From Pseudaquabacterium terrae (lineage in GTDB: Bacteria; Pseudomonadota; Gammaproteobacteria; Burkholderiales; Burkholderiaceae_C): 64,000 bases of DNA. The translations under genes and the position numbers were made by a program. Of the stretch, positions 1 to 64,000 are shown piece after piece. Position 1 is the first letter of the stretch, and each line of letters begins with the position of its first letter. The stretch is from contig NZ_JABRWJ010000005.1 of assembly GCF_013266755.1 (NCBI RefSeq), positions 558,001 through 622,000 on the forward strand, in the 5' to 3' direction. The notes under the pieces are model-generated. The model was not told where the DNA came from, searched no databases, and was given only the letters and a program-made list of their open reading frames with translations.

Positions 1-418
1 GAATGCTCCCTCCCCCTGCTGTCGGATCCAACACAGTTGCGTCCGCGATTCCCGTTCTGTTGCATTGGTCCCGAAGCCAGCAGCCTTCTTCAACTGTCGG
101 CAGGTATTTGAAGGCCCGTTCGTAACCGTATGGGTTCAACCCAAGGTCGTCACCGGTCTTTCGCGCACGATCTATCCGCTTTCTGGTCGCAACCGGATCG
201 CCGTGAATGCCAAGCAGATGGACGAACTTGTCTCGGTCGACGTCTGTGGGCAGTATCGACGCAGCAATGGCTGCCCGCGACGCCACAAGCGGCCGGCGGG
301 CCCACCACACGTGCAGGTAGTAGGTCGGCGGAAGCGCAGTCATGGAGCGCCGCTCACGCACGCTTTCCTCACCCAATGCGGCAATCGGCAGCCAATCTTC
401 GATCAACCGTCGGGTCAT
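1..418 (-). CDS. DUF1156 DNA methylase, N-terminal part (cut by window edge)
   Basis: Only the first 139 codons are in the window; the gene continues to the left. The N-terminus starts MTRRLIEDWLPIAALGEES and reaches a YLHVWWARRPLVASRAAI block around residues 33-50, the hallmark of DUF1156 proteins, which are predicted adenine- or cytosine-directed DNA methylases. The last visible residues, DPTAGGGSI, match methyltransferase motif I (D-P-x-A-G-x-G-S), the S-adenosylmethionine site. The start codon overlaps the stop of the upstream AlbA_2 gene as ATGA (415-418), so the two are translationally coupled and this is the fourth gene of the leftward operon that begins at 5737. Family knowledge: DUF1156 methylases often pair with DUF499 ATPases in predicted phage-defence loci. 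The methylation target cannot be inferred from this part. Confidence 0.85.
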   Translation of the reverse strand, partial: MTRRLIEDWLPIAALGEESVRERRSMTALPPTYYLHVWWARRPLVASRAAIAASILPTDVDRDKFVHLLGIHGDPVATRKRIDRARKTGDDLGLNPYGYERAFKYLPTVEEGCWLRDQCNRTGIADATVLDPTAGGGSI

Positions 419-2184
419 CTCGTTCTCTTCTTCTGCGTCGGCTCTTCACCGCCCGCGTATTCGTAGGTGGCGCCGCGCCCGTGCCCAGTCAGGCGTACAG
501 ACTCGGCCTCCAGTTCGTGGATTAGCCGGTTCACCTGCTGGCGCGTGTAGCCAGTCACCGCCCGCACTTCGGCGTTCGTCAGCCCTCGTTCGCCGCGACG
601 ATGGCGCTGCTTCAACATGTTCAGCACGCGCGTCTTTGCCACGTCGGCGTCGATGCGCTGGTCGCGCTCAGCGTTGCCGCGCCCCTCCAGCCGGCGGTGC
701 AGCGCGGGCTTCAGCCGCCACCAGGTGCCGCGGCCAACGCCACCGCGCTCCAAGTAACCGTAGTCCTGCGCCATCTCGTCCAGGATGTCGCGCATTTCCG
801 CCTCGCGGCGCTGGCAAAGCTCCGCGGCCAGCGCGGTGTCGATCTCCGCGTGCCCCAGCAAGTAGCGCAGCACAAGCATGTGGTCCACATCCAGCACGCG
901 GCCGGCCTTGCCCTCGTCGGCGATGAACTCGCGGAACGGCGCCGAGGTTTCCTGGCGCTTGAAGACGACGCGAACTGCGCTTTCTTCGTCGATGATGAGG
1001 GGCGGCTCCTTGCCCTCGATCAGCATGGCCTCGAACATGCGGCCCACGCCGAGGTTGCTGCGGTTCACCAGGCGCAACCGGGACAGCGCGTGCACCAGTA
1101 GTGGGTTGCGGGCTAAGGGTGGGTGATGAAGGATGTTGGCCGGCGTGATGCCGCCCACCAGGCCACCGGGGTTGCTGATCTCGAGCTTGCGCGGGTACTG
1201 CTTCACCAGTACCGGACTGGCCAGGCGCAAGTCCAGGTGGCACAGCGCATTGAGTAGGGCTTCGCGCAGGGCCACGGTGGGATAAGCGCGGAACTCGAAG
1301 TGATGCAGCCCGTGCTCCACGGTGGTGATGGGGTTGTCGGCATTGATGCGTGCCTCCAGCGCCTGCAGGGCCAGCGGCAGCGCCAGCTCGCCTTTGCCGG
1401 GTCCATCGCGGCCGTCGGCACGGTCGACGTATGTGGTGGCGCTCTTCATGCGCTCGTGCGTCCAGCCGTAGTTGGGCAGGTGGCGGGCCAAAGCGGTGGC
1501 GCTGCCGGCGATCAGCAGGCCCGCCTTGGTAAGCCGGCCGTCGCGCAGCACGTCCAGCGCACCTAGCAGGTCGAGGTCAGTCTTGCGCAGCAGGTCGGCC
1601 GGGGCCTGCTCCTGACGTGCCAGATCGCGCAGGCGTTCCACCGCGGCGGCCGAGAGCAAGGCCTCCACCGGCTCGGGCACCGCGACGGCGGTCACGTCGG
1701 ACTCGCCGCGCTCCACCATCAACCGGTCGCGCAGGTCGCCCGTCAGAGGCACGCAGTCCTTGCTGCGGCGCACGGTGCCGGCGCCGGCGGTGGTGGTGTA
1801 CGGAGGCAGTCCGCCGTGCACCTGCATTACCAGCAGGCGGCCCGTGCCTTCCGGCACCGGCAACTCCAGCACCTCTGGCGTGAGCTTGGGCGCCGTGCGT
1901 TCGTAGATGTCGCGCTTGAGTTGGTGCGGCTCGGCGGAGTCCGGAACGCCGACGATGGCTTTCGCCCGGCCGACGACGCGGTCGCGCACGCCCAGCACCA
2001 CGGTGCCACCGCCACCGTTGGCCATGCACACGGCCATGTCCACGGCTAGGCGCACGGCATGGCGGTCGTCGGCAGGCCATTCCTTGAAGTCGAGGTCCTG
2101 CGCCTCCAGCGTGTCGGCGTCGACCTGGTCCAGCCGGGCGAGGAGCGCACGAACTTCGGTGAGTTCCCGCATCAGGGTCGGCAC
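415..2184 (-). CDS. AlbA_2 (Schlafen-type) ATP-binding protein
   Basis: The 589-residue protein has an N-terminal AlbA_2/Schlafen-like domain (about residues 20-150) with the LDFKEWP and MANGGGGTVVLGV blocks typical of that fold. A central GHKL/HATPase_c_4-like region follows (about 290-400: REALLNALCH, ISNPGGL, NLGVGRMF), and the C-terminus is probably a winged helix (about 510-570). This architecture is common in proteins annotated as RecG-like or putative transcriptional regulators, and in defence loci, where Schlafen domains can be nucleases. The start is GTG at 2184; an in-frame ATG at 2172 is an alternative, and neither has a strong Shine-Dalgarno. It is third in the operon, 23 nt after the 162-aa gene, and overlaps the DUF1156 methylase by four bases. 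A role in sensing or cutting nucleic acid for the defence locus is inference. Confidence 0.85.
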   Translation of the reverse strand: MPTLMRELTEVRALLARLDQVDADTLEAQDLDFKEWPADDRHAVRLAVDMAVCMANGGGGTVVLGVRDRVVGRAKAIVGVPDSAEPHQLKRDIYERTAPKLTPEVLELPVPEGTGRLLVMQVHGGLPPYTTTAGAGTVRRSKDCVPLTGDLRDRLMVERGESDVTAVAVPEPVEALLSAAAVERLRDLARQEQAPADLLRKTDLDLLGALDVLRDGRLTKAGLLIAGSATALARHLPNYGWTHERMKSATTYVDRADGRDGPGKGELALPLALQALEARINADNPITTVEHGLHHFEFRAYPTVALREALLNALCHLDLRLASPVLVKQYPRKLEISNPGGLVGGITPANILHHPPLARNPLLVHALSRLRLVNRSNLGVGRMFEAMLIEGKEPPLIIDEESAVRVVFKRQETSAPFREFIADEGKAGRVLDVDHMLVLRYLLGHAEIDTALAAELCQRREAEMRDILDEMAQDYGYLERGGVGRGTWWRLKPALHRRLEGRGNAERDQRIDADVAKTRVLNMLKQRHRRGERGLTNAEVRAVTGYTRQQVNRLIHELEAESVRLTGHGRGATYEYAGGEEPTQKKRTR

Positions 2185-2207
2185 TCGTTACTTGGAACGG
2201 CGAACGC

Positions 2208-2696
2208 TCAGGCGTTCGGGTCGATAAGCAGGAAGCGCAGCGCCATCAGCACCCGGCGCGGGTACTTGCGGTGCATGGCCATCCCGAGCCAGTAGCCGGC
2301 TTCTTCCTTGGTCATCGCCTCAATGCCGGCGGCCACGGCTGCCATGTGATTGCGATTGCGCATGGGTGCCAGTGAGCGGAACAACAGACCCAGGTTGATG
2401 GCGAGTTCCTCGTCGATGGGCACTCGCAGCGCGTCGATGGCTGGCAGGTCGTGCAGGTTGATGCGCAGCGCCTTCAGCCTGCGCAGCAGGCGATGCTCCA
2501 CCAGCGACAGGTTGCGGCCATGCAGCCCGGCTACGTAAGTGGGCTGCTTGATATGAGGCGTGGCGATGGCCGGCAGCTGCCAGATTTCCAATGCCATGTC
2601 GGCACCCTGCTGGCGTTTGGCACGCAGTTCGTAGTGCGGCAGCGCAGATGCGGCCTGACGCGGGAGGACGACCAGTTGGGCGCGGGGGGTGGCCAT
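2208..2696 (-). CDS. Small uncharacterised protein of the DUF499/DUF1156 locus
   Basis: 162 residues, no enzyme motif recognised. The N-terminus (LVVLPRQ) is followed by predicted alternating strand/helix, a basic RLLRRLKALRIN stretch near residues 70-80, and a helical C-terminal half with GYWLGMAMHRKYPRRVLMALRFL. No signal peptide or membrane segment is visible. The ATG lies 11 nt after the stop of the DUF499 ATPase, and a strong GAGGAG Shine-Dalgarno overlaps that stop codon, so expression is coupled to the ATPase. The conserved tight placement between an ATPase and a Schlafen-type protein argues for an accessory subunit or adaptor. That is inference from context only. Confidence 0.8.
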   Translation of the reverse strand: MATPRAQLVVLPRQAASALPHYELRAKRQQGADMALEIWQLPAIATPHIKQPTYVAGLHGRNLSLVEHRLLRRLKALRINLHDLPAIDALRVPIDEELAINLGLLFRSLAPMRNRNHMAAVAAGIEAMTKEEAGYWLGMAMHRKYPRRVLMALRFLLIDPNA

Positions 2697-2707
2697 GGAT
2701 GGGCTCC

Positions 2708-5700
2708 TCAGGACTTCGTCTCGGCGACAACCGCCAGCACATGAGCCACGGGCGAGACCAAGCGCGTCAGGCGCTGGATCAGGCCCTCGGCGCTTGGGCC
2801 TTGCACGGCCAGCGGAGGGTCGAAGTGCAGCCGATAAGTGACGCTGGCATCGCTATCGCTGGCCGCCCGGAATTGAGGCTCCAGGTAGTCCTTCAGCGGT
2901 GTTGCGTCGTCCAGGTCACCCTTGAACGTGATAGTGGCTTCGGACTGGCTCGGTGTCTCGAACTGCGCCTCAAGCTCGATGCGCTTGGTGGCGTTGGGGA
3001 CCGACTTCACCAGGGCTAGCAGCTTCATGGCATCGCCCTTGTCGAAGGGGCGGATCGTCATCGAGCCGAAGCTCAAGGCACCGTTTTGGCGGGCGTTCTC
3101 GAACACGCGGGCAAGTGCGGCCTTGAGTACGTCTTCGGCCTGGAAGGTACCGGCCTGCTGGGCCACCGGGGCTGGGGCTGCGGCCGGGCTCGACGCTCCT
3201 GCGGGCGTGGGAGCAGGCCCACTGGTACCGGAAGGCGCGGGCGCCGACGATGCCGGAGGAGCAGGTGGGGTGCGTGGCCAGATGCCATGGTCCTGCGCGT
3301 AGGTGATCGTGTAGACGAAGGACTGCTCGTCCACCTTGATCTCGGCGTGCGGGTCGCCCTTGCCGCGAAGCAGTTCACCGGACTTGTAGATGTAGTCGCC
3401 CTGGTCGATGCCCTGGCGGATGCCCTTGATGAACACGTCATCGCCAACCAGCATGGGCAGGGCCGCGTCCTGTCGGAACTCGGCGCGCAGTGCGGCCGTG
3501 GTGATCTGGCCCTTCTTGAGCGGCGTACGGTCACGCACGTAGACGGGCGAGTCCGGCGGGTCGGTGGGCAGGCGCAGCTTGTTGACGTTCTGCAGCTGCG
3601 TCACGACCTGCTTCTGCCCGTCGCCCGGACGATCGGATGCGGTCTGGATGTCGACCACCGTGTGGGCCAGGTCGCAATTGGCTCCGTCTACGCGGTTGCG
3701 CGAGGGATAGAAGATGTGCCGGTAGCACTGCTGGATGGCGGTGGCAAGTTGGTGCTTGGTTCGACCGAAGTCCTCGTTCAGCTTGGCCACCTGGTAATCA
3801 GCCAGGTCCTTCAGCTTGCCCGGCACGCGCAGCGACTCCAGCGCCAGGTAGCGCAGCATCCGCGCCTTCATCACCGGGATGCCGGTCGCATCGGCGACGA
3901 CGAAACCGAGGTTGTTGCGGTTGTGTCGCCAGTCGTTGCCGGCGCCGCGATGCAGGAAGATCTTCTCGATCAGCGGATCGACGCGAACCGCGTCGCCGGC
4001 CACCTGCACCGCGTCGTGGCTGAGCAGCACGAGATACGGGCGCCCGCTGCCGTCGTCGTCGGCCACGTCATGCGGACCTGACGCGAAAGGCACCAGGTTC
4101 AGGTGTGGGCCGGCGAAGAGGTCGCGGATGTCGGCGTTGAGGCGCGACCTGGCTTCTTCGCGATCGACGTTGGTCTCTTCGCGGCGGATGATCTGCGTGA
4201 GGTTGGCCTCGGCCAGAAAGCGCAGCGGAGCGCCGGGCTTGTCGTCGATGTAGGCCGAGTCGACGACGAAGCGCTTGCGCGCATCGTCGATGAATGCGAT
4301 GTCGGTGCTGGGCCCGAGGACGGCGTAGCGCAACTCTTCGGGGTTCAGACCACGCAGCGACTCGTTGAAAGCAAGCGTGTGCATGAAAACCGTACGGGCC
4401 ACGTAAGAGCCGTAGCTGGGCTGCCCCTTGAACGCGCCCGCATCGAGCTGCTCGGCCAGAGACGAACTGCCATCGGCACCCGCGATCTCGGCCTTGATGG
4501 CCGGCACGTAGATGTCCTGCTTGAGTCGGGTGACCAGCTCCAACCGAATGGGCTCGAACCCGAGGTCGATGTGGTGCGTGTGGATGGCGAAGGCATCCGC
4601 GGGCGTCTCTTGCCACAGGCGCGCCACCGTGCGGGCCAGCAGGCGCAGCATGCCGCGCACGCGTTGGAAGTTGCCCAGGGTGCCCGTCTTCTGGGTCAGC
4701 ACCTTCACCAGTTCCGGGTGCAGCGGGTAGCCGGCCTCGAACTCTTCGACACGCCGGTCTTGGACGGGTGGTGTGGGCAGCTTGTCGCGGTTGGTGTCCC
4801 ACAGGGCCTTGTAGGCCGCGACGACCTGCCGCGCCTTGGTTTCGTCGACGCGGGTGAAGAGGCGGCGACAGACGACCCTGACGGTTTCGTCGTCCTCGGT
4901 GGGGTCGATCACCGTTGCCTTGCGCGCGGCGACGCTCTCGGCCTCGGCGAAGAAGGCGGCGATGTCCTGGGTTTCGCGGCTGTAGGCATCGGTGGCCTTG
5001 CCATCTCGACCGACGGCCAGCGTGAAGACCAGGGCGACGCGAGGCAGGCTCTCGACCGCCTTCATCAATGAGGTCATGAAGGCGAGCAACTGCTCGCCCG
5101 CGCGCTGTGCATTGCGCCCGGCAACCTTGCGGAGGTAGGGCGCTATCTCGTCGATCAGGATCACGGCCGGCTCTGTGCCCAGCAGTTCGCGCAGGGTGTC
5201 GGCACCGGGCGCGATGCCTTCCTTGTCGCTCTGTTCGACGAGCCGGTAGCCTGGTTCGTCAGCGAGGGCGAACGCCAGTTCGCCCCACGGGCTGAAGGCG
5301 CGGATCGAGTCGCTCAGGCGCCGGCCGTTCGCAGGGTCGGCGTTCTCACCGTCGAACGCGGCGATGCGGATGGGCGTGGCCGGGCGCAAGGCCGGTTCCA
5401 GGAACTCGTCGGCATTCGGCACGCCGACCAACCCCCGCATGGCGTGCGCCAAGCCGATGAGGGTGTGCGTCTTGCCGCCGCCGAACTGGGTGTCGAGGCG
5501 GAAGACCGCACCCACCTGCTCGGGGCGGCCCAGCACCCGCAGCGCGACCAGCTTCAAGGCATTCTTCAGGCCCTTGGTCGGGTAGGTGTTGGCGAAGAAG
5601 AGTTCGGGCTTTTTGTACTCGTCCGGTGCGTCGCCCCGGAGGACCTGCGACAGGTCGGCGGCAAAGTCACTCTCCTTAAGGACCCCCTGAAGAACATCGG

Positions 5701-5737
5701 AGCGGGGTTCGCAGATCCCGAAGAGATTGTCAGCCAT
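2708..5737 (-). CDS. DUF499 AAA-type ATPase of a defence/modification operon
   Basis: A 1009-residue cytoplasmic ATPase. Walker A is FGGGKTHT (residues 85-92) and Walker B is VILIDE (192-197); the N-terminal block KKPELFFANTYPTKGLKNAL is typical of DUF499 proteins. A long helical middle is followed by a Pro/Ala/Ser-rich linker at about 825-870 and a C-terminal domain of about 130 residues. DUF499 ATPases co-occur with DUF1156 methylases and helicases in islands proposed to act against phage (family knowledge). It is the first gene of the leftward operon. Upstream lies an 18-bp palindrome (5779-5796) and the remains of an integrase. Its partners downstream follow at 11 nt, 23 nt and a 4-nt overlap. 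The exact activity (loader, motor or translocase) cannot be decided from sequence. Confidence 0.9.
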   Translation of the reverse strand: MADNLFGICEPRSDVLQGVLKESDFAADLSQVLRGDAPDEYKKPELFFANTYPTKGLKNALKLVALRVLGRPEQVGAVFRLDTQFGGGKTHTLIGLAHAMRGLVGVPNADEFLEPALRPATPIRIAAFDGENADPANGRRLSDSIRAFSPWGELAFALADEPGYRLVEQSDKEGIAPGADTLRELLGTEPAVILIDEIAPYLRKVAGRNAQRAGEQLLAFMTSLMKAVESLPRVALVFTLAVGRDGKATDAYSRETQDIAAFFAEAESVAARKATVIDPTEDDETVRVVCRRLFTRVDETKARQVVAAYKALWDTNRDKLPTPPVQDRRVEEFEAGYPLHPELVKVLTQKTGTLGNFQRVRGMLRLLARTVARLWQETPADAFAIHTHHIDLGFEPIRLELVTRLKQDIYVPAIKAEIAGADGSSSLAEQLDAGAFKGQPSYGSYVARTVFMHTLAFNESLRGLNPEELRYAVLGPSTDIAFIDDARKRFVVDSAYIDDKPGAPLRFLAEANLTQIIRREETNVDREEARSRLNADIRDLFAGPHLNLVPFASGPHDVADDDGSGRPYLVLLSHDAVQVAGDAVRVDPLIEKIFLHRGAGNDWRHNRNNLGFVVADATGIPVMKARMLRYLALESLRVPGKLKDLADYQVAKLNEDFGRTKHQLATAIQQCYRHIFYPSRNRVDGANCDLAHTVVDIQTASDRPGDGQKQVVTQLQNVNKLRLPTDPPDSPVYVRDRTPLKKGQITTAALRAEFRQDAALPMLVGDDVFIKGIRQGIDQGDYIYKSGELLRGKGDPHAEIKVDEQSFVYTITYAQDHGIWPRTPPAPPASSAPAPSGTSGPAPTPAGASSPAAAPAPVAQQAGTFQAEDVLKAALARVFENARQNGALSFGSMTIRPFDKGDAMKLLALVKSVPNATKRIELEAQFETPSQSEATITFKGDLDDATPLKDYLEPQFRAASDSDASVTYRLHFDPPLAVQGPSAEGLIQRLTRLVSPVAHVLAVVAETKS

Positions 5738-5778
5738 GGGCGCCCTGAATGTTGTTCCCGAGGAAAATGTATCAGATC

Positions 5779-5796
5779 AATGTTCGATGGAACATT
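5779..5796. promoter_or_regulatory. Palindrome upstream of the DUF499 operon
   Basis: AATGTTC-GATG-GAACATT: perfect 7-bp arms with a 4-bp spacer, about 42 bp upstream of the DUF499 start codon. The surrounding DNA is AT-richer than its neighbours, as expected for a promoter. The position suits a repressor site controlling the operon. No cognate regulator is encoded next to it inside the window. Confidence 0.5.
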
Positions 5797-5895
5797 CGGC
5801 CGCGGAGCGCGTGCCGTCCCCCCATCCACCGCGCTGCGAGTTGGCGGAGCGCCGGTCAGCGGTTCTGTTCTGCTTGTGCACCGCCACGAAGGACC

Positions 5896-6180
5896 CGATC
5901 CAACAGGCAGGCCCAGGTGTGCTGCGTATCGTGGAACCGGAAGTCTCGATCCCCGACTTCTTCAGCGCGTTTCGCCAGGCCATGTTCACCGTCGCGCTCA
6001 GCGGTCGACCCTTGTAGAGGAAGACGTACTCAAGGTGCTTGCCGATCTGCCCGCGCAGGATCTCCATCGCCGTCGCGTTCAGCGGGATACGCAGCGTCTT
6101 GCGGCTCTTGATGTCGCGCGCGGCCACCGTCATCATCTGCCGCGGCATGTCGATCTGGTTCCAGTTCAGTCCCAGCACGA
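5896..6180 (-). pseudogene. Tyrosine integrase fragment (copy 1)
   Basis: Closely similar at DNA level over about 285 bp to the integrase at 7774-8820: the region encoding LNWNQIDMPRQMMTVAARDI, the K-R-P-L segment and AWRNALKKSGIE is shared. The N-terminal half and the C-terminal tyrosine region are absent. Relative to the other copy one base is missing after the codons for GIE, so the H-x-x-R box lies out of frame. It therefore cannot encode a working recombinase. It keeps AAG (Lys) at the position where copy 2 has an amber stop. It forms the upstream border of the DUF499 operon and is probably the scar of an earlier integration or of recombination between integrase copies. Confidence 0.85.
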
Positions 6181-7083
6181 CTCATTCGAGACGCGCTGCA
6201 ACTCAACCAAGTAAGCCAACGGGTGGCTTGCCTGCCAATCGACCATAGCACGCTTGCGCTTCGCGAACTCAATCGCAACCTTCCCCAATTCAACAATCGC
6301 CGCACTAGATGCCCCTACCCACGGCCCTCCGAGAAGCGCTGTTGCAATACCGGCAGAAGCGGCGGCCTGAAGGCTCTGGGCATCAACAAGGGCCGAGAGT
6401 GACCCAGTAGCGGTATCGAATCCATGTTTCCTACGGGCCTGGTCGTACTCGTCGAGCCGACTGGCAAGATCATCTTCCACGAATGCGAGGCTCTTGCCTG
6501 CGTACTTCTCGTCGAGGAACGCCCGAAGGCGCTGCAACCGTCGCCGAGACTCACCATCCTGTCGAACCTCGATGATCTGCTCCCAAGACGCTGAAGCCGT
6601 GTTGATGAGTTCCATTCCGAAGACGCGGATCAAAGGATCCTCAACATTGCTCGAGGATTCCTCACCCGTTGCGGGCAGTAGGACGGCTGCGCCTCGAATT
6701 CCGAGTGTTGCTGCGTAAGTCGCGAAGTGCTTGCGAATAGGCTCGGTCTCGCTGGACGTTGCGTTGCTCAAGTACGCCGCGGCAAGGTCCGCATACGAGT
6801 CATCGACTGACGAGGACGCTGTCGACTGCCGATATGGTCGCGCTCGACTGGCAAATTCATCCCAGCTGTCAACGATTCGCCCAAGTTGGGAGTAGCGCTC
6901 AGACTCCGTGGCAGGCAATGTGTCGAAGACAATGTTAATGAGTGCCCGTGAGGGAACTGGTTCGGGAAAGTCAGCGACGATATCGCGACCTGTGCCAGCC
7001 AATCTCCGGAATGCAACCGGCAACACTCTGTCGAAGTAGAGAGCGGCTTGCTTGAGCTGTCCAAAGGCAACGACCGATCGCAT
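6166..7083 (-). CDS. Unrecognised 305-aa protein between integrase relics
   Basis: No family recognised. The protein begins MRSVVAFGQLKQAALYFDRV and is mostly helical. It has a charged helical segment (about 180-220: RRRLQRLRAFLDEKY, LASRLDEYDQARRK) followed by a Gly/Ala-rich, moderately hydrophobic stretch (about 240-275: ALLGGPWVGASSAAIVELG) that could be a short membrane hairpin or a buried core. Base composition is clearly less GC-rich than the surrounding genes, suggesting foreign origin. The last few codons (SCWD and stop) are read from the integrase remnant, so the native C-terminus may have been lost when the two sequences were joined. The Shine-Dalgarno is weak. A cargo or defence gene of the mobile element is plausible but unproven. 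Confidence 0.6.
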   Translation of the reverse strand: MRSVVAFGQLKQAALYFDRVLPVAFRRLAGTGRDIVADFPEPVPSRALINIVFDTLPATESERYSQLGRIVDSWDEFASRARPYRQSTASSSVDDSYADLAAAYLSNATSSETEPIRKHFATYAATLGIRGAAVLLPATGEESSSNVEDPLIRVFGMELINTASASWEQIIEVRQDGESRRRLQRLRAFLDEKYAGKSLAFVEDDLASRLDEYDQARRKHGFDTATGSLSALVDAQSLQAAASAGIATALLGGPWVGASSAAIVELGKVAIEFAKRKRAMVDWQASHPLAYLVELQRVSNESCWD

Positions 7084-7204
7084 CTTGAGCTAACGTTTGA
7101 GTGGCACATGATAGGCCTAGGTGTCTCGCGCCCAAAGCGCCTGCTGGTGCGGGTGGCGTTGACTGCAGGGGGGCCTCGCTCGCTCAGGCAATGCGCATGG
7201 CCGT

Positions 7205-7585
7205 TCAAGGCAAATCTGGTGTGTTTGCTATGTCGATCCAGTTCCGCGCCCCAGGTCTACTCATGTCGCCTCCAGCCAATGCCGCCGCTTCGATCGCTGC
7301 AGCGGACACAGTCCACACTTGCTTGGGATGAAAGTAGCTGGTTCCCGACTTCCATTTGTGGTGTCCGATCTTGTACTTTTCCTCGATGGGTAGGCGCTCC
7401 GGTCCGATCGAGGTGTAGCAAGGCATCAAGCGCCAAGTCCCCTTGTCCTCGGAGAGGCACGCAAAGAAGTGCTTGTCTTGCACCTTTACAGCGCCGGGCA
7501 CTGTGGTTTGACCGCCAGCCTGCTGAAGCACCTTCGGATCGAGGTGCAACACCAAGCCAGGCACGAGTTCGGTGACGAGCGACAT
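7205..7585 (-). CDS. Unrecognised 126-aa protein
   Basis: The frame is open further upstream, but the start is placed at the ATG at 7585 because GGAGG sits about nine bases before it. The product begins MSLVTELVPGLVLHLDP and has a beta-rich N-terminal half with KVQDKHFFACLSED, a central YKIGHHKWKSGTSYFHPKQVWT block, and an alanine-rich helix near the C-terminus. The general look (small, beta-rich, VPGLV...HFFACLSED) faintly resembles MazF/PemK-like barrels, but key toxin residues cannot be assigned and no antitoxin gene lies next to it. It is probably cargo of the integrase-bearing element. Confidence 0.5.
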   Translation of the reverse strand: MSLVTELVPGLVLHLDPKVLQQAGGQTTVPGAVKVQDKHFFACLSEDKGTWRLMPCYTSIGPERLPIEEKYKIGHHKWKSGTSYFHPKQVWTVSAAAIEAAALAGGDMSRPGARNWIDIANTPDLP

Positions 7586-7773
7586 GCGAGGCCTCCAACA
7601 GCAATCAACGTAAGCCAGCCGTGGCCAAATCTGTACCGATGTTGCCATCCATCGCCTCACGTGCACAGTAGTAATCTCGCGCGGCCTCAGCCGAGCGTCC
7701 GCTTGCATAGGCTTCCGACAGCTCCGATTCGCGAGCCGCGATCCGAGAACTCGACGATTAAGGTTCCTTCGCC

Positions 7774-8820
7774 TCAAGACGCCCTCCCTTCCGGACCGGC
7801 ACCACGGCTAGGCCCAGCATCTCTCCCATGGGACTGGAGAATCTCGTCCAGCACCGCCGCATGCCTCGCCAAATGCTCCGGCGCCAGATGCGCATACCTC
7901 TCCACCATCGAGTCCGACTTCCACCCACCCATCTCCTTGATCATCCCCTTCGGCACGCCGTTCTGGATCAGCAGGCTGGCCCACGTATGCCGCGTGTCGT
8001 GGAACCGGAAGTCCTCGATGCCCGACTTCTACAGCGCGTTGCGCCAAGCCGTGTTCACCGTGGCGTTCAGCGGCTGGCCCTTGTAGACGAAGACGTACTC
8101 GGCGTGCTTACCGATCTGCGCGCCCAGGATTTCCATCGCCGTCGCATTCAGCGGGATGCCCAGCGTCTTGCGGCTCTTGATGTCGCGTGCAGCCACCGTC
8201 ATCATCTGCCGCGGCATGTCGATCTGGCTCCACTTCAGCTCCGGCACGTTGGCGCGCCGCAGGCCGGTGGCGAAGGTGAACCGGGTCAGCACGCGCAGGT
8301 GCTCGGGCAGGTTGCGCAGCAAGGTGTCGATTTCGCGCGGCGTCAGGTAGCGCACCCTGCCCTCCGGCTCGCGGTGCAGCCGGATCGTCGGCACGGTGTC
8401 GATCCAGTTCCACTCCCGCATCGCGCGGCGCAGGATGGAGCGCAGCAGTTGGTAGTAGCGGTTGCGCGTCGCCGGCGCCTTGTCGCCCTCCTGCCCTTCG
8501 ACGACGGACTGCATGCGGTCCCACGTCAGCTCGGTCAGCGGCAGGCGGCGAAAGAACGGCGTGAGGAGCTCGATCTTCTTCGCGTCGTCGCGGATCGAGG
8601 CCTTGTGCGCCTGCTCGTTCAGCCAGCGCAGCGCCGCGTCTTCCCAGGTGTGCTTGGGCTTGTCGCCCAGCTTGACCTGGCGCCACAGGTCGTTCTTCAG
8701 CCGGTCGTGCAGCTCCTGGGCCGCCTTGCGGTCAGTTGTCTCAGCTGATTGTCTAACTCGATGTCCACCTGGCGTCGTGATGTCGATCCACCAGGTCGTG
8801 CCGCGTTTGCGGATGGCCAT
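7774..8820 (-). pseudogene. Tyrosine integrase with internal amber stop (copy 2)
   Basis: Phage-type site-specific recombinase, 348 codons if the stop is read through. The N-terminus (MAIRKRGTTWWIDITTPGGH) is an arm-binding Arm-DNA-bind-like domain, the SAM-like core-binding domain spans about 60-150, and the catalytic domain starts near 165. The first catalytic Arg is in ATGLRRAN (about residue 200). Codon 264 is TAG (8029-8031), where copy 1 has AAG. The same frame then continues through HDTRHTW (H-x-x-R box) to [13 protein letters not shown] with the nucleophilic Tyr, ending at 7774. The truncated 263-aa product lacks half the active site, so the gene is inactive unless the amber codon is suppressed. 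Confidence 0.9.
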
Positions 8821-9059
8821 GTTGTTGCACCTCCGATGTACTCGCGAAGTTGTTGGTTGCGCTGCGCCTTCTGCTGGGCAGCCGCGGTGCCTTGCTCGAT
8901 GAAGGCGTCGATCGAGGCCTGCGTCACCTTCCAGCGGCGGCCGATCTGCATCGCGCTGATGCGGCCGGTGGTGACCAGGTCCCAGGCGGTGCAGTAGTTG
9001 ATGCCCAGCATCGTGGCCACCTGGCGCAGGTCGAAGAAAAGGGGTTGAACGGCAGTCAT
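8697..9059 (-). CDS. Excisionase-like helix-turn-helix DNA-binding protein
   Basis: 120 residues. Residues about 8-58 (LFFDLRQVATMLGINYCTAW, GRISAMQIGRRWKVTQASID) form a MerR-like winged HTH of the excisionase family (HTH_17), used by integrative elements as recombination directionality factors. The start is taken at the ATG at 9059, which leaves a compact N-terminus; the frame extends to 9110. The last 40 or so residues lie inside the beginning of the integrase gene, in another frame of the same strand (124-nt overlap). This is unusually long, and the tail may be non-conserved read-through. The order excisionase then integrase is typical, supporting co-expression. Confidence 0.7.
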   Translation of the reverse strand: MTAVQPLFFDLRQVATMLGINYCTAWDLVTTGRISAMQIGRRWKVTQASIDAFIEQGTAAAQQKAQRNQQLREYIGGATTWPSANAARPGGSTSRRQVDIELDNQLRQLTARRPRSCTTG

Positions 9060-9463
9060 GTCCTTGGCTCCGGGCTGGCGGGCAGTCGGGTCGGGATTGA
9101 TCTGCTTCATCGCCGCCGAGGTGAGATCAGGATCGCACGGCAGCCAGAGACATCAAGAGGACGGCGGCCCCATCGGGTGTCTCGACCGAAGGGTGTCAAA
9201 GGCTCATGTGCAGGCGCCGCGGCGCCTGTGGCTCGATGGTCCTGCCTGTGTTGGCAGGGCGCGATTCACGCCTGGGTGGACCAGGTCACTCGATACTTCC
9301 GGCTCGAGTGCGGGTCACGACCGCTAACGCCACGCTGGTGCGTGTAGCAGAGCGGCGCGATGTCCGCCTGCTTTGGCGCGACGGTACTCGACATGCCAGC
9401 CGCCGTGAAGCGGCCGCCGTGGTCCCGCCGTGGCCGGACCACGGCGGCAGCACGGGCAGGCCA
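9060..9463. other. Gene-free stretch with two hairpins
   Basis: No supportable reading frame. Two perfect inverted repeats occur: arms CAGGCGCC/GGCGCCTG at 9211-9228 and CCTGCC/GGCAGG at 9241-9258. Neither is followed by a T-run, so they are not clear intrinsic terminators; they could end the transcript of the relic gene to the right or be recombination debris. Confidence 0.4.
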
Positions 9464-9941
9464 TCATTGCTGGCGCCGGAACGGGCGGATCACGTGGTCG
9501 GCCTGGATCTGGTCGAGCTCCGCATCCACCTGGCCCTGCAGCGACCGCCGGCTGGTGTATCGCGCCGACACGATCAGCGGGTAGTACAGCACCAGCAGCG
9601 CGACGACGGCCATCGTGCCGAGCGGCATGCCAGCCATCGCGAACACGGCGGCCAGGAAGCATCCGGCGGGCCACACGAAGCCGTCGATGTCGCGGAACAG
9701 CAGCGCCGGGTCGGCGCGGGTGAAGGTTCTCGCGCTTGCCGGTCTCCAGGTTGTAGAGGCCGACGGGCGTGCCGTCGACGTGCAGCAGGTGCAGCGAGTG
9801 CCCGACGCGCGCGGGCATGGACCGGCTCCGCACGATGAACTTGTGCTCGCTGCCGTCGAGCGCGGCCGCCAAGTCCTCGGCCCGCCTCCGGGCGGTTGGT
9901 CTTTGGCGCGTGTTCGCGCGCACGAGCAATTTGCTACCCAC
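9464..9941 (-). pseudogene. Frameshifted small membrane protein relic
   Basis: Two minus-strand frames join into one plausible protein. The first part runs from GTG at 9941 through KFIVRSRSMPARVGHSLHLL to NLETGKREN. A one-base shift near 9725 then moves into TFTRADPALLFRDIDGFVWP, two hydrophobic segments (CFLAAVFAMAGMPLGTMA, VVALLVLYYPLIV), and a charged tail ending at 9464. No family is recognised. The gene is divergent from hipB and its start lies inside the operator-like repeats of that promoter. A sequencing error could also explain the shift. Confidence 0.5.
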
Positions 9942-10047
9942 TATCCAAGGATATGGGTACCAATCTACCCATCATGAAAGTCGCGGCCATTGACTTCAGT
10001 CGATTTGAATGGGTAAACTGCTACTCACAAAGTAGTTTTATGGGTAG
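9936..10047. promoter_or_regulatory. hipB promoter with inverted-repeat operators
   Basis: A bulged inverted repeat at 9936-9958 has inner arms TATCC-AA-GGATA and outer arms ACCCA/TGGGT. The same TGGGTA/TACCCA unit recurs at 9965-9972, 10009-10015 and 10040-10047. CTGCTAC/GTAGCAG arms lie at 10018-10024 and 10044-10050. A sigma70-like promoter, TTGACT (9990-9995) and TAAACT (10014-10019) at 18 bp spacing, runs through this array. E. coli HipB recognises TATCC-N8-GGATA (known), so the inner repeat with a shorter spacer is a good candidate for autorepression by HipB. Confidence 0.6.
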
Positions 10048-10050
10048 CAG

Positions 10051-10380
10051 ATGACAACCGAGACGACCCTTCCGCTGGAAGTCACGACGGCAGCGCAGAG
10101 GTTCGGCGAGAACGTCCGGCTCGCCCGCGTCCGCCGTCACATGACCCAAGAAGAACTCGCTCAAGCCTGCGGCATCACCCGCAAGACCCTGTACGCCCTC
10201 GAGAAAGGCGCATCAGGCGCAACCGTCGCCACGGCCTTTACCGTGCTCTGGAAGCTCGGCCTGCTCAGCACGGCGGCTGCGCTTGCCGACCCCGATGCCG
10301 ACGAGCACGGCAGGATTCTCGAGGCTGCCCGCAGGCCGAAGCGCGTGCGCAACCCGCTCGACAGCGACAACGACTTCTGA
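10051..10380 (+). CDS. hipB: HipB-like XRE antitoxin/repressor
   Basis: 109 residues with a Cro/C1-type HTH at about residues 18-70 (NVRLARVRRHMTQEELAQAC, then TRKTLYALEKG) and a short polar tail. It is followed after 3 nt by a HipA-type kinase, the standard antitoxin-toxin order, and preceded by a dense set of palindromic repeats it probably binds. Family knowledge: HipB neutralises HipA by complex formation and represses the operon. Helix-turn-helix geometry and context make the call firm; the specific binding site is inferred. Confidence 0.9.
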   Translation: MTTETTLPLEVTTAAQRFGENVRLARVRRHMTQEELAQACGITRKTLYALEKGASGATVATAFTVLWKLGLLSTAAALADPDADEHGRILEAARRPKRVRNPLDSDNDF

Positions 10381-10383
10381 CCC

Positions 10384-11658
10384 ATGGCCAACGACGAACA
10401 AGCCTGCTACGTCTACATCCAGCTCCCTGGGACGATGGAAACGGTGCCCTGCGCGTCGCTCAAGGTTCGTCTCGTCGGCGCAGGCGCCTTCGAAGGCACC
10501 TTCACGTACGGCAAGCGCTATCTCGAACGGCCTGAGGTGGTGGCCTTGGACCCGTTCCACCTACCCTTGTCGACGCGTCCTCAGAGGTTCACGAAGCTCA
10601 AGGGCATTCCCGGCGCCGTTCGTGACGCGAGCGCGGACGCTTGGGGCCGTCGAGTCATTCAGGCCAAGCTGCAGCGGCCCGAAGGCGACATCCAGGAAGT
10701 GGAGTACCTGCTCAACGGGCCGGACGATGGCGCTGGCAACCTGAGCTTCGGAAGAACCGCAACTCCGCCCGCTCCGCGGCGACCCTTCAATCGCACGCAT
10801 CAGTTGCCTGCCCTCATCGAAGCAGCCGAGAAGCTGGAAGAAGACGGACGGCTTCCACACGAGATACTCGAGGAACTCGAACCCGGCACGAGCATGGGTG
10901 GTGCAAGACCCAAAGTGACGGTCGAGGACGACCACAGAGTCTGGCTGGCCAAGCTGCCTGAGAAGGCCGACCGGCACAACATGCAGCGCATCGAGTACGC
11001 GACACTCGAGTTGGCCCGCGCCAGCGGCCTTCGCGTCTGCGGAACCCGCCTCGAGCGCGTCGCGAACCGCGACGCGCTGATGCTCGACCGCTTCGACCGC
11101 GAATGGAATCCGGACGCCAACGCCTACTGGCGCTACGGGCTTGTCTCGGGTCTGACGGTGATTGACGCTGAAGATGGCTACCTCGGTCGCGAGCGCTGGT
11201 CGTACCCGCTGCTGGCGGATGAACTTCGGCGCTGGTCCGTCAAGAGCAACGATGACCGTCGCGAATTGTTCCTCCGCATGGTGTTCAACGCCATGGTCAC
11301 CAACAACGACGACCATCCGCGCAACCATGCGCTCTTGCAGACCAGAGGTGGCTGGCGGCTATCACCCGCGTACGACATCCTGCCCGTCCCCATGGTCTCG
11401 GTCGAGCGGCGGGACTTGGCTCTCGAGGTCGGCCGCTTCGGTCGAGCCGCGAGTCTCTACAACATCCTGTCGCACTGCGATGCGTTCGGGCTCTCGAAGG
11501 AAGAGGCCCAGGCGATGATTGACGGGATGCTCGCCGTCGTCCGCGGCTGGCGGGAGTTCTTCACCGAACGCGGTGTCGAACAGCGCAGCATCGAGATGCT
11601 CGAGCCGGCCATGCTCCCGCCTTCCTTCTTCCGCGACACGCCACCAGGCGCCGTCTGA
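10384..11658 (+). CDS. hipA: HipA-type serine/threonine kinase toxin
   Basis: 424 residues, in the usual HipA size range. Visible kinase elements: the glycine-rich loop GTSMGGARPK (168-177), the ATP-contacting lysine in WLAKLP (K190), the catalytic loop NNDDHPRNH (307-315) with catalytic Asp309 or Asp310 and Asn314, and the metal-binding aspartate in SPAYDILP (331). The N-terminal HipA_N-like subdomain spans about 20-130. HipA of E. coli phosphorylates glutamyl-tRNA synthetase and causes dormancy (known); the target here is unknown. All active-site positions appear intact, so the toxin should be functional. Start ATG at 10384 is 3 nt after the hipB stop. Confidence 0.92.
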   Translation: MANDEQACYVYIQLPGTMETVPCASLKVRLVGAGAFEGTFTYGKRYLERPEVVALDPFHLPLSTRPQRFTKLKGIPGAVRDASADAWGRRVIQAKLQRPEGDIQEVEYLLNGPDDGAGNLSFGRTATPPAPRRPFNRTHQLPALIEAAEKLEEDGRLPHEILEELEPGTSMGGARPKVTVEDDHRVWLAKLPEKADRHNMQRIEYATLELARASGLRVCGTRLERVANRDALMLDRFDREWNPDANAYWRYGLVSGLTVIDAEDGYLGRERWSYPLLADELRRWSVKSNDDRRELFLRMVFNAMVTNNDDHPRNHALLQTRGGWRLSPAYDILPVPMVSVERRDLALEVGRFGRAASLYNILSHCDAFGLSKEEAQAMIDGMLAVVRGWREFFTERGVEQRSIEMLEPAMLPPSFFRDTPPGAV

Positions 11659-11704
11659 CTGATTCGACACCGGAGCTACAGAAAATGTGCACGCAAGCCT
11701 GACC

Positions 11705-11725
11705 TGTACGGTCAAATACCGTACA
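11705..11725. promoter_or_regulatory. Operator palindrome of the DUF1778/GNAT module
   Basis: TGTACGGT-caaat-ACCGTACA: perfect 8-bp arms with a 5-bp spacer, 23 bp upstream of the antitoxin start and just before its AAGGGAGA Shine-Dalgarno. Antitoxins of this family are ribbon-helix-helix proteins that bind palindromes in their own promoter with the toxin as co-repressor (known), so this is the likely autoregulatory site. Confidence 0.65.
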
Positions 11726-11747
11726 TTTCCAGAAGGGAGAGTTTGCC

Positions 11748-12035
11748 ATGACGACCGAGACCCCCCGAACGCAGCGCATCGAGGCCCGCATCGCGCCTGA
11801 CGTGCTGGCCGTACTCAAGCGCGCCGCCGAGATCGAAGGACGAAGCCTCAGCGACTTCCTCGTCGGCGCCGCTCAGGAGGCTGCGCGTCGCACGATCGAG
11901 CAGACGCAGATCATCCGCCTGTCGATTGAAGAGCAGCAGCGTTTCGCCGCGTTGTTGCTTGATCCTCCTGCGCCCGCTCCTGCGATGGCGCGCGCAGCGA
12001 AGGCTCACAAGAAGCTGATCTCGTCGTCGCGGTGA
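11748..12035 (+). CDS. DUF1778 (TacA-like) ribbon-helix-helix antitoxin
   Basis: 95 residues: the N-terminal RHH motif RIEARIAPDVLAVLKRAAEI, then GRSLSDFLVGAAQEAA (about 7-45), and a C-terminal region containing SIEEQQRFAALLLDPP (about 60-78). This is the segment that in TacA antitoxins wraps around and blocks the acetyltransferase. The preceding AAGGGAGA at 11733-11740 is a good Shine-Dalgarno. Its stop overlaps the GTG start of the toxin by four bases, and the palindrome at 11705-11725 is its probable operator. Composition matches the neighbouring hipBA module. Confidence 0.9.
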   Translation: MTTETPRTQRIEARIAPDVLAVLKRAAEIEGRSLSDFLVGAAQEAARRTIEQTQIIRLSIEEQQRFAALLLDPPAPAPAMARAAKAHKKLISSSR

Positions 12036-12532
12036 GCGGTCAGTTCCGCATCGAGGCGCTTGCGCCGGAACATGATCGCGCGGGCTTCGTCTGCGGCAGC
12101 GATCCGCTCGACAGGTATCTGCGCGAACAAGCGTCGCAAGACATGCGACGCCGCACCAGCGTGTGCTACGTCGCCATAGACGAGAAGACGAGTGCCATCG
12201 CCGGGTACTACACCCTGGCCGCCGGCAGCGTTCCGCTCACGGACCTGTCCGAAGACCTGGTCAGGAAGCTGCCGCGCTATCCCCTTGTCCCCGTGGCCCG
12301 CGTCGGGCGCCTCGCGGTAAGCCTGGCGTTCCAGAAGCGCCAGCTCGGCGCAGCGCTCCTGTGGGATGCGGGGTCGCGCGCGATGGATTCAGGCCTCGGC
12401 GTCTTCGCATTGGTTGTCGATGCCAAGGACGAGACGGCCGCCGCGTTCTACAGGCACCACGGGTTTGTCAATTTCAGCCGCAAACCACTGACCCTTGTGC
12501 TTCCGCTCGCCACCCTTGCGAAGAAGAAGTGA
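12032..12532 (+). CDS. GNAT toxin (TacT-like aminoacyl-tRNA acetyltransferase)
   Basis: 166 residues with a GNAT fold: SDPLDRYLREQASQDMRRR near the N-terminus is characteristic of TacT/AtaT-like toxins, VARVGRLAVSLAFQKRQLGA contains the acetyl-CoA pyrophosphate loop (Q/R-x-x-G/A), and AAFYRHHGF carries the conserved catalytic Tyr. Members acetylate the amino group of charged tRNAs and stop translation (known). GTG start within the GTGA overlap with the antitoxin. All core residues are present, so it is predicted active. The target tRNA cannot be read from sequence. Confidence 0.9.
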   Translation: MSGQFRIEALAPEHDRAGFVCGSDPLDRYLREQASQDMRRRTSVCYVAIDEKTSAIAGYYTLAAGSVPLTDLSEDLVRKLPRYPLVPVARVGRLAVSLAFQKRQLGAALLWDAGSRAMDSGLGVFALVVDAKDETAAAFYRHHGFVNFSRKPLTLVLPLATLAKKK

Positions 12533-12608
12533 CCCGCTGAAACCACTCCCAGGCAATGAGAAATTGGCTTTCACTCGTTTCACCCGACCCGCAGCAGGAA
12601 CTTCACCG

Positions 12609-15600
12609 GTGAGCCGCACCGCCTACGGCCGCACGTGGTGGGGCGCGCAGTGGCTGCAGGCGCTGACGCAGATCGACCACGAGAACCGCCTGCCGCGTGG
12701 GCGCAGCTACGCCAACCGCGGCGCGGTGCTCGGCCTCGAGGTGGAAGAAGGTCGCGTACGTGCCCACGTGCAGGGCTCGCGGCCGCGACCCTACGAGGTC
12801 GAGGTCCAGATCCCCGCGGTCTCCAAGGCCGACGCCGCGCGGCTGGTGAAGCGCCTGGCGGCCGATGCCGGCCTGATTGCGCGACTGCTCAATCGCGAGC
12901 TCGATCCTGCCGTGCTGCAGGAGGCCCGGCGCCTGGACATTCCCGTGTTCCCCTCGCGCTGGAGCGACCTGAAGATGCACTGCTCGTGCCCCGACTGGGC
13001 CGTGCCGTGCAAGCACCTGGCCGCGGTGATCTACCTGCTCAGCCAGGAGATCGACGGCGATCCGTTCCTCGTGTTCCGGCTGCGCGGACTGGACCTTCCC
13101 GTGCTGCTGCAGGCGCAGGGCGTGCACATCGGCGCCGATGCGGCGGCAGGCTTGCCGAGCCTGGTGCAGGCGTATTTCGAGGACGCTCCGAGCACGGCAA
13201 AGCCAGCGATCGGGGTCCCCGGCGTGCCGGCACTGGACCGACTCGACTTCACCACCATTCCCGACCTGCGCGAACCACTGTGGCAGGTGCTGCCGGCCCA
13301 GCCGGTGTTCTTCCGCAGCGGCGACTTCCGCGAGCTCGCGCGCCGCGTGATGGCGCGTATCGCGCGGCATGCGCGGCAGGTGATGGAGGCCGCCGCGCCG
13401 CCTGCCGACGACGACGGCACTGCCCTGCCCGAAGGGCGCTTGCAATTGATCGTCGACGAGCAGGGCGCTCTCGCGATCAGCGGCGTCGAGCACCCCGGCC
13501 GCTCGCCGCAGGCCTGGCCCGAGTTGCTCGAGATCGTCGCCGGCATCGCACCGGCGCGCCTGGGCGACGTATCCGAGCACCTGGCCGCCTTGCACACGCT
13601 GCGGCTCATGGCCTTGCACCTGCTGGCCAAGGGTGCCGTCGTGCCCCAGGTCTTCACGGTCGAGGGCAACACGCTGGGCATGCGCTGGTGCGCTGCCGAG
13701 CTGGACGCCATCGTGCACGGCATGCTGGCGCATGCGGCATCCGCCCTGCCGCCGCAACTGGTGATGCGCCGCCGCGGACGCAAGACCGAGCCGCTCGAGC
13801 CTTCGCAACAGGCGCGCATCGTGCTGTCCGCCCTGCTCGACCACTTCGTCTGGTCCGCCAACGCAGCATCCACGGAGAAGCCGCCCGGAGACAAGCTGCT
13901 GTCGCTCTTCTTCGCCGGCGGTCGTGCCCGCTTCGATGGCCCCGGCGAAGGTGCCGTCGGCGGCAGCATCCATGCGTGGCTGGCCCGGCTGCACCTGGCG
14001 CGCCAGGCGCACACGCCAGTCCTGCGCATCGAGGACGACGACAGCGGATCGGCCTTCGCACTGTCGATTGCCGTGGCCGACGATGCATCGGCGCTGCACA
14101 CCCCCACGCCATTGGCCAAGGTCCTCTCGGCGCCGGCCTGGGGCTCGAGCCGCATGGCCGTGCTGCAGACGGTCGCGATGCTGGCCGAGTTCCATCCGCC
14201 GCTGCACGAGTACGTGCGATCCGGTGCGCGCAAACCGCTGCAGCTGGGCCCGCAGGAGTTGCCGGCGCTGCTCTTCGAGACGCTGCCCGCATTGCGCCTG
14301 ATGGGCATCCGCGCGCTGCTGCCGCGGGCGCTGGAGCGCCTGCTGCGGCCGCGCCTGTCGATGCAGATCAAGGCCAGGAGCGCCAGCGCGACGGCGTTCC
14401 TGAGCGCCGATGACGTGTTCTCCTTCGACTGGAGGGTATCGCTCGGCGACGAGCGCATCACGCCGGCCGAGTTCGAACGCCTGCTCGGCAAGGCGCAAGG
14501 CGTGGTGCGTTTCCGCGGCCAGTACGTCTACCTCGATCCGGCCGAGATGGCGCAGCTGCGCGCGCGCCTGGCCAAGCCGGCCACGCTGCCGGGATCCGAG
14601 CTGCTGCGCACGGCGCTGGCCGGCGAAGTCGACGGCGCGCCGATCGGCCTGAACAAGGCGGCCGAGAAGCTCGTCGAGCAGCTGACCCGCAGCGCCGACG
14701 TGCCGCTGCCGGCCGGACTGCGCGCCACGCTGCGGCCCTATCAGCAGCGCGGCTACGCGTGGCTGTGGCGCAATGCCCGGCTCGGTCTCGGCAGCGTCAT
14801 CGCCGACGACATGGGCCTGGGCAAGACGCTGCAGGTGATTGCGCTGCTGCAACGGCTGAAGGAAGACGGCGCGCTGGACGATGCGCGGGCGCTGGTCATC
14901 GTTCCGACCAGCCTGCTGACCAACTGGCAGAAGGAGGCCGAGCGCTTCGCGCCGGGATTGCGCGTCGAGGTGTTCCATGGCGCGAAGCGCGAGCTGTCCA
15001 AGCTGCGGCCCGACGTGCTGCTGACGACTTATGGCGTGGTGCGCAGCGAGTCGGCGCTGCTCAAGGCGATGAGCTGGCGCCTGGTGGTCATCGACGAGGC
15101 GCAGAACATCAAGAACGCGGGCGCCGCGCAGTCGCGCGCCGTCAAAGCAATAACGGCCAATGGCTACGTGGCCATGAGCGGCACGCCGGTGGAGAACCGG
15201 CTCTCGGAATACTGGTCGATCATGGACTTCGCGCAGCGCGGCTACCTGGGCGGGCCCACGCACTTTGCGCGCGAGTACGCCACGCCGATCCAGACCCATC
15301 GCGACGCCGCGGCGGCCGAGCGGCTGCGCAAGGTCATGGCGCCCTTCGTGCTGCGACGCCTGAAGTCCGACAAGTCGATCATCAGCGACCTGCCGGACAA
15401 GGTGGAGCAGGACCAGTTCTGCTCGCTGAGCCGCCAGCAGGCGGCGCTGTACGAATCGGTGGTGAAGGAAGGCCTGAAGAGCATCGCCGGCGAGTCCGAC
15501 ACCTTCCAGCGCCAGGGCCTGGTGCTGCAGATGATCCTGGCGCTCAAGCAGGTGTGCAACCACCCGGCGCACTACCTGAAGCAGGGCGCGGCCGACCCGG

Positions 15601-16127
15601 ACGAATCCGGCAAGGCCCAGCGGCTGCTCGACCTGCTGGAGGAGATCCACGCGGCGCAGGACAAGGTGCTGGTCTTCACGCAGTTCCGCGAGATGGGCGA
15701 GCTGCTGCAGCGCATGCTGCGCGAACGCCACGGCCACGAACCGCTGTTCCTGCACGGCGGCGTCACGCGCGCGCGCCGCGACCAGATGGTCGAGCGCTTC
15801 CAGGGCGAGCGTGCCGAGCGCGTGTTCCTGCTCTCGCTGAAGGCTGGTGGCACGGGCCTGAACCTCACCGCCGCCAGCCACGTCGTGCACTTCGACCTGT
15901 GGTGGAACCCGGCCGTCGAGGCGCAGGCGACCGATCGCGCCTACCGCATCGGACAGCAGCGCAAGGTGCAGGTCCACCGCTTCATCACCCGCGGCACCTT
16001 CGAGGAGCGCATCAACGAGATGATCCGCAGCAAGCGCGAGTTGGTGGAGATGACGGTGGGCAGTGGGGAGACGTGGGTCGGGCAATTGCCGCCTGAGGAG
16101 TTGAAGGCGCTGTTCAGGCTGGGGTGA
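12609..16127 (+). CDS. SWIM-finger SNF2-family DNA helicase/ATPase
   Basis: 1172 residues from the chosen GTG at 12609, which has an AGGA Shine-Dalgarno about nine bases upstream and gives an N-terminus (SRTAYGRTWWGAQWLQAL) like other SWIM helicases. The frame is open back to 12495, but that would overlap the toxin gene. A SWIM zinc finger is at C125-x-C127, C134-x-H136. The C-terminal SNF2 motor carries DDMGLGKT (about 731-738), VIDEAQ (about 825-830), MSGTPVENRL, and motif V/VI SLKAGGTGLNLT and ATDRAYRIGQ. Such enzymes translocate on duplex DNA using ATP and often sit in islands or near nuclease genes. It converges with the MazG-PIN gene. An 18-codon frame (12556-12612) ends on its start codon. 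The biological substrate is unknown. Confidence 0.92.
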   Translation: MSRTAYGRTWWGAQWLQALTQIDHENRLPRGRSYANRGAVLGLEVEEGRVRAHVQGSRPRPYEVEVQIPAVSKADAARLVKRLAADAGLIARLLNRELDPAVLQEARRLDIPVFPSRWSDLKMHCSCPDWAVPCKHLAAVIYLLSQEIDGDPFLVFRLRGLDLPVLLQAQGVHIGADAAAGLPSLVQAYFEDAPSTAKPAIGVPGVPALDRLDFTTIPDLREPLWQVLPAQPVFFRSGDFRELARRVMARIARHARQVMEAAAPPADDDGTALPEGRLQLIVDEQGALAISGVEHPGRSPQAWPELLEIVAGIAPARLGDVSEHLAALHTLRLMALHLLAKGAVVPQVFTVEGNTLGMRWCAAELDAIVHGMLAHAASALPPQLVMRRRGRKTEPLEPSQQARIVLSALLDHFVWSANAASTEKPPGDKLLSLFFAGGRARFDGPGEGAVGGSIHAWLARLHLARQAHTPVLRIEDDDSGSAFALSIAVADDASALHTPTPLAKVLSAPAWGSSRMAVLQTVAMLAEFHPPLHEYVRSGARKPLQLGPQELPALLFETLPALRLMGIRALLPRALERLLRPRLSMQIKARSASATAFLSADDVFSFDWRVSLGDERITPAEFERLLGKAQGVVRFRGQYVYLDPAEMAQLRARLAKPATLPGSELLRTALAGEVDGAPIGLNKAAEKLVEQLTRSADVPLPAGLRATLRPYQQRGYAWLWRNARLGLGSVIADDMGLGKTLQVIALLQRLKEDGALDDARALVIVPTSLLTNWQKEAERFAPGLRVEVFHGAKRELSKLRPDVLLTTYGVVRSESALLKAMSWRLVVIDEAQNIKNAGAAQSRAVKAITANGYVAMSGTPVENRLSEYWSIMDFAQRGYLGGPTHFAREYATPIQTHRDAAAAERLRKVMAPFVLRRLKSDKSIISDLPDKVEQDQFCSLSRQQAALYESVVKEGLKSIAGESDTFQRQGLVLQMILALKQVCNHPAHYLKQGAADPDESGKAQRLLDLLEEIHAAQDKVLVFTQFREMGELLQRMLRERHGHEPLFLHGGVTRARRDQMVERFQGERAERVFLLSLKAGGTGLNLTAASHVVHFDLWWNPAVEAQATDRAYRIGQQRKVQVHRFITRGTFEERINEMIRSKRELVEMTVGSGETWVGQLPPEELKALFRLG

Positions 16128-16160
16128 GTCGAAGTTCGACTGGGCGCTCGCCTGCATGTG

Positions 16161-17330
16161 TCAGAGCGCATATGCCACCGCGCCCGACGCATTGATGGAG
16201 ACCTTGCCGCCGGCAAACAACTGCGCCAGCACCGAGTTCAGCAACTGCTCGTTCCCGGTCGGCCCGAGCAGCGACTTCACGGTGGACAGCAGCTTCGCCT
16301 GCTTCGTCGGCCTGCTGGTCGTTTTCTTCAGGCTGGCGATGACGTGGTTCACCGCCTTGTTCAGGTCGGGCACGCTGCCGCCATCGATTCGCGTCGAATC
16401 GAAACCCGCCGGCGCCGTCGTCTGGCCGGCGGCAAGTTTCTTCTTCGCTGTCGACTTCTTCGCCGCAGCCGCCTTCTTCGCCGGCTCTTTCGCGGGCACC
16501 GGCACGGCCTTGCTTGCGGGATCCGGTTTCGGCTTCGGGGCGGCGGTCTTCGCCGGCGTCTTCTTGGCCGCCACCTTCTTGGCCGCAGGCCCGGCCTTCT
16601 TCGCCGGGCTGCTCTTGGTCGTCGCTTTGGCAGCAGCAGCATCAAACCCGATCAGTCGCGCCGCATAGCCCAGTTCGGCGGCGTGCTCCAGCATCGGCAA
16701 GTAGTCTTGGTCGTTGGAGACCACCACGAAACGCGCTTCAGGGTGGCGCGCGGCGATGTGGCCCATGTAGAACGACAGGTGCATGTCGAGCGAGTTCTTT
16801 CCAGCACGCGAGGTCTTCACCAACGTCAGCTTGTCGCCGAATGACGCGTGCCGTGCGCCCACCGCCTTCTGGTCCGGCCCATGGAAGAGCCAGACATCGG
16901 TCACGTCCGGCACCAGAATTCGAACATCGGTGTCGTTCGGGCGCACGTTCTCCCAATCGACGAGCACATGGGTCTCGACCCGGGCCGGACCCGATGAGCC
17001 TGACGGAAGACCGGGCCGCACGGGCGGATGTTTCCTGGCGTTCTTGACGAGCTTGCGGCCCACCGCCCGCTTCAGATCGACGCCGGTGCGATCGGCGATC
17101 TGGAGCAGGTAGAGCAGGACGTCCGCCACTTCGTCCGCAACCCGCTCCTGCGTCATCGAGTCCGTACCCGCCGCCTGCGACTGCTCGGGCGTCATCCACT
17201 GGAAGATCTCGGCCAGCTCCGCTGCTTCCACCATCAAGGCCATCGCCAGGTTCTTCGGCGTGTGGAAGGGCTGCCATGCGCGTTCCGCTGCGAACTCGCG
17301 CAGCGTGGTCTGCAACGCTTTCAAGTCCAA
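16161..17330 (-). CDS. MazG-like pyrophosphohydrolase fused to a PIN-like domain and a Lys/Ala-rich tail
   Basis: 389 residues, TTG start at 17330. Residues 1-105 are a MazG/RS21-C6-type nucleotide pyrophosphohydrolase (HTPKNLAMALMVEAAELAEI gives E-x-x-E, and ADEVADVLLYLL gives E-x-x-D for magnesium). Residues about 115-225 form a PIN/NYN-like nuclease fold (THVLVDWENVRP, then VVSNDQDYLPMLEHA with acidic residues). Residues about 230-300 are a histone-H1-like Lys/Ala/Pro linker. Residues about 310-389 form a small helical/winged-helix-like domain. The first two domains are normally separate proteins. The fusion suggests a combined nucleotide-pool or damaged-nucleotide and RNA-degrading activity, perhaps in stress or phage defence. 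That reading is inference. It is convergent with the SNF2 helicase. Confidence 0.85.
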   Translation of the reverse strand: MDLKALQTTLREFAAERAWQPFHTPKNLAMALMVEAAELAEIFQWMTPEQSQAAGTDSMTQERVADEVADVLLYLLQIADRTGVDLKRAVGRKLVKNARKHPPVRPGLPSGSSGPARVETHVLVDWENVRPNDTDVRILVPDVTDVWLFHGPDQKAVGARHASFGDKLTLVKTSRAGKNSLDMHLSFYMGHIAARHPEARFVVVSNDQDYLPMLEHAAELGYAARLIGFDAAAAKATTKSSPAKKAGPAAKKVAAKKTPAKTAAPKPKPDPASKAVPVPAKEPAKKAAAAKKSTAKKKLAAGQTTAPAGFDSTRIDGGSVPDLNKAVNHVIASLKKTTSRPTKQAKLLSTVKSLLGPTGNEQLLNSVLAQLFAGGKVSINASGAVAYAL

Positions 17331-17403
17331 GGGCGACCCCTCCCAAGTGTTTCGGCGGCAAGCATCGCCGTTCGGCGTGCACCATTAGAGCAGCGCCGTC
17401 CCA

Positions 17404-17419
17404 TAGGAGACTACTCCTA
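17404..17419. promoter_or_regulatory. Inverted repeat upstream of abiEi
   Basis: TAGGAG-ACTA-CTCCTA, perfect 6-bp arms, 61 bp before the AbiEi start, followed by AT-rich DNA containing TTGACT (17444-17449) and TAGATA (17456-17461). AbiEi antitoxins repress their promoter through inverted repeats (known), so this is a candidate operator. The assignment of promoter boxes is uncertain. Confidence 0.4.
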
Positions 17420-17479
17420 CGTGTTGCGATTCATCTTCAGTTATTGACTTTTGCATAGATATCACAACAAGATGGCGGC

Positions 17480-18100
17480 ATGCCTTCGCGCCCCGTCCCC
17501 GCCACCCAGGAGCACGCAGTCCTCGAGCTCGCCAAGTGCAGCCCCCTGCTGCGCGCCCGAGACCTGACCGAACACTCGCTTCCGACTGTCGTCCTCAGTC
17601 GCCTGGTGGCCGCAGGCAAGCTCGAACGAGTCGCGCGCGGCGTCTACAGCCTTCCGGCACGCCAGCTCAGCGAACACCGCTCGCTCGCAGAGGTGTGCCT
17701 GCGCGTGCCGCAGGGCGTGGTGTGCCTGCTGTCCGCGCTGCGAGTACACGAAATCGGCACGCAGGCGCCCTTCGAGGTCTGGATCGCCATCCCCCATCAC
17801 TCGCCGGCACCGCGCCTGGATCAGCCGGCCGTACGGGTCGTCCGCATGTCCGGACCGTCGCTGACCGAAGGGATCGAGCCGATGACGATCGACGGCGTCA
17901 AGGTGCCGGTCTTCAACGTCGCAAAGACCGTGGCCGACTGCTTCAAGTTCCGCAACAAGATCGGCCTGGATGTCGCACTGGAAGCGCTGCGCGACGGCTG
18001 GTCGCAGCGCAAGCTGACGATGGATGCCATCTGGCACTACGCGACCATCGATCGGGTGGCCAACGTGATGCGCCCCTACCTCCAAAGCGTCACGGCATGA
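17480..18100 (+). CDS. abiEi: AbiEi-family type IV antitoxin/repressor
   Basis: 206 residues. The N-terminal winged helix (about 10-60: LLRARDLTEHSLPTVVLSRL, LERVARGVYSLP) is followed by an AbiEi C-terminal domain containing VCLLSALRVHEIGTQAPFEV and IDGVKVPVFNVAKTVADCFK (about 75-165). AbiEi proteins repress the operon and antagonise the AbiEii nucleotidyltransferase (known). The stop overlaps the toxin start as ATGA at 18097-18100. Located in the island, consistent with an abortive-infection or maintenance role. Confidence 0.9.
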   Translation: MPSRPVPATQEHAVLELAKCSPLLRARDLTEHSLPTVVLSRLVAAGKLERVARGVYSLPARQLSEHRSLAEVCLRVPQGVVCLLSALRVHEIGTQAPFEVWIAIPHHSPAPRLDQPAVRVVRMSGPSLTEGIEPMTIDGVKVPVFNVAKTVADCFKFRNKIGLDVALEALRDGWSQRKLTMDAIWHYATIDRVANVMRPYLQSVTA

Positions 18101-18942
18101 CGCGCAACCTCGCCGCCTCGGTACGCGACCGGCTGAAGCAGCACGCCGACGCTGCGAACGAGGACTTCAACCTCACACTGACCCGCTACGGCCTGGAGCG
18201 CCTGCTGTACCGGCTCTCCGTGTCGCGACATGCGCCCGGCTTCCTGCTGAAGGGCGCGCTGCTGTTCTCGCTCTGGTACGACCATCCGCATCGCCCGACG
18301 CGCGATGCCGACCTGCTGGCGTTCGGCTCCAATGACATCGACACGCTGGTGGCGACGTTTCGTGAGATCTGCGCCGTCGCCAGCGAGGATGGCATCGTGT
18401 TCGACGGGCCAGCGATCAGGGGCGCCGAGATCCGGAAGTCGATGGGCTACGGCGGCGTGCGCATCAACATCCCGGGCACGCTGGCCGCCGCACGCATCGC
18501 GCTGCAGATCGACATCGGCTTCGGCGATGCGGTGACCCCCGGGCCTCAAGACATTCGCTATCCCGTGCTGCTTGCCGACCTTCCGGCTCCACGATTGCGG
18601 GCGTATCCGAAGCACACCGTCGTTGCAGAGAAGCTTCATGCCATTTGCCTGCTGGGCATGGCCAACACGCGGATGAAGGACTACTTCGACCTCGACGTCT
18701 TGCTGCAGGAAAGCGATTTCGAGCCGGCTGACCTGCGCCGCGCGATCGATGCGACGTTCCAGCGGCGCCAGACAGCGCTTCCCACGGGCATACCAGCGGG
18801 TCTGAGCGACGCTTTTGTCGGCGATGCCGCCAAACAGGCCCAGTGGAAGGCCTTCCTCGAGAAGAACCGCCTTGACCCGGCCGACTTCCACGATCTCGTT
18901 ACGCGTCTGCGCTCCGGCTTGCAGGCCGCAGGCGTCATCTGA
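18097..18942 (+). CDS. abiEii: AbiEii-family nucleotidyltransferase toxin
   Basis: 281 residues starting at the ATG coupled to the abiEi stop. Nucleotidyltransferase motifs are visible: FLLKGALLFSLWYD (about 48-61), RPTRDADLLAFG (about 67-78) with the D-x-D metal ligands, and AEKLHAICLLGMANTRMKDY (about 186-205) with the Lys and Asp conserved in AbiEii/MenT-type enzymes. Such toxins transfer nucleotides to tRNA or other targets and block growth during infection (known for relatives). No disruption is seen. The reading frame continues upstream of 18097 inside abiEi but that part is not coding. Confidence 0.9.
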   Translation: MTRNLAASVRDRLKQHADAANEDFNLTLTRYGLERLLYRLSVSRHAPGFLLKGALLFSLWYDHPHRPTRDADLLAFGSNDIDTLVATFREICAVASEDGIVFDGPAIRGAEIRKSMGYGGVRINIPGTLAAARIALQIDIGFGDAVTPGPQDIRYPVLLADLPAPRLRAYPKHTVVAEKLHAICLLGMANTRMKDYFDLDVLLQESDFEPADLRRAIDATFQRRQTALPTGIPAGLSDAFVGDAAKQAQWKAFLEKNRLDPADFHDLVTRLRSGLQAAGVI

Positions 18943-19046
18943 AATGTTCACCAGCGGGTCATCGAAGCCCTCGCCACCAGCTTGCCGGTCGCAAGAAGAT
19001 GCGAAGACACCGCTCCCTTATGGCGCCCCACGAGCGCATCGACCAA

Positions 19047-19098
19047 CTGTTCAGAAAATTGAACACCATCGTGGTCGTTTGCCTATAATTTTGAACAG
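19047..19098 (+). promoter_or_regulatory. Promoter and operator of the XRE regulator
   Basis: GTTCA-gaaaat-TGAAC (19049-19064) is a perfect 5-bp inverted repeat, and its half-site recurs as TGAACAG (19092-19098) against CTGTTCA (19047-19053). TTGAAC (19059-19064) and a consensus TATAAT (19084-19089), 19 bp apart, give a promoter overlapped by both sites. The -10 box ends only nine bases before the ATG, so the transcript would be nearly leaderless. Autorepression by the downstream HTH protein is likely. Confidence 0.6.
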
Positions 19099-19893
19099 AT
19101 GAGAATCCTAGACAGCTCGACGGTGCTGGAGGGCCAGCTGCTTCTGCAGCTCGGCGACCGCCTCAGGCGCCTTCGCAAGGCGCAAGGCCTGAGCACCGTC
19201 GAAATGGCCAAGCGCGTGGGCATCTCGCGAACGACGTTGAGCGCCATCGAGGCAGGCGATCCCGGACCGTCGATCGGCACCTACCTCCGCGCGATGTCGG
19301 TCCTGGGGGTGTGCGGAGACTTGGCGCTGCTGGCGAGCGATGCGTTGACGCCAGCGCCGGCCGGCACCGCCGCAGCGCGGTCCCGAAGGCCGCGACCAGT
19401 CGTGCAGGTGCAGGTCTCGGCTGACGAATCGCGTCACCAGGTCCAGGACCTGCAGAGCCTCGCGCTTCATGAAGAGGCGGTGAAACTGGTCCGCGCCGAC
19501 CCGGCGCTACTGGCGCTGGCCCAGCAGGCGCTGGAACGCTGGCTCGCCGCCGGCAACTCGCGCTCCGCCGCGCTTTGGCGAGAGTGGCAAGGCATCCTGC
19601 GCGACCGCCAGTGGCGCAAGATCCTGGGCCGGACGCGACGCGCACAGGAACTGCGCCAGGCATCGCCCTTGACCTCGATCCTCCCTGATCAGGTGCGGCG
19701 TAGCGTCCTGAATCAGGTGCGCGCGCTCAAGAAGGGCGTCGCGCTGGGCGACGCCATGCCAGGCAAGGCCGCAGAGCAAACCAAGAAGCGTCTGCGGGAA
19801 CTGGTCGAAGACGGCCTGAACTCCGGCGCCGGCCGCGCGCTGACGCCCAAGCGCGGCGCCCAGTTGAAGAAGCAGGCCCTCGGTGATCTGTGA
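19099..19893 (+). CDS. XRE-family regulator with unknown C-terminal domain
   Basis: 264 residues. The HTH_XRE lies at about 17-70 (LGDRLRRLRKAQGLSTVEMA, RVGISRTTLSAIEAG). A basic Pro/Arg linker (about 90-105) leads to a helical C-terminal half of about 150 residues rich in Arg, Lys, Gln and Ala (ALWREWQGILRDRQWRKILG, VRALKKGVALGDAM) that is not recognised. There is no HipA-type kinase beside it although the HTH resembles HipB-like repressors; it stands alone. It is the last gene before the tRNA-Asn fragment that closes the island, so it may control island functions. That is inference. Confidence 0.8.
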   Translation: MRILDSSTVLEGQLLLQLGDRLRRLRKAQGLSTVEMAKRVGISRTTLSAIEAGDPGPSIGTYLRAMSVLGVCGDLALLASDALTPAPAGTAAARSRRPRPVVQVQVSADESRHQVQDLQSLALHEEAVKLVRADPALLALAQQALERWLAAGNSRSAALWREWQGILRDRQWRKILGRTRRAQELRQASPLTSILPDQVRRSVLNQVRALKKGVALGDAMPGKAAEQTKKRLRELVEDGLNSGAGRALTPKRGAQLKKQALGDL

Positions 19894-19961
19894 AGCTCGC
19901 TCACCTGCGTCCGCGGGCCGGCGACTTCTGCACGCATGGTGCCGTCACCCCGCCACCGGAC

Positions 19962-20024
19962 TGTGCCGAATTTGTGCCGTGACTTGCAAAATCCGACCCC
20001 GAAAAGGTCCACTTGCGGCACAAA
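19962..20024. repeat. TGTGCCG repeats next to the att scar
   Basis: TGTGCCG occurs directly repeated at 19962-19968 and 19973-19979, and inverted as CGGCACA at 20016-20022. The latter two extend to a perfect 9-bp inverted pair TTTGTGCCG/CGGCACAAA. The group lies 75 bp from the tRNA-derived core. Arm-type binding sites of tyrosine integrases have this layout, so these are candidate arm sites of the island's attachment region. Confidence 0.35.
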
Positions 20025-20098
20025 CTTCAAGCCCCCGGAACGCCACTTTCCCCAGCACCGACAACCACTTGGCGCTGCTTGTTATGGCCGCTCAGTTC

Positions 20099-20145
20099 GA
20101 CTGTTAATCCGTAGATCCCTGGTTCGAGCCCAGGTCGGGGAGCCA
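20099..20145 (+). other. tRNA-Asn 3' fragment: attachment-site scar at the island boundary
   Basis: The sequence reads as the last 47 nt of a tRNA-Asn: anticodon loop CTGTTAATC (anticodon GTT), the T-arm CCTGGTTCGAGCCCAGG, the acceptor strand and GCCA end. No matching 5' half with TCCCCGA exists upstream, so it is not a complete gene. Integrative elements that enter at the 3' end of a tRNA leave such a duplicated 3' segment at their distal end (known). This places the intact tRNA-Asn to the left of the window and makes position 20145 the right boundary of the island that fills the left third. Confidence 0.8.
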
Positions 20146-20662
20146 AATTCAAAGAGTCAGCTTCGCAAGGAGCTGACCCAATACTGAAAAGGCCGGATGG
20201 ATTCTTGGGTGACCAAGACTTTGGCCGGTTCGTCCTGGTCCGTGGGTGAGTACACCGATCGCAGTGCTGGCGCCGCAGCCATTGCAACGATGCGTCGCCT
20301 TGCCGAAATTGGCCGTGGATCAAGCGGCTTCATTTCCACGAATATCCGGAAGGCACCTCCCGCACGTTCCGGTAGATCCCGGTCAAACTTCAACTCTGAT
20401 GTCGAGCCAGCCCTGGCGCGTTCAGTGCCGAATCAGGTTCTCGATCACCACCGTACGACGTTTCGTGCGACTCCGTGACAGAACTCAGGTCAGGCGCACG
20501 GTGCCGAAACTTGCCTACACTCTCGTTGTCCTGGCGGATGCAGTCGTTCGAAAGCTCCAGGTGAATTCCATGTCGAGGCGTGCCGATACTGGCCCCTCGC
20601 CCGATCGTGCGCACGATGTTCCCGACAACCCATCGCTCACCCTCTCCTGAACCGCTTCTTGC
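20146..20662. other. Gene-free stretch right of the island boundary
   Basis: 517 bp without a convincing gene on either strand. A perfect hairpin, GTCAGCT/AGCTGAC with an 8-nt loop, lies at 20156-20177 just beyond the tRNA scar and may be the terminator of the ancestral tRNA transcript, though no T-run follows. The remainder has mixed composition and could be decayed coding DNA. Confidence 0.4.
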
Positions 20663-21052
20663 ATGACCAACGACCGCGTCTTCCACCTGCTGGAAGACAT
20701 TCGCCTCATCGATGAAGCCCGTCACGCACTCGTTGATCGGCTGAGAAGGCTCGTGCTGAGCGTCGATCCGAGCGTGACCGAGGAGGTCAAGTACGCAGGC
20801 CTGCTGTTCTCCGCAGGCCCTCCGTTCTGCGGCATCTTTTCGTACTCGCGGCATGTCTCTCTCGAGTTCGGCCGCGGCAGCGAGCTGGCCGATCCGCACA
20901 AGGTGCTCGAAGGCGAGGGAAAGATGCGGCGCCACATCAAGCTGGAGAACGGGGACGACTTGTTCAGGAAGAACGTGCGTGAATATGTCGTTGCGGCCTT
21001 CACGGCCGCACGCGCCGCCGAGCTTCAGCACAAGCGGACCACCCGCCGATAG
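20663..21052 (+). CDS. DUF1801-family protein
   Basis: 129 residues. The pattern LVLSVDPSVTEEVKYAGLLF, then CGIFSYSRHVSLEFGRGSEL (about 30-75), and GEGKMRRHIKLENGDDL is typical of DUF1801, small soluble proteins with a YdhG-like fold related to iron-chaperone frataxin-like folds. No catalytic residues are assigned to the family. The gene is the first backbone gene right of the island and is followed by small membrane and secreted genes in the same direction. Function unknown. Confidence 0.75.
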   Translation: MTNDRVFHLLEDIRLIDEARHALVDRLRRLVLSVDPSVTEEVKYAGLLFSAGPPFCGIFSYSRHVSLEFGRGSELADPHKVLEGEGKMRRHIKLENGDDLFRKNVREYVVAAFTAARAAELQHKRTTRR

Positions 21053-21135
21053 CGGGTGTCCGCCTCCCTTGGGCCCGCCCTCCTGGCGCAGAATGCAGTT
21101 CGCGCCGCGTGCGCAGACTGTCGAGAGGACGCGAG

Positions 21136-21357
21136 ATGAACCCCGTGAAGATCGTTGCAATGGTGCTCATCGTGGCAGGCATCCTCGGGTTGCTCTACGG
21201 TGGCTTCAGCTACACCAAGGACACGACGGCCGTCAAACTCGGGCCGATCGAGTTGTCCGTGAAGGAGAAGCAGACCGTCAACGTCCCTGTCTGGGCCGGC
21301 GTCGGCGCCATCGTGGTGGGCGCGCTGCTTCTGGTGCTCGGCGGCAAGAAGGGGTGA
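21136..21357 (+). CDS. Small two-pass membrane protein
   Basis: 73 residues starting at the ATG preceded by GAGAGGA. Two hydrophobic helices (about 5-24: VAMVLIVAGILGLLYGGFSY, and 51-68: AGVGAIVVGALLLVLGG) flank a polar loop containing KLGPIELSVKEKQTVNVP. This matches a family of short inner-membrane proteins of unknown role (DUF3185-like look). The next gene starts 5 nt after its stop, so they are probably co-transcribed. Confidence 0.75.
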   Translation: MNPVKIVAMVLIVAGILGLLYGGFSYTKDTTAVKLGPIELSVKEKQTVNVPVWAGVGAIVVGALLLVLGGKKG

Positions 21358-21362
21358 GCTCG

Positions 21363-21755
21363 ATGCACGCACCGAGCAAGGCACTTGCCGCATTCATCCT
21401 CGCTGCCACCGCCGCAGCATCCTCCCTTCAGGCGCAGACGCCGCCGAAACTCCAGCAGTTCGTGTACGTGCTGCGGGTCAGCCCTGCGTTCCACGACGCG
21501 AGCAAGTGGACGCAGAAGGAGAATGAAGCCGTGGGCCGGCATTTCACGCGGCTCAAGGAAGCAACCGCGACCGGGCGGGTCATTCTTGCAGGCAAGACAA
21601 GCGAAGCCCTGGACGCCACCTTCGGACTGGTGATCTTCGAAGCCGAGGACGAGAAGGTCGCCCGGCAATTCATGGAGACGGACCCTGCGGTGGCCGCCGG
21701 GGTCATGTCGGCCACGCTTCACCCCTACGTCCTGGCACTTCAAAGAAAACCGTGA
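21363..21755 (+). CDS. Secreted YCII-like protein
   Basis: 130 residues with a Sec signal peptide (about 1-25: SKALAAFILAATAAASSLQA, cleavage after AQA or QAQ). The mature part has a YCII-type dimeric alpha-beta barrel signature: FVYVLRVSPAF, HFTRLKEATATGRVILAG, FGLVIFEAEDEKVARQFM, DPAVAAGVM. YCII proteins are usually cytoplasmic; the signal peptide would place this one in the periplasm. Role unknown. It appears to form an operon with the preceding membrane protein and possibly the next gene, 7 nt away. Confidence 0.75.
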   Translation: MHAPSKALAAFILAATAAASSLQAQTPPKLQQFVYVLRVSPAFHDASKWTQKENEAVGRHFTRLKEATATGRVILAGKTSEALDATFGLVIFEAEDEKVARQFMETDPAVAAGVMSATLHPYVLALQRKP

Positions 21756-21762
21756 GATATCC

Positions 21763-22050
21763 ATGAGCTTGAAGAAGACCGACATGGTCAAGAACCTGGC
21801 CAAGAAGCTCGACGGCAAGATGAAATCCGCTGGCATTCCGCAACGGTTTGCCCAGGGGTCTTCCGAGGTCGGGGCCAAGCGGGAACTGCGCGCAGGCAAT
21901 ACCGCGAACAAGCTGGTTCCCGTGGCATGCCGGCTGCCGGCCGACCTGGTCAATCAATTGCGCGATCGGGCCGTCGGTCACGAAGGCGGAATCAATGCCC
22001 TGGTGGCACGTGTCCTGGCCGAGTGGCTGGCCTCCAGCAAGGGCAGCTGA
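21763..22050 (+). CDS. Small basic protein, possible ribbon-helix-helix
   Basis: 95 residues; the N-terminal half is Lys-rich (MSLKKTDMVKNLAKKLDGKM). The second half, NKLVPVACRLPADLVNQLRD then GGINALVARVLAEWLASS, has the strand-helix-helix pattern of a ribbon-helix-helix DNA-binding domain. No toxin partner is adjacent. It follows the YCII gene by 7 nt and faces the convergent DUF2917 gene. DNA binding is a structural guess. Confidence 0.6.
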   Translation: MSLKKTDMVKNLAKKLDGKMKSAGIPQRFAQGSSEVGAKRELRAGNTANKLVPVACRLPADLVNQLRDRAVGHEGGINALVARVLAEWLASSKGS

Positions 22051-22102
22051 CTTCCGGCAACCTCGCCCGGTGCGGCCAGAGCTGGCAGGTTCATGAAGTG
22101 CC

Positions 22103-22369
22103 TCAGGCCGGCATCGGCTCGTCGATGACCAGGCTCGAGCCAGGTACCAGACAGCATTGCGCCGGGCCGTTCACCGCTTCGACCACGACACGCTCGCCGC
22201 CCTCGCCGAGGTCGATGCGCTGACCGGTGTCGAGGAAGTGGTCGTCGGGGTCGCCGCTGCGCGTCAGCCAGATGCGGCCGCGCAGCACCAGCAGCGCTTG
22301 GTCGGGCGTGGCCGGCAGCGTGATCGCGCGGCCGGGCGGGAGATCGACGGTGTGCAGTGTCTCGTTCAT
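22103..22369 (-). CDS. DUF2917-family protein
   Basis: 88 residues from the ATG at 22369. LPPGRAITLPATPDQALLVL, GRIWLTRSGDPDDHFLDTGQ, and IDLGEGGERVVVEA match DUF2917, small cupin-like proteins common in Burkholderiales. The gene diverges from a MocR-type regulator (22522), an arrangement that usually means the regulator controls it. Function unknown; no metal ligands are evident. Confidence 0.8.
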   Translation of the reverse strand: MNETLHTVDLPPGRAITLPATPDQALLVLRGRIWLTRSGDPDDHFLDTGQRIDLGEGGERVVVEAVNGPAQCCLVPGSSLVIDEPMPA

Positions 22370-22521
22370 GCCGCCATCGTCGCGTGATGCGCGCGCGCTC
22401 GCCAGCCACAGCAGTGGGCGAATCTGTGCTGCACAGTCGGTGTGCTCGGCAGGGCTGTGCCGGCCGGGTTCACCCGGATCTGTGCTGGTCGCCGTGTCGG
22501 CTCGGCCAGCACAATCGCGCC

Positions 22522-23994
22522 ATGAGCGCGACCGCCGACAACATCTCGCCCCTGCCGCCGCTGTATCTGCAGCTGGCCGATCGTCTGGCGCTGGCCATCC
22601 GCAGCGGCGCACTGGGGCATGGCGACCGGCTGCCGTCTGTGCGGCAATGCGCACGCGAGCAATCGGTGTCGGTGGCCACCGTGCTGCAGGCCTATCGTCA
22701 CCTCGAGGACGCGCGGCTGGTCGAGGCGCGGCCGAAGTCGGGCTATTTCGTCGCCGCGGCACTGCCGCCGCCGCTGCAGGAGCCCGACACGTCGGCCCCG
22801 CCGGCCGATTCGCTGGCGGTCGACGTCGCCTCGCTGACCGAGCGGGTGATGCAGATGGCGGCCGATCCGCACACGCTGTCGTTCGGCGCCGCATGCCCGG
22901 CGCCCGAGTTCTACGACCAGGAGCGGCTGCGCCGCGCGTTGACCCAGGCCACGCGGCGCCACCGGGCGCTGCTGTGCCAGTACCCGCAGGCCGGCGGCAA
23001 TGAATCGGCGCGGCGGGCGATCGCGCGCCGCGCCTTGCCGTGGGGCTGCTCGCTGGATCCGCGCGACATCGTGCTGACCGACGGCACCACCGATGCCATC
23101 GGCCTGTGCCTGCAGACCGTCACGCGGCCCGGCGACATCGTCGCGCTGGAATCGCCGACCTCGTTCGGCTTCCTGCAGGTGCTGCAAGCGCTGCACCTGC
23201 GCGCGCTCGAGATTCCGACCCATCCGCGCCATGGCCTGTCGGTCGATGCGCTGGCGCTGGCGCTGCAGACGCAGCCGGTGCGTGCGCTGCTGGCGGTGCC
23301 GACGCTGTCGAACCCGCTCGGCGCGAGCATGCCGCTCGGCGAGCGCAAGCGCCTCGCGCAATTGCTGGCCGAGCACCAGGTGCCGATGATCGAGGACGCG
23401 ATCTACAACGACTGGTCCGAGCGCGACGAACACCGGCGCGCCGTGCGCTCCTTCGACACCGAAGGGCTGGTGATGTTGTGCAGCTCGTTCTCGAAGACCG
23501 TTGCGCCGGGCCTGCGCATCGGCTGGGTCGACGCCGGGCGCTTCACGCCGGCGCTGCGGCGGCTGAAGGCGGCGCTGTCGGGCGGCCACACGACGGTCGC
23601 CGAGCTGGCGATGGCCGATCTGCTGCAGCAGCCGGGCTACGAGCCGCAGCTGCGGCGCATGCGCCAGACGATCGCGCGCCGCGTCGACGACGCACGCAGG
23701 CTGATCGCCGAGAGTTTTCCGCGCGGCACGCGCGTCACCGATCCGCCGGGCGGCATCATGCTGTGGCTCGAGCTGCCGCCGGCGATCGATTCGCTGGCGC
23801 TGTTCCGGGCCTGCCTCGAGGAGCGCATCTGCATCGCGCCGGGCACCATGTTCAGCGCCACCGATCGCTATCGGCACTGCATCCGCCTGAGCGTCGGCGG
23901 ACGCTGGGACGACGCGCAGCGCCAGGCGCTGCGGCGCATCGGTGCGATTGCCGGCGCGATGCTGGCGCGCGCGGCGCTGCCGTTGGCGGCCTGA
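22522..23994 (+). CDS. MocR-type GntR/PLP-dependent regulator
   Basis: 490 residues. The N-terminal GntR winged helix (about 12-78: PLYLQLADRLALAIRSGALG, GDRLPSVRQCAREQSVSVAT, VLQAYRHLEDARLVEARPKS) is joined to a class I aminotransferase-like domain (about 110-480). The PLP lysine lies in SSFSKTVAPGLRIGW, and the aspartate/tyrosine contacts in EDAIYNDW. MocR proteins use PLP as an effector-sensing group rather than for catalysis (known). Divergent from the DUF2917 gene, its likely target. Start chosen at the ATG at 22522; longer starts would run into the DUF2917 promoter. Confidence 0.9.
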   Translation: MSATADNISPLPPLYLQLADRLALAIRSGALGHGDRLPSVRQCAREQSVSVATVLQAYRHLEDARLVEARPKSGYFVAAALPPPLQEPDTSAPPADSLAVDVASLTERVMQMAADPHTLSFGAACPAPEFYDQERLRRALTQATRRHRALLCQYPQAGGNESARRAIARRALPWGCSLDPRDIVLTDGTTDAIGLCLQTVTRPGDIVALESPTSFGFLQVLQALHLRALEIPTHPRHGLSVDALALALQTQPVRALLAVPTLSNPLGASMPLGERKRLAQLLAEHQVPMIEDAIYNDWSERDEHRRAVRSFDTEGLVMLCSSFSKTVAPGLRIGWVDAGRFTPALRRLKAALSGGHTTVAELAMADLLQQPGYEPQLRRMRQTIARRVDDARRLIAESFPRGTRVTDPPGGIMLWLELPPAIDSLALFRACLEERICIAPGTMFSATDRYRHCIRLSVGGRWDDAQRQALRRIGAIAGAMLARAALPLAA

Positions 23995-24086
23995 GGCGAC
24001 GCGCAGCTCCCTCATTCGAAGGATGCCGGCGGTCGCGGGCAGGACTCCAATGCACGACCCGCACCGAATCGACAGGGAGTCGCACG

Positions 24087-26258
24087 ATGTCGCTGAAGAT
24101 CGCCTTTGCGTCCTGCATGGACGCCGAACGCAATGCCGAGCAAAGCGCCTGGAGCGCACTGCAGCAGCAGCAGCCCGACGTGCTGCTGCTGCTCGGCGAT
24201 ACGGTGTACATGGACTGGGGCCTGGCCTCGCTGGCGCGCGTGCCGGCGGCCAAGCGCGAGTGGCAGAGCAACAAATCGAAGGCGCTGGAGGCCTTCGCAC
24301 ACGAGCTTCATGCGCGCTATCGCGACCAGTGGCGAGTGCCGTCGTTTCAGGCGCTGGTGCGCTCGATGCCCAAGCCACGGCAGATCTTCCTGGCCTGGGA
24401 CGACCACGACTTCGCGTGGAACAACGCCTACGGCATGGAGTCCGACGACCGCCACGCGCCTGAGCGGCTGAACGACAAGACCGTGCCGGACGCCTTCAAG
24501 CGCATTGCGCTGGGCCTGCGCGCCCAGTTCGAGGCGACCTTGCGCGATGCCGAGACCGACGCCCCGTACAGCGCGGCCTATGGTCCGCTGCCCGAGCCCG
24601 CTTCGTTTACAGAGCTGCCGGACGCGATCGCACCGGTCGATCTGTCGTTTGCGCAGGCGCGACTGCTGGTGCTCGATCAGCGCTGGTGCCGGACGCACCG
24701 CGACGCCAAGAATGCGCGCGTGATCTCCGAACCCGACGCGCGCCTGCTGCGCGATGCCGCTGGCGGTCCGGGATCGGGCTTGCTGATCGTCGCCGGCAGC
24801 TCGCCGCTGAAGCACCACTCGGTCTTCGGCACCCACGATGCCTGGTGGGCGCCGCCGGACGCCGAGAAGACCGGCCACCACGAGGACCGGGCCTATCCCG
24901 AGTACGCGTTGATGCGCTCGGCGCGGTGCCCGATCCTCTACCTCAGCGGCAACATCCATCGCAACGCCTATGGCGGCTGGGTCGAGGATGACATCCCCGG
25001 CCGCACGCGTGCGCCGGTGGTGCAGGCGCTCAGCTCGGGCGCCGGCCTGGGACGGCTGTTCTTCCACGAGTACCCCGGCAGCTTCGGCCTGGTCTCGATC
25101 GACGGCACGGCACACGATGCGAGCGTCGCGCTGCGCTGGTACGCCGAGGGCCACAAGGTGCCCGACGAGCGGCATCTGCAGATCGCCGACGGGCAGTGGT
25201 CGCAGGTGACCGAAGGCGAGTGCACGAACGAGAAGCTGAGCACCGATGCCGATGCGCTGCTGCACGCGACGATCGACCACGAGCCGCTCGCCGTGCTGTC
25301 GTACCGCGCGCGCGGCAAGCGGCTGCGCGACGACGACAGGCCGCTGCTGCGATACGACGAGCTCGATGCCGAGGGCTACACCGGCGCGCTGCTGGCCGTG
25401 CCGAACCTGGGTCCCGACGGGCTGGCCGACTGGCCCGAGGCGCTGCTCGTCGCCGGCGAAGGCACGTCGATTCGCCTGCATCGGCGCCGCAGCGGCGATG
25501 GCGCGCAGGACTGCCGAGACGTCGTTCTGGCGGCTTTCCAGCGGGCATTGGCCGAACGCAAGAGCGTCGTCTTCTACATCCACGGCTTCGGCAAGAGCTT
25601 CAGCGCGGCGCTGCAGCAGGCCTGCACGCTGCGCCGGCGCTTCGACTGCATTCCGATCCTCTTCACCTGGCCCAGCGGCAACGAAGGCGGCTTCCTGTCG
25701 CTGCTCGGCTCGTTTCCCGCCGCGATCAAGGCGGCCGAACTTTGCTACAAGGGTCTGGTCGGCGCACTCGGCGACTTCCTGCGCGTGGCGAATTCCTATC
25801 AGCCCGTGCCTGCGGTGCTGCTGGTGCGCAGCCTCGGTGCGAATACGCTGATGGGCCTGGCGGCCAGCGCACTGCGCGATGAGCCCACCGGCGCGCTGGA
25901 ACGCTTGATCCTCTCGGCGCCGGCCTGCCCGCGCAAGCAGATGGACTGGCTCGCCCGGTTCAAGTGCGAGCAAGTCGTCACCGTCAACCGTGAGGACGAA
26001 AAGCTGCGCTTCGCACAGAAGCAGCACAACGGCGACTTTCTCGGCAACCAGCCGTTCGATGCGAGCGACTACCCGAAGGGCGTGCGGCTGGTGCACCTTG
26101 ACTGCACCGACGTGAACGGCGTCGACGAATCGCACGACTACCTGCTGCGGCAGGTCAACCTCGAGCTGCACACGCTGAACGAGCAGTTGATCAACGGCCG
26201 CCCCATCGACTTCGCGCAACTGCAGCTGGCGGGCTTGCAGGTCAACATGCTCGTCTGA
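24087..26258 (+). CDS. PhoD-like metallophosphatase fused to an alpha/beta hydrolase
   Basis: 723 residues, GGGAG Shine-Dalgarno before the ATG. Residues 1-370 resemble PhoD-type phosphatases: KIAFASC at the start, LLLLGDTVYMDWG, LAWDDHDFAWNN, VAGSSPLKHH and LSGNIHRNAYGG supply the metal-binding Asp, Asn and His. No signal peptide is present, unlike secreted PhoD. Residues about 480-690 form an alpha/beta hydrolase like DUF900: VVFYIHGFGKSF, then VRSLGAN as nucleophile elbow (Ser in R-S-L-G). The two domains are rarely joined. A substrate such as a cytoplasmic phospho-ester plus acyl-ester is conceivable but unproven. A weak promoter gap of 92 nt separates it from the MocR gene. Confidence 0.8.
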   Translation: MSLKIAFASCMDAERNAEQSAWSALQQQQPDVLLLLGDTVYMDWGLASLARVPAAKREWQSNKSKALEAFAHELHARYRDQWRVPSFQALVRSMPKPRQIFLAWDDHDFAWNNAYGMESDDRHAPERLNDKTVPDAFKRIALGLRAQFEATLRDAETDAPYSAAYGPLPEPASFTELPDAIAPVDLSFAQARLLVLDQRWCRTHRDAKNARVISEPDARLLRDAAGGPGSGLLIVAGSSPLKHHSVFGTHDAWWAPPDAEKTGHHEDRAYPEYALMRSARCPILYLSGNIHRNAYGGWVEDDIPGRTRAPVVQALSSGAGLGRLFFHEYPGSFGLVSIDGTAHDASVALRWYAEGHKVPDERHLQIADGQWSQVTEGECTNEKLSTDADALLHATIDHEPLAVLSYRARGKRLRDDDRPLLRYDELDAEGYTGALLAVPNLGPDGLADWPEALLVAGEGTSIRLHRRRSGDGAQDCRDVVLAAFQRALAERKSVVFYIHGFGKSFSAALQQACTLRRRFDCIPILFTWPSGNEGGFLSLLGSFPAAIKAAELCYKGLVGALGDFLRVANSYQPVPAVLLVRSLGANTLMGLAASALRDEPTGALERLILSAPACPRKQMDWLARFKCEQVVTVNREDEKLRFAQKQHNGDFLGNQPFDASDYPKGVRLVHLDCTDVNGVDESHDYLLRQVNLELHTLNEQLINGRPIDFAQLQLAGLQVNMLV

Positions 26259-26342
26259 CGCCGGGACGCGGCGCCTGACCCCTACACTGCGTCGCTCCAT
26301 CGTCCCGGAGGCGTCGCCGCGGCGGCGCCCCTCACCTCGCGC

Positions 26343-27176
26343 ATGAGCTGGCACGGCCACCTCCACCTGCACTACCGCACCGACGCCGACAGCCGCACCA
26401 TCGCCCTCGACCGCCACGAGGGCCCGCTGCGCGTGCTGCAGCGGCTGTACCCCGAAGGCCCGGGCATCTGCCACCACGTGCTGGTGCACCCGCCCGGTGG
26501 CATCGTCGGCGGCGACGAGCTCGACATCCATCTGCAACTCGACGCCGGCACCCACGCGTTGTTGACGACCCCCGGCGCGACGCGCTTCTACCGCAGCGCC
26601 GGCCCGCTCGCCCGCCAATCGCTGCGGGCGCGGCTCGACGCGGGCGCGCGGCTCGAATGGCTGCCGCTGGAGACCATCGCCTACCGCGGCTGCCGGGCCG
26701 AGAACCGGCTGCACTTCGAGCTCGCGCCCGGCGCCGAGATGATCGGCTGGGACGTGCTCGCGCTCGGCCTGCCCGCCGCGGCCCAAGCCTTCGACCACGG
26801 CCGCTACCTGCAACAACTGGAGCTGCCCGGTGCCTGGCTGGAGCGCGGACTGATCGACGGCAGCGATGCGCTGCTGCTCGATTCGCCGCTCGGCCTCGAC
26901 CGCCGGCGCGTGCTGGCATCGCTGTGGTTCGCCACGGGCACGCCGATCGAACGCGCCCTCGGCGAAGCGCTGATCGATGCCGCGCGCGCGGCGATCGATG
27001 GCGGCCCGCTGAGCGCCGACGCCGGCGTGACGCGGCTGCACGAGCGCGTGGTCGTGCTGCGCGCGCTGGCCGACCGGGTCGAGCCGGCGATGCAGCTGCT
27101 GCAGGCGGTGTGGTCGGCATGGCGGCCGCTGGCCTTCGGGCTGGCACCCTGCGCACCGCGCGTCTGGCGCACCTGA
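26343..27176 (+). CDS. ureD: Urease accessory protein UreD
   Basis: 277 residues, typical UreD length: QRLYPEGPGICHHVLVHPPG, GIVGGDELDIHLQL, LLTTPGATRFYRSAGP, EWLPLETIAYRGCRAEN and AEMIGWDVLALGLPA are the conserved UreD blocks. UreD binds apo-urease and, with UreF and UreG, guides nickel insertion (known). No urease structural gene (ureABC) or ureEFG follows; the next gene encodes a TPR protein. The urea transporter operon lies 10 kb away on the other strand. A hairpin at 27177-27200 ends the transcript. No inactivating change seen. Confidence 0.9.
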   Translation: MSWHGHLHLHYRTDADSRTIALDRHEGPLRVLQRLYPEGPGICHHVLVHPPGGIVGGDELDIHLQLDAGTHALLTTPGATRFYRSAGPLARQSLRARLDAGARLEWLPLETIAYRGCRAENRLHFELAPGAEMIGWDVLALGLPAAAQAFDHGRYLQQLELPGAWLERGLIDGSDALLLDSPLGLDRRRVLASLWFATGTPIERALGEALIDAARAAIDGGPLSADAGVTRLHERVVVLRALADRVEPAMQLLQAVWSAWRPLAFGLAPCAPRVWRT

Positions 27177-27200
27177 CCAGCCCCTCGAACGAGGGGCTGG
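27177..27200 (+). terminator. Hairpin after ureD
   Basis: Perfect 11-bp arms CCAGCCCCTCG/CGAGGGGCTGG around an AA centre, starting one base after the ureD stop. GC-rich and stable, but with no T-run after it, so it could be an atypical terminator or mRNA-end stabiliser. Confidence 0.5.
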
Positions 27201-27231
27201 ACGCTCATCCGATGCACTACGATGCGCGCCG

Positions 27232-28242
27232 ATGAAAACCAAGCTCCGCTTCGCTCTCCGTCCGCTGCTGGCCGCCGCGCTGCTGGTCCTCGGCGGCGCC
27301 GCCTCGGCGCAAGTGTTCAGGGACAACGCATTGCAGGCGCTGCTCGATGCCGAACGCCATGCCGAGCTGGATCGCATCGCGCTGCAACGCGTGACGGCGC
27401 AGGCCGATGATGCGCAGGCCGTGCTGGCGCTGGGGCTGAGTGCGCTGCGCGGCAACGATGCGCCGCGCCGTGAGGCGGCGATCCAGCGCGCCGAAGCCTG
27501 CCTGCAGAAGGCACCGCAGGCCGCGCCCTGCCACTACGCGCTCGGCACCGTGCTCGGCGTGCACGCGATGAGCCAGGGCATGCTGAAGATCGCCGCCAGC
27601 GTCGGCACCGTCAAGGAGTCGCTGCTGCAGGCGATGACGCTCGATCCGCAGTGGTACCCGGCGCGCAGCGCGGTGGTCGAGTTCTACCTGATGGCGCCGG
27701 GCTTCGCCGGCGGCAGCGTGGCCAAGGCGCAGGAGGCCGCGCGCACTGCGGCCAAGCCGGAGCAGCAGCAGGCGCTCGAGGCACGCGTCGCGCTGCACGA
27801 AGAGCGCTTCGACGCCGCGCTGAAGCTTCTGCACGAGCTGCGCCCGGGCGCCGACAGCGCGCTGGCCGATGACGCGGCGCAGTGGGCCGCGGCCGCCGGC
27901 TTCGGCTTGCTGAAGGCCGGCCGCGCCGATGCAGCGCGCCCGGTCTTCGAGCGCCTGCTTCAGCAGCGGCCCGACCAGGCGATCGGCGCCTATGGCCTGG
28001 CGCGCGTGGCCACCGATGCCAACGCACCGGCCGAAGCCGTCAGGCTGCTGCAGCAATCGGCCAAGCTCAAGGGCGCCGAGAACCTGCCGCTGGACTATCG
28101 GCTGGGCATTGCCCTGCAGGTGCAAGGCCAGAACGACGCGGCCCGCGCCGCGTACGACCGCTTCATCAAGGCCGGTCGCGGCGCGCGCAGTGCGCTCGAC
28201 GACGCGAAGAAGCGGCTCGCCGCGCTGAGCGCGAACGGCTAA
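27232..28242 (+). CDS. Periplasmic TPR-repeat protein
   Basis: 336 residues with a Sec signal peptide (about 1-26: RPLLAAALLVLGGAASAQ). The mature part is made of helical Ala/Leu-rich repeats of TPR type (e.g. APCHYALGTVLGVHAM, WYPARSAVVEFYLMAPGF, QWAAAAGFGLLKAGRADAAR, QAIGAYGLARVATDANAPAE, LDYRLGIALQVQGQNDAARA). TPR arrays mediate protein contacts. It converges with the CHAT lipoprotein gene with only 4 nt between stops, and both are exported TPR proteins, so a shared envelope function is possible. That link is inference. Confidence 0.85.
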   Translation: MKTKLRFALRPLLAAALLVLGGAASAQVFRDNALQALLDAERHAELDRIALQRVTAQADDAQAVLALGLSALRGNDAPRREAAIQRAEACLQKAPQAAPCHYALGTVLGVHAMSQGMLKIAASVGTVKESLLQAMTLDPQWYPARSAVVEFYLMAPGFAGGSVAKAQEAARTAAKPEQQQALEARVALHEERFDAALKLLHELRPGADSALADDAAQWAAAAGFGLLKAGRADAARPVFERLLQQRPDQAIGAYGLARVATDANAPAEAVRLLQQSAKLKGAENLPLDYRLGIALQVQGQNDAARAAYDRFIKAGRGARSALDDAKKRLAALSANG

Positions 28243-28246
28243 GCGT

Positions 28247-30835
28247 TCATCCAGCGCCGACGAGCACGAACGAAGCCCAGTAGGCCGGGTGCCGTGTCTT
28301 CGGCTGCGCGGCCAGCTCGCGCTTGGTGTCGGCCAGCGCCTTCGACGCGCCGGCACCGGCCTTGATGCGTGCCAGGAACTTCTCCATGAAGATCGGCGCC
28401 ACGTCGTCGAACACCGGCCACAGGCTCAGCACGGTGTTGACGTTGCCGGCGACGAAGAGCGCGAACGGCAGCCCCAGCACGCCTTCGCCGGCCACCTGCG
28501 GCCCTAAGCCGGTGTCGCAGGCCGACAGGATGGTCAGGTCGCTGCGCAGCTCGTAGCCCGGCCATTCGGCCGCCGTGACGTAGCCATCGGTGCCCGGCGC
28601 CAGGTCGGCCTGGCTCAGCACCAGGCTCGACAGCGCCGGGTCCACCGTCGACAGGTGGCCGTGCACCGCGAAGTGCAGCACGCGGTAGTCCTTCAGCGCG
28701 CCCTGCTGGTTCAGCCGCTGCAGCGTCGCTTCGCTGGCCTCGCGCGCGAGGTAGGCATCGCTGTTCGGAAAGACGCGGCGCAGCGCCTGCACCTCGAGCT
28801 CGGTGCCCGGCAGCGGCACCCATGCCAGGCGCGCTTCGCGCAGCTGGTGCTCGCTGTGCACGGGCAGCGCGCGCAGCTGGCTGCGCGTGCGCGCGGCATC
28901 GGCCGGCGCCGCTTCGTAGGCCGGATTGCCCAGCGCCAGCAGGTCCTTCGGCCGCGCGACGCCGCGGTACGCCAGCTGCTGCGCGCGCGCCATCGCATAC
29001 ACCGACAGCGACTGCGCGTAGTGCAGGTCGATCGTCTCGAGCACGCGCCGGCCCTGGAAGGCCAGCAGCTCGAACGGCAGCTGCGCGAGCGCGCCGTCGG
29101 GCGAGACGATCCAGTGCCGCCGCCCACCGATCAGCGCCGCCAGCGGCTGCAGCAGCCGGCTGCCGAGGTGGTCGATCAACTCTGACTCGCGCTCCACCAC
29201 CACCGCGCCCGGCGGCACCGGCGCCGCGCGCTCGCGCAGGCGGAAGCTGCCGTCGGGCAGGCGCCAGACACGCCGGCCCTCGGCGGCCAGCAGGCCCTGC
29301 AGGCCGCGCACATGCGAGGTCGCACGCCGCAGCGCCTCGACGGCCTCGGCCAGGTGGGCGATCTCGCCGAGGTCGACATAACGCGGCAGGCCCTCGTGCT
29401 CGACCAGCCAGGCGAACAGGTGGTCGCCACGCAGCCCGTAGCCGATGTAGACCGCGCCGCGCGGCACCAGGCCGGGCAGGTCGGCCGCGGCGACGATGCG
29501 CGGATCGCGCAGCTGCGCGAACTTCGGGTACTGCGCCTTCAGCGCGGTGACGACCGCTTCGTACTCGCGCAGCGCCGCATCGCGCCGCAGCAGCAGCGGC
29601 TCGCGCGCTCGCGCATCGGCGCCCTCGCTGATCAACTTCTCGTGCTCGTGCAGCGCCTGCTCGAGCTGCTGCAGGCGCTGCCGCTCGGCCTCGGGCAGCA
29701 CGCTCGAGCGCGACGCGCTCTGCTGCGACATGCTCTCCAGCAGCGTGCGCGCCTTCGACAGCTCCGACAGCCGGAAGCCCGGCGCCGGCTCGCCGGCGGC
29801 GCCGTGCAGCGCGCTGAAGAAGCGGTAGTCGTCGGCATAGGCCGCGAACAGCGCGCGCCGGTCCTCGGCGGCCAGCCCGGGCTGGCTGCGCACCTGTTCG
29901 GCACCGGCGATGAAACCCTCGGCCAGCGCCAACGCGGCCGCCGGCCGGCCGCTGCGCGCCTGCAGGCGTGCCTGCACGGCCAGCTGCTCCAGCGTGAAGC
30001 GATGCTGCGTGCCCCACACCGAGCGGCTGGCCGCCAGCAACGCCGGCTGCAGCGCCAGCGCCTGCGCGGTGTCGCCGCGCGCGCTCAGCGCCGCCACGTG
30101 GTGCGCCCGCGCCACCAGCGCATACGGGCTCGCCGCCCCGGCCACCTCGTGCAAGCCCTGCGCGGCGCCTGCGCCGGCGGCCACGGCATCGTCGAGGCGA
30201 CCCGCGGCCAGGTAGGTGCGCGACAGGTTCGACAGCGCGACCAAGGTCTGCAGGTGCGTCGCGCCGAGCGTGCGGCGGCTGGCCTCGAGCGCGGTCTCCT
30301 GCAGACGCAATGCATCGTCCACGCGCTGCAGCCCCAGGTAGGTCGCGGCGAGGTTGTTGCGTGCAGAGATCGCGGCCTCGTGCCACGCCCCCATCACCTC
30401 GATCGCCAGCCGCATGCCCTGCTCCTGCGCCTGCAGCGCCTGCGGCAGGCGGCCGATCGCCGCATACAGCCGCCCCAGGTTGCCGAGCGCGGCAATGGTA
30501 TTGGGCGCGCGCTCGCCGCGCCGCGCCTTCCACTGCTGATGGACCTGCTGCGCCAGCTCCAGCGCCTCGCCGAGCCGGCCCTGGTTCTCCAGCAGCGGGA
30601 TCAGCTTCGAGCGCAGCAGCAGCGCTTCGTCGGCCGAGATCTGCTGCGCGCCCTGGCGCGGCTGCATCAGCTCGCGCAGCGCGGTTTCGGCCGCGGCATG
30701 CTGCCCGCCCTGGCCCATCGCCGCCGCACGCTCGACCGCCTGGCGTTGCAGGCCGCCGCAGGACACCAGCACGACGCCGGCGGCCAGCAGCGCGCAGCGG
30801 CGCAAGCAGCATCGGGCCGGGCGCGTGTGCCGCAT
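28247..30835 (-). CDS. TPR-CHAT caspase-like lipoprotein protease
   Basis: 862 residues from the ATG at 30835. A lipoprotein signal peptide (LLAAGVVLVSCGG) has Cys as the lipidation site. TPR repeats span about 30-330 (AALGNLGRLYAAIGRLPQAL, ARNNLAATYLGLQRVDDALR, VALSNLSRTYLAAGRLDDAV). A charged coiled segment precedes a CHAT protease domain (about 560-862) with the catalytic His in LHFAVHGHLS (about 722) and Cys in ILSACDTGLG (about 772); DYVPLPGTELEV-like and AFSLWPVFDDVA-type blocks complete the fold. CHAT proteases are relatives of caspases and separase. Lipidation would put it in the envelope. It ends an operon with two exported proteins 5 and 8 nt upstream. Confidence 0.85.
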   Translation of the reverse strand: MRHTRPARCCLRRCALLAAGVVLVSCGGLQRQAVERAAAMGQGGQHAAAETALRELMQPRQGAQQISADEALLLRSKLIPLLENQGRLGEALELAQQVHQQWKARRGERAPNTIAALGNLGRLYAAIGRLPQALQAQEQGMRLAIEVMGAWHEAAISARNNLAATYLGLQRVDDALRLQETALEASRRTLGATHLQTLVALSNLSRTYLAAGRLDDAVAAGAGAAQGLHEVAGAASPYALVARAHHVAALSARGDTAQALALQPALLAASRSVWGTQHRFTLEQLAVQARLQARSGRPAAALALAEGFIAGAEQVRSQPGLAAEDRRALFAAYADDYRFFSALHGAAGEPAPGFRLSELSKARTLLESMSQQSASRSSVLPEAERQRLQQLEQALHEHEKLISEGADARAREPLLLRRDAALREYEAVVTALKAQYPKFAQLRDPRIVAAADLPGLVPRGAVYIGYGLRGDHLFAWLVEHEGLPRYVDLGEIAHLAEAVEALRRATSHVRGLQGLLAAEGRRVWRLPDGSFRLRERAAPVPPGAVVVERESELIDHLGSRLLQPLAALIGGRRHWIVSPDGALAQLPFELLAFQGRRVLETIDLHYAQSLSVYAMARAQQLAYRGVARPKDLLALGNPAYEAAPADAARTRSQLRALPVHSEHQLREARLAWVPLPGTELEVQALRRVFPNSDAYLAREASEATLQRLNQQGALKDYRVLHFAVHGHLSTVDPALSSLVLSQADLAPGTDGYVTAAEWPGYELRSDLTILSACDTGLGPQVAGEGVLGLPFALFVAGNVNTVLSLWPVFDDVAPIFMEKFLARIKAGAGASKALADTKRELAAQPKTRHPAYWASFVLVGAG

Positions 30836-30840
30836 GCCGC

Positions 30841-31794
30841 TCACTCCTTGCGGCAGCCCTCGGGCAGTGGTGCGCGCTCGCCCAGCGCGGCCATCGGCGC
30901 GACGACCCAATGGCCCTGCAGGTCGTGGATCAGCGCGTGTTCGCAATCGGCAGCCGCCAGCGCGCCGCGCACGTAGACCGTTTCAGCCGCCAGGCGCAGC
31001 CGGAAGGTCTGCTGCGCCGCGCCGGCCGGCACCGCCGGGCGCCGGGCGGCCATCTCCAGCGCTGTCAGCAGCAGCCCGGAGAACACCGACCTGAGCGCCC
31101 GAGCGCCGTCCTTCAGCCAGTGCTCGCTGATGTCGAGGCTGTCGTCGGCCATCGAGAAGGCCAGCATGCGGATCGCCTGGCGCGCCGGCGCCGCCTCGGG
31201 CAATCCGGCGCCGAAACCGATCAGCGCATCGACATGCACCGAGCGCTGGTCGGTCGCGAAGACGAACTTCGGCGCGACGTGCACGACCTGCCGCGCCTCG
31301 ATCGCCGCGCCCTCGCGCACCAGCCCGAAGCCGTGCCCGCGCAACCGCTGCTCGAGCGGCGCCATCAGGTCGAACAGCGACACACCGGCCAGCGCCTCGG
31401 CATAGGGCCGGATCACGCGATTCACGTCGTCCTGCGTCTCGTACCTGCGCACCGCCCCGACATCGGCCACCGCGACGGCACTGCCGGTCGATTGATCGGT
31501 GGAGACGATCAATTCCTCGTCGGCGGCCTTGTTCGTGCGCTCGACCGAGTTGGCGATCACGTGCGCCGTGACGTACACCGCCAGCGCCACCCACGGATTG
31601 ACGCCCTGCTGCAGCTGCAGCGCGCCGCGCGCCGACGCGTCGGGCGTGCGCTCGACCAGCGCGCGCTGGATGCGGATCGGCTGCGCGGCCGGCACCACGA
31701 GGGTCCAGGCCGGCGCATCGGCGGCCTGCGCGCCGGCGCCGGCCGCGCACGCCACCGCGGCCACCGCGGCAATGGATCTACGTGCGAATCGCAT
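30841..31794 (-). CDS. Exported protein of unknown function in the CHAT operon
   Basis: 317 residues. A signal peptide (FARRSIAAVAAVACAAGAGA, cleavage near QAA) is followed by a soluble mature protein with no recognised domain. Notable blocks are WTLVVPAAQPIRIQ, VNPWVALAVYVTAHVIANS, VNRVIRPYAEALAGVSLFD and FVFATDQRSVHVDALIGF, which suggest a mixed alpha/beta fold. It lies 5 nt upstream of the CHAT gene and 8 nt downstream of the lipoprotein gene, so the three are one transcription unit. Candidate substrate, regulator or partner of the CHAT protease (inference). Confidence 0.75.
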   Translation of the reverse strand: MRFARRSIAAVAAVACAAGAGAQAADAPAWTLVVPAAQPIRIQRALVERTPDASARGALQLQQGVNPWVALAVYVTAHVIANSVERTNKAADEELIVSTDQSTGSAVAVADVGAVRRYETQDDVNRVIRPYAEALAGVSLFDLMAPLEQRLRGHGFGLVREGAAIEARQVVHVAPKFVFATDQRSVHVDALIGFGAGLPEAAPARQAIRMLAFSMADDSLDISEHWLKDGARALRSVFSGLLLTALEMAARRPAVPAGAAQQTFRLRLAAETVYVRGALAAADCEHALIHDLQGHWVVAPMAALGERAPLPEGCRKE

Positions 31795-31802
31795 GGGGCG
31801 AT

Positions 31803-32522
31803 TCAGCGCGCCAAGTCGGCGACGATCTCTTCCTTCGCGACCTCGACGGCCTCGAAGAACTTCGCGGTCAGCGCCGGATACGCCGGTGGCTGGTCCCAGG
31901 TCTTGCCGACGCCGCGCAGGGTGCGCACCTTCTTGTACCACTGGTAGGCATTGGTGCGCAGATCCAGCAGGTAGGCCTCGCCGCCAACATATGCCATCGG
32001 ATCGCCCGCCGCCATCGGAATGACGCCCGAGAACGGGTAGTTGAATCCCACCTGGCCGACAGTGACGACCAGCAACCGTTCGACGCCTAGTCGGTCGCGC
32101 AGCGGCCGCATGTCGCGCACATGCGAGGTCCCGTCCTTGGCATCGAAGCGGTCCGGCTTGAAGGTCTTCATCAACTCGGAGTCGCTGAACGAGCGGGCCG
32201 CAACGCCCTTCTTCTGCAATGCGCGCATCAACTCGCTCTCGACCGCGCGCAACTCGTCGGTCGGCAGCGACTTGGCATGCGCGGTGAGCTTGGACGTCAC
32301 CGCGGTCACGATGCCCAATTGCAGCAATCCGCCCGCGGCGCCGCCGCGTTCGGGATCGTATTCCCACACGTTCGGCCGCTCGGGCAATTGCACGACGACG
32401 CCGACACTCGTCTTCTCGTCGAAGATCGCCGCGCCCTTGTGCAGGTCCACCGGCACGATGCTGACGCAGCCGCCCAGTGCCCAAGTTCCGGCAACGGCGG
32501 CCAACCATCTCCACAGACGCAT
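31803..32522 (-). CDS. Lipoprotein, first gene of the CHAT operon
   Basis: 239 residues. Lipobox ALGGC within WLAAVAGTWALGGCVS gives lipidation at about Cys19. The mature part contains VVQLPERPNVWEYDPERGGA, a Lys/Leu helical stretch, and RLLVVTVGQVGFNYPFSGVI near residue 150. No family recognised with certainty; it resembles outer-membrane-anchored proteins of unknown function found beside TPR/CHAT proteins. It starts the three-gene leftward operon. Upstream, the divergent gene is a zinc-ribbon membrane protein at 32709. Confidence 0.75.
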   Translation of the reverse strand: MRLWRWLAAVAGTWALGGCVSIVPVDLHKGAAIFDEKTSVGVVVQLPERPNVWEYDPERGGAAGGLLQLGIVTAVTSKLTAHAKSLPTDELRAVESELMRALQKKGVAARSFSDSELMKTFKPDRFDAKDGTSHVRDMRPLRDRLGVERLLVVTVGQVGFNYPFSGVIPMAAGDPMAYVGGEAYLLDLRTNAYQWYKKVRTLRGVGKTWDQPPAYPALTAKFFEAVEVAKEEIVADLAR

Positions 32523-32708
32523 GGCGAGGCTCCTCTCGATCAATGCGACGGCGACGCCATCAGTGCGATGCGATTGTTCTCGTTGGACGATCGCGCGACC
32601 TCCTACAAATCGACGATGTGCGGCAACGGCAGGTGGCGAGACGATCTCACCGCCTTTGCAGCGATGGCGGCCGACCACAGGCCTCGACGAAACGCTCCGG
32701 AGTCGATC

Positions 32709-33074
32709 ATGAACCTTGCTTCCCTGAATGCCATTTGCCCCGGCTGCCGCTCGCACTTCAACGGTGTGCCGCGACGATCGTTCTTCGGCTTTCAGAAGTT
32801 GCCGTGCCCGCATTGCGACGAGACGGTCGTGTACCCGCTGACCGGCGGCTATCGAACGTTCTATGGGGTGCTCCTGTGCTTCATGGTGCTCGGACTGGTC
32901 GGCTCTTGGGCGCAAGGCGTGGCGGCAATGCCGAATGCATTGGCGATCGCGGCGATCTATGCGCTGGTGCGCAACGAGCGCATCCGGCAGCGCGTGGCGC
33001 GCTTGGAAGCGACTTCTCCCGACGAACGGGTGGCCGTTCGCTCGGTTGTTCAATCTCAAGGGGGTGAGTCATGA
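32709..33074 (+). CDS. Zinc-ribbon membrane protein
   Basis: 121 residues. Two CxxC pairs (CPGC at 10-13, CPHC at 33-36) form a zinc ribbon near the N-terminus. Two hydrophobic segments follow (about 52-72: FYGVLLCFMVLGLVGSWAQG; 74-90: AMPNALAIAAIYALV), then a basic C-terminal tail. The domain set suggests a small inner-membrane protein with a cytoplasmic metal site. Its stop overlaps the start of the next gene as ATGA, so it is coupled to the RTX/DUF5648 protein. Role unknown. Confidence 0.75.
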   Translation: MNLASLNAICPGCRSHFNGVPRRSFFGFQKLPCPHCDETVVYPLTGGYRTFYGVLLCFMVLGLVGSWAQGVAAMPNALAIAAIYALVRNERIRQRVARLEATSPDERVAVRSVVQSQGGES

Positions 33075-34291
33075 AGATCGAGCTCGGGAACCTGCCCGCC
33101 GCGTGGCACCAGGAGTGGGTGAGCGGCGGTGCGATGTCGTTCGGAGGCGGCACGGTATTCCGCGACACGAGCACGAGCGTGGCTGCCAACTACTTGCTTC
33201 TCGGCACCTACATCACCTCGAAGGAGGAAGCATTCGAAGGCCGTGCAACCGGTAGCCGGCTCAGCGGCGGTGGAACGCTGACCGGCGTCCGTTTTACCTT
33301 TGGCGGCAAGAATGGCGAGCAGCATCTGCAGTACGCCGCCAGCGAATTCAGCGTTGTCGAGGCTCCGGGTTGGCTGACGACGACGAATCCCGACGAGACG
33401 ACGCTGTTCACCGGCCTGGGCCAGTTGTTAACCGGCAGCGACGGCGGCGCCGCCTTCATCTCGAGGTTCCTCGCCGGCAACGACACGCTCACCGGCAACC
33501 ACTTCGCCAATGCGCTCAACGGCGGCGCCGGCAACGACCGCCTCAGCGGCGGCGCGGGCGCCGACCGCATCGATGGCGGCGCGGGACAGGACACCTCGGT
33601 CTATCGCGAAATGCCGCGCGCCGACTACAACGTCTCCCGGCTCTCGAACGGCACCGTGCTCGTCGCGACGCGCGACGGCAGCGTCGATCGCAATGTCGGC
33701 ATCGAGTCGCTCGAATTCACCGATGCGACGACGGCGGCGCAGGCGCTGCCCTTCATGCCCTACCTCACCGACGTGCCGGCGAGTGCCGTGCAGGCGGTGT
33801 TCCGCTTCTACAACGCCCGCGACAAGGCCTACTTCTACACCACCAGCGTCGCCGAGCGCGACATGGTGATCCGCCAGTCCACCGACGCGTCATACACGCC
33901 CGCGGAACCGATGTGGCCGTACTTCTACCAGGGAGCCACGTTCGAGCAGGCCCACACCAGCTCGGGCTCGGTGCCGGTCTTCCGCTTCTACAACACCAAG
34001 ACCGGCCACCACTTCTTCACGACCTCGCCCGCCGAGCGCGACATGGTGCTGAAGGAGTCGACCGATCCGAACTACGGCAGCCCCGGCATGTGGCCCTTCA
34101 CCTACGAAGGCGAGGCCTTCCGGGCGTTCACCGATGCGAATCACCGCGACGCGGTGCCGGTGCACCGCTTCTACAGCGCGTCGCTCGACCGCCACTTCTT
34201 CACCGCCAGCGCGCAGGAAGCCGACGAGATCAAGCTGACCGGGCAGTGGAGCTACGAAGGCATCGGCTACTTCGGCGAATCGATGGCTTGA
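33071..34291 (+). CDS. RTX-like surface/secreted protein with DUF5648 repeats
   Basis: 406 residues, no N-terminal signal peptide. Around residues 135-175 are calcium-binding RTX nonapeptides (GGAGNDRLSGGAGADRIDGG). After a linker come three DUF5648-type repeats (about 245-400), each with the block VFRFYN followed by Y-F-T-T and SPAERDMV (VPVFRFYNTKTGHHFFTTSP, VPVHRFYSASLDRHFFTASA). RTX proteins commonly leave by type I secretion using a C-terminal signal (known); no transporter gene is adjacent. DUF5648 modules often occur in extracellular enzymes and adhesins. Translationally coupled to the zinc-ribbon membrane protein. Confidence 0.8.
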   Translation: MKIELGNLPAAWHQEWVSGGAMSFGGGTVFRDTSTSVAANYLLLGTYITSKEEAFEGRATGSRLSGGGTLTGVRFTFGGKNGEQHLQYAASEFSVVEAPGWLTTTNPDETTLFTGLGQLLTGSDGGAAFISRFLAGNDTLTGNHFANALNGGAGNDRLSGGAGADRIDGGAGQDTSVYREMPRADYNVSRLSNGTVLVATRDGSVDRNVGIESLEFTDATTAAQALPFMPYLTDVPASAVQAVFRFYNARDKAYFYTTSVAERDMVIRQSTDASYTPAEPMWPYFYQGATFEQAHTSSGSVPVFRFYNTKTGHHFFTTSPAERDMVLKESTDPNYGSPGMWPFTYEGEAFRAFTDANHRDAVPVHRFYSASLDRHFFTASAQEADEIKLTGQWSYEGIGYFGESMA

Positions 34292-34340
34292 CCAGGCGCG
34301 CCTCACCGACCGTCCACGCACACCGACCTGGGAACCGACC

Positions 34341-34730
34341 ATGACCCACCAAACCGCCCTGCTCCGCCGTGCCGGCCTGCTGTCTGCCGTCGCAGCGCTG
34401 CTGACGGGCTGTACGACGGTGAGCTACGACGGCCCCCGCCGCCCCGACAGCGAAGTCGCGACGCTGGAGTCCGAGCGAACCAGCATCGCGACCATCGACG
34501 GCGCGCGGGTGCCCTACAGCGGCGGCAACTTCGGTGTCTTCAAGCTGCTGCCGGGCACGCACGTGATCGGCGTGAACCTCAACGACAACAGCGCCTACAT
34601 GTCACGGCGCTATTCGACGGCACCGCTGCAGATCCGGTTCAAGTTCGAGCCGGGACGGACCTACGTGACGCGACCGGTGTATCGCAGCGACCAGTGGTCG
34701 CCGGAGATCGTGGAGAAAGCCGGGCGCTGA
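34341..34730 (+). CDS. Small lipoprotein
   Basis: 129 residues. The signal peptide LLSAVAALLTGCTT has lipobox LTGC. The mature part contains GNFGVFKLLPGTHVIGVNLN and a C-terminal TYVTRPVYRSDQWSPEIVEK, giving a beta-rich domain that resembles DUF2846-like or PEGA-like lipoproteins that bind envelope components. The family assignment is uncertain. The gene stands alone between the RTX gene and the convergent GST gene. Confidence 0.75.
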   Translation: MTHQTALLRRAGLLSAVAALLTGCTTVSYDGPRRPDSEVATLESERTSIATIDGARVPYSGGNFGVFKLLPGTHVIGVNLNDNSAYMSRRYSTAPLQIRFKFEPGRTYVTRPVYRSDQWSPEIVEKAGR

Positions 34731-34752
34731 AATCCGGGCGTCGCGGCGCACG

Positions 34753-35424
34753 CTAGTGCGCGAACGCGTACGGCCCGCCACGCTCCAGCGCGCGGCGGTA
34801 CGCCGGCCGCGCATGGATGCGCTCGAGGAAGGCCATCAGCCGCGGCCGGCTCGCATCGAGGCCGGCGCGCTGCGCGGCGGCCTCGACCGGGAAGCTCATC
34901 ATGATGTCGGCGCCGCTCAGCTCGGCGCCGGCAAACCACTCGCTGAGGCCGAGCTCGATCTCCATGAAATCGAGCTGGCGCTTCAGGTTCGGCCACACGG
35001 CCACGTCGAGCGCCTTCCTGCACACCGCCTTGATCACCGGCTTGACGATGAAGGGCATCGGCGAGCTCGCGATCTTGTCGAACACCAGCTTCATCAGCAG
35101 CGGCGGCATCGCCGAGCCTTCGGCAAAGTGCAGCCAGTAGCGATAACGCAGATGATCCGCGGTACCCGGCTTCGGGCACAGGCGGCGGTTGCCATGGCGT
35201 TCGAGCAGGTACTCCACGATCGCCCCGGTCTCGGCCACCGTGATGTCGCCATCGCTGATCACCGGCGACTTGCCCAGCGGGTGCACCGCACGCAATTCCG
35301 GTGGCGCCAGCATCGTCTTCGCATCGCGCTCGTAGTGCCGGATTTCGTAGGGCAGGCCGAGCTCCTCGAGCAGCCACAGCACGCGCTGAGAGCGCGAATG
35401 GTTCAGGTGGTGGACGGTGATCAT
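34753..35424 (-). CDS. Glutathione S-transferase
   Basis: 223 residues with the thioredoxin-like N-terminal domain (about 1-78) containing HHLNHSRSQRVLWLLEELGL and GKSPVISDGDITVAETGAIV (the cis-proline and ES/ET glutathione-binding region) and an all-helical C-terminal domain. A catalytic serine or tyrosine near residue 10-12 (S-R-S) is plausible. Typical cytosolic GST length. Its ATG overlaps the stop of the flavoprotein gene (ATGA at 35421-35424), so the two are co-transcribed. Likely roles are conjugation or isomerisation of electrophiles; substrate unknown. The stop codon sits in the loop of a small hairpin GCGCAC/GTGCGC (34746-34761). Confidence 0.9.
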   Translation of the reverse strand: MITVHHLNHSRSQRVLWLLEELGLPYEIRHYERDAKTMLAPPELRAVHPLGKSPVISDGDITVAETGAIVEYLLERHGNRRLCPKPGTADHLRYRYWLHFAEGSAMPPLLMKLVFDKIASSPMPFIVKPVIKAVCRKALDVAVWPNLKRQLDFMEIELGLSEWFAGAELSGADIMMSFPVEAAAQRAGLDASRPRLMAFLERIHARPAYRRALERGGPYAFAH

Positions 35425-36725
35425 CCGGATATTGTCTCTGCCCTGTCACGCCACCACGCCAGCACGCCGTCGCCGGCGACGTGGCCGCAGGCGAAGCAGG
35501 CGGTCAACAGGTAGCCGCCGGTCGGGGCCTCCCAGTCGAGCATCTCGCCGGCGCAGAAGACGCCGGGCAGGGCCGTCAGCATCAGCCGTTCGTCGAGCGC
35601 TTCGAGCCGCACGCCGCCGGCGGTGCTGATGGCCTCGTCCACCGGCCGCGGCGCCTTCAGCTCGATCGGCCAGTGCTTGAGCTCATTCGCCAGGGCTTGC
35701 GGGGCCTGCGCGACGCGCTCGGCAAGTGCCGCGGCGTCGTAGCGTTCGCGCAGCAGCGCGGCCTTGACGCCATCGAGCCCGGCCTGCTCGCGCAGGTGGT
35801 TCGGCAGCGAGCGTGCGCCGCGCCCATGGGCCAGCGCTTCGGCCAGGCGCTCGGCGCTGCGGCCGGGCAGCAGATCGAGGTGGATGGTCGCGCGGCCGTC
35901 GCGCGTGATGCGTTCGCGGATCGGCGCGGCGGCGGCATACACCAGGCTGCCTTCGATGCCGCCGGCGGTGATCACGAACTCGCCGGCGCGGTCGAAGTCG
36001 TCGAACTGCAGGCGCACCGATTTCATCGGCGCCCCGGCGAAGCGGCGCGAGAAGTAGTCGCTCCAGCCGACGTCGAAGCCGCAGTTCGCGGGCGCGAGCG
36101 GCGCCAGCGCGACACCACGGGCGGCGAGCCAGGGCCACCAGGCGCCATCGGAGCCGAGCCGCGGCCAGCTGGCGCCGCCGAGCGCGAGCACGACGGCATC
36201 GGCCTCGACGAGCTCCGCCCCCTGCGGCGTGTCGAAGCGCAGCCGCGTCGGCGGATCGTCGGCCTGCCAGCCGGTCCAGCGCTGCCGCATGTGCAAACGC
36301 AGCCCGGCCGCGCGCAGCCGGTGCAGCCAGGCGCGCAGCAGCGGCGCCGCCTTCATCTCGTGCGGAAACACCCGCCCCGAGCTGCCGACGAAGGTGCTGA
36401 CACCCAGCCCCGCCGCCCAATCGCGCAGCGCCTGCGGGCCCAGCACCTCGAGCCAGCGGGCGACGGCCGGCGCCCGTGGCCCATAACGCCCGATGAACGC
36501 GGGTGCCGGCTCGTTGTGGGTCAGGTTCAGGCCTCCCTTGCCGGCGAGCAGGAACTTGCGGCCGGCCGACGGCATCGCATCGTGCAGGCTCACCTGCGCA
36601 CCGCCGGCGAGCAGGCGCTCGGCGGCCATCAGGCCAGCCGGACCGGCACCGACGATCGCCACCCGCGGTGCGGCCTCCGGAGGGCTTGTAGGACAAGACG
36701 CCGTGCCGTTGTAGGAGGGATCCAT
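35421..36725 (-). CDS. BaiN/HI0933-like flavoprotein (NAD(P)/FAD-dependent oxidoreductase)
   Basis: 434 residues. The dinucleotide-binding motif is VAIVGAGPAGLMAAERLL (about 22-39), followed by AGRKFLLAGKGGLNLTHNEP, typical of HI0933/YhiN/BaiN proteins, and a C-terminal FAD-contacting block GVFCAGEMLDWEAPTGGYLL (about 390-410). Members reduce conjugated C=C bonds in bile acids or unknown substrates (known for BaiN). Cytoplasmic. The gene precedes the GST with a four-base overlap, suggesting a shared redox or detoxification unit. Start at the ATG at 36725; a short disordered leader is included. Confidence 0.88.
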   Translation of the reverse strand: MDPSYNGTASCPTSPPEAAPRVAIVGAGPAGLMAAERLLAGGAQVSLHDAMPSAGRKFLLAGKGGLNLTHNEPAPAFIGRYGPRAPAVARWLEVLGPQALRDWAAGLGVSTFVGSSGRVFPHEMKAAPLLRAWLHRLRAAGLRLHMRQRWTGWQADDPPTRLRFDTPQGAELVEADAVVLALGGASWPRLGSDGAWWPWLAARGVALAPLAPANCGFDVGWSDYFSRRFAGAPMKSVRLQFDDFDRAGEFVITAGGIEGSLVYAAAAPIRERITRDGRATIHLDLLPGRSAERLAEALAHGRGARSLPNHLREQAGLDGVKAALLRERYDAAALAERVAQAPQALANELKHWPIELKAPRPVDEAISTAGGVRLEALDERLMLTALPGVFCAGEMLDWEAPTGGYLLTACFACGHVAGDGVLAWWRDRAETISG

Positions 36726-36898
36726 CGGCGGCAGTCTATTCGCGCAAGCAATCGTTCACCATTGGTGACGATCGGTCAGCGATGCGTGGCTTTGAGACAT
36801 GAGGCCCCCGCGGCTGCCGCGCGGCGTCAGACTGTGGGCGCGGCATGGCCTGCGGGGCCTGTCCAAGAAACACCCCATCGCATTCCAAGGAGCAAACG

Positions 36899-37567
36899 AT
36901 GACACGCAAGACCCTCTGGCAATTGAGCGCGATCGCCGCGGCCGCCACCGTCATGGGCATCGCCCAGGCACAGTCCGACAACAGCGTCGCTGCCAACGAA
37001 GTGATCGTCGAGCAGCGTGTCGCCACCGAGGCGAAGGAGATGGCCGCCGAGCCGGTGATGACGCCCGAGCAGGCCGCGACCTACGCAACGACCGAAGCGA
37101 CGACGACGAGCCCGTCGATCACCGAGACGACGATCACCACGACCACGACGACGACGACGTCGGTTCCGCAGAGCACCACCATCGTCGTGGTGCCGACCCA
37201 GGTCGACCATGTCGTGGTCGCCGCCAAGGCCTGGGCGGCCGTCGAGGCTGAGCCCACCACCCGCGAGGAAGTGGTCTCCGAGGCCGTCTACGCGAACAAG
37301 AACGGCTTGATCCCGCGCGGCGAAATGAACGCCGCCAACGAAGACAAGGGCACGATCTACCTCGAGATGGGCGACCAGGCCCGCCATGAACGCTCGACCA
37401 AGCAGTACTACGCCAAGGTCGATTCCCGCCACCAGCAGTTTGCTGCCGCCGAGCAGGAGCGCCTGAACCAGCTGGCCCTGCAGGAACAGCAGCGCCAGCA
37501 GGCCTTGGCCGCTGAACAAGCGCAGCAACAGCAGCAGTTGGCACAGCAGGAACAACCGAAGCAGTGA
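36899..37567 (+). CDS. Secreted low-complexity protein (Thr- and Gln-rich)
   Basis: 222 residues from the ATG at 36899, preceded by AAGGAG. A signal peptide (about 1-25: LWQLSAIAAAATVMGIAQAQ) is followed by a Thr/Ser tract (about 65-92, about eight consecutive Thr from ACC/ACG codons), a more ordered middle (VVVAAKAWAAVEAEPTTREE, LIPRGEMNAANEDKGTIYLE) and a Gln/Glu-rich coiled-coil tail (about 180-222). The middle block RGEMNAAN... resembles DUF4148-like periplasmic proteins of Burkholderiales, an uncertain match. A strong intrinsic terminator follows at 37606-37641. Confidence 0.75.
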   Translation: MTRKTLWQLSAIAAAATVMGIAQAQSDNSVAANEVIVEQRVATEAKEMAAEPVMTPEQAATYATTEATTTSPSITETTITTTTTTTTSVPQSTTIVVVPTQVDHVVVAAKAWAAVEAEPTTREEVVSEAVYANKNGLIPRGEMNAANEDKGTIYLEMGDQARHERSTKQYYAKVDSRHQQFAAAEQERLNQLALQEQQRQQALAAEQAQQQQQLAQQEQPKQ

Positions 37568-37605
37568 CCGACGGGCCGCGCTGGGCGGCCCTCGTGTCGA
37601 CCCCG

Positions 37606-37641
37606 GAAGCGGGCGCCTCGAGCGGCGCCCGCTTCTCTTTT
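37606..37641 (+). terminator. Rho-independent terminator
   Basis: Perfect 12-bp arms GAAGCGGGCGCC/GGCGCCCGCTTC with a 6-nt loop, followed by TCTTTT. It ends the Thr/Gln-rich protein transcript and stops reading into the opposing urt operon. Confidence 0.85.
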
Positions 37642-37655
37642 GTGCCGCCGGTTTT

Positions 37656-38348
37656 CTAGACCGACACCAGCTGGCGCACGCCGTCGGCCGCCATCGCGCT
37701 GCCGCGGCCGCGGCGCACGATCTCGCCGCGCTCCATCACCAGGTACTGGTCGGCCAGCTCGGCGGCGAAGTCGTAGTACTGCTCGACCAGCACGATGGCC
37801 ATCGTGCCGCGATCGGCGAGCATGCGGATGACGCGGCCGATGTCCTTGATGATGCTCGGCTGGATGCCTTCGGTCGGCTCGTCGAGGATCAGCAGCTTCG
37901 GCCCCGCGGCCAGCGCGCGGGCAATCGCCAGCTGCTGCTGCTGCCCGCCGGACAGGTCGCCGCCGCGGCGGCCGATCATGCTCTTCAACACCGGGAAGAG
38001 CTCGAACAGCTCGGCCGGGATCGCCGTGCCGCCGGGCTTGACTGCCAGGCCCATGCGCAGGTTTTCCTCGACGGTCAGCCGCGAGAAGATTTCGCGCCCC
38101 TGTGGCACGTAGCCGATGCCACGGCGCACGCGCTCGTAGCTGGTGGCCTTGGTGATGTCGGCACCGTCGAGCTGCACCGTGCCGGTCTTCACCGGCACCA
38201 CGCCCATCAGACTCTTCAGCAGCGTCGTCTTGCCGACGCCGTTGCGGCCGAGGATCACCGTCACCTCGCCCTGCTTCGCCTCGAAGCCGAGGTTGCGCAG
38301 GATGTGGCTGCCGCCGTAGTACTGGTTGAGGCTGTCGACTTTGAGCAT
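37656..38348 (-). CDS. urtE: Urea ABC transporter ATP-binding protein UrtE
   Basis: 230 residues, LivF-like ATPase. Walker A is LGRNGVGKTTLLKS (about 33-46), the signature is DLSGGQQQQLAIARAL, Walker B is LLILDEPTEG, with H-loop LVEQYYDF. It is the fifth gene of the leftward urtABCDE operon and drives urea import with UrtD. In the five-gene unit genes are separated by 4-nt overlaps or short gaps. Length and motif set are normal. Confidence 0.95.
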   Translation of the reverse strand: MLKVDSLNQYYGGSHILRNLGFEAKQGEVTVILGRNGVGKTTLLKSLMGVVPVKTGTVQLDGADITKATSYERVRRGIGYVPQGREIFSRLTVEENLRMGLAVKPGGTAIPAELFELFPVLKSMIGRRGGDLSGGQQQQLAIARALAAGPKLLILDEPTEGIQPSIIKDIGRVIRMLADRGTMAIVLVEQYYDFAAELADQYLVMERGEIVRRGRGSAMAADGVRQLVSV

Positions 38349-38352
38349 ATGT

Positions 38353-39237
38353 TCAGCGCCCCAAATACACCTCGACGACCTTGTCGTTGGCCTGCACCTC
38401 GGACAGCAGCCCCTCGGCCAGCACGCTGCCTTCGTGCAACACCGTGACCTGCTTGCGGCCTTCGGTCAGCTGCTCGACGAACTTCATGTCGTGCTCGACG
38501 ACGACCAGCGAGTGCTTGCCCTCGAGCGACAGGAAGAGCTCCGCCGTGCGCTCGGTCTCCTCGTCGGTCATGCCGGCCACCGGCTCGTCGAGCAGCAGCA
38601 GCTTCGGCTCCTGCATCAGCAGCATGCCGATCTCCAGCCACTGCTTCTGGCCGTGCGACAGCAGGCCCGCGGTGCGCTGCGCTTCGGGCAGCAGGTGGAT
38701 GGTTTGCAGCACCTCGCCGATGTGGTCGAGCTGCGTACCGGTGAGGCGCGAGAACAGCGACGCGCGCACGCGCCGGTCGGCGGCGAGTGCGAGCTCGAGG
38801 TTCTCGAACACCGACAGCTCCTCGTAGACCGTCGGCTTCTGGAACTTGCGGCCGATGCCGATCTGCGCGATCTCGGGCTCGGACAGGCGCAGCAGGTCGA
38901 TCGTCGAGCCGAAGTGGGCGCGGCCGCTGTCGGGCCGCGTCTTGCCGGTGATGCAGTCCATCATCGTCGTCTTGCCGGCGCCGTTCGGCCCGATGATGCA
39001 GCGCAGCTCGCCGACGTTGACCGCCAAGGTCAGCGCATTCAGCGCCTTGAAGCCATCGAAGCTGACGGTGATGTCGTCGAGGTACAGCGCGACACCGTGC
39101 GTGAAGTCGGGCTCACCGAGCTTGGCGACGCGGCTGAACGAAGCCTGGCGGCCGCCGCTTTCGGTCGCGATGGCCGCTCTTTTGGCGGCATAGGCTTCGC
39201 GGCGCCGCGCGCCCTCCTCCATCAGGTCCGGGGTCAT
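38353..39237 (-). CDS. urtD: Urea ABC transporter ATP-binding protein UrtD
   Basis: 294 residues from the ATG at 39237, the ATGA overlap with urtC deciding the start. LivG-like: Walker A is CIIGPNGAGKTTMMDCITGK, signature GLLSHGQKQWLEIG (LSHGQ, as usual for UrtD), Walker B LLLLDEPVAGM, with VVVEHDMKFV as H-loop. An N-terminal extension of about 45 residues (EEGARRREAYAAKRAAIATE) precedes the ATPase core. Works with UrtE beneath the UrtBC channel. Confidence 0.95.
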   Translation of the reverse strand: MTPDLMEEGARRREAYAAKRAAIATESGGRQASFSRVAKLGEPDFTHGVALYLDDITVSFDGFKALNALTLAVNVGELRCIIGPNGAGKTTMMDCITGKTRPDSGRAHFGSTIDLLRLSEPEIAQIGIGRKFQKPTVYEELSVFENLELALAADRRVRASLFSRLTGTQLDHIGEVLQTIHLLPEAQRTAGLLSHGQKQWLEIGMLLMQEPKLLLLDEPVAGMTDEETERTAELFLSLEGKHSLVVVEHDMKFVEQLTEGRKQVTVLHEGSVLAEGLLSEVQANDKVVEVYLGR

Positions 39238-40361
39238 GACCGCCGCTCCTTCACCCGCCGGAACAGCCCGACGATCCCGTTCGGCAGGAACAGCGTCACC
39301 GCGATGAACAAGGCGCCGAGGAAATACAGCCAGAATTCCGGGAACGCCACCGTGAACCAGCTCTTCGCGCCGTTGACGAAGAAGGCGCCGACGATCGGCC
39401 CGATCAGCGTCGCGCGGCCGCCGACCGCCGCCCAGATCGCGATCTCGATCGACGCGGCCGGGCTCATCTCGCTCGGGTTGATGATGCCGACCTGCGGCAC
39501 GTACAGCGCGCCGGCGATCGCGCACATCACCGCCGACAGCGTCCAGATGCTCAGCTTGTAGGCCAGCGGCGAATAACCCGAGAACATCACCCGCGTCTCG
39601 GCATCGCGGATCGCCTGCAGCACGCGACCGTACTTGCTGTTGACGATGGCGCGCGCCATCAGGAAGAAGCCGACCAGCGTCAATCCGCTGATGCCGAACA
39701 GCAGCACGCGCATGCCGGAGGTGGCGACCGGCACGTCGAGGAGGCGCTTGAAGTCGGTGAAGCCGTTGTTGCCGCCGAAGCCGGTCTCGTTGCGGAAGAA
39801 CAGCAGCATCGCGGCGAAGGTCATCGCCTGCGTGATGATCGAGAAGTACACGCCCTTGATGCGCGAGCGGAACGCGAACCAGCCGAAGACGAAGGCCAGT
39901 GCCCCCGGCACCAGCACGATCAGCAGCATCTGTGCGATGAACGAATCGGACAGCGCCCAGTGCCACGGCAGCGCCTTCCAGTTCAGGAACACCATGAAGT
40001 CCGGCAGGTCGCTCTGGTAGTTGCCGTCGCGGCCGATCTGGCGCATCAGGTACATGCCCATGCCGTAGCCGCCGAGCGCGAAGAACAGGCCATGGCCGAG
40101 CGACAGGATCCCCGTGTAGCCCCAGATCAGGTCCATCGCCAGCGCGCAGATCGCGTAGCAGAGGATCTTGCCGGCGAGCGTGACCCAGTAGTCGCTCAAG
40201 TGAAAGGCGCTGTCGGGCGGCACCGCCAGGCTGAGCAGCGGCACCAGCACGGTGATCACCGCGACGGCCACCGCCACCGCCGACCAGCCGGCGGGGCCGA
40301 GCAGCAGACCGCGCTTCTGCTGCAGCGTGACACCCAGGGGAAGGTCCGGAATCTTCATCAC
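39234..40361 (-). CDS. urtC: Urea ABC transporter permease UrtC
   Basis: 375 residues, LivM-like inner-membrane permease with about ten hydrophobic segments. The block LIWGYTGILSLGHGLFFALG (about 79-98) is the branched-chain-permease signature, and NKY-like cytoplasmic loops such as GRVLQAIRDAETRVMFSGYS mark the ATPase-coupling region. It overlaps urtB and urtD by four bases each. Forms the channel with UrtB. Confidence 0.95.
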   Translation of the reverse strand: MMKIPDLPLGVTLQQKRGLLLGPAGWSAVAVAVAVITVLVPLLSLAVPPDSAFHLSDYWVTLAGKILCYAICALAMDLIWGYTGILSLGHGLFFALGGYGMGMYLMRQIGRDGNYQSDLPDFMVFLNWKALPWHWALSDSFIAQMLLIVLVPGALAFVFGWFAFRSRIKGVYFSIITQAMTFAAMLLFFRNETGFGGNNGFTDFKRLLDVPVATSGMRVLLFGISGLTLVGFFLMARAIVNSKYGRVLQAIRDAETRVMFSGYSPLAYKLSIWTLSAVMCAIAGALYVPQVGIINPSEMSPAASIEIAIWAAVGGRATLIGPIVGAFFVNGAKSWFTVAFPEFWLYFLGALFIAVTLFLPNGIVGLFRRVKERRS

Positions 40362-41989
40362 GCTTCGGCGCTCCGGCCCTTGACCGCGAAGAGCCCCTGC
40401 GGCCGCTTCTGGATGAACACGACGATGAAGACCAGCACCATGATCTTGGCCAGCACCGCGCCGGCCCAGCCTTCGAGCAGCTTGTTCAGAACTCCCAGGC
40501 CCAAGGCCGCGTAGACCGTGCCGGCCAGTTGGCCGACACCGCCGAGCACGACGACCATGAACGAGTCGACGATGTAGCCCTGGCCGAGATCGGGCCCGAC
40601 GTTGCCGACCTGGCTCAGCGCGCAGCCGGCCAGCCCGGCGATGCCGGCGCCGAGCGAGAACGCCAGCATGTCGATGCGCGCGGTGTCGACGCCGACGCAG
40701 GCGGCCATGCGGCGGTTCTGCGTCACGCCGCGCACGAAGAGGCCGAGCCGCGTGCGCCCGATCAGCACGGCCATGCCGATCAGCACCGCCGCCGCGAAGA
40801 CGAGGATCGCGATGCGGTTGTACGGCAGCACCAGGTTCGGCAGCACCTGCACGCCGCCCGACATCCAGGCCGGGTTCTCGACACCGACGTTCTGCGCACC
40901 GAACACCGAACGCACCGCCTGCATCAGCACCAGGCTGATGCCCCAGGTGGCCAGCAGCGTCTCGAGCGGCCGGCCGTAGAGCCAGCGGATCACGCTGCGC
41001 TCGAGCACCGCGCCGACCAGCGCCGAGCTGAGAAAGGCCACCGGAATCGCCACCAGCACGTACCAGTCGAAAGCCCCCGGCAGGTACTGGCGAAAGAGGT
41101 TCTGCACGACGTAGGTCGCATAGGCGCCGATCATCATCAGCTCGCCGTGCGCCATGTTGATGACGCCCATCAGGCCGTAGGTGATCGCCAGGCCGAGCGC
41201 CACCAGCAGCAGGATCGAGCCCAGGCTCGCACCGGTGAACAGCACGCCCAGGCGCTCGCCCCAGGCGAGCTGGCCTTGCACGCTGTCGAGCGCGCCCTGG
41301 ATGGCCGCTTTCACGGCCGGATCACTTTCGGCGTTGAGCCGTTCGAGCAGCAGCGAGCGCGTCGCTGGCTGGCTGTTGCCGGACAGCGCCTTCGCCGCGG
41401 CGATGCGCTTGGTGGCATCGTCCGACGAGATCAGCACCGCCGCGCGCAACAGCGTGAGCTGCGCCTTCAATGCCGCATCGGTCTCCGCGGACAGCGCCTT
41501 CTCGATCAGCGGCAGTTTGCCTTCGTCGGCCTGGTCCTTCAGGTCGGCGATGGCCTTCGACCGCGCCGCCAGATCGGGCGACACCAGTCCCAGCGCCGCG
41601 ACCGCGGCTTCGAGCTCGCGGCGCATGCGGTTGTTGTTGACGACGTCCTCGGCATCGGCCGGCAGCGTTGCCGCCGCGCCGCTCGCCGCCTCGACCGCCT
41701 TGCCGTCCTTGACGATGAAGGCCTTGCCGCCTGCCGTCTTCACCGCATCGTCGAGCAGCGCGTGCACGAACGGCACCAGCGCCGGATCGCCCGCCGCAAT
41801 CGCCTCGTTCAACGCCGCGATGCGCTCGTCGCTGTCGCCCGCGGCGATGCGGCCGGCCAGTTCGGGCGTCAGCGCAAAAGCCTGCGGCACGGCAGCAAGC
41901 CATGCCAGCAGGCAAAACACGAAAGGCAGCACACGTGCGAACAAATCAAGTCCCCAACGACGGCGCGGCCACGTGGCCGCGCCTTTCAT
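40358..41989 (-). CDS. urtB: Urea ABC transporter permease UrtB
   Basis: 543 residues. A signal peptide (VLPFVFCLLAWLAAVPQAFA) and a helical periplasmic domain of about 200 residues, typical of UrtB but absent from LivH, precede the LivH-like membrane domain (about 240-535: LVALGLAITYGLMGVINMAH, GELMMIGAYATYVVQNLF). Second gene of the operon, 3 nt after urtA. The periplasmic domain may assist contact with the UrtA binding protein (inference). Confidence 0.95.
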   Translation of the reverse strand: MKGAATWPRRRWGLDLFARVLPFVFCLLAWLAAVPQAFALTPELAGRIAAGDSDERIAALNEAIAAGDPALVPFVHALLDDAVKTAGGKAFIVKDGKAVEAASGAAATLPADAEDVVNNNRMRRELEAAVAALGLVSPDLAARSKAIADLKDQADEGKLPLIEKALSAETDAALKAQLTLLRAAVLISSDDATKRIAAAKALSGNSQPATRSLLLERLNAESDPAVKAAIQGALDSVQGQLAWGERLGVLFTGASLGSILLLVALGLAITYGLMGVINMAHGELMMIGAYATYVVQNLFRQYLPGAFDWYVLVAIPVAFLSSALVGAVLERSVIRWLYGRPLETLLATWGISLVLMQAVRSVFGAQNVGVENPAWMSGGVQVLPNLVLPYNRIAILVFAAAVLIGMAVLIGRTRLGLFVRGVTQNRRMAACVGVDTARIDMLAFSLGAGIAGLAGCALSQVGNVGPDLGQGYIVDSFMVVVLGGVGQLAGTVYAALGLGVLNKLLEGWAGAVLAKIMVLVFIVVFIQKRPQGLFAVKGRSAEA

Positions 41990-41992
41990 CCA

Positions 41993-43270
41993 TTACTTCT
42001 TCTCGGGGACGTTCTTCTTGCCCTTGTTCTCGGCGATGTAGTCGCTCCACGGATCGGCAGCCACCGGGCCCTTGGTCTTCCACACCACGTTGAACTGGCC
42101 GTCGGCCTTGATCTCGCCGATGAACACCGGCTTGTGCAGGTGGTGGTTTTCCTTGTCCATCGTCGAGGTGAAGCCGCCCGGCGCCGCGTAGGTCTGGCCG
42201 GCCATCGCCGCGATCACCTTGTCGGTGTCGGTCGACTTGGCCTTCTCGACCGCCGCCTTCCACATCATGATGCCGAGGTAGGTGGCCTCCATCGGGTCGT
42301 TCGTCAGCGGCTTGTCCTTGTGGCCGGCGATGCCCTTGGTCTTCGCGTAGTCGGCCCACTTCTTCGTGAACTCGGTGTTCGCCGGGCTCTTGACCGACAT
42401 GAAGTAGTTCCACGCCGCCAGGTGGCCGACCAGCGGCTTGGTGTCGACGCCGCGCAGCTCTTCCTCACCCACCGAGAAGGCCACCACCGGCACGTCGGTC
42501 GCCTTCAGGCCCTGGTTGCCGAGCTCCTTGTAGAAAGGCACGTTGGAGTCGCCGTTGATCGTCGACACCACCGCGGTCTTCTTGCCCTCGGCCGAGAACT
42601 TCTTGATCTTGGCGATGATGCTCTGGTAGTCCGCATGGCCGAAGGGGGTGTACTCCTCCATGATGTCGGACTCGGGGATGCCCTTGGCCTTCAGGAAGGC
42701 GCGCAGGATCTTGTTGGTGGTGCGCGGGTAGACGTAGTCGGTGCCCAGCAGCACGAAGCGCTTGGCCGCGCCGCCGTCCTTGCTCATCAGGTATTCCACC
42801 GCCGGAATCGCCTGCTGGTTCGGCGCGGCGCCGGTGTAGAAGACGTTCTTCGAGAGCTCCTCGCCTTCGTACTGCACCGGGTAGAACAGCAGCGAGTTCA
42901 GCTCCTCGAACACCGGCAGCACGCTCTTGCGCGACACGCTGGTCCAGCAGCCGAAGACGACCGCCACCTTGTCCTTGCTGATCAGCTGGCGCGCCTTCTC
43001 GGCGAACAGCGGCCAGTTCGACGCCGGGTCGACGACCACCGGCTCGAGCTTCTTGCCCATCACCCCGCCCTTGGCGTTGATCTCGTCGATGGCCATCAGC
43101 ACGGTGTCCTTCAACACCGTCTCGGAGATCGCCATCGTGCCGGACAGCGAGTGCAGCACGCCGACCTTGATGGTCTCCTGCGCCTGCGCGATCGAGGTGA
43201 AGCCGAGCGTGCATGCGGCCGCGGCCAACGCGGTCAGGGATTGGGCGGCGAATCGACGGGTCAGTTTCAT
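41993..43270 (-). CDS. urtA: Urea ABC transporter substrate-binding protein UrtA
   Basis: 425 residues with a signal peptide (about 1-30: LTALAAAACTLGFTSIAQAQ) and a type I periplasmic-binding fold. The pattern IKVGVLHSLSGTMAISETVL at the N-terminus of the mature protein and NQQAIPAVEYLMSKDGGAAK are typical UrtA. First gene of the operon; its upstream 249 bp, shared divergently with alkB, should carry the promoter and NtrC-type control, though no clear sigma54 site was identified by eye. Binds urea in the periplasm. Confidence 0.95.
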   Translation of the reverse strand: MKLTRRFAAQSLTALAAAACTLGFTSIAQAQETIKVGVLHSLSGTMAISETVLKDTVLMAIDEINAKGGVMGKKLEPVVVDPASNWPLFAEKARQLISKDKVAVVFGCWTSVSRKSVLPVFEELNSLLFYPVQYEGEELSKNVFYTGAAPNQQAIPAVEYLMSKDGGAAKRFVLLGTDYVYPRTTNKILRAFLKAKGIPESDIMEEYTPFGHADYQSIIAKIKKFSAEGKKTAVVSTINGDSNVPFYKELGNQGLKATDVPVVAFSVGEEELRGVDTKPLVGHLAAWNYFMSVKSPANTEFTKKWADYAKTKGIAGHKDKPLTNDPMEATYLGIMMWKAAVEKAKSTDTDKVIAAMAGQTYAAPGGFTSTMDKENHHLHKPVFIGEIKADGQFNVVWKTKGPVAADPWSDYIAENKGKKNVPEKK

Positions 43271-43460
43271 GAGGTCCTGCTCCAGGGGTGGTTGTCAGCG
43301 GGCTGGAGGTTAGGAGCCGGGGCGGCGCGGGCCAATACGCAAGGTGACGTAGAGAAAACCACGGGCGGCATCGTCGGAAGCGAGGGTTGCGCGCGCGCCG
43401 AAGCGGCGTTTCAATCGCCTCGGGGCCGGATACCCGGGGAGAACGCGCATGAGACCGCAC

Positions 43461-43519
43461 GGCCGCCCGAAGGGCGAATTCCCCCTCGCGGGGACGGCGC
43501 GCAGCCCCAGGGGGGCGTC
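43461..43519. repeat. GC-rich intergenic element, copy A
   Basis: Starts GGCCGCCCGAAGGGCG, then CCCCCTCG and a C-rich/G-rich hairpin ending GGGGGGC just before the alkB ATG. Shares the GGCCGCCC(G/C)AAGG start and CCCCTCG-GGGG core with copies at 62218-62290 and 62398-62455, and a looser G-rich core with 55123-55164. Confidence 0.55.
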
Positions 43520-44722
43520 ATGACCACCCGCCTCTACAACGCGACGCTGCCGGACGGCAGGCTCGTCGAGTACCGCGACCGCAAGCGCCGCTGGTGGAGC
43601 CTGTCGGTGGTCTGGCCGCTGATCCCCTTCGTCGGCCTGGCCGCGCACGATGCCACCGGCTGGCAGATCATGCTGGGCCTGCCGCTCGTCATCAGCTATG
43701 GCCTGATGCCGCTGCTCGACGGGCTGATCGGCGAGGACCCCAGCAATCCGCCGGAAGCGGTGGTGCCGCAGCTCGAGGCGGACCGGTACTACCGCTGGCT
43801 GACCTGGGCGACCGTGCCGCTGCACTATGTGGCGCTGATCGGCTGTGCCTGGTGGGTCGGCACGCGGGATCTGTCGTGGTGGGCGGTGCTGCTGCTGGCG
43901 TATGTCGCGGGCACCGACTCGGGGCTCGGCCTGAACACCGCGCACGAGCTCGGCCACAAGCATGGCCGGCTCGAGCAGTGGCTCGCGCGGCTCGCGCTCG
44001 CGGTGCCGGCGTATGGCCACTTCACGGTCGAGCACGGCCGCGGCCACCACCGCTGGGTCGCGACGCCGGAAGACCATGCCAGCGCCCGCATGGGGGAGAG
44101 CATCTACCGCTTCGCGCTGCGCGAACTGCCGGGCGGCATTCATCGCGCGTGGCGGCTGGAAGCCGAACGCCTGCGCACCCTCGGGCAGTCACCGTGGAGC
44201 CTGAACAACACGATGCTGCAGTCGTATGCGGTCACCGCGCTGCTGCAGGGCGCGCTGATCGTGGCCTTCGGCTGGGTCATGCTGCCCTTCCTCGCGGTGC
44301 ACAACCTCGTCGCGTGGTGGCAGCTGACCTCCGCCAACTACGTCGAGCACTACGGCCTGCTGCGGCAGCGCGAAGGCGCGGGCTACGAGTCGCCGAAGCC
44401 GCACCACTCGTGGAATACCAACCACCTGGTGACGAACTTGGCGCTCTTCCACCTGCAGCGCCACTCGGACCACCATGCCTATCCGTCGCGGCGCTACCAG
44501 AGCCTGCGCCATTTCGAGGACCTGCCGCAATTGCCGAGCGGCTACTTCGGCATGTTCCCGCTGGCCTACGTGCCGCCGCTGTGGTTCAAGGTGATGGACC
44601 CGCGGCTGATGGCGCTGCCGCAGGTGCAGGGTGATTTGACGCGGGTGAACGTCGACCCGCGGGCGCGGGCGGACCTGGAGGCGCGATATCCGCCGCCAGT
44701 GGCGCTGAAACACGCGGCCTGA
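43520..44722 (+). CDS. alkB: Alkane 1-monooxygenase (AlkB)
   Basis: 400 residues, integral membrane di-iron enzyme. The eight-plus histidine motifs are complete: HELGHKH (142-148), EHGRGHH (171-177), NYVEHYGLLR (273-282) and LQRHSDHHA (312-320). Six hydrophobic helices surround them. AlkB hydroxylates terminal carbons of medium-chain n-alkanes using electrons from rubredoxin (known); no rubredoxin gene is next to it. The start is the ATG at 43520. It diverges from urtA and its leader is element copy A. Related xylene-monooxygenase and desaturase families lack the NYxEHYGL motif. Confidence 0.93.
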   Translation: MTTRLYNATLPDGRLVEYRDRKRRWWSLSVVWPLIPFVGLAAHDATGWQIMLGLPLVISYGLMPLLDGLIGEDPSNPPEAVVPQLEADRYYRWLTWATVPLHYVALIGCAWWVGTRDLSWWAVLLLAYVAGTDSGLGLNTAHELGHKHGRLEQWLARLALAVPAYGHFTVEHGRGHHRWVATPEDHASARMGESIYRFALRELPGGIHRAWRLEAERLRTLGQSPWSLNNTMLQSYAVTALLQGALIVAFGWVMLPFLAVHNLVAWWQLTSANYVEHYGLLRQREGAGYESPKPHHSWNTNHLVTNLALFHLQRHSDHHAYPSRRYQSLRHFEDLPQLPSGYFGMFPLAYVPPLWFKVMDPRLMALPQVQGDLTRVNVDPRARADLEARYPPPVALKHAA

Positions 44723-44753
44723 GGTCGGTCGCCGCTGAGTCACACTCGCTGCC

Positions 44754-45719
44754 ATGCTGCGTACGCTCCTGCTGACCCTGACGCTGGCACTCGCCGGCCC
44801 CGCCGCCAACGCCTTCGATCTGCAAGGCCACCGCGGCGCGCGCGGCCTGGCGCCGGAGAACACGCTGGCCGCCTTCCGCACCGCGATCGGCATCGGCGTC
44901 GACACGCTGGAGCTCGACGTGCACCTGTCCGCCGACGGCGTGCCGATGGTCGTGCACGATCCGACGCTGAACCGCGACCTGACGCGCGATGCGCAAGGCG
45001 AATGGCTGACGGCGACCGGGCCGCTGATCCGCAGCTTGAGCGCGGCGCAGTTGCAGTCGCAGTACCGGCTCGGCCGCGCGCGGCCGACCAGCAGCATCGC
45101 AACCAACTTTCCGGAACAGAAAGCCAGCGACGGCGAACGCCTGCCGCAGCTCGCCGAGGTGCTGGCCCTGCTGCGCGAGCCTGGGCGTGAAACGCTGCGC
45201 GCGAACATCGAGATCAAGCTCGACCCGCGGCGGCCGGACGACACGCCGCCGCCCGAGACCATCGTGCGCGCCGTGCACACCGTGCTGCGCGAGGCCGGCG
45301 TCGAGCGCCGGGTCACGATCCAGGGCTTCGACTGGCGCGCGCTGCGTCTGTCGCAGCAACTCGCGCCGCAGATCCCGACCGCCTACTTGAGCGCGCAGCG
45401 GCAGAACTTCGACACCGTCAGCAGCGGCGCCTGGTCGGCCGGGTTCGATCTGAAGACCCACGGCTCGCTGCCGAAGATGGTCAAGGCCGCCGGCGGCGCG
45501 ATCTGGAGCCCGAACTTCAACGACCTGACGCCGGCGCTGATCGCCGAAGCCCATGCGCTCGGGCTGCAGGTGCTGCCGTGGACGGTCAACCAGCCCGAGG
45601 ACATGGCGCGGCTGATCGACTGGGGCGTCGACGGCTTGATCACCGACTACCCCGACCGTGCACGCCAGGTGATGCAGGGCAAGCGCCTGCCGCTGCCGCC
45701 GACGGGCAATCCGCGTTGA
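44754..45719 (+). CDS. Periplasmic glycerophosphodiester phosphodiesterase
   Basis: 321 residues with signal peptide (LRTLLLTLTLALAGPAANAF). The GDPD signature is DLQGHRGARGLAPENTLAAF, with metal ligands Glu and Asp in DTLELDVHLSADGVPMVVHD (E-x-D and H), plus a TIM-barrel that continues to the C-terminal WTVNQPEDMARLIDWGVDGL. It hydrolyses deacylated phospholipid headgroups to glycerol-3-phosphate. The gene lies 31 nt after alkB on the same strand; no operon logic is obvious. Confidence 0.92.
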   Translation: MLRTLLLTLTLALAGPAANAFDLQGHRGARGLAPENTLAAFRTAIGIGVDTLELDVHLSADGVPMVVHDPTLNRDLTRDAQGEWLTATGPLIRSLSAAQLQSQYRLGRARPTSSIATNFPEQKASDGERLPQLAEVLALLREPGRETLRANIEIKLDPRRPDDTPPPETIVRAVHTVLREAGVERRVTIQGFDWRALRLSQQLAPQIPTAYLSAQRQNFDTVSSGAWSAGFDLKTHGSLPKMVKAAGGAIWSPNFNDLTPALIAEAHALGLQVLPWTVNQPEDMARLIDWGVDGLITDYPDRARQVMQGKRLPLPPTGNPR

Positions 45720-45734
45720 TGGGGGTTCGAATCG

Positions 45735-46301
45735 TCAGGTCGCCGCGCGGCGCAAGCCTTCGCGCATCCGGACGAACGCGCTTGGAGAGGTCCGCCGCTG
45801 CCACGCATCGATCACGGCCGCCGCCGTGCTGTCGCTCGGTGCGGTGCCGTCGATCTGAAAATCATAGATGCCGAACGTGTGCGTCACCTCGAAGTCCGCC
45901 CGCGCCTCGCCGATGCGCCGGTCTCCTCGCTCGCGCTCCCGGCGTTCGAGCTCGACGAGCGGGCAATGAATACCGACGAAGAAGACGTCGTGGTGCTCGA
46001 GCAGCAGCAGCAGCCGGGTCATCCAGTCGCGCGTTTCGACGATGTGCTCGACGATCAGGTTGTTCCCGCCATCGGCGAGCGCGGCAATGCTGCGATGAAA
46101 GCCGTCGAAGAACTGCGGCCGCAGCGTCGGCCAGGGGAACTCGCCATTGTCGATCCGGCTGCGCGGCAGGATCCCGGCGGCGAGCAGGTGATCGATGGAG
46201 TAGTGCCAGAACGGCTCGCCGATCCGCGCCTGGACCGCTCTGGCCAGGGTGGACTTTCCGGAGCTCGAGGGGCCGTTGAGGAGAACGATCTTTCCGGACA
46301 T
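45735..46301 (-). CDS. Chloramphenicol phosphotransferase-like P-loop kinase
   Basis: 188 residues. Walker A is LLNGPSSSGKSTLARAVQ (about 7-24), and HYSIDHLLAAGILP then NLIVEHIVETRDWM and FFVGIHCPLVELERRERERG match CPT-like proteins (Streptomyces chloramphenicol 3-O-phosphotransferase family). Most family members in non-producers have unknown small-molecule substrates, so resistance should not be assumed. Cytoplasmic. Convergent with the GDPD gene. Confidence 0.85.
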   Translation of the reverse strand: MSGKIVLLNGPSSSGKSTLARAVQARIGEPFWHYSIDHLLAAGILPRSRIDNGEFPWPTLRPQFFDGFHRSIAALADGGNNLIVEHIVETRDWMTRLLLLLEHHDVFFVGIHCPLVELERRERERGDRRIGEARADFEVTHTFGIYDFQIDGTAPSDSTAAAVIDAWQRRTSPSAFVRMREGLRRAAT

Positions 46302-46343
46302 GAAGGGGCGACTCAGCTGTGAGGTTTCGCGTTGACCGAAGGG

Positions 46344-46766
46344 TCAGGCTGCGCTTTTCGGGGCCCTGTGCGCGCGGTGTGGCGGAAAGTACCACCACGC
46401 AAGGAGCGCCAACAACCCGACGCCTGCGTCGGTCACTGAGAACACCCACGGCGGAACTTCATACGCGAATAGGCGCTCGAGCCAGTGCTCGATGAATCCT
46501 TGTGAATGGGCTGGCGCTGCCTCTATGGGTCGCAGCCATGCCTCGAACGTTGTCAGGGGACACGGCATGTCAAGCCACGATTCGGCAATGACGAAGCCAA
46601 TGGCTCCGACGTGCGCAGCTCGGAGCCACAGTCGGTTGACCCACGTCCACGCGCGGAGGTTGCCCACGACCACAAAAACAAGTCCTCCGACCACGAAGAA
46701 AATGAACGAAAAGTGAATGAGAAGCACGGCATCCGCAGGCAACTGAAGTGAAGAGGCGGACAGCAT
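46344..46766 (-). CDS. DUF2784 membrane protein
   Basis: 140 residues with about four hydrophobic helices: LIHFSFIFFVVGGLVFVVVG (about 16-35), VGAIGFVIAESWLDMPCPLT (about 55-72) and a C-terminal VTDAGVGLLALLAWWYFPPH. CPLTTFE and E-x-x-x-x-GFIEHW are typical DUF2784 blocks. Inner-membrane protein of unknown function. Less GC-rich than its neighbours. Confidence 0.85.
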   Translation of the reverse strand: MLSASSLQLPADAVLLIHFSFIFFVVGGLVFVVVGNLRAWTWVNRLWLRAAHVGAIGFVIAESWLDMPCPLTTFEAWLRPIEAAPAHSQGFIEHWLERLFAYEVPPWVFSVTDAGVGLLALLAWWYFPPHRAHRAPKSAA

Positions 46767-46787
46767 TCTGCGCAGCCTAAGGGCGCC

Positions 46788-47240
46788 CTACTTTGCGCCC
46801 GGTACTTCGAGATTGATGGGCTTACTGGCTACGAGCAGCTTCTGGGCTTCTTGCTCAGTGGTGGTGCGAACGGTGGCGCAGCTCATGGACGGACTCACCA
46901 CAAAGTAGCTGCTCTCCGTCTTCTTGGCATCGAATCTGAGGGAGTCTTCCTTCCATGTTGGCGTGAAGCCGCCAAAGCACTTTACTGCCAGGTAGTGTTC
47001 GCCCAAGGGCACCAGGAATTCGGCATGTTCGCCGGACCCGATGCCGAAAATGTCCTTGCCATCGAGAGCTACCGTGTATCCGTTGGCCGCGCCGTGAAAA
47101 CTGCTGATGCGGACAACCACCACCTTTGCGGCGTTTACGCGATCTGGCACGCTGGGCAAATCTCCAAGGCGTCCCGATGTCGTTCCGCACCCAACAAGCA
47201 ATGCCGATGCCAAGAGCGTGGCGACTAAGGTGGTTCTCAT
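46788..47240 (-). CDS. Lipoprotein of unknown function
   Basis: 150 residues. Signal and lipobox LLASALLVGCGTT. The mature part contains GYTVALDGKDIFGIGSGEHA and EFLVPLGEHYLAVKCFGGFT, a pattern seen in PEGA-like beta-sandwich lipoproteins that contact cell-envelope polymers (inference). Visible Cys pair (C in VKCFGG and MSCATV) could form a disulfide. Less GC-rich than flanking genes. Confidence 0.75.
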   Translation of the reverse strand: MRTTLVATLLASALLVGCGTTSGRLGDLPSVPDRVNAAKVVVVRISSFHGAANGYTVALDGKDIFGIGSGEHAEFLVPLGEHYLAVKCFGGFTPTWKEDSLRFDAKKTESSYFVVSPSMSCATVRTTTEQEAQKLLVASKPINLEVPGAK

Positions 47241-47302
47241 GTTTTCTCCTGGGTTGGTTAGTTACCGGGGCAGTGCATAGGCGCCCTAACGCGCGATGAC
47301 CG

Positions 47303-47701
47303 TCAGCCCCGCCGCAGCCCGGGGCGCTCCATCGCCACGTCGGACTTCGTGAAGCCGAGCTTCTCGTAGAACGCCGACACGCCGTTGCGTCCAGCGCGCA
47401 GCACCCACGTCATTTGGGGGTCATCACCCATCGCGGCACGTACCAGCGCGCGACCGATCCCGCGGCCGCGGTGCGGCTGCGCAACCACCAGCATCGAGAT
47501 GTAGCCGTTCGACAGGCCATCGGTCAACGCGCGCAGGAATCCCTGCACTTCGTCGCCCTCCGCGGCCACCAGGGCCAGCTGAGAGCGCGACAGCAGCAAG
47601 CGGAATTCCTCGAGATCGGATACGCGGCGGTCCCAGCCGTTGGCGACCAGCAGCGCTCGCGCAGCCTCCATCTCGTCCGGTCGAATCGTGCGAATCTGCA
47701 T
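47303..47701 (-). CDS. GNAT acetyltransferase
   Basis: 132 residues from the ATG at 47701. The acetyl-CoA loop is [20 protein letters not shown] (R-G-x-G-I-G), preceded by the beta strand YISMLVV and followed by [15 protein letters not shown] with the usual Tyr near the C-terminus. Small single-domain GNAT with no partner antitoxin next to it, so it is more likely a metabolic or protein acetyltransferase. The VOC gene starts upstream and shares the strand. Confidence 0.88.
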
Positions 47702-47709
47702 CGTCCGCC

Positions 47710-48078
47710 TCAATCCACGTTCTGCGCAATGCGCCACAACACGCCCGACGGATCGATCACCACGAAGTCGCGCATGCGCCACGGCTGCAGTTCGATCGCG
47801 GTGACCTTGACACCGTACTTCTCGGCGATGCCGGCGCTGCGGATCTGCGCCGCCCAGGCGTCCACGTCCTCGACCAGCAGATGCATCATCAGGTTGTCGG
47901 CGAGCTCGGCCACGTAGAAGTCCTGCAGCAGGAAGCTCGTGTCACCGTGGTGGAAGTAGGCGACGCCGTCCTCGTCGGACGCCATCGTGAAGCCGATGTC
48001 CTGGTAGAAGCGCTTGGACACGGCGAAGTCCTTCGCCGGCACGAAGGCCTTGATCTCGACGGTGCGCAGGTTGGGCAT
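47710..48078 (-). CDS. VOC-family (glyoxalase/bleomycin-resistance-like) protein
   Basis: 122 residues from the ATG at 48078. The two beta-alpha-beta-beta-beta repeats of VOC proteins are visible: [40 protein letters not shown], then [20 protein letters not shown], and [16 protein letters not shown]. Metal ligands are not all evident, so a binding or dioxygenase role is possible. Forms a probable operon with the following GNAT gene, 8 nt downstream. Confidence 0.85.
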
Positions 48079-48127
48079 GCGTTCAGTCCTCCCTCGGAAG
48101 GCCGGCATCTTGACACGGGCACGCCGG

Positions 48128-48565
48128 TCACTCGGGTTGGCGCTCCCAGGGCTCGACCGGCCCGGGCCGTGCGCGAAACAGCGGATGGCATTGCGGCGCG
48201 GTTTCGTCCCGCCACTGCGCGTGCAGCGCCGGATGCCGCACGGCAAGCTTGCGCAGCAGATGCGCCCATTCGAGCTCGAGCTGACCCTGGCCGACGGCGA
48301 TCCGGGTCGGCGGCTTCGTCGCCGCTGCGAACTTGCTGCGATCGAAGGCATACCCGCGCGCGCTGGCTTCGGCAAACACGGCGGCGAGGTAGGCGTCGAT
48401 CGCCGCCAGCGGCGCGGCGTGCGCGCGAAAACGATCCAGCTGCGGATGGTGGCGATAGCCGCGGGTCTGCTCGCGCAGCACCGCGCGCGCCAGCAGCGCC
48501 TCGCGCCACAGCGCGACGAGGCCCTGGGGATCGAGGTACCGGGGATGCAGGGACCACAGCCGCAT
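48128..48565 (-). CDS. Pyrimidine-dimer DNA glycosylase (endonuclease V type)
   Basis: 145 residues. MRLWSLHPRYLDPQGLVALW at the N-terminus is the Pyr_excise (T4 endonuclease V-like) signature; the LLREQTRGYRHHPQLDRF-type helices and RHPALHAQW continue the family. T4 endonuclease V uses its N-terminal amine as nucleophile for base excision of cyclobutane dimers (known); whether this family member keeps the activity is uncertain because many homologues lack biochemical proof. Divergent from the M16 peptidase gene. Confidence 0.8.
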   Translation of the reverse strand: MRLWSLHPRYLDPQGLVALWREALLARAVLREQTRGYRHHPQLDRFRAHAAPLAAIDAYLAAVFAEASARGYAFDRSKFAAATKPPTRIAVGQGQLELEWAHLLRKLAVRHPALHAQWRDETAPQCHPLFRARPGPVEPWERQPE

Positions 48566-48621
48566 GGCGGCGGCAGTCTACCCGCGCGTCTGCCGCCGCA
48601 GCCGATGAGGTAGGCTGCCGC

Positions 48622-49905
48622 ATGTCCCTCGTGCGCCCCGTCCCCTCCCCGTCGATCGGCCAGCTTCCCAACGGCGTGCGCGTGATCGCGATACCGATGC
48701 CGTGGCTCGACAGCGTCTCGCTGAGCGTCTTCGTGCGTGCCGGCAGCCAGCACGAGAATGCGCGCGCCAACGGCATCAGCCATGTCGTCGAGCACATGGC
48801 CTTCAAGGGCACCGAGTCGCGCGATTGCCAGCGCATCAACCTCGATGCCGAGCGCCTGGGCGGCGAGGTCAATGCGCACACCGACAAGGACCACACCGCC
48901 TTCCACATCCACGGCCTGGCGCAGCATGCGGTGCCCTTCCTGCACATGCTGGCCGACATCGTGCGCTACTCGAACTTCCCCGAGGCCGAGCTGGAGCGCG
49001 AGCGCCAGGTCATCCTGCAGGAGTTCGCCGAGGACGAGGACGATCCGCTGTCCACCGCCTACAAGCTCTTCGACCGCAACTGCTTCGGCCGCCACCCGCT
49101 GGCGCAGGCGGTGATCGGCACGCGGGCCAACATCCGCCGCTTCACGCGCGCCGACCTGCTCGACTACGTGCACCGGCACTACACCGGCGCCAACGTCGTC
49201 GTCGCGGTGGCCGGCAACATCGATGCCGATGTGCTGCGGCGCGAGGCCGAAATCGCGTTCGGCACGATGCCGGCGGGGCCGGTGAACAGCGTCGCGGCGC
49301 CGGAATGGCGCGGCGGGCTGCGCGAGCGCCGCCAGGCCGGCTCGAGCCAGAGCCACGTCGTGCTCGGCTTTCCGCTGCCCTCGCTGGCGGCCGACGATCC
49401 GGCCGGCGAGCTGGCCGCCGCGGTGTTCGGCGAAGGCATGAGCTCGCCGCTGCTGGACGAGCTGCGCGAGCGCCGTGGCCTCGTCTATCACGCATCCTGC
49501 TCGGCCGACGTGCTGCCGGCCGCTGGCCAGTTCGTCATCGAGGCGTCGATGGCGCCGGAGCACCTGGATCCCTTCTTCGACGCGGTGGCGGGGCTGCTGC
49601 TGGACCATGCGGCGCACATTCACCCGGTGAGTCTGGAGCGCGCGCGCAACCAGCTGGCGGTGAGGAGCCTGCGCACGCACGAGCGGCCGTTCCGCCGGCT
49701 GGAAGAGGCGGTGCAGCAGCTGTGCGTGCAGGGCCGCGTGCGGCCGCGCGCCGAGCAGCTCGAGCGGCTGCAGGCGATCGGCGCCGGCGAGGTCGGCGCG
49801 GCGTTCCAGCGCCTGCTGGCGCAAGCGCCGGCGCTGGCGATCGTCGGCAAGCTCAAGCCGGGCGCCGGAGAGCGGTTCAGCGCCCGCCTGGCCGCCGCAC
49901 GCTGA
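48622..49905 (+). CDS. M16-family zinc metallopeptidase
   Basis: 427 residues. The inverted zinc motif HVVEH lies at 54-58 within ANGISHVVEHMAFKGTESRD, with the distal Glu ligand in ELERERQVILQEFAEDEDDP (about 120-135). The N-terminal M16 domain is followed by the inactive C-terminal M16_C domain (VVLGFPLPSLAADDPAGELA, GEGMSSPLLDELRERRGLVY). No signal peptide; many bacterial M16 proteases are cytoplasmic or secreted without one. Normal length, all ligands present. Upstream of a ParA-like gene on the same strand. Confidence 0.92.
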   Translation: MSLVRPVPSPSIGQLPNGVRVIAIPMPWLDSVSLSVFVRAGSQHENARANGISHVVEHMAFKGTESRDCQRINLDAERLGGEVNAHTDKDHTAFHIHGLAQHAVPFLHMLADIVRYSNFPEAELERERQVILQEFAEDEDDPLSTAYKLFDRNCFGRHPLAQAVIGTRANIRRFTRADLLDYVHRHYTGANVVVAVAGNIDADVLRREAEIAFGTMPAGPVNSVAAPEWRGGLRERRQAGSSQSHVVLGFPLPSLAADDPAGELAAAVFGEGMSSPLLDELRERRGLVYHASCSADVLPAAGQFVIEASMAPEHLDPFFDAVAGLLLDHAAHIHPVSLERARNQLAVRSLRTHERPFRRLEEAVQQLCVQGRVRPRAEQLERLQAIGAGEVGAAFQRLLAQAPALAIVGKLKPGAGERFSARLAAAR

Positions 49906-49964
49906 CCCGCCGCGGCGCGCGCAGCGACAATGCCGCGCACCGCAGCTCCGCGACGACAACACCG

Positions 49965-50693
49965 ATGTCCACGATCCCCACGCTCGAGACCGCCAGCAAG
50001 GGCAACGTCTACCTGATCGGCGGCGAGAAGGGCGGCGTCGGCAAGTCCTTCGTCGCGCGCCTGCTGGCGCAGCACTTCATCGACCAGCAGATTCCCTTCC
50101 TCGGCTTCGACACCGACCGCTCGCACGGCACCTTGTCGCGCTTCTACACCGGCTTCGCATCGCCGGTGGTGGTCGACCGCTACGAGGCGCTGGACGCGAT
50201 CATCGAATCGGCCGTCGAGCTGCCGGCGCGGCGCGTGCTCGTCGACCTGGCGGCGCAGACGCTGGAGCCGCTGACGCGCTGGATGGAAGAGTCCGGCGTG
50301 CTCGACCTGGCCGACATGTCGGGCGTGGCGCTGCACTACTGGCACGTGATGGACAACGGCCGCGATTCGCTGGAGCTGCTGCACAAGCTGCTCGAACGCT
50401 TCGGCGCCCGGCTGCACTACGTGCTGGTGCGCAACCACGTGCGCGGCGACGACTTCGGCCTGCTCGAGAAGTCCGGCCTGCAGGACCGGGCGCTCGCGCT
50501 CGGCGCACGGGTCATCAACCTGAAGCGCCTGCACGACGGCGTGGTGCAGAAGATCGACGCCGCGAATTCCAGCTTCTGGGCCGCCAGCAACAACAACGCC
50601 CCCGACGGCCTCAGCCTCGGGCTGCTGGAGCGGCAGCGGCTGCGGATCTGGCTGGCGCATGCGCGCCATGAGTTGAAGGCGGCGGGGGTGTAG
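49965..50693 (+). CDS. ParA/MinD-type ATPase, stand-alone
   Basis: 242 residues. The deviant Walker A is GEKGGVGKSFVA (about 20-31), with switch-like LGFDTDRSHGTLSRF and LVDLAAQTLEP. It resembles the nucleotide-binding proteins of conjugation or plasmid-type loci (IncC/TraL-like look) rather than chromosomal ParA, which normally sits beside parB. No ParB-like partner gene is next to it. Start at the ATG at 49965. Cargo unknown. Confidence 0.8.
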   Translation: MSTIPTLETASKGNVYLIGGEKGGVGKSFVARLLAQHFIDQQIPFLGFDTDRSHGTLSRFYTGFASPVVVDRYEALDAIIESAVELPARRVLVDLAAQTLEPLTRWMEESGVLDLADMSGVALHYWHVMDNGRDSLELLHKLLERFGARLHYVLVRNHVRGDDFGLLEKSGLQDRALALGARVINLKRLHDGVVQKIDAANSSFWAASNNNAPDGLSLGLLERQRLRIWLAHARHELKAAGV

Positions 50694-50702
50694 CGAGGGC
50701 GG

Positions 50703-51107
50703 TCAGGACGGATGCCAGTTCTCGAGCAGCAGGCCCGGTACGCGGCTGAACTCGCTCACGTTGCGGGTCACGAGCGTCGCACCGTGCGCCAGGGCGGTGG
50801 CTGCGATCGAGGTGTCATGCGGCCCGATGGGTGTTCCGAGAGATTCGAGCGCGGCGCGCAGGCGCGCGGCATGGTCGGCACCCAGTGCATCGAAGGGCAG
50901 CAGCGTCAGGGGCGCCAGGAATTGCGCCAGCGCCTGCAGCCGCGGTTCACGCGCCTGCGGCGGCAAGCGAAACAGACCGAACTTCAGCTCGTAGACGACG
51001 ACCGCCGGCACCGCGACATCGGAGGGCGCCAGCGCATGCAGGCGAGCACGCACGACGTCGTCACCACGAAAGTAGTAGCTGATGGTGTTGGTATCGAGCG
51101 CGAGCAT
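50703..51107 (-). CDS. vapC: VapC PIN-domain toxin
   Basis: 134 residues. The PIN fold is marked by LALDTNTISYYFRG (Asp at 5), VVYELKFGL (Glu), then GTPIGPHDTSIAATALAHGA (Asp) and TLVTRNVSEF, giving the acidic active site for magnesium-dependent RNA cleavage. VapC enzymes cut initiator tRNA or other tRNAs (known). It starts one base into the stop region of the vapB-like gene (TGATG), the usual antitoxin-first order on the minus strand. Active-site residues look intact. Confidence 0.9.
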   Translation of the reverse strand: MLALDTNTISYYFRGDDVVRARLHALAPSDVAVPAVVVYELKFGLFRLPPQAREPRLQALAQFLAPLTLLPFDALGADHAARLRAALESLGTPIGPHDTSIAATALAHGATLVTRNVSEFSRVPGLLLENWHPS

Positions 51108-51337
51108 CAGAAGCCCGCGCGCGGCATGTCCTGGCCCGACGCGGTGCGCACGTCCTCGGCGAGCGGAAAGTCCGGAAAACGGCCGGCGAGCGCGATCACG
51201 TCAGCCGGCCATTCCGCGTGAGCGTGGCGCCTGATCAGCTCGGCTACCCAGCGGCTGTTCGACACACCAGCCGCTTCGGCACTGCGCCGCATCAGGCTGT
51301 CGACCTCTTCATCCAGGTACAGCGTGACTTGTGCCAT
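51107..51337 (-). CDS. vapB: Ribbon-helix-helix antitoxin (VapB-like)
   Basis: 76 residues. AQVTLYLDEEVDSLMRRSAE then SNSRWVAELIRRHAHAEWPA forms a CopG/Arc-type ribbon-helix-helix, followed by a short tail ending PRAGF that may wrap the PIN toxin. Upstream two direct repeats AGTATATGTG (51352-51361 and 51364-51373) provide likely operator half-sites. Belongs to the vapBC operon. Confidence 0.85.
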   Translation of the reverse strand: MAQVTLYLDEEVDSLMRRSAEAAGVSNSRWVAELIRRHAHAEWPADVIALAGRFPDFPLAEDVRTASGQDMPRAGF

Positions 51338-51351
51338 GACTCACCCCGCAA

Positions 51352-51373
51352 AGTATATGTGGGAGTATATGTG
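51352..51373 (-). promoter_or_regulatory. Direct-repeat operator of the VapBC operon
   Basis: AGTATATGTG occurs twice, starts 12 bp apart (about one helical turn), 15 to 36 bp before the vapB ATG. In the reading direction of the operon this supplies CATATACT, which doubles as a -10-like element. The spacing fits cooperative binding of ribbon-helix-helix dimers. Confidence 0.55.
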
Positions 51374-51377
51374 CTGA

Positions 51378-52514
51378 CTAACCGTCGGCCAAGCCAAGTC
51401 GGCCGGGTGCCGACTGTTCCTGTGGCGACAGCCGCCGGTACTCGGTCGGCGTCGTGCCGGTCTCGGCCTTGAACGCGCGGTTGAAGGGGCCGAGTGAGGT
51501 GAACCCGGCGTCCATCGCCAGCGTCAGCACAGGCACCTCGGCCTGCGCCGGATCGGCCAGGGCGGCGCGCACGTCGGCGATGCGGTAGCCGTTCAGCCAG
51601 CTGTTGAAGTTGCGCTGGCCCAGGCGCTGGTTGACCAGCCGGCGCAGCCGGTATTCGGGCACCGCGAGGCGGTTGGCCAACGCGCCGATCGTCAGCCCGG
51701 GCTGGCGGTACAGGCGCTCGTCGTGCATCACGCGCTGCAGCGTCGCGAGCAGGCGGTCTTCCTGCGGATCGGGCGGCGTGGCGGTGGCGGCGACAGGGGT
51801 GTCAGCAGCGCGTGCTTCGAACGGCGCGGCGGGGGGCGGCGCGTCGACGGCGGCGGCCGGCTCGTCCAGCGGCAGCAGCGGTGTCGCGCCGACGCCGCCG
51901 AGCCGCCAGACGACGACGCCGACGATCGCGGACAGCAACAGCGCGTCGGCCAGCCCGGTGCCGGGCGGGCCGCCGCCGGCGCCGCTGCCGGGCAGCCGGC
52001 CGAGCATCGTCACCAGCGTGTAGACGCCGCCGGCGCCGACGATGAAGCCGCGCAGCCAGCGGCGGCGCTCGACCAGGTCAGCGCGCCAGCTGCTCAGCGT
52101 CTGCGCCAGCGCGGCGAGCGCGAAGCCCAGTGTCACCAGCGTGATGCCGTGGCCGACAAGGATCTCCGCCTGCCTTGCGAGCACGCCGGTGCAGTTCAGC
52201 GCGCCACCGGCCGCCGGCAGCGCCCACAGCAGCGCGTGGCCCCGGCGCGAGCGGAATTCGTCGTCGAACAGCGCGCTCGCGAAGAGCCAGAAGAGCACCG
52301 CGTTGCCGGCCGAGGCGGCGAGCAGCGGCGCGCGCAGCGCCATCGGCCAGGCGGCGAAGCCCGGGAAGGCGCACAGCACGTAGGCTGCGACGCCCAGGCT
52401 GAAGCCCGCACCGAGCCGCGCCGCCCGCGCGCGGCGCTGGTCGCGCCACAGCCAGGCCGCCAGCAGCCCGAGCAGCAGCACCAGCGCACCGCGCACCGCG
52501 GCGTCGGCGATCAC
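51378..52514 (-). CDS. AraC-type regulator with membrane sensor domain
   Basis: 378 residues from GTG at 52514 (GTGA overlap with the upstream phospholipase D gene). About seven hydrophobic segments fill residues 1-215 (VRGALVLLLGLLAAWLW, RLGAGFSLGVAAYVLCAFPG, LLAASAGNAVLFWLFASALF). A proline-rich linker leads to an AraC HTH pair at about 275-372 (TIGALANRLAVPEYRLRRLV, VLTLAMDAGFTSLGPFNRAF). This is the layout of membrane-anchored AraC regulators (known for several Gram-negatives). It probably senses an envelope or lipid signal and may regulate the phospholipase operon; the signal is unknown. Confidence 0.85.
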   Translation of the reverse strand: MIADAAVRGALVLLLGLLAAWLWRDQRRARAARLGAGFSLGVAAYVLCAFPGFAAWPMALRAPLLAASAGNAVLFWLFASALFDDEFRSRRGHALLWALPAAGGALNCTGVLARQAEILVGHGITLVTLGFALAALAQTLSSWRADLVERRRWLRGFIVGAGGVYTLVTMLGRLPGSGAGGGPPGTGLADALLLSAIVGVVVWRLGGVGATPLLPLDEPAAAVDAPPPAAPFEARAADTPVAATATPPDPQEDRLLATLQRVMHDERLYRQPGLTIGALANRLAVPEYRLRRLVNQRLGQRNFNSWLNGYRIADVRAALADPAQAEVPVLTLAMDAGFTSLGPFNRAFKAETGTTPTEYRRLSPQEQSAPGRLGLADG

Positions 52515-54172
52515 AGCTCGTCCTCCGGCACGATCAGCGACAGCAGCCACAACTTCGCGCGCAGCCACCAGCTGGCTTCGGGATCGTCGTCCAGGCTTTC
52601 TTCGCCGCCGGCGTCGCGGCCGACCCACTCGATGCTGCGGCCGTCGCCCTTCAGCCGCAGCTCGTACACGCCGACGGCCGCTTCGAGGCGGTAGAAGTCG
52701 ATCAGCGCGGCCACCAGCGCCGGGCTGTCGACAGCGACGCCGACCTCGGTGTTGATCAGCGCCGAGCGCGCATCCAGGTTCATCGAGCCAGCGAGGAACA
52801 GCCGCCGGTCGATGAAGCCCATCTTCGCGTGCAGCCGGCCGGTCGAGCTGCCGAGCGCGGCGCGCAGCGTGTCGTCGCGCTTCAGCCGCGAGGCGCTGAC
52901 CTCCCACAGCCGCACGCCCATCTTCAGCAGCTCGACGCGATGGCGCTCGTAGCCGAGGCTCACCACCGGCTCGTCGCTGGTGCCGGTGGCATTGGTGACC
53001 ACGTGGATCGCCACGCCGCGTTCACGCAACGCGCGGATGCGCTTCAAGCCCTCGTCGCCAGGCACGAAGTACGGGGTCACCATCGTGATCTCGCGCTGCG
53101 CGCTGGTCAGCATCGTGATCAGCTGATCGGCCACCGTGCCGACCTCGGGCTGCCAGTGTTCGCCGCGGCGCTTGTTCGGCGGATCGGCGCGGGCCCCGGC
53201 GCGGGCGATGAAGAAGCCGAAGTGCCCACGCACCGCCTGCGGCGCCATCGGCAGCAGCGCGGCGGGCGAGTCGATGGCTGCGCTCGATGACTCGGTCGCC
53301 GTCATTTCGCCGCTGGGCGGCGCCGCGCCGTCGGCCGCCGCGCTGACCCACTCGAACCAGGCGCGGCGCTCGTCGGCATCGAGCCGGTTGCCGGCCACCG
53401 CCTGCAGCGGGAACGCGCGCTCGCTGTTCCAGTAGGCGTCGAAATGGCGCGCCAGATCGCCGACCAGCGCGCCGGCGGCGAGCAGGTCGAAATCGATGAA
53501 GTTGGCACGCGCGCTGCGCAGGAAGTAGTCGTCGGCCAAGTTGCGGCCGCCGGCGATGGCCAGCGTGCCGTCGGCGACCAGCAGCTTGTTGTGCATGCGC
53601 TGGTTCAGCCGCCGGAAGTCGCCGGCCAGCTGGCCGAGCCGGCCGAGCCACCAGCCGCGCGTCGCGGTGAAGGGGTTGTACAGCCGCAGCTCGACATTCG
53701 GATGCGCGGCAAAGCCGAGCAGCAGGTCGTCGAGGCCGGTGGTGTAGAGGTCGTCGAGCAGTACCCGCACGCGCACGCCGCGCGCCGCGGCATCGCGCAG
53801 CGCGCGCAGCACCAGCCGCCCGGTCGTGTCGTCGGCCACGATGTAGGTCTGCAGGTCGATCGAGCGCCGTGCCTGCGCGATCAGCGCCAGCCGTGCGGCC
53901 AGCGCATCGTTGGGCAGCGGCATCGGCCTGACCGCCGACAAGCCCTCGGGCACGGCCAGGCGGCGCGCCAGCTGCGGCAGCGGCGCATCGGCCGGCGCGA
54001 TCAGCGTCGTCGACTCCGGCCGCTCGACCGCGCGCGGCACGCCGCTGCAGGCGCCGAGCAGCGCGAGCAGCACCAGCGCGAACAGCAGCAGCGGCAGGCA
54101 GGAAATGGAGTGGCGCGTGGGAGGATGCACGGGCCGGATTCTCCGACGGCCCGTGCTACCGCCCGGCTGCAT
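52511..54172 (-). CDS. Phospholipase D/cardiolipin synthase-like lipoprotein
   Basis: 553 residues. The signal sequence with lipobox (LLLFALVLLALLGAC) gives lipidation at about Cys42. Two HKD motifs are present: MHNKLLVADGTLAIAGGRN (about 193-211) and LHAKMGFIDRRLFLAGSMN (about 443-461), each with His-Lys and the downstream Asp/Asn. The PLD superfamily includes cardiolipin synthases and nucleases; two full HKD motifs and lipid anchoring favour phospholipid transphosphatidylation. An in-frame GTG at 54130 is an alternative start, since only 14 bp separate 54172 from the divergent hydrolase. Confidence 0.88.
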   Translation of the reverse strand: MQPGGSTGRRRIRPVHPPTRHSISCLPLLLFALVLLALLGACSGVPRAVERPESTTLIAPADAPLPQLARRLAVPEGLSAVRPMPLPNDALAARLALIAQARRSIDLQTYIVADDTTGRLVLRALRDAAARGVRVRVLLDDLYTTGLDDLLLGFAAHPNVELRLYNPFTATRGWWLGRLGQLAGDFRRLNQRMHNKLLVADGTLAIAGGRNLADDYFLRSARANFIDFDLLAAGALVGDLARHFDAYWNSERAFPLQAVAGNRLDADERRAWFEWVSAAADGAAPPSGEMTATESSSAAIDSPAALLPMAPQAVRGHFGFFIARAGARADPPNKRRGEHWQPEVGTVADQLITMLTSAQREITMVTPYFVPGDEGLKRIRALRERGVAIHVVTNATGTSDEPVVSLGYERHRVELLKMGVRLWEVSASRLKRDDTLRAALGSSTGRLHAKMGFIDRRLFLAGSMNLDARSALINTEVGVAVDSPALVAALIDFYRLEAAVGVYELRLKGDGRSIEWVGRDAGGEESLDDDPEASWWLRAKLWLLSLIVPEDEL

Positions 54173-54186
54173 GCGAACATCCGCGC

Positions 54187-55095
54187 ATGTCAGTTGACAT
54201 CTCCGCCGCCAGCCCCCGGCGCCGCCCCCGGTGGCGCGGCGCCACTGCAGCGCTGCTGGCGCTGGGCATGGCGCTCGGCGGCTTCGCCGGCTGCGCGACG
54301 CTCGACGAGCAGCAGCGCAAGTGGATCTTCCAGCCGAGCGACCGCACCTGGTGGGGCGGCCTGTCCGCGGCCGAAGGCATGTCCGACGTGTGGATCGCGT
54401 TCACGTCGGAAGACAGCGGCGAGCCGGTCAAGCTGCACGGGCTGTGGCTGCCGCAGGCGCACGCCGATGCGCCGCGGCTGTTGTACCTGCACGGCGCGCG
54501 CTGGGACGTGCGCGGCAGCGCGCACCGCATGCGCCGCATGCATGAGCTGGGTTTCGCGGTGCTCGGCGTCGACTACCGCGGCTTCGGCCGCAGCACGGCG
54601 GCGCTGCCGTCGGAGGCGATGGCGCGCGAGGACGCGCGGGCCGCCTGGGCCTGGCTGGCAGCGCAGCAGCCGGCGGCGCCGCGCTACATCTTCGGCCACT
54701 CGCTCGGCGGCGCGATCGCGGTGCACCTGGCGGCCGACGTCGTCGATGAGGCGGGCTTGATCGTCGAAGGCAGCTTCACGTCGATTCCCGAGGTCTTCGG
54801 CACGTTCAAGTGGGGCTGGCTGCCGTTGGGCCCACTGATCACCCAGCGCTTCGACGCCGCGGCGCGCATCGGAGGCGTCGGCGCGCCGGTGCTGGTGGTG
54901 CACGGCAGCGAGGACACGCTGATCGCGCCGGCGCTCGGCAAGGCCTTGTTCGAGCGCGCGGCCGAACCGAAGCGCTTCCTGCTGGTCGACGGCGGCTCGC
55001 ACCACAACACCAACTCGCTCGGGCAGGCGCAGTACCGCGCGGCGATTGCGGAGCTGTTCGGGCTCGGCAACCGATCGGCATCTGGGGCGAACTGA
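54187..55095 (+). CDS. Alpha/beta-hydrolase lipoprotein
   Basis: 302 residues. A signal with lipobox (LALGMALGGFAGCATL) anchors it in the envelope. The nucleophile elbow is GHSLGG (about 176-181), with oxyanion region LYLHGARWDV, acid in HGSEDTLIAP and histidine in GGSHHNTN near the C-terminus. Resembles BEM46/YfhR-like serine hydrolases (lipase or peptidase). Divergent from the phospholipase D lipoprotein with only 14 bp between starts, suggesting joint regulation of envelope lipid enzymes. The hairpin at 55093-55122 overlaps its stop codon. Confidence 0.88.
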   Translation: MSVDISAASPRRRPRWRGATAALLALGMALGGFAGCATLDEQQRKWIFQPSDRTWWGGLSAAEGMSDVWIAFTSEDSGEPVKLHGLWLPQAHADAPRLLYLHGARWDVRGSAHRMRRMHELGFAVLGVDYRGFGRSTAALPSEAMAREDARAAWAWLAAQQPAAPRYIFGHSLGGAIAVHLAADVVDEAGLIVEGSFTSIPEVFGTFKWGWLPLGPLITQRFDAAARIGGVGAPVLVVHGSEDTLIAPALGKALFERAAEPKRFLLVDGGSHHNTNSLGQAQYRAAIAELFGLGNRSASGAN

Positions 55096-55122
55096 GTCAA
55101 TGTGGCTTTGCCACTTGACTCA
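55093..55122 (+). terminator. Hairpin at the hydrolase stop codon
   Basis: Arms TGAGTCAA-t-GTGGC and GCCAC-TTGACTCA with a TTT loop, 13 bp with one unpaired base. The stop codon forms the base of the stem. No T-run follows; it could end transcription or slow the ribosome. Confidence 0.6.
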
Positions 55123-55164
55123 ACCCCCCCGGGGGGCGGCGGCAACGCCGCCTGGGGGCATCAT
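55123..55164. repeat. GC-rich intergenic element, copy D
   Basis: CCCCCCC-GGGGGGC followed by the hairpin GGCGGCGG...CGCCGCC and GGGGGC. Looser relative of the elements at 43461, 62218 and 62398; shares their C-run/G-run core and short inner hairpin. Lies in the leader of the ProQ gene. Confidence 0.45.
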
Positions 55165-55235
55165 GAAACGCCACAGCCCGCCGGGCTGTGCACAATCCGG
55201 GACTTGCTTTCCAGTGCCCGCCCGGGCCCCGATCC

Positions 55236-56249
55236 ATGACCGAGTCCGCCACGCCGGCGCCCGAACCCTCCCCCACGCCTGCCGAGGCGCTTGCGTTGCC
55301 CGACGACGCGATCGCCCTGCCCGACGACGCAGCCGCGCCCTGCGAGCAAGCGCTTGCGCTGCCCGACGACGCCGCGGTGCCGGTCGCCGAGACCGTCGCC
55401 CCGGTCGCGGACGAGGCCGCCGCCCCGATGGCCGACGAGGCCGCCGCACCAGCGCCCGCGCCCGCCGCGCGCGCACCGGAGGCCGATCCGGCCGAGGTCG
55501 CCGCGAAGCTGAAAGCATTGTTTCCGGCGCTGTTCGCCGGTGCGCCGAAGCCGGTCAAGCTGCGCGTGCAGGAAGACATCCAGGCGCGCGCACCGGGCCA
55601 GTTCAGCAAGCGCGACCTGTCGGCCTTCTTCCGCCGCCACACGCTGGGCAACGGCTACCTGATCGCGCTGACCAAGGCCGCCGAGCGCTTCGACCTCGAC
55701 GGCCAGCCCGCCGGCCCGGTCAGCGACGTACACCGCGAGGCGGCGCGCGAGGAACTGAAGCGCCGCCGCGCCCGCCGCGAAGAGCGTGACGCCGCCGAGC
55801 GCCAGCAGCGGGCGTTGGTGCAGCAGGAACAACAGCGCGAGCGGGCCTTGGTGCAGCAGGAACAGCAGCGCGAGCAGGCCGAGGTGCTGCAGCAGCGGCG
55901 CGACCGAGCCCGCCTGCTGCGCGACTTCGAGACCACGCGCCTGACGACGCCGAACTTCTGCGCGCTCAAGGGCATGACGCCCGAGCAGCTGGAGGCCGTG
56001 CTCGTGCAGGCCCGCAAGGAAGCGGCCGAGGCGCCGCCGCCTTTCGTGCAGCCCGGCGGCGACCGGCCGCCGCGCCGCGACGATCGCCGGCCGCCGCGGC
56101 CGGACGACCAGCGCCGCCCGCCGCGCCGCGACGCTGGCGGTCCCCGCCCGCCCGGCGCCGGCCAGCCGCCGCAAGGTCAGCGGCGACCTGAAGGTGCGAA
56201 GAAGCCGCGCCCGCCGGGCCCGCCGCGGCCCGACAAGCCGCCGCGCTAG
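55236..56249 (+). CDS. proQ: ProQ/FinO-family RNA chaperone with long disordered arms
   Basis: 337 residues from the ATG at 55236 (frame open further upstream to 55188). The N-terminal 85 residues are Ala/Pro/Asp-rich with ALPDDA repeated four times. The ProQ/FinO domain is about residues 86-175 (LKALFPALFAGAPKPVKLRV, RDLSAFFRRHTLGNGYLIAL). A Gln/Glu/Arg coiled coil with two QRALVQQEQQRE-type repeats follows (about 185-225), then an Arg/Pro-rich tail (about 270-337). ProQ binds 3' ends of structured RNAs (known). The arms are longer and more repetitive than in E. coli ProQ. Confidence 0.88.
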   Translation: MTESATPAPEPSPTPAEALALPDDAIALPDDAAAPCEQALALPDDAAVPVAETVAPVADEAAAPMADEAAAPAPAPAARAPEADPAEVAAKLKALFPALFAGAPKPVKLRVQEDIQARAPGQFSKRDLSAFFRRHTLGNGYLIALTKAAERFDLDGQPAGPVSDVHREAAREELKRRRARREERDAAERQQRALVQQEQQRERALVQQEQQREQAEVLQQRRDRARLLRDFETTRLTTPNFCALKGMTPEQLEAVLVQARKEAAEAPPPFVQPGGDRPPRRDDRRPPRPDDQRRPPRRDAGGPRPPGAGQPPQGQRRPEGAKKPRPPGPPRPDKPPR

Positions 56250-56264
56250 CGTACAAAGGGCGCG

Positions 56265-57131
56265 TCAGCCCAAGCGCAGCGCCATCACCCCGCCGACGAT
56301 CACCAGCGTGCCCAGCGCACGCTGGCGGCCGAAGCGTTCCTTCAGGATCCAGGTGCCGAGCAGCGCGGCGAACAGCACCGAGGTTTCGCGCAGCGCGGCG
56401 ACCGAGGCCACCGGTGCACGCGTCATCGCCCACAGCGCGATCGCATACGAGCCGATCGACGCGCTGCCGCCGATCGTCGCCAAGGGCCAGCGCCGGCGCG
56501 CGTAATCGAGGATCGCGCGGCGGCCTTCCGTGCTGCGCCTGAACCACACCAGTGCCGGATACGTCACGCCGTCCAGCGCGGACAGCATCAGCACGTAGCT
56601 CGCCGCGCCGATGCCGCCGTCGACGGTGCTGCGCACGCCCTTGCCGTCGACGAAGGTGTAGACGGCGATGATCGCCGCGTTGGCGAAGGCATAGGCCAGC
56701 GCCTTGTGGTGATGCAGCGTCTCGCCCGGTGAGCTCAGGCCGACCAGCGCGACGCCGGCGGTGATGCCCAGGATGCCGGCCCAGGCCAGCGGCGTCGGCG
56801 CTTCGCCGAGCACCGCGCCGCTGCCGATGGCCACCAGCAGCGGCGCGAAGCCGCGCATGATCGGATAGGTCAGCCCCAGCTCGCCGTGCTGGTAGGCGCC
56901 GGCCAGCGCGATGTAGTAGCCGATGTGGATCACCAGCGACGCGGCGATGAACGGCGCCGCGCTCGCCGGCGGTGGACCGACGATCAGCAGCAGCGGCAGC
57001 GCGACCACGGCGCCGAGGAAATGCACCAGCGCGGTGTCGAGCTCCTTGTCGCCGCTGGACTTGACCAGCGCATTCCAGCCGGCGTGCAGCAGCGCTCCGA
57101 ACAGCACCGCGGCCACGATGGGCCAGGTCAT
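56265..57131 (-). CDS. EamA/DMT-superfamily transporter
   Basis: 288 residues, ten transmembrane helices in two EamA repeats. TWPIVAAVLFGALLHAGWNA opens the first and GTWILKERFGRQRALGTLVI lies in the second. DMT transporters export or import metabolites such as amino acids or organic acids; substrate not evident. Overlaps the start region of the Na/Pi gene (ATGA at 57128-57131), so it is the last gene of the phosphonate-oxidation transcript. It may export a pathway product such as acetate or import a phosphonate; both are guesses. Confidence 0.88.
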   Translation of the reverse strand: MTWPIVAAVLFGALLHAGWNALVKSSGDKELDTALVHFLGAVVALPLLLIVGPPPASAAPFIAASLVIHIGYYIALAGAYQHGELGLTYPIMRGFAPLLVAIGSGAVLGEAPTPLAWAGILGITAGVALVGLSSPGETLHHHKALAYAFANAAIIAVYTFVDGKGVRSTVDGGIGAASYVLMLSALDGVTYPALVWFRRSTEGRRAILDYARRRWPLATIGGSASIGSYAIALWAMTRAPVASVAALRETSVLFAALLGTWILKERFGRQRALGTLVIVGGVMALRLG

Positions 57132-58804
57132 GTTCTTCGTGGTTCCTCGGCGTCGAGCGGCGCCAGGACTGAATGCCGAATGCGCGTCGGCGACAGCGCA
57201 CCGGCCGACTCGAGGATCGGATAGGCGATCGAGCAGATGTGCGAGTTGATGCGCTTCAGGTCGCTGATCAGGTCCAGGTGCAGCGAGCTGGTCTCGATGC
57301 TCTGCGCGGTGTTGTCCTGCAAACGCGCAATGTGGGTGGCCGCGTATTCATGCTCCAGGTCTCGGAAACGCGCCTTCTCCTCGAGCAGCCGGCTGGCATC
57401 GCGCACGTGGCCGTCGAGGAAGACGCTCATGCCCAGCCGCAGGTTGGCCAGCAGGCGCTCGTGAAGGTGGCAGATCTCGGCCATGCCGGCATCGGAGAAG
57501 CGGCGGTCCTTGCGGATCTTCTTGTCCTCGATGTCCTGCAGCACGCGTTCGATGATGTCGCCGATCTGCTCCATGTTGATCGTGAACGAGACGATGTCGG
57601 TCCAGCGCCGGCTTTCGCGCTCGGACAGCGATTCGCGCGAGATCTGCGTCAGGTACAGCTTGATCTCGGTGTACAGCTCGTCGACGGTGTCGTCCATCGT
57701 GCGCAGCCGGTCGGCGAGCTCGATGTCGTTCTCGCGCAGCACCGGCAGGATGCCGCGCAGCATGGTCTCGACGACGTCGGCCTGGTGCAGCGCCTCGCGC
57801 GCGGCGCAGCTGATCGCCAGCGACGGCGTCTGCAGCGCCGAGCGGTCGAGGTGGCGCGGCCGCGTGCCCTCGCCCTGGCGCGGCACCGTCAGCAAACGCT
57901 CGAGCGTGCGCGCGATCAGCGGCGTCAAGCCGATGAAGACCAGCGCCAGCATCACGTTGAAACCGAAGTGGAACAGCACGACCTGCTGGTGCGGCGACTG
58001 CAGCCATTGCGGCAGGTGCTGCATCACCTGCGGCAGCAGCGGGATCGCGATCAGGCAGCCGATCACCTTGAACAGCAGGTTGCCCAGCGGCAGCCGGCGC
58101 TCGGCGACCGGTGAGCGCGCGGTGGTGATCACCGCAAGCAGTCCGCTGCCGATGTTGGCGCCCAGCACCAGGCCGAGTGCGACCGGCACCGGCACGATGC
58201 CCGACGAGGCCAGCGTCGCCGTCAGCAGCACGATCGCGAGGCTCGAATACGACAGCACCGTCAGCAGCGCGCCGACGAAGATGTCGAGCAGGATCTCGTT
58301 CGGCAGTGCGACCAGCAGCGCGCGCACCGGCGGCGATTCGGTGAGCGGCCGCGTCGTCTCGCCGATCAGCTGCAGCGACATCAGCATCAGCCCGAGCCCG
58401 ATCGCGACGCGGCCGAGGCGGCCGGCGGTCGTCTTCTCCTTCGTCGTGAACATCACCACGCCGACGAAGATCAGGAAGGGCGACAGCCACGACAGGTCGA
58501 ACGAGAAGGCCACCGCCATCAGGCTGGTGCCCATGTCGGCGCCGAGCATCACCGCCAGCGCGGCGGCCAGCGGCACCAGGTTGCGTCCGAGGAAGGACGA
58601 GACGATCAGGCAGGTCGCCGTGCTCGACTGCACCAGGCTCGTCACGCCGATGCCGGCGACCACCGCGTTGAAGCGGTTGCCCATGCTGACCGACAACAGG
58701 TGGCGCAGGTTCTCGCCGAAGACGCGCAGGATGCCGGTGCGCACGATCTGCGTGCCCCAGACGAGCAGCGAGATCGCGGCCAACAGGTTCAGCAGGTTGC
58801 TCAT
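57128..58804 (-). CDS. Na/Pi cotransporter family protein with PhoU-like domain
   Basis: 558 residues. The N-terminal half has eight or so membrane segments with the duplicated Na/Pi signature (VWGTQIVRTGILRVFGENLR, VTSLVQSSTATCLIVSSFLG, LGANIGSGLLAVITTARSPV) and the second half (about 330-550) is a helical PhoU-like domain. Such proteins move phosphate with sodium, often as exporters that limit Pi overload (known for YjbB). In the operon with phnA-phnY it could handle phosphate released by phosphonoacetate hydrolysis. Start at 58804, 13 nt after phnY. Confidence 0.88.
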   Translation of the reverse strand: MSNLLNLLAAISLLVWGTQIVRTGILRVFGENLRHLLSVSMGNRFNAVVAGIGVTSLVQSSTATCLIVSSFLGRNLVPLAAALAVMLGADMGTSLMAVAFSFDLSWLSPFLIFVGVVMFTTKEKTTAGRLGRVAIGLGLMLMSLQLIGETTRPLTESPPVRALLVALPNEILLDIFVGALLTVLSYSSLAIVLLTATLASSGIVPVPVALGLVLGANIGSGLLAVITTARSPVAERRLPLGNLLFKVIGCLIAIPLLPQVMQHLPQWLQSPHQQVVLFHFGFNVMLALVFIGLTPLIARTLERLLTVPRQGEGTRPRHLDRSALQTPSLAISCAAREALHQADVVETMLRGILPVLRENDIELADRLRTMDDTVDELYTEIKLYLTQISRESLSERESRRWTDIVSFTINMEQIGDIIERVLQDIEDKKIRKDRRFSDAGMAEICHLHERLLANLRLGMSVFLDGHVRDASRLLEEKARFRDLEHEYAATHIARLQDNTAQSIETSSLHLDLISDLKRINSHICSIAYPILESAGALSPTRIRHSVLAPLDAEEPRRT

Positions 58805-58817
58805 CGAATCAGTTCGT

Positions 58818-60254
58818 TCACCAGGGCAGTGAGTAGGTCTTCAGGTTCGTGAAGCTCTTCATCGCTTCCTGCACACCTTCCTTGTACCCCAGGCCCGAGT
58901 CCTTGATGCCGCCGAAGGGCGTGAGTTCCAGCCGGTATCCGGGCACTTCGCGCACGTTGACGGTGCCGACCTGCAGCTCGTCGACGAAGCGGCGGATCAC
59001 GTCGAGCCGGTTCGTGCACAGCGACGACGACAGGCCGTAGGCGGTGCCGTTGGCGATGCGGATCGCTTCGTCGACCGAGCCGAAACGGATGATCGGCGAC
59101 ACCGGGCCGAAGGTCTCTTCGCGCACCACCGTCATCGCCGGGTCGACGCGGTCGAGCACCGTCGGCGCGTACAGCGCGCCGTGGCGGCGGTGGCCGGCGA
59201 GCAGCCGCGCGCCCTGCGCGATCGCCTCGTCGACACGGGCTTCGAAGAGCCGCGCCGCGGCCTCGTCGATCACCGTGCCCATCTCGGTCTTCTCATCGCT
59301 CGGGTCACCGTAGGCCCACGCCCGCGTCTTGTCGACGACCAGCTCGGTGAAGCGCTCGGCGACCTGCTCGTGCACCAGCAGTCGTTTGACCGCCGTGCAG
59401 CGCTGGCCCGAGTTCTTGTACGAGCCCTGCACCGCAAGCGTCGACGCCTCGTCGAGGTCGGCATCGTCCATCACGATGATCGGATCGTTGCCGCCGAGCT
59501 CGAGCACCACGCGCCGGTAGCCGGCCTTCGAGGCGATGTATTTGCCGATCGCGACGCCGCCGGTGAAGGTGATGAGGTCCACCGCCGGATGCGTCAGCAG
59601 CTCGTCGGCAATCTCGTGCGGATCGCCGGTGATCACGCTCAGCATCTCCGGCGGCAGGCCGGCCTCGTAGAGGATGTCGGCGAACAGCAGCGCGGACAGC
59701 GGCACCTTCTCGCTGGGCTTGAGCACCATGCGGTTGTTGGTGGCCACGGCAGGCACCACCTTGTGCGCAACCTGATTCATCGGATGGTTGAACGGCGTGA
59801 TCGCGGTGATCACGCCGAGCAGCGGCTCGCGTTGCGTGTGCACGCGGCGCTTGCGGCCATGCGGCGTGATGTCGCACGAGAAAGTCTGGCCGTCGTCCTT
59901 CAGGCACTCGTTGGCACCGAACATCAGCACGTCGGCGACGCGGCCGGCTTCGTAGCGGCTGTCCTTCAGGCTCAAGCCGCTTTCGGCGGTGATCAGCGCG
60001 GCGATCTCGGCGCTGCGCGTGCGCACCGCGGCCGCCGCGCGGTTCAGGATGTTCGAGCGCTCGAAGCGCGACAGGGCCGACTTGTGGGCGCGGGCGATCT
60101 GAAAGGCCTGGCGCACTTCTTCCAGCGTCGCTTTCGGCACGGTGCCGACGAGCTCGCGGGTGTAGGGGTTGCGAACCTCGATGCAACGATCGGGCGCGCG
60201 ATCGGCGCCGATCTTCTCGCCGGCGATGCGCAAGGCTTCGTGCCGCGGGCTCAT
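58818..60254 (-). CDS. phnY: Phosphonoacetaldehyde dehydrogenase
   Basis: 478 residues, aldehyde dehydrogenase superfamily. The catalytic Cys is in NSGQRCTAVKRL (about 290), the general base Glu in LELGGNDPIIVMDD (about 255), the NAD-binding GGVAIGKY block is about 230, and ITPFNHPMNQVAHKVVPAVA is the typical N-terminal NAD fold. Placement directly after phnA and under a phosphonate GntR regulator identifies it as phnY: it oxidises phosphonoacetaldehyde, produced from 2-aminoethylphosphonate by PhnW, to phosphonoacetate. PhnW is not in the window. ATG at 60254 directly precedes the phnA stop. Confidence 0.9.
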   Translation of the reverse strand: MSPRHEALRIAGEKIGADRAPDRCIEVRNPYTRELVGTVPKATLEEVRQAFQIARAHKSALSRFERSNILNRAAAAVRTRSAEIAALITAESGLSLKDSRYEAGRVADVLMFGANECLKDDGQTFSCDITPHGRKRRVHTQREPLLGVITAITPFNHPMNQVAHKVVPAVATNNRMVLKPSEKVPLSALLFADILYEAGLPPEMLSVITGDPHEIADELLTHPAVDLITFTGGVAIGKYIASKAGYRRVVLELGGNDPIIVMDDADLDEASTLAVQGSYKNSGQRCTAVKRLLVHEQVAERFTELVVDKTRAWAYGDPSDEKTEMGTVIDEAAARLFEARVDEAIAQGARLLAGHRRHGALYAPTVLDRVDPAMTVVREETFGPVSPIIRFGSVDEAIRIANGTAYGLSSSLCTNRLDVIRRFVDELQVGTVNVREVPGYRLELTPFGGIKDSGLGYKEGVQEAMKSFTNLKTYSLPW

Positions 60255-62214
<1,960 letters not shown>

Positions 62215-62217
62215 CAG

Positions 62218-62290
62218 TGCCCGCCCGGCCGCCCGAAGGGCGCTGAGCGCCCCTCGGGGGCCGCGAACGAAGTGAGCTGGGGGCTGTCCA
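62218..62290. repeat. GC-rich intergenic element, copy B
   Basis: Contains GGCCGCCCGAAGGGCG (62227-62242), identical to the start of copy A, then CCCCTCGGGGG and a GAACGAAGTGAGC spacer ending GGGGGC. Lies between the GntR start and its operator. Confidence 0.55.
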
Positions 62291-62320
62291 TTCGCGTGCA
62301 TTGGACGACCCGGATCGCCT

Positions 62321-62374
62321 ATTGTCAACAATCAGCAAAATACCGTTGACACACTTCGAAGCAGGGCGATAGAT
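62321..62374. promoter_or_regulatory. Divergent phn promoter region with GntR operator
   Basis: ATTGT-CA-ACAAT (62321-62332) is a palindrome of the size bound by FCD-type GntR proteins. On the plus strand TTGACA (62346-62351) and TAGATT (about 62370-62375) at 18 bp spacing can drive phnS. On the minus strand TTGACA (complement of 62323-62328) lies inside the palindrome and can drive the regulator operon. Binding would block the leftward promoter and affect the rightward one. Confidence 0.6.
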
Positions 62375-62397
62375 TGCGCGGCACGCAGGCGCTGCCG

Positions 62398-62455
62398 GGC
62401 CGCCCCAAGGCGACTGCGCCCCTCGGGGGCCGACGCCGAAGGCGTCTTGGGGCCA
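62398..62455. repeat. GC-rich intergenic element, copy C
   Basis: GGGCCGCCCCAAGGCG start, CCCCTCGGGGG core, and the inner hairpin GACGCC-GAA-GGCGTC (62432-62446), ending GGGGCC just before the phnS Shine-Dalgarno AAAGGAG. Same build as copies A and B. Confidence 0.55.
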
Positions 62456-62471
62456 ATGAAAGGAGAAGTTC

Positions 62472-63509
62472 ATGCGAATTCCGGGTTCCGTCCACTTGTT
62501 CGCCGCCGCGGCCCTGCTCGCGCTGGCCTTGCCCGCCGCGGCGCAGAAGACGCAGCTGCTGGTCTACACCGCGCTGGAAACCGACCAGCTGAAGGCCTAC
62601 CAGGAAGGCTTCAACAAAGTGCACCCTGACATCGACCTGCGCTGGGTGCGCGACTCCACCGGCGTGATCACCGCGAAGCTGCTGGCCGAGAAAGCCAACC
62701 CGCAGGCCGACGCGGTGATGGGCGTGGCGGCCTCCAGCCTCGCGCTGCTCGACCGCAACGGCATGCTCGAGCCGTACCGGCCGCTGAACTTCGACGCGAT
62801 CATGAGTCAGTTCCGGGACAAGAAGAACCCGCCCGCCTGGTTCGGCATGGACGTCTGGGGTGCGACGGTGTGCTTCAACACCGTCGAGGCGCAGAAGAAG
62901 AACATTCCGAAGCCCGAGACCTGGAAGGACCTGCTGAAGCCCGCCTACAAGGGCCAGATCGTGATGCCGAACCCGGCCTCGTCGGGCACCGGCTTCTTCG
63001 ACGTCACCGCCTGGCTCACGCTGTGGGGCGACGACGGCGGCAAGGGCGGCGGCTGGAAGTACATGGACGGGCTGCACGAGAACATCGCGCAGTACACGCA
63101 CTCCGGCTCGAAGCCCTGCAACATGGCGGCCGCGGGCGAGTACGTGGTCGGCATCAGTTTCGAATACCGCGCCAACGCGAACAAGGCCAAGGGCGCGCCG
63201 ATCGACCTGGTGTTCCCGAAGGAAGGCCTGGGCTGGGACCTGGAAGCCTTCGCGATCCACAAGGGCACCAAGAAGCTCGATGCGGTGAAGAAGCTGGCCG
63301 ACTGGGCGTCGAGCAAGGACGCGATGCTGCTTTACGGCAAGAACTTCGCGATCACCGCGCAGCCCGGCGTCGCCGCGCCGCTGGCCAACGTGCCGAAGGA
63401 CTACGAGGCGCGGCTGGTGAAGATGGACTTCGCGACCGTGGCCGAGAACCGCGAGCGCGTGCTCGCCGAGTGGACCAGGCGCTACAACGCGAAATCCGAG
63501 AAACGCTGA
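62472..63509 (+). CDS. phnS: 2-aminoethylphosphonate-type ABC transporter substrate-binding protein
   Basis: 345 residues. Signal peptide ([20 protein letters not shown]); a type II periplasmic-binding fold follows: [80 protein letters not shown]. The VYTALE...VRDSTG pattern is typical of PhnS-like AEP binders related to iron-binding FbpA proteins. AAAGGAG lies before the ATG. It starts a rightward operon with the ATPase two bases after its stop. The adjacent phnA-phnY supports a phosphonate ligand. Confidence 0.9.
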
Positions 63510-63510
63510 C

Positions 63511-64000
63511 GTGTCGACGCCGTTCCTGGAGCTGTCGGGCATCCGCAAGGCCTTCGGCAGCTTCGTGGCCCTGGAGCAGATCGACCTGCACATCGCGCAG
63601 GGCGAATTCGTCTGCTTCCTCGGGCCCTCGGGCTGCGGCAAGACCACGCTGCTGCGCATCATCGCCGGGCTCGAGGAACAGACCGCCGGGCGAATCACAT
63701 TGGCCGGGCGCGACATCTCGCGGCTGCCGCCGGCCGAGCGCGACTACGGCATCGTCTTCCAGTCGTATGCGCTGTTTCCGAATCTGAGCATCGCCGACAA
63801 CGTCGCCTACGGCCTGGTCAACCGCAAGGTGCCGAAGGCCAAGGCGAAGGCGCGTGTCACCGAGCTGCTGGCGCTGGTCGGCCTGCCCGGCTGCGAGGCG
63901 AAGTTTCCGGCGCAGCTGTCGGGCGGCCAGCAGCAGCGCATCGCGCTGGCGCGCGCGCTGGCCACCTCGCCCGGGCTGCTGCTGCTGGACGAGCCGCTGT
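63511..64000 (+). CDS. phnT: Phosphonate ABC transporter ATP-binding protein, N-terminal part
   Basis: 163 codons visible, cut by the window edge. GTG start at 63511, one base after the phnS stop. Walker A is [12 protein letters not shown] (about 39-50), Q-loop [12 protein letters not shown], signature [16 protein letters not shown], Walker B LLLLDEPL at the edge. Matches the PhnT/PotA-type importers. Permease genes are expected immediately to the right. Confidence 0.9.

What the first reader, a model, noticed from the sequence alone, without database searches (positions are those of the whole stretch)
1..5737. Compact DUF499 / unknown / AlbA_2 / DUF1156 operon: candidate anti-phage system
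Four tightly coupled genes combine an AAA-type ATPase, an unrecognised 162-aa protein, a Schlafen-type ATP-binding protein and a DNA methylase. DUF499 and DUF1156 are known to co-occur in loci thought to be related to DISARM or BREX-like defence. The Schlafen-type subunit in the middle is a nuclease candidate. The operon is truncated by the window, so more subunits (helicase, nuclease) may follow.
Basis: partly seen in the sequence, partly recalled or inferred. Interest (0 to 1): 0.72.

Follow-up and report, generated by a model that had tools for sequence, protein, structure and literature searches.

The report
BREX-related anti-phage operon, DUF7680 type
This is a six-gene bacterial operon that most likely recognises and destroys unmarked foreign DNA, a variant of a known family of anti-phage systems in which one small core part is replaced by a look-alike and spare defence genes are plugged in between the core genes.

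Summary
The operon is real and continues left of the window (L003). Order, minus strand: DUF499 ATPase, DUF7680 (the '162-aa unknown', PF24728), Schlafen/AlbA_2-HATPase, DUF1156 methylase, an unplaced 145-aa protein, HKD/PLD-SNF2 helicase. It is a DUF499-centred BREX-related (BR) system, also called Hma, closest to BR type 2 (PMC12839542). Type 2 is marked by DUF3780; this genome shows none and has DUF7680 in that place. DUF7680 and DUF3780 models share one nine-element layout and never co-occurred in the loci read; sequence evidence for kinship is weak. In 80 loci fetched by DUF7680 alone, DUF499 lies upstream in 77; the other 3 are cut there. Methylase follows in 67, and 44 of those carry extra DNA before it. 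The Schlafen gene is such cargo, adjacent in 11 of 80. The operon lies in a tRNA-Asn island with HipA, TacA/GNAT and AbiE genes; a same-genus genome holds a type I R-M set at that site. Defence is inferred; nothing was assayed. New variant of a known kind.

The parts
2708..5737 (-). DUF499 AAA+ ATPase, 1009 aa (HmaC-like), first gene of the operon
   Evidence: PF04465 E 3e-35; PADLOC HmaC E 1.3e-93; Walker A lysine 71 of 71, Walker B DE 72 of 72
2208..2696 (-). DUF7680 protein, 162 aa, core subunit, positional and predicted-fold counterpart of DUF3780
   Evidence: PF24728 E 4.1e-42; loci survey; models
415..2184 (-). Schlafen/AlbA_2 + HATPase_c_4 protein with a C-terminal winged-helix-like match, 589 aa, embedded accessory effector
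   Evidence: PF04326 E 4.8e-12, PF13749 E 2.9e-16, MarR_2 E 7e-4 below cut-off; alignment
2..418 (-). 5' end of the DUF1156 DNA methylase; the gene continues left of the window (L003:12461-15418, 985 aa), followed there by a 145-aa ORF (L003:12027-12464) and the HKD/PLD-SNF2 helicase (L003:8809-12027)
   Evidence: PF06634; HmaB E 2.4e-73, PLD_Helicase E 2e-74
20099..20148 (+). 49/50 repeat of the 3' half of the tRNA-Asn at L003:6564-6639; right edge of the island that carries the operon

Best explanation
A restriction-modification-like anti-phage system of the DUF499-centred BREX-related (BR/Hma) class, of a DUF7680-bearing lineage closest to BR type 2. The DUF1156 methylase marks host DNA, probably at adenine. 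The DUF499 ATPase with its partner DUF7680 forms the recognition and scanning complex. DUF7680 stands where DUF3780 stands in type 2 and has the same predicted element layout, so it probably does the same job, proposed in print for DUF3780 as a reader of DNA modification. On unmarked DNA the SNF2 translocase brings its HKD/PLD nuclease to cut. The Schlafen-HATPase protein is a swappable back-up effector lodged between core genes, probably an RNase (tRNA cutter) set off when the main system is hit. Shown here: gene content, motifs, conservation of the core, cargo slots, island context.
For: Core families. NCBIfam 'DUF499_antiphage', 'DUF1156_antiphage', 'phospholipD_antiphage' hit, though far under cut-off (158/1200, 235/1000, 374/1100 bits). 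HKD motif H, K, D, G, S, N invariant in 46 of 46 helicases, DPPY in 58 of 58 methylases, Walker B DE in 72 of 72 ATPases. 80 loci fetched with DUF7680 alone: ATPase upstream in 77 (75 within 400 bp), the other 3 cut at the contig end; methylase downstream on the same strand in 67. Order ATPase-small subunit-methylase-helicase as in 16 DUF3780 loci where all four are seen. Same nine-element layout in both models; layout score 110 against shuffled mean 55, maximum 94, 0 of 200 as high. No locus holds both (94 with DUF7680, 26 with DUF3780). Own genome: no DUF3780, one DUF499. Schlafen RNases with a HATPase and wHTH are reported linked to BREX/BR loci in at least 1017 taxa (PMC12839542, section 35 part 1). 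Island and module exchange at the tRNA-Asn.
Against: Nothing was assayed. Homology of DUF7680 and DUF3780 is not established: hhalign E-values run from 3.4e-4 (probability 38%) to 0.09 (0.6%) in five pairs, and a sixth aligned elsewhere at E 0.5; the score beats 100 column shuffles only narrowly (19.1 against a maximum of 18.5); profile searches against 10,925 ORFs give no significant cross-hit (best E 7.4). The DUF3780 model has a mean pLDDT of 75.5 and no superposition could be made. The ATPases of the two kinds lie in separate clades, so the shared place could be convergence. One DUF3780 locus (L154) has the helicase before the ATPase. Four of 80 DUF7680 loci with 10 kb downstream show no methylase on either strand (L060, L070, L089, L093). 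The Schlafen residues were compared with recalled, not fetched, active sites. The methylase has only a sub-threshold N6_N4_Mtase match (20.9 of 26.7 bits), and PADLOC's 2021 paper calls HmaB an m5C methylase.
Confidence: 0.78

Rival explanations
1. The core is a BR defence system, but DUF7680 is not a DUF3780 relative: it is an unrelated small subunit (adaptor or regulator of the ATPase) that came to sit in the same place.
For: Weak or failed sequence comparisons; separate ATPase clades.
Against: Same order and near-equal lengths of nine predicted elements, same place after the ATPase, no co-occurrence in the loci read, same C-terminal register in five of six hhalign pairs.
Confidence: 0.3
2. 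The Schlafen-HATPase protein is not an effector but a DNA-binding regulator of the operon, using its AlbA_2 and winged-helix parts.
For: AlbA_2-type domains and a MarR_2 match (E 7e-4, below cut-off) fit DNA binding; it lies inside the operon.
Against: It is absent next to DUF7680 in most loci (adjacent in 11 of 80) and its place is taken by other defence-type proteins such as AAA_15/AAA_21, GmrSD_N, PIN and Fic proteins, which fits an effector slot; acidic residues E27, D32 and D68 are invariant in 8 of 8 aligned rows.
Confidence: 0.25
3. The locus acts on plasmids or other mobile elements, or in competition between islands, and does little against phages.
For: It is part of an island at a tRNA-Asn that also holds toxin-antitoxin-type genes.
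Against: BR/Hma systems are reported as phage defence (passages of PMC12839542); the same site holds a type I R-M set in a same-genus genome.
Confidence: 0.15

Closest known systems
Type-2 DUF499-centred BREX-related (BR) system (Rakesh & Krishnan 2026, PMC12839542; sections 30 and 33 and others read)
   Same: DUF499 ATPase, DUF1156 methylase, SNF2 helicase with N-terminal HKD nuclease, small subunit right after the ATPase, same gene order
   Different: DUF7680 in place of DUF3780; ATPase in a clade apart from 19 DUF3780-linked ATPases
Hma system (PADLOC 2021, PMC8565338, passages) with Hma-embedded candidates (PMC12111858, passages)
   Same: Helicase, methylase and ATPase match HmaA, HmaB, HmaC models; extra genes lodged between core genes, as reported for Hma-embedded candidates
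   Different: Order is ATPase-first, whereas the 2 loci here that show all three core genes and neither small subunit run helicase-methylase-ATPase (L147, L149); DUF7680 has no PADLOC hit at E <= 0.1 and the Schlafen protein only weak pAgo-associated ones (best E 3.5e-7)
Gao et al. 2020 'restriction-like' system with phospholipase D, DUF1156, DUF3780 and DUF499 (recalled; not fetched)
   Same: Presumably the source of the NCBIfam names DUF499_antiphage, DUF1156_antiphage and phospholipD_antiphage that hit here
   Different: DUF3780 absent; extra Schlafen and 145-aa genes; scores far under the NCBIfam cut-offs
Type-3 BREX
   Same: By the published analysis its ATPase, methylase and helicase are homologous to the BR ones; BrxHI model hit E 2.7e-82
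   Different: No PglZ match among the six genes

Membership tests
BR (DUF499-centred BREX-related) systems as a class | DUF499 ATPase + DUF1156 N6-type methylase + SNF2 helicase in one locus | tested here: met
   the N6 specificity itself is not tested
[quoted passage not shown]
   PLDc_2 at 136-203 (E 3.8e-4, 20.8 bits, under Pfam's 27), HxK and GSxN motifs invariant in 46 of 46; PADLOC PLD_Helicase E 2e-74
BR type 2 | standalone DUF3780 gene in the core locus (98% of taxa in the paper) | tested here: not met
   No DUF3780 among Pfam matches of the six genes nor in the whole genome; DUF7680 in its place with the same predicted layout
BR type 1 | helicase with C-terminal PD-(D/E)XK nuclease; only three core genes | tested here: not met
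   No nuclease family other than PLDc_2 among the six Pfam matches of the helicase; DUF7680 is an extra core gene. A diverged nuclease domain could escape Pfam
BR type 3 | PglZ and iSTAND genes in the locus | tested here: not met
   No PglZ match among the six genes; iSTAND evolves fast and was not tested apart
Hma (PADLOC) | HmaA, HmaB and HmaC together | tested here: met
   HmaC E 1.3e-93, HmaB E 2.4e-73, HmaA E 3.9e-59 though not the best helicase model
DISARM | DrmB (DUF1998) with its partners (recalled) | tested here: not met
   No DUF1998 among the Pfam matches of the six genes; DrmD and DrmA models hit the helicase (whose helicase list shows 25 of 53 families)
BREX | PglZ in the locus | tested here: not met
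   No PglZ match among the six genes
Anti-phage defence | lowers phage plating in vivo | not testable with these tools
   needs an assay
Bacterial Schlafen RNase | AlbA_2 fold with acidic catalytic residues cutting tRNA | tested here: inconclusive
   Domain hit and invariant E27, D32, D68 in 8 aligned rows; active-site equivalence recalled, activity untested

The most novel reading that the evidence does not exclude
DUF7680 marks a fourth, unnamed BR lineage, and DUF7680 and DUF3780 are one superfamily of recognition subunits that licenses the ATPase-methylase-nuclease machine. Viral contigs carry free copies of this subunit (DUF7680-like in L102 and L103; DUF3780-like in L121 and L124-L127, none with a DUF499 match in the stretch held), which may be phage decoys that disarm the system.
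Probability: 0.3. Interest if true: 0.65.

Novelty: new variant of a known kind. Interest (0 to 1): 0.45.

Why it matters
The BR paper found no definitive homologue of DUF3780; a second family with the same place and predicted layout gives that subunit a comparison point and makes its role testable by swaps. No paper in the library holds the word DUF7680, and the lineage (219 relatives in one scan of representative genomes) may be missed by equivalog models whose cut-offs the window's genes miss by far. The two cargo slots are a place to look for new effectors: 44 of 67 loci have more than 500 bp of extra DNA in the first.

Tried and rejected
DISARM membership was rejected (no DUF1998; only helicase hits). 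A solved or viral fold for DUF7680 was sought without success (no match at E <= 0.001). A sequence proof of DUF7680-DUF3780 kinship was sought by hhalign in six alignment pairs, a shuffle control (score 19.1; 100 column shuffles mean 11.7, maximum 18.5; reversed 15.4) and profile searches (no significant cross-hit; the DUF3780 profile scores DUF7680 ORFs slightly above the rest, p 0.005, the reverse does not, p 0.93); it stays weak. The 145-aa protein has no match in Pfam, NCBIfam, plasmids, viral contigs or the 80 loci; PADLOC and PHROGs were not asked with its right frame. Several ORFs first scanned left of the operon were in wrong frames, later sorted by codon-position GC. The Schlafen profile drifted and also hits methylases, so its counts were not used. 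Slot lengths are between tblastn segments, so a few (for example slot B in L020) are overstated. The tree kept about one in three of most DUF7680 rows, dropped ATPases under 850 aa, is a quick build and warns of long branches; the join of the three divergent DUF7680 rows (L011, L013, L157) with the other 25 has support 27 only. Among the loci counted some overlap (L105/L156 and L106/L157 are the same places). Literature searches for the Gao system gave nothing of use. Gao et al. 2020, the 2024 bioRxiv preprint on embedded defences and the Schlafen preprint were not seen; they are recalled or cited through other papers.
Full report
What is there. The four reported genes are present on the minus strand at the stated coordinates. 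The window lies at G000:C45:558001-622000, so the left side could be read. The operon continues: DUF499 ATPase (1009 aa), DUF7680 (162 aa), Schlafen/AlbA_2-HATPase (589 aa), DUF1156 methylase (985 aa), a 145-aa protein, and an HKD/PLD-SNF2 helicase (1072 aa from its ATG). The last four genes overlap by 1 to 4 bp. The short genes are not chance ORFs: DUF7680 has a 144-bit Pfam match, and the 145-aa ORF overlaps the stop or start codon of both neighbours, although nothing similar to it was found in the collections tried.

Family. PADLOC names the ATPase HmaC and the methylase HmaB; the helicase matches BrxHI, PLD_Helicase, DrmD, PbeA and HmaA models. NCBIfam gives its three 'antiphage' equivalogs as hits to ATPase, methylase and helicase, all far below cut-off, which says: same class, distant lineage. 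The class is described in PMC12839542 (abstract, passages, sections 29, 30, 33 and part 1 of 2 of section 35 seen) as DUF499-centred BREX-related systems with three types; the paper treats Hma as the same thing. The HKD nuclease at the helicase N-terminus is a mark of type 2. The other mark, DUF3780, is missing: no match in this genome in two searches, in which 4 of 185 class genomes and 1 of 349 phylum genomes had one.

The 162-aa protein. DUF7680 occurs in 5 of 369 class genomes and 4 of 349 phylum genomes (the window's own genome and G272 are in both counts). A scan of representative genomes found 219 relatives, of which the best 80 were kept. These were picked by DUF7680 alone, so their neighbours are a fair test. 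A DUF499 ATPase lies upstream within 400 bp in 75 of 80; in L030 the gap is 708 bp and in L090 a second DUF7680 match lies between; the other three have 140 bp or less of sequence on that side. The methylase follows on the same strand in 67 of 80. Of the 13 others, 7 have 5.4 kb or less of sequence left; in L083 and L085 the methylase is on the opposite strand nearby; in L060, L070, L089 and L093 none was found. DUF7680 is therefore a core part.

DUF7680 and DUF3780. The DUF7680 model (mean pLDDT 85) has strands 21-28, 34-41, 53-59, helix 60-76, strand 90-94 and helices 96-109, 115-127, 130-142, 146-158. The DUF3780 model (75.5) has strands 28-33, 40-49, 56-65, helix 66-86, strand 97-101 and helices 103-116, 121-133, 136-150, 159-169. 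The paper describes DUF3780 as a four-stranded sheet with five helices and no definitive homologue (section 32, inside section 30 as read). A crude layout score of my own is 110 against a shuffled-order mean of 55 and maximum of 94 in 200; it counts order and length of elements, not geometry. In 16 DUF3780 loci where all four genes are seen the order is ATPase, DUF3780, methylase, helicase, the order found here; L154 has the helicase before the ATPase. No locus of those read holds both small genes (94 and 26; some loci overlap). Against this, sequence evidence is thin: hhalign finds the same C-terminal register in five of six pairs (not 51) but with E-values from 3.4e-4 to 0.09 and probabilities of 0.6 to 38%, the shuffle control is beaten only narrowly, and profile searches give no significant cross-hit. 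In the ATPase tree the DUF3780-linked (19 rows), neither-linked (7) and main DUF7680-linked (25) sets are separate supported groups, with long-branch warnings. I read DUF7680 as the counterpart of DUF3780, probably homologous, in a separate lineage.

Catalytic parts. Among loci with DUF7680, the HKD residues H, K, D, G, S, N are invariant in 46 of 46 helicases, DPPY in 58 of 58 methylases, the Walker A lysine in 71 of 71 and Walker B DE in 72 of 72 ATPases. In numbering from the start codons these are H144/K146, D552-Y555, K89 and D196-E197 in the window's proteins. That DPPY points to adenine is recalled; the Pfam N6_N4_Mtase match is below cut-off.

Cargo slots. Between DUF7680 and methylase, 23 of 67 loci have at most 150 bp and 44 have more than 500 bp; between methylase and helicase, 30 and 16 of 46. 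Of 150 predicted cargo ORFs I gave 94 to Pfam, leaving out 56 (short, reverse-strand, doubtful, or near-copies, some Schlafen rows among them), so the tallies are not frequencies: AAA_15 and AAA_21 in 14 each, GmrSD_N in 7, Schlafen and HATPase_c_4 in 6 each, Fic, PIN and HSP70 in 2 each. The Schlafen protein lies next to DUF7680 in 11 of 80 loci. A Schlafen+HATPase protein also lies between DUF3780 and methylase in L153, and beside a locus with neither small gene in L145. Genes lodged within Hma loci have been reported as 'Hma-embedded candidates' (passages of PMC12111858; 'guilt-by-embedding' in passages of PMC12255303), and Schlafen RNases with HATPase and wHTH are reported linked to BREX/BR loci in at least 1017 taxa (PMC12839542). 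The idea of cargo is thus known; its regular place in this lineage was measured here.

Setting. A tRNA-Asn (L003:6564-6639) left of the operon has a 49/50 copy of its 3' half at window 20099-20148. Of 12 other same-genus genomes searched, 9 share a long stretch of the left flank, and in 6 of these the match ends between the tRNA end and 63 bp beyond it. In two of them (L170, L171) the DNA after the tRNA then matches the window for some 25-30 bp right of the repeat before their contigs end soon after; in a third (L169) a second copy of the tRNA end lies 7.8 kb away. So the operon lies in an island of about 28.5 kb, which also holds HipA, a TacA1-GNAT pair, an SNF2/DUF3670 helicase, a MazG-PIN protein and AbiEi/AbiEii, and incomplete integrase frames. 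The same-genus genome G700 has, next to the same tRNA, a type I R-M set (HsdR, HsdM, HsdS by Pfam) with an AAA_21 ATPase, and then the same HipA neighbour at 96% identity. This looks like defence-module exchange at a hotspot and argues for a defence role.

How it most likely works. Methylase marks self; ATPase with DUF7680 inspects DNA; helicase-nuclease cuts unmarked DNA; the Schlafen protein is a second line that stops translation. My odds: BR-class defence system about 0.9, DUF7680 taking DUF3780's part about 0.7, Schlafen protein an effector about 0.65.

Novelty. Class known; the DUF7680 lineage and its link to DUF3780 appear new: no paper of the library holds 'DUF7680' and the BR paper's main text does not name it. 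Its supplement could not be read, so the authors may have counted such loci under another heading.

Noticed in passing
window 20099-20148 and L003:6564-6639: tRNA-Asn and a 49/50 repeat of its 3' half bound an island of about 28.5 kb; same-genus genomes share the tRNA's left flank.
   Followed up: yes
L168 (same-genus genome G700): Next to the same tRNA-Asn a type I R-M set replaces the operon, with the same HipA neighbour.
   Followed up: partly
L102:7824-8264, L103:7740-8201, L121:7977-8441, L125:7854-8351: Orphan DUF7680-like and DUF3780-like genes in viral contigs with no DUF499 match in the stretch held (also L124, L126, L127): possible decoys against BR systems.
   Followed up: partly
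L098, L099, L100: Complete ATPase-DUF7680-methylase-helicase sets on contigs classed as viral.
   Followed up: no
window 5777-6178 and 8029-8820: Two incomplete tyrosine-integrase frames with similar sequence flank a DUF6236-like gene (6166-7083; 25.8 bits, just under cut-off).
   Followed up: no
window 17480-18942: AbiEi/AbiEii type IV toxin-antitoxin pair.
   Followed up: no
window 10051-12532: HTH + HipA pair and a TacA1-GNAT pair, two more toxin-antitoxin-like units in the island.
   Followed up: no
window 12495-16127: SNF2 helicase with DUF3670 and a sub-threshold SWIM match; hits ZorD and DpdE models through its helicase part.
   Followed up: no
window 16161-17330, minus strand: Fusion of a MazG-like domain with a PIN7/NYN nuclease-like domain and a lysine/alanine-rich tail.
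   Followed up: no
L090: Two DUF7680 matches and methylase matches spread over 6.5 kb in one locus: perhaps a tandem duplication of part of the operon.
   Followed up: no
L082:12647-14557, L095:8261-10168: Predicted proteins starting MAGRVFGLDFGTTNSLLAI, Hsp70-like by eye and by the two HSP70 matches, each last of three cargo ORFs between DUF7680 and methylase.
   Followed up: no
L003:12027-12464: 145-aa protein coupled to methylase and helicase, with no relative found in the collections tried.
   Followed up: partly
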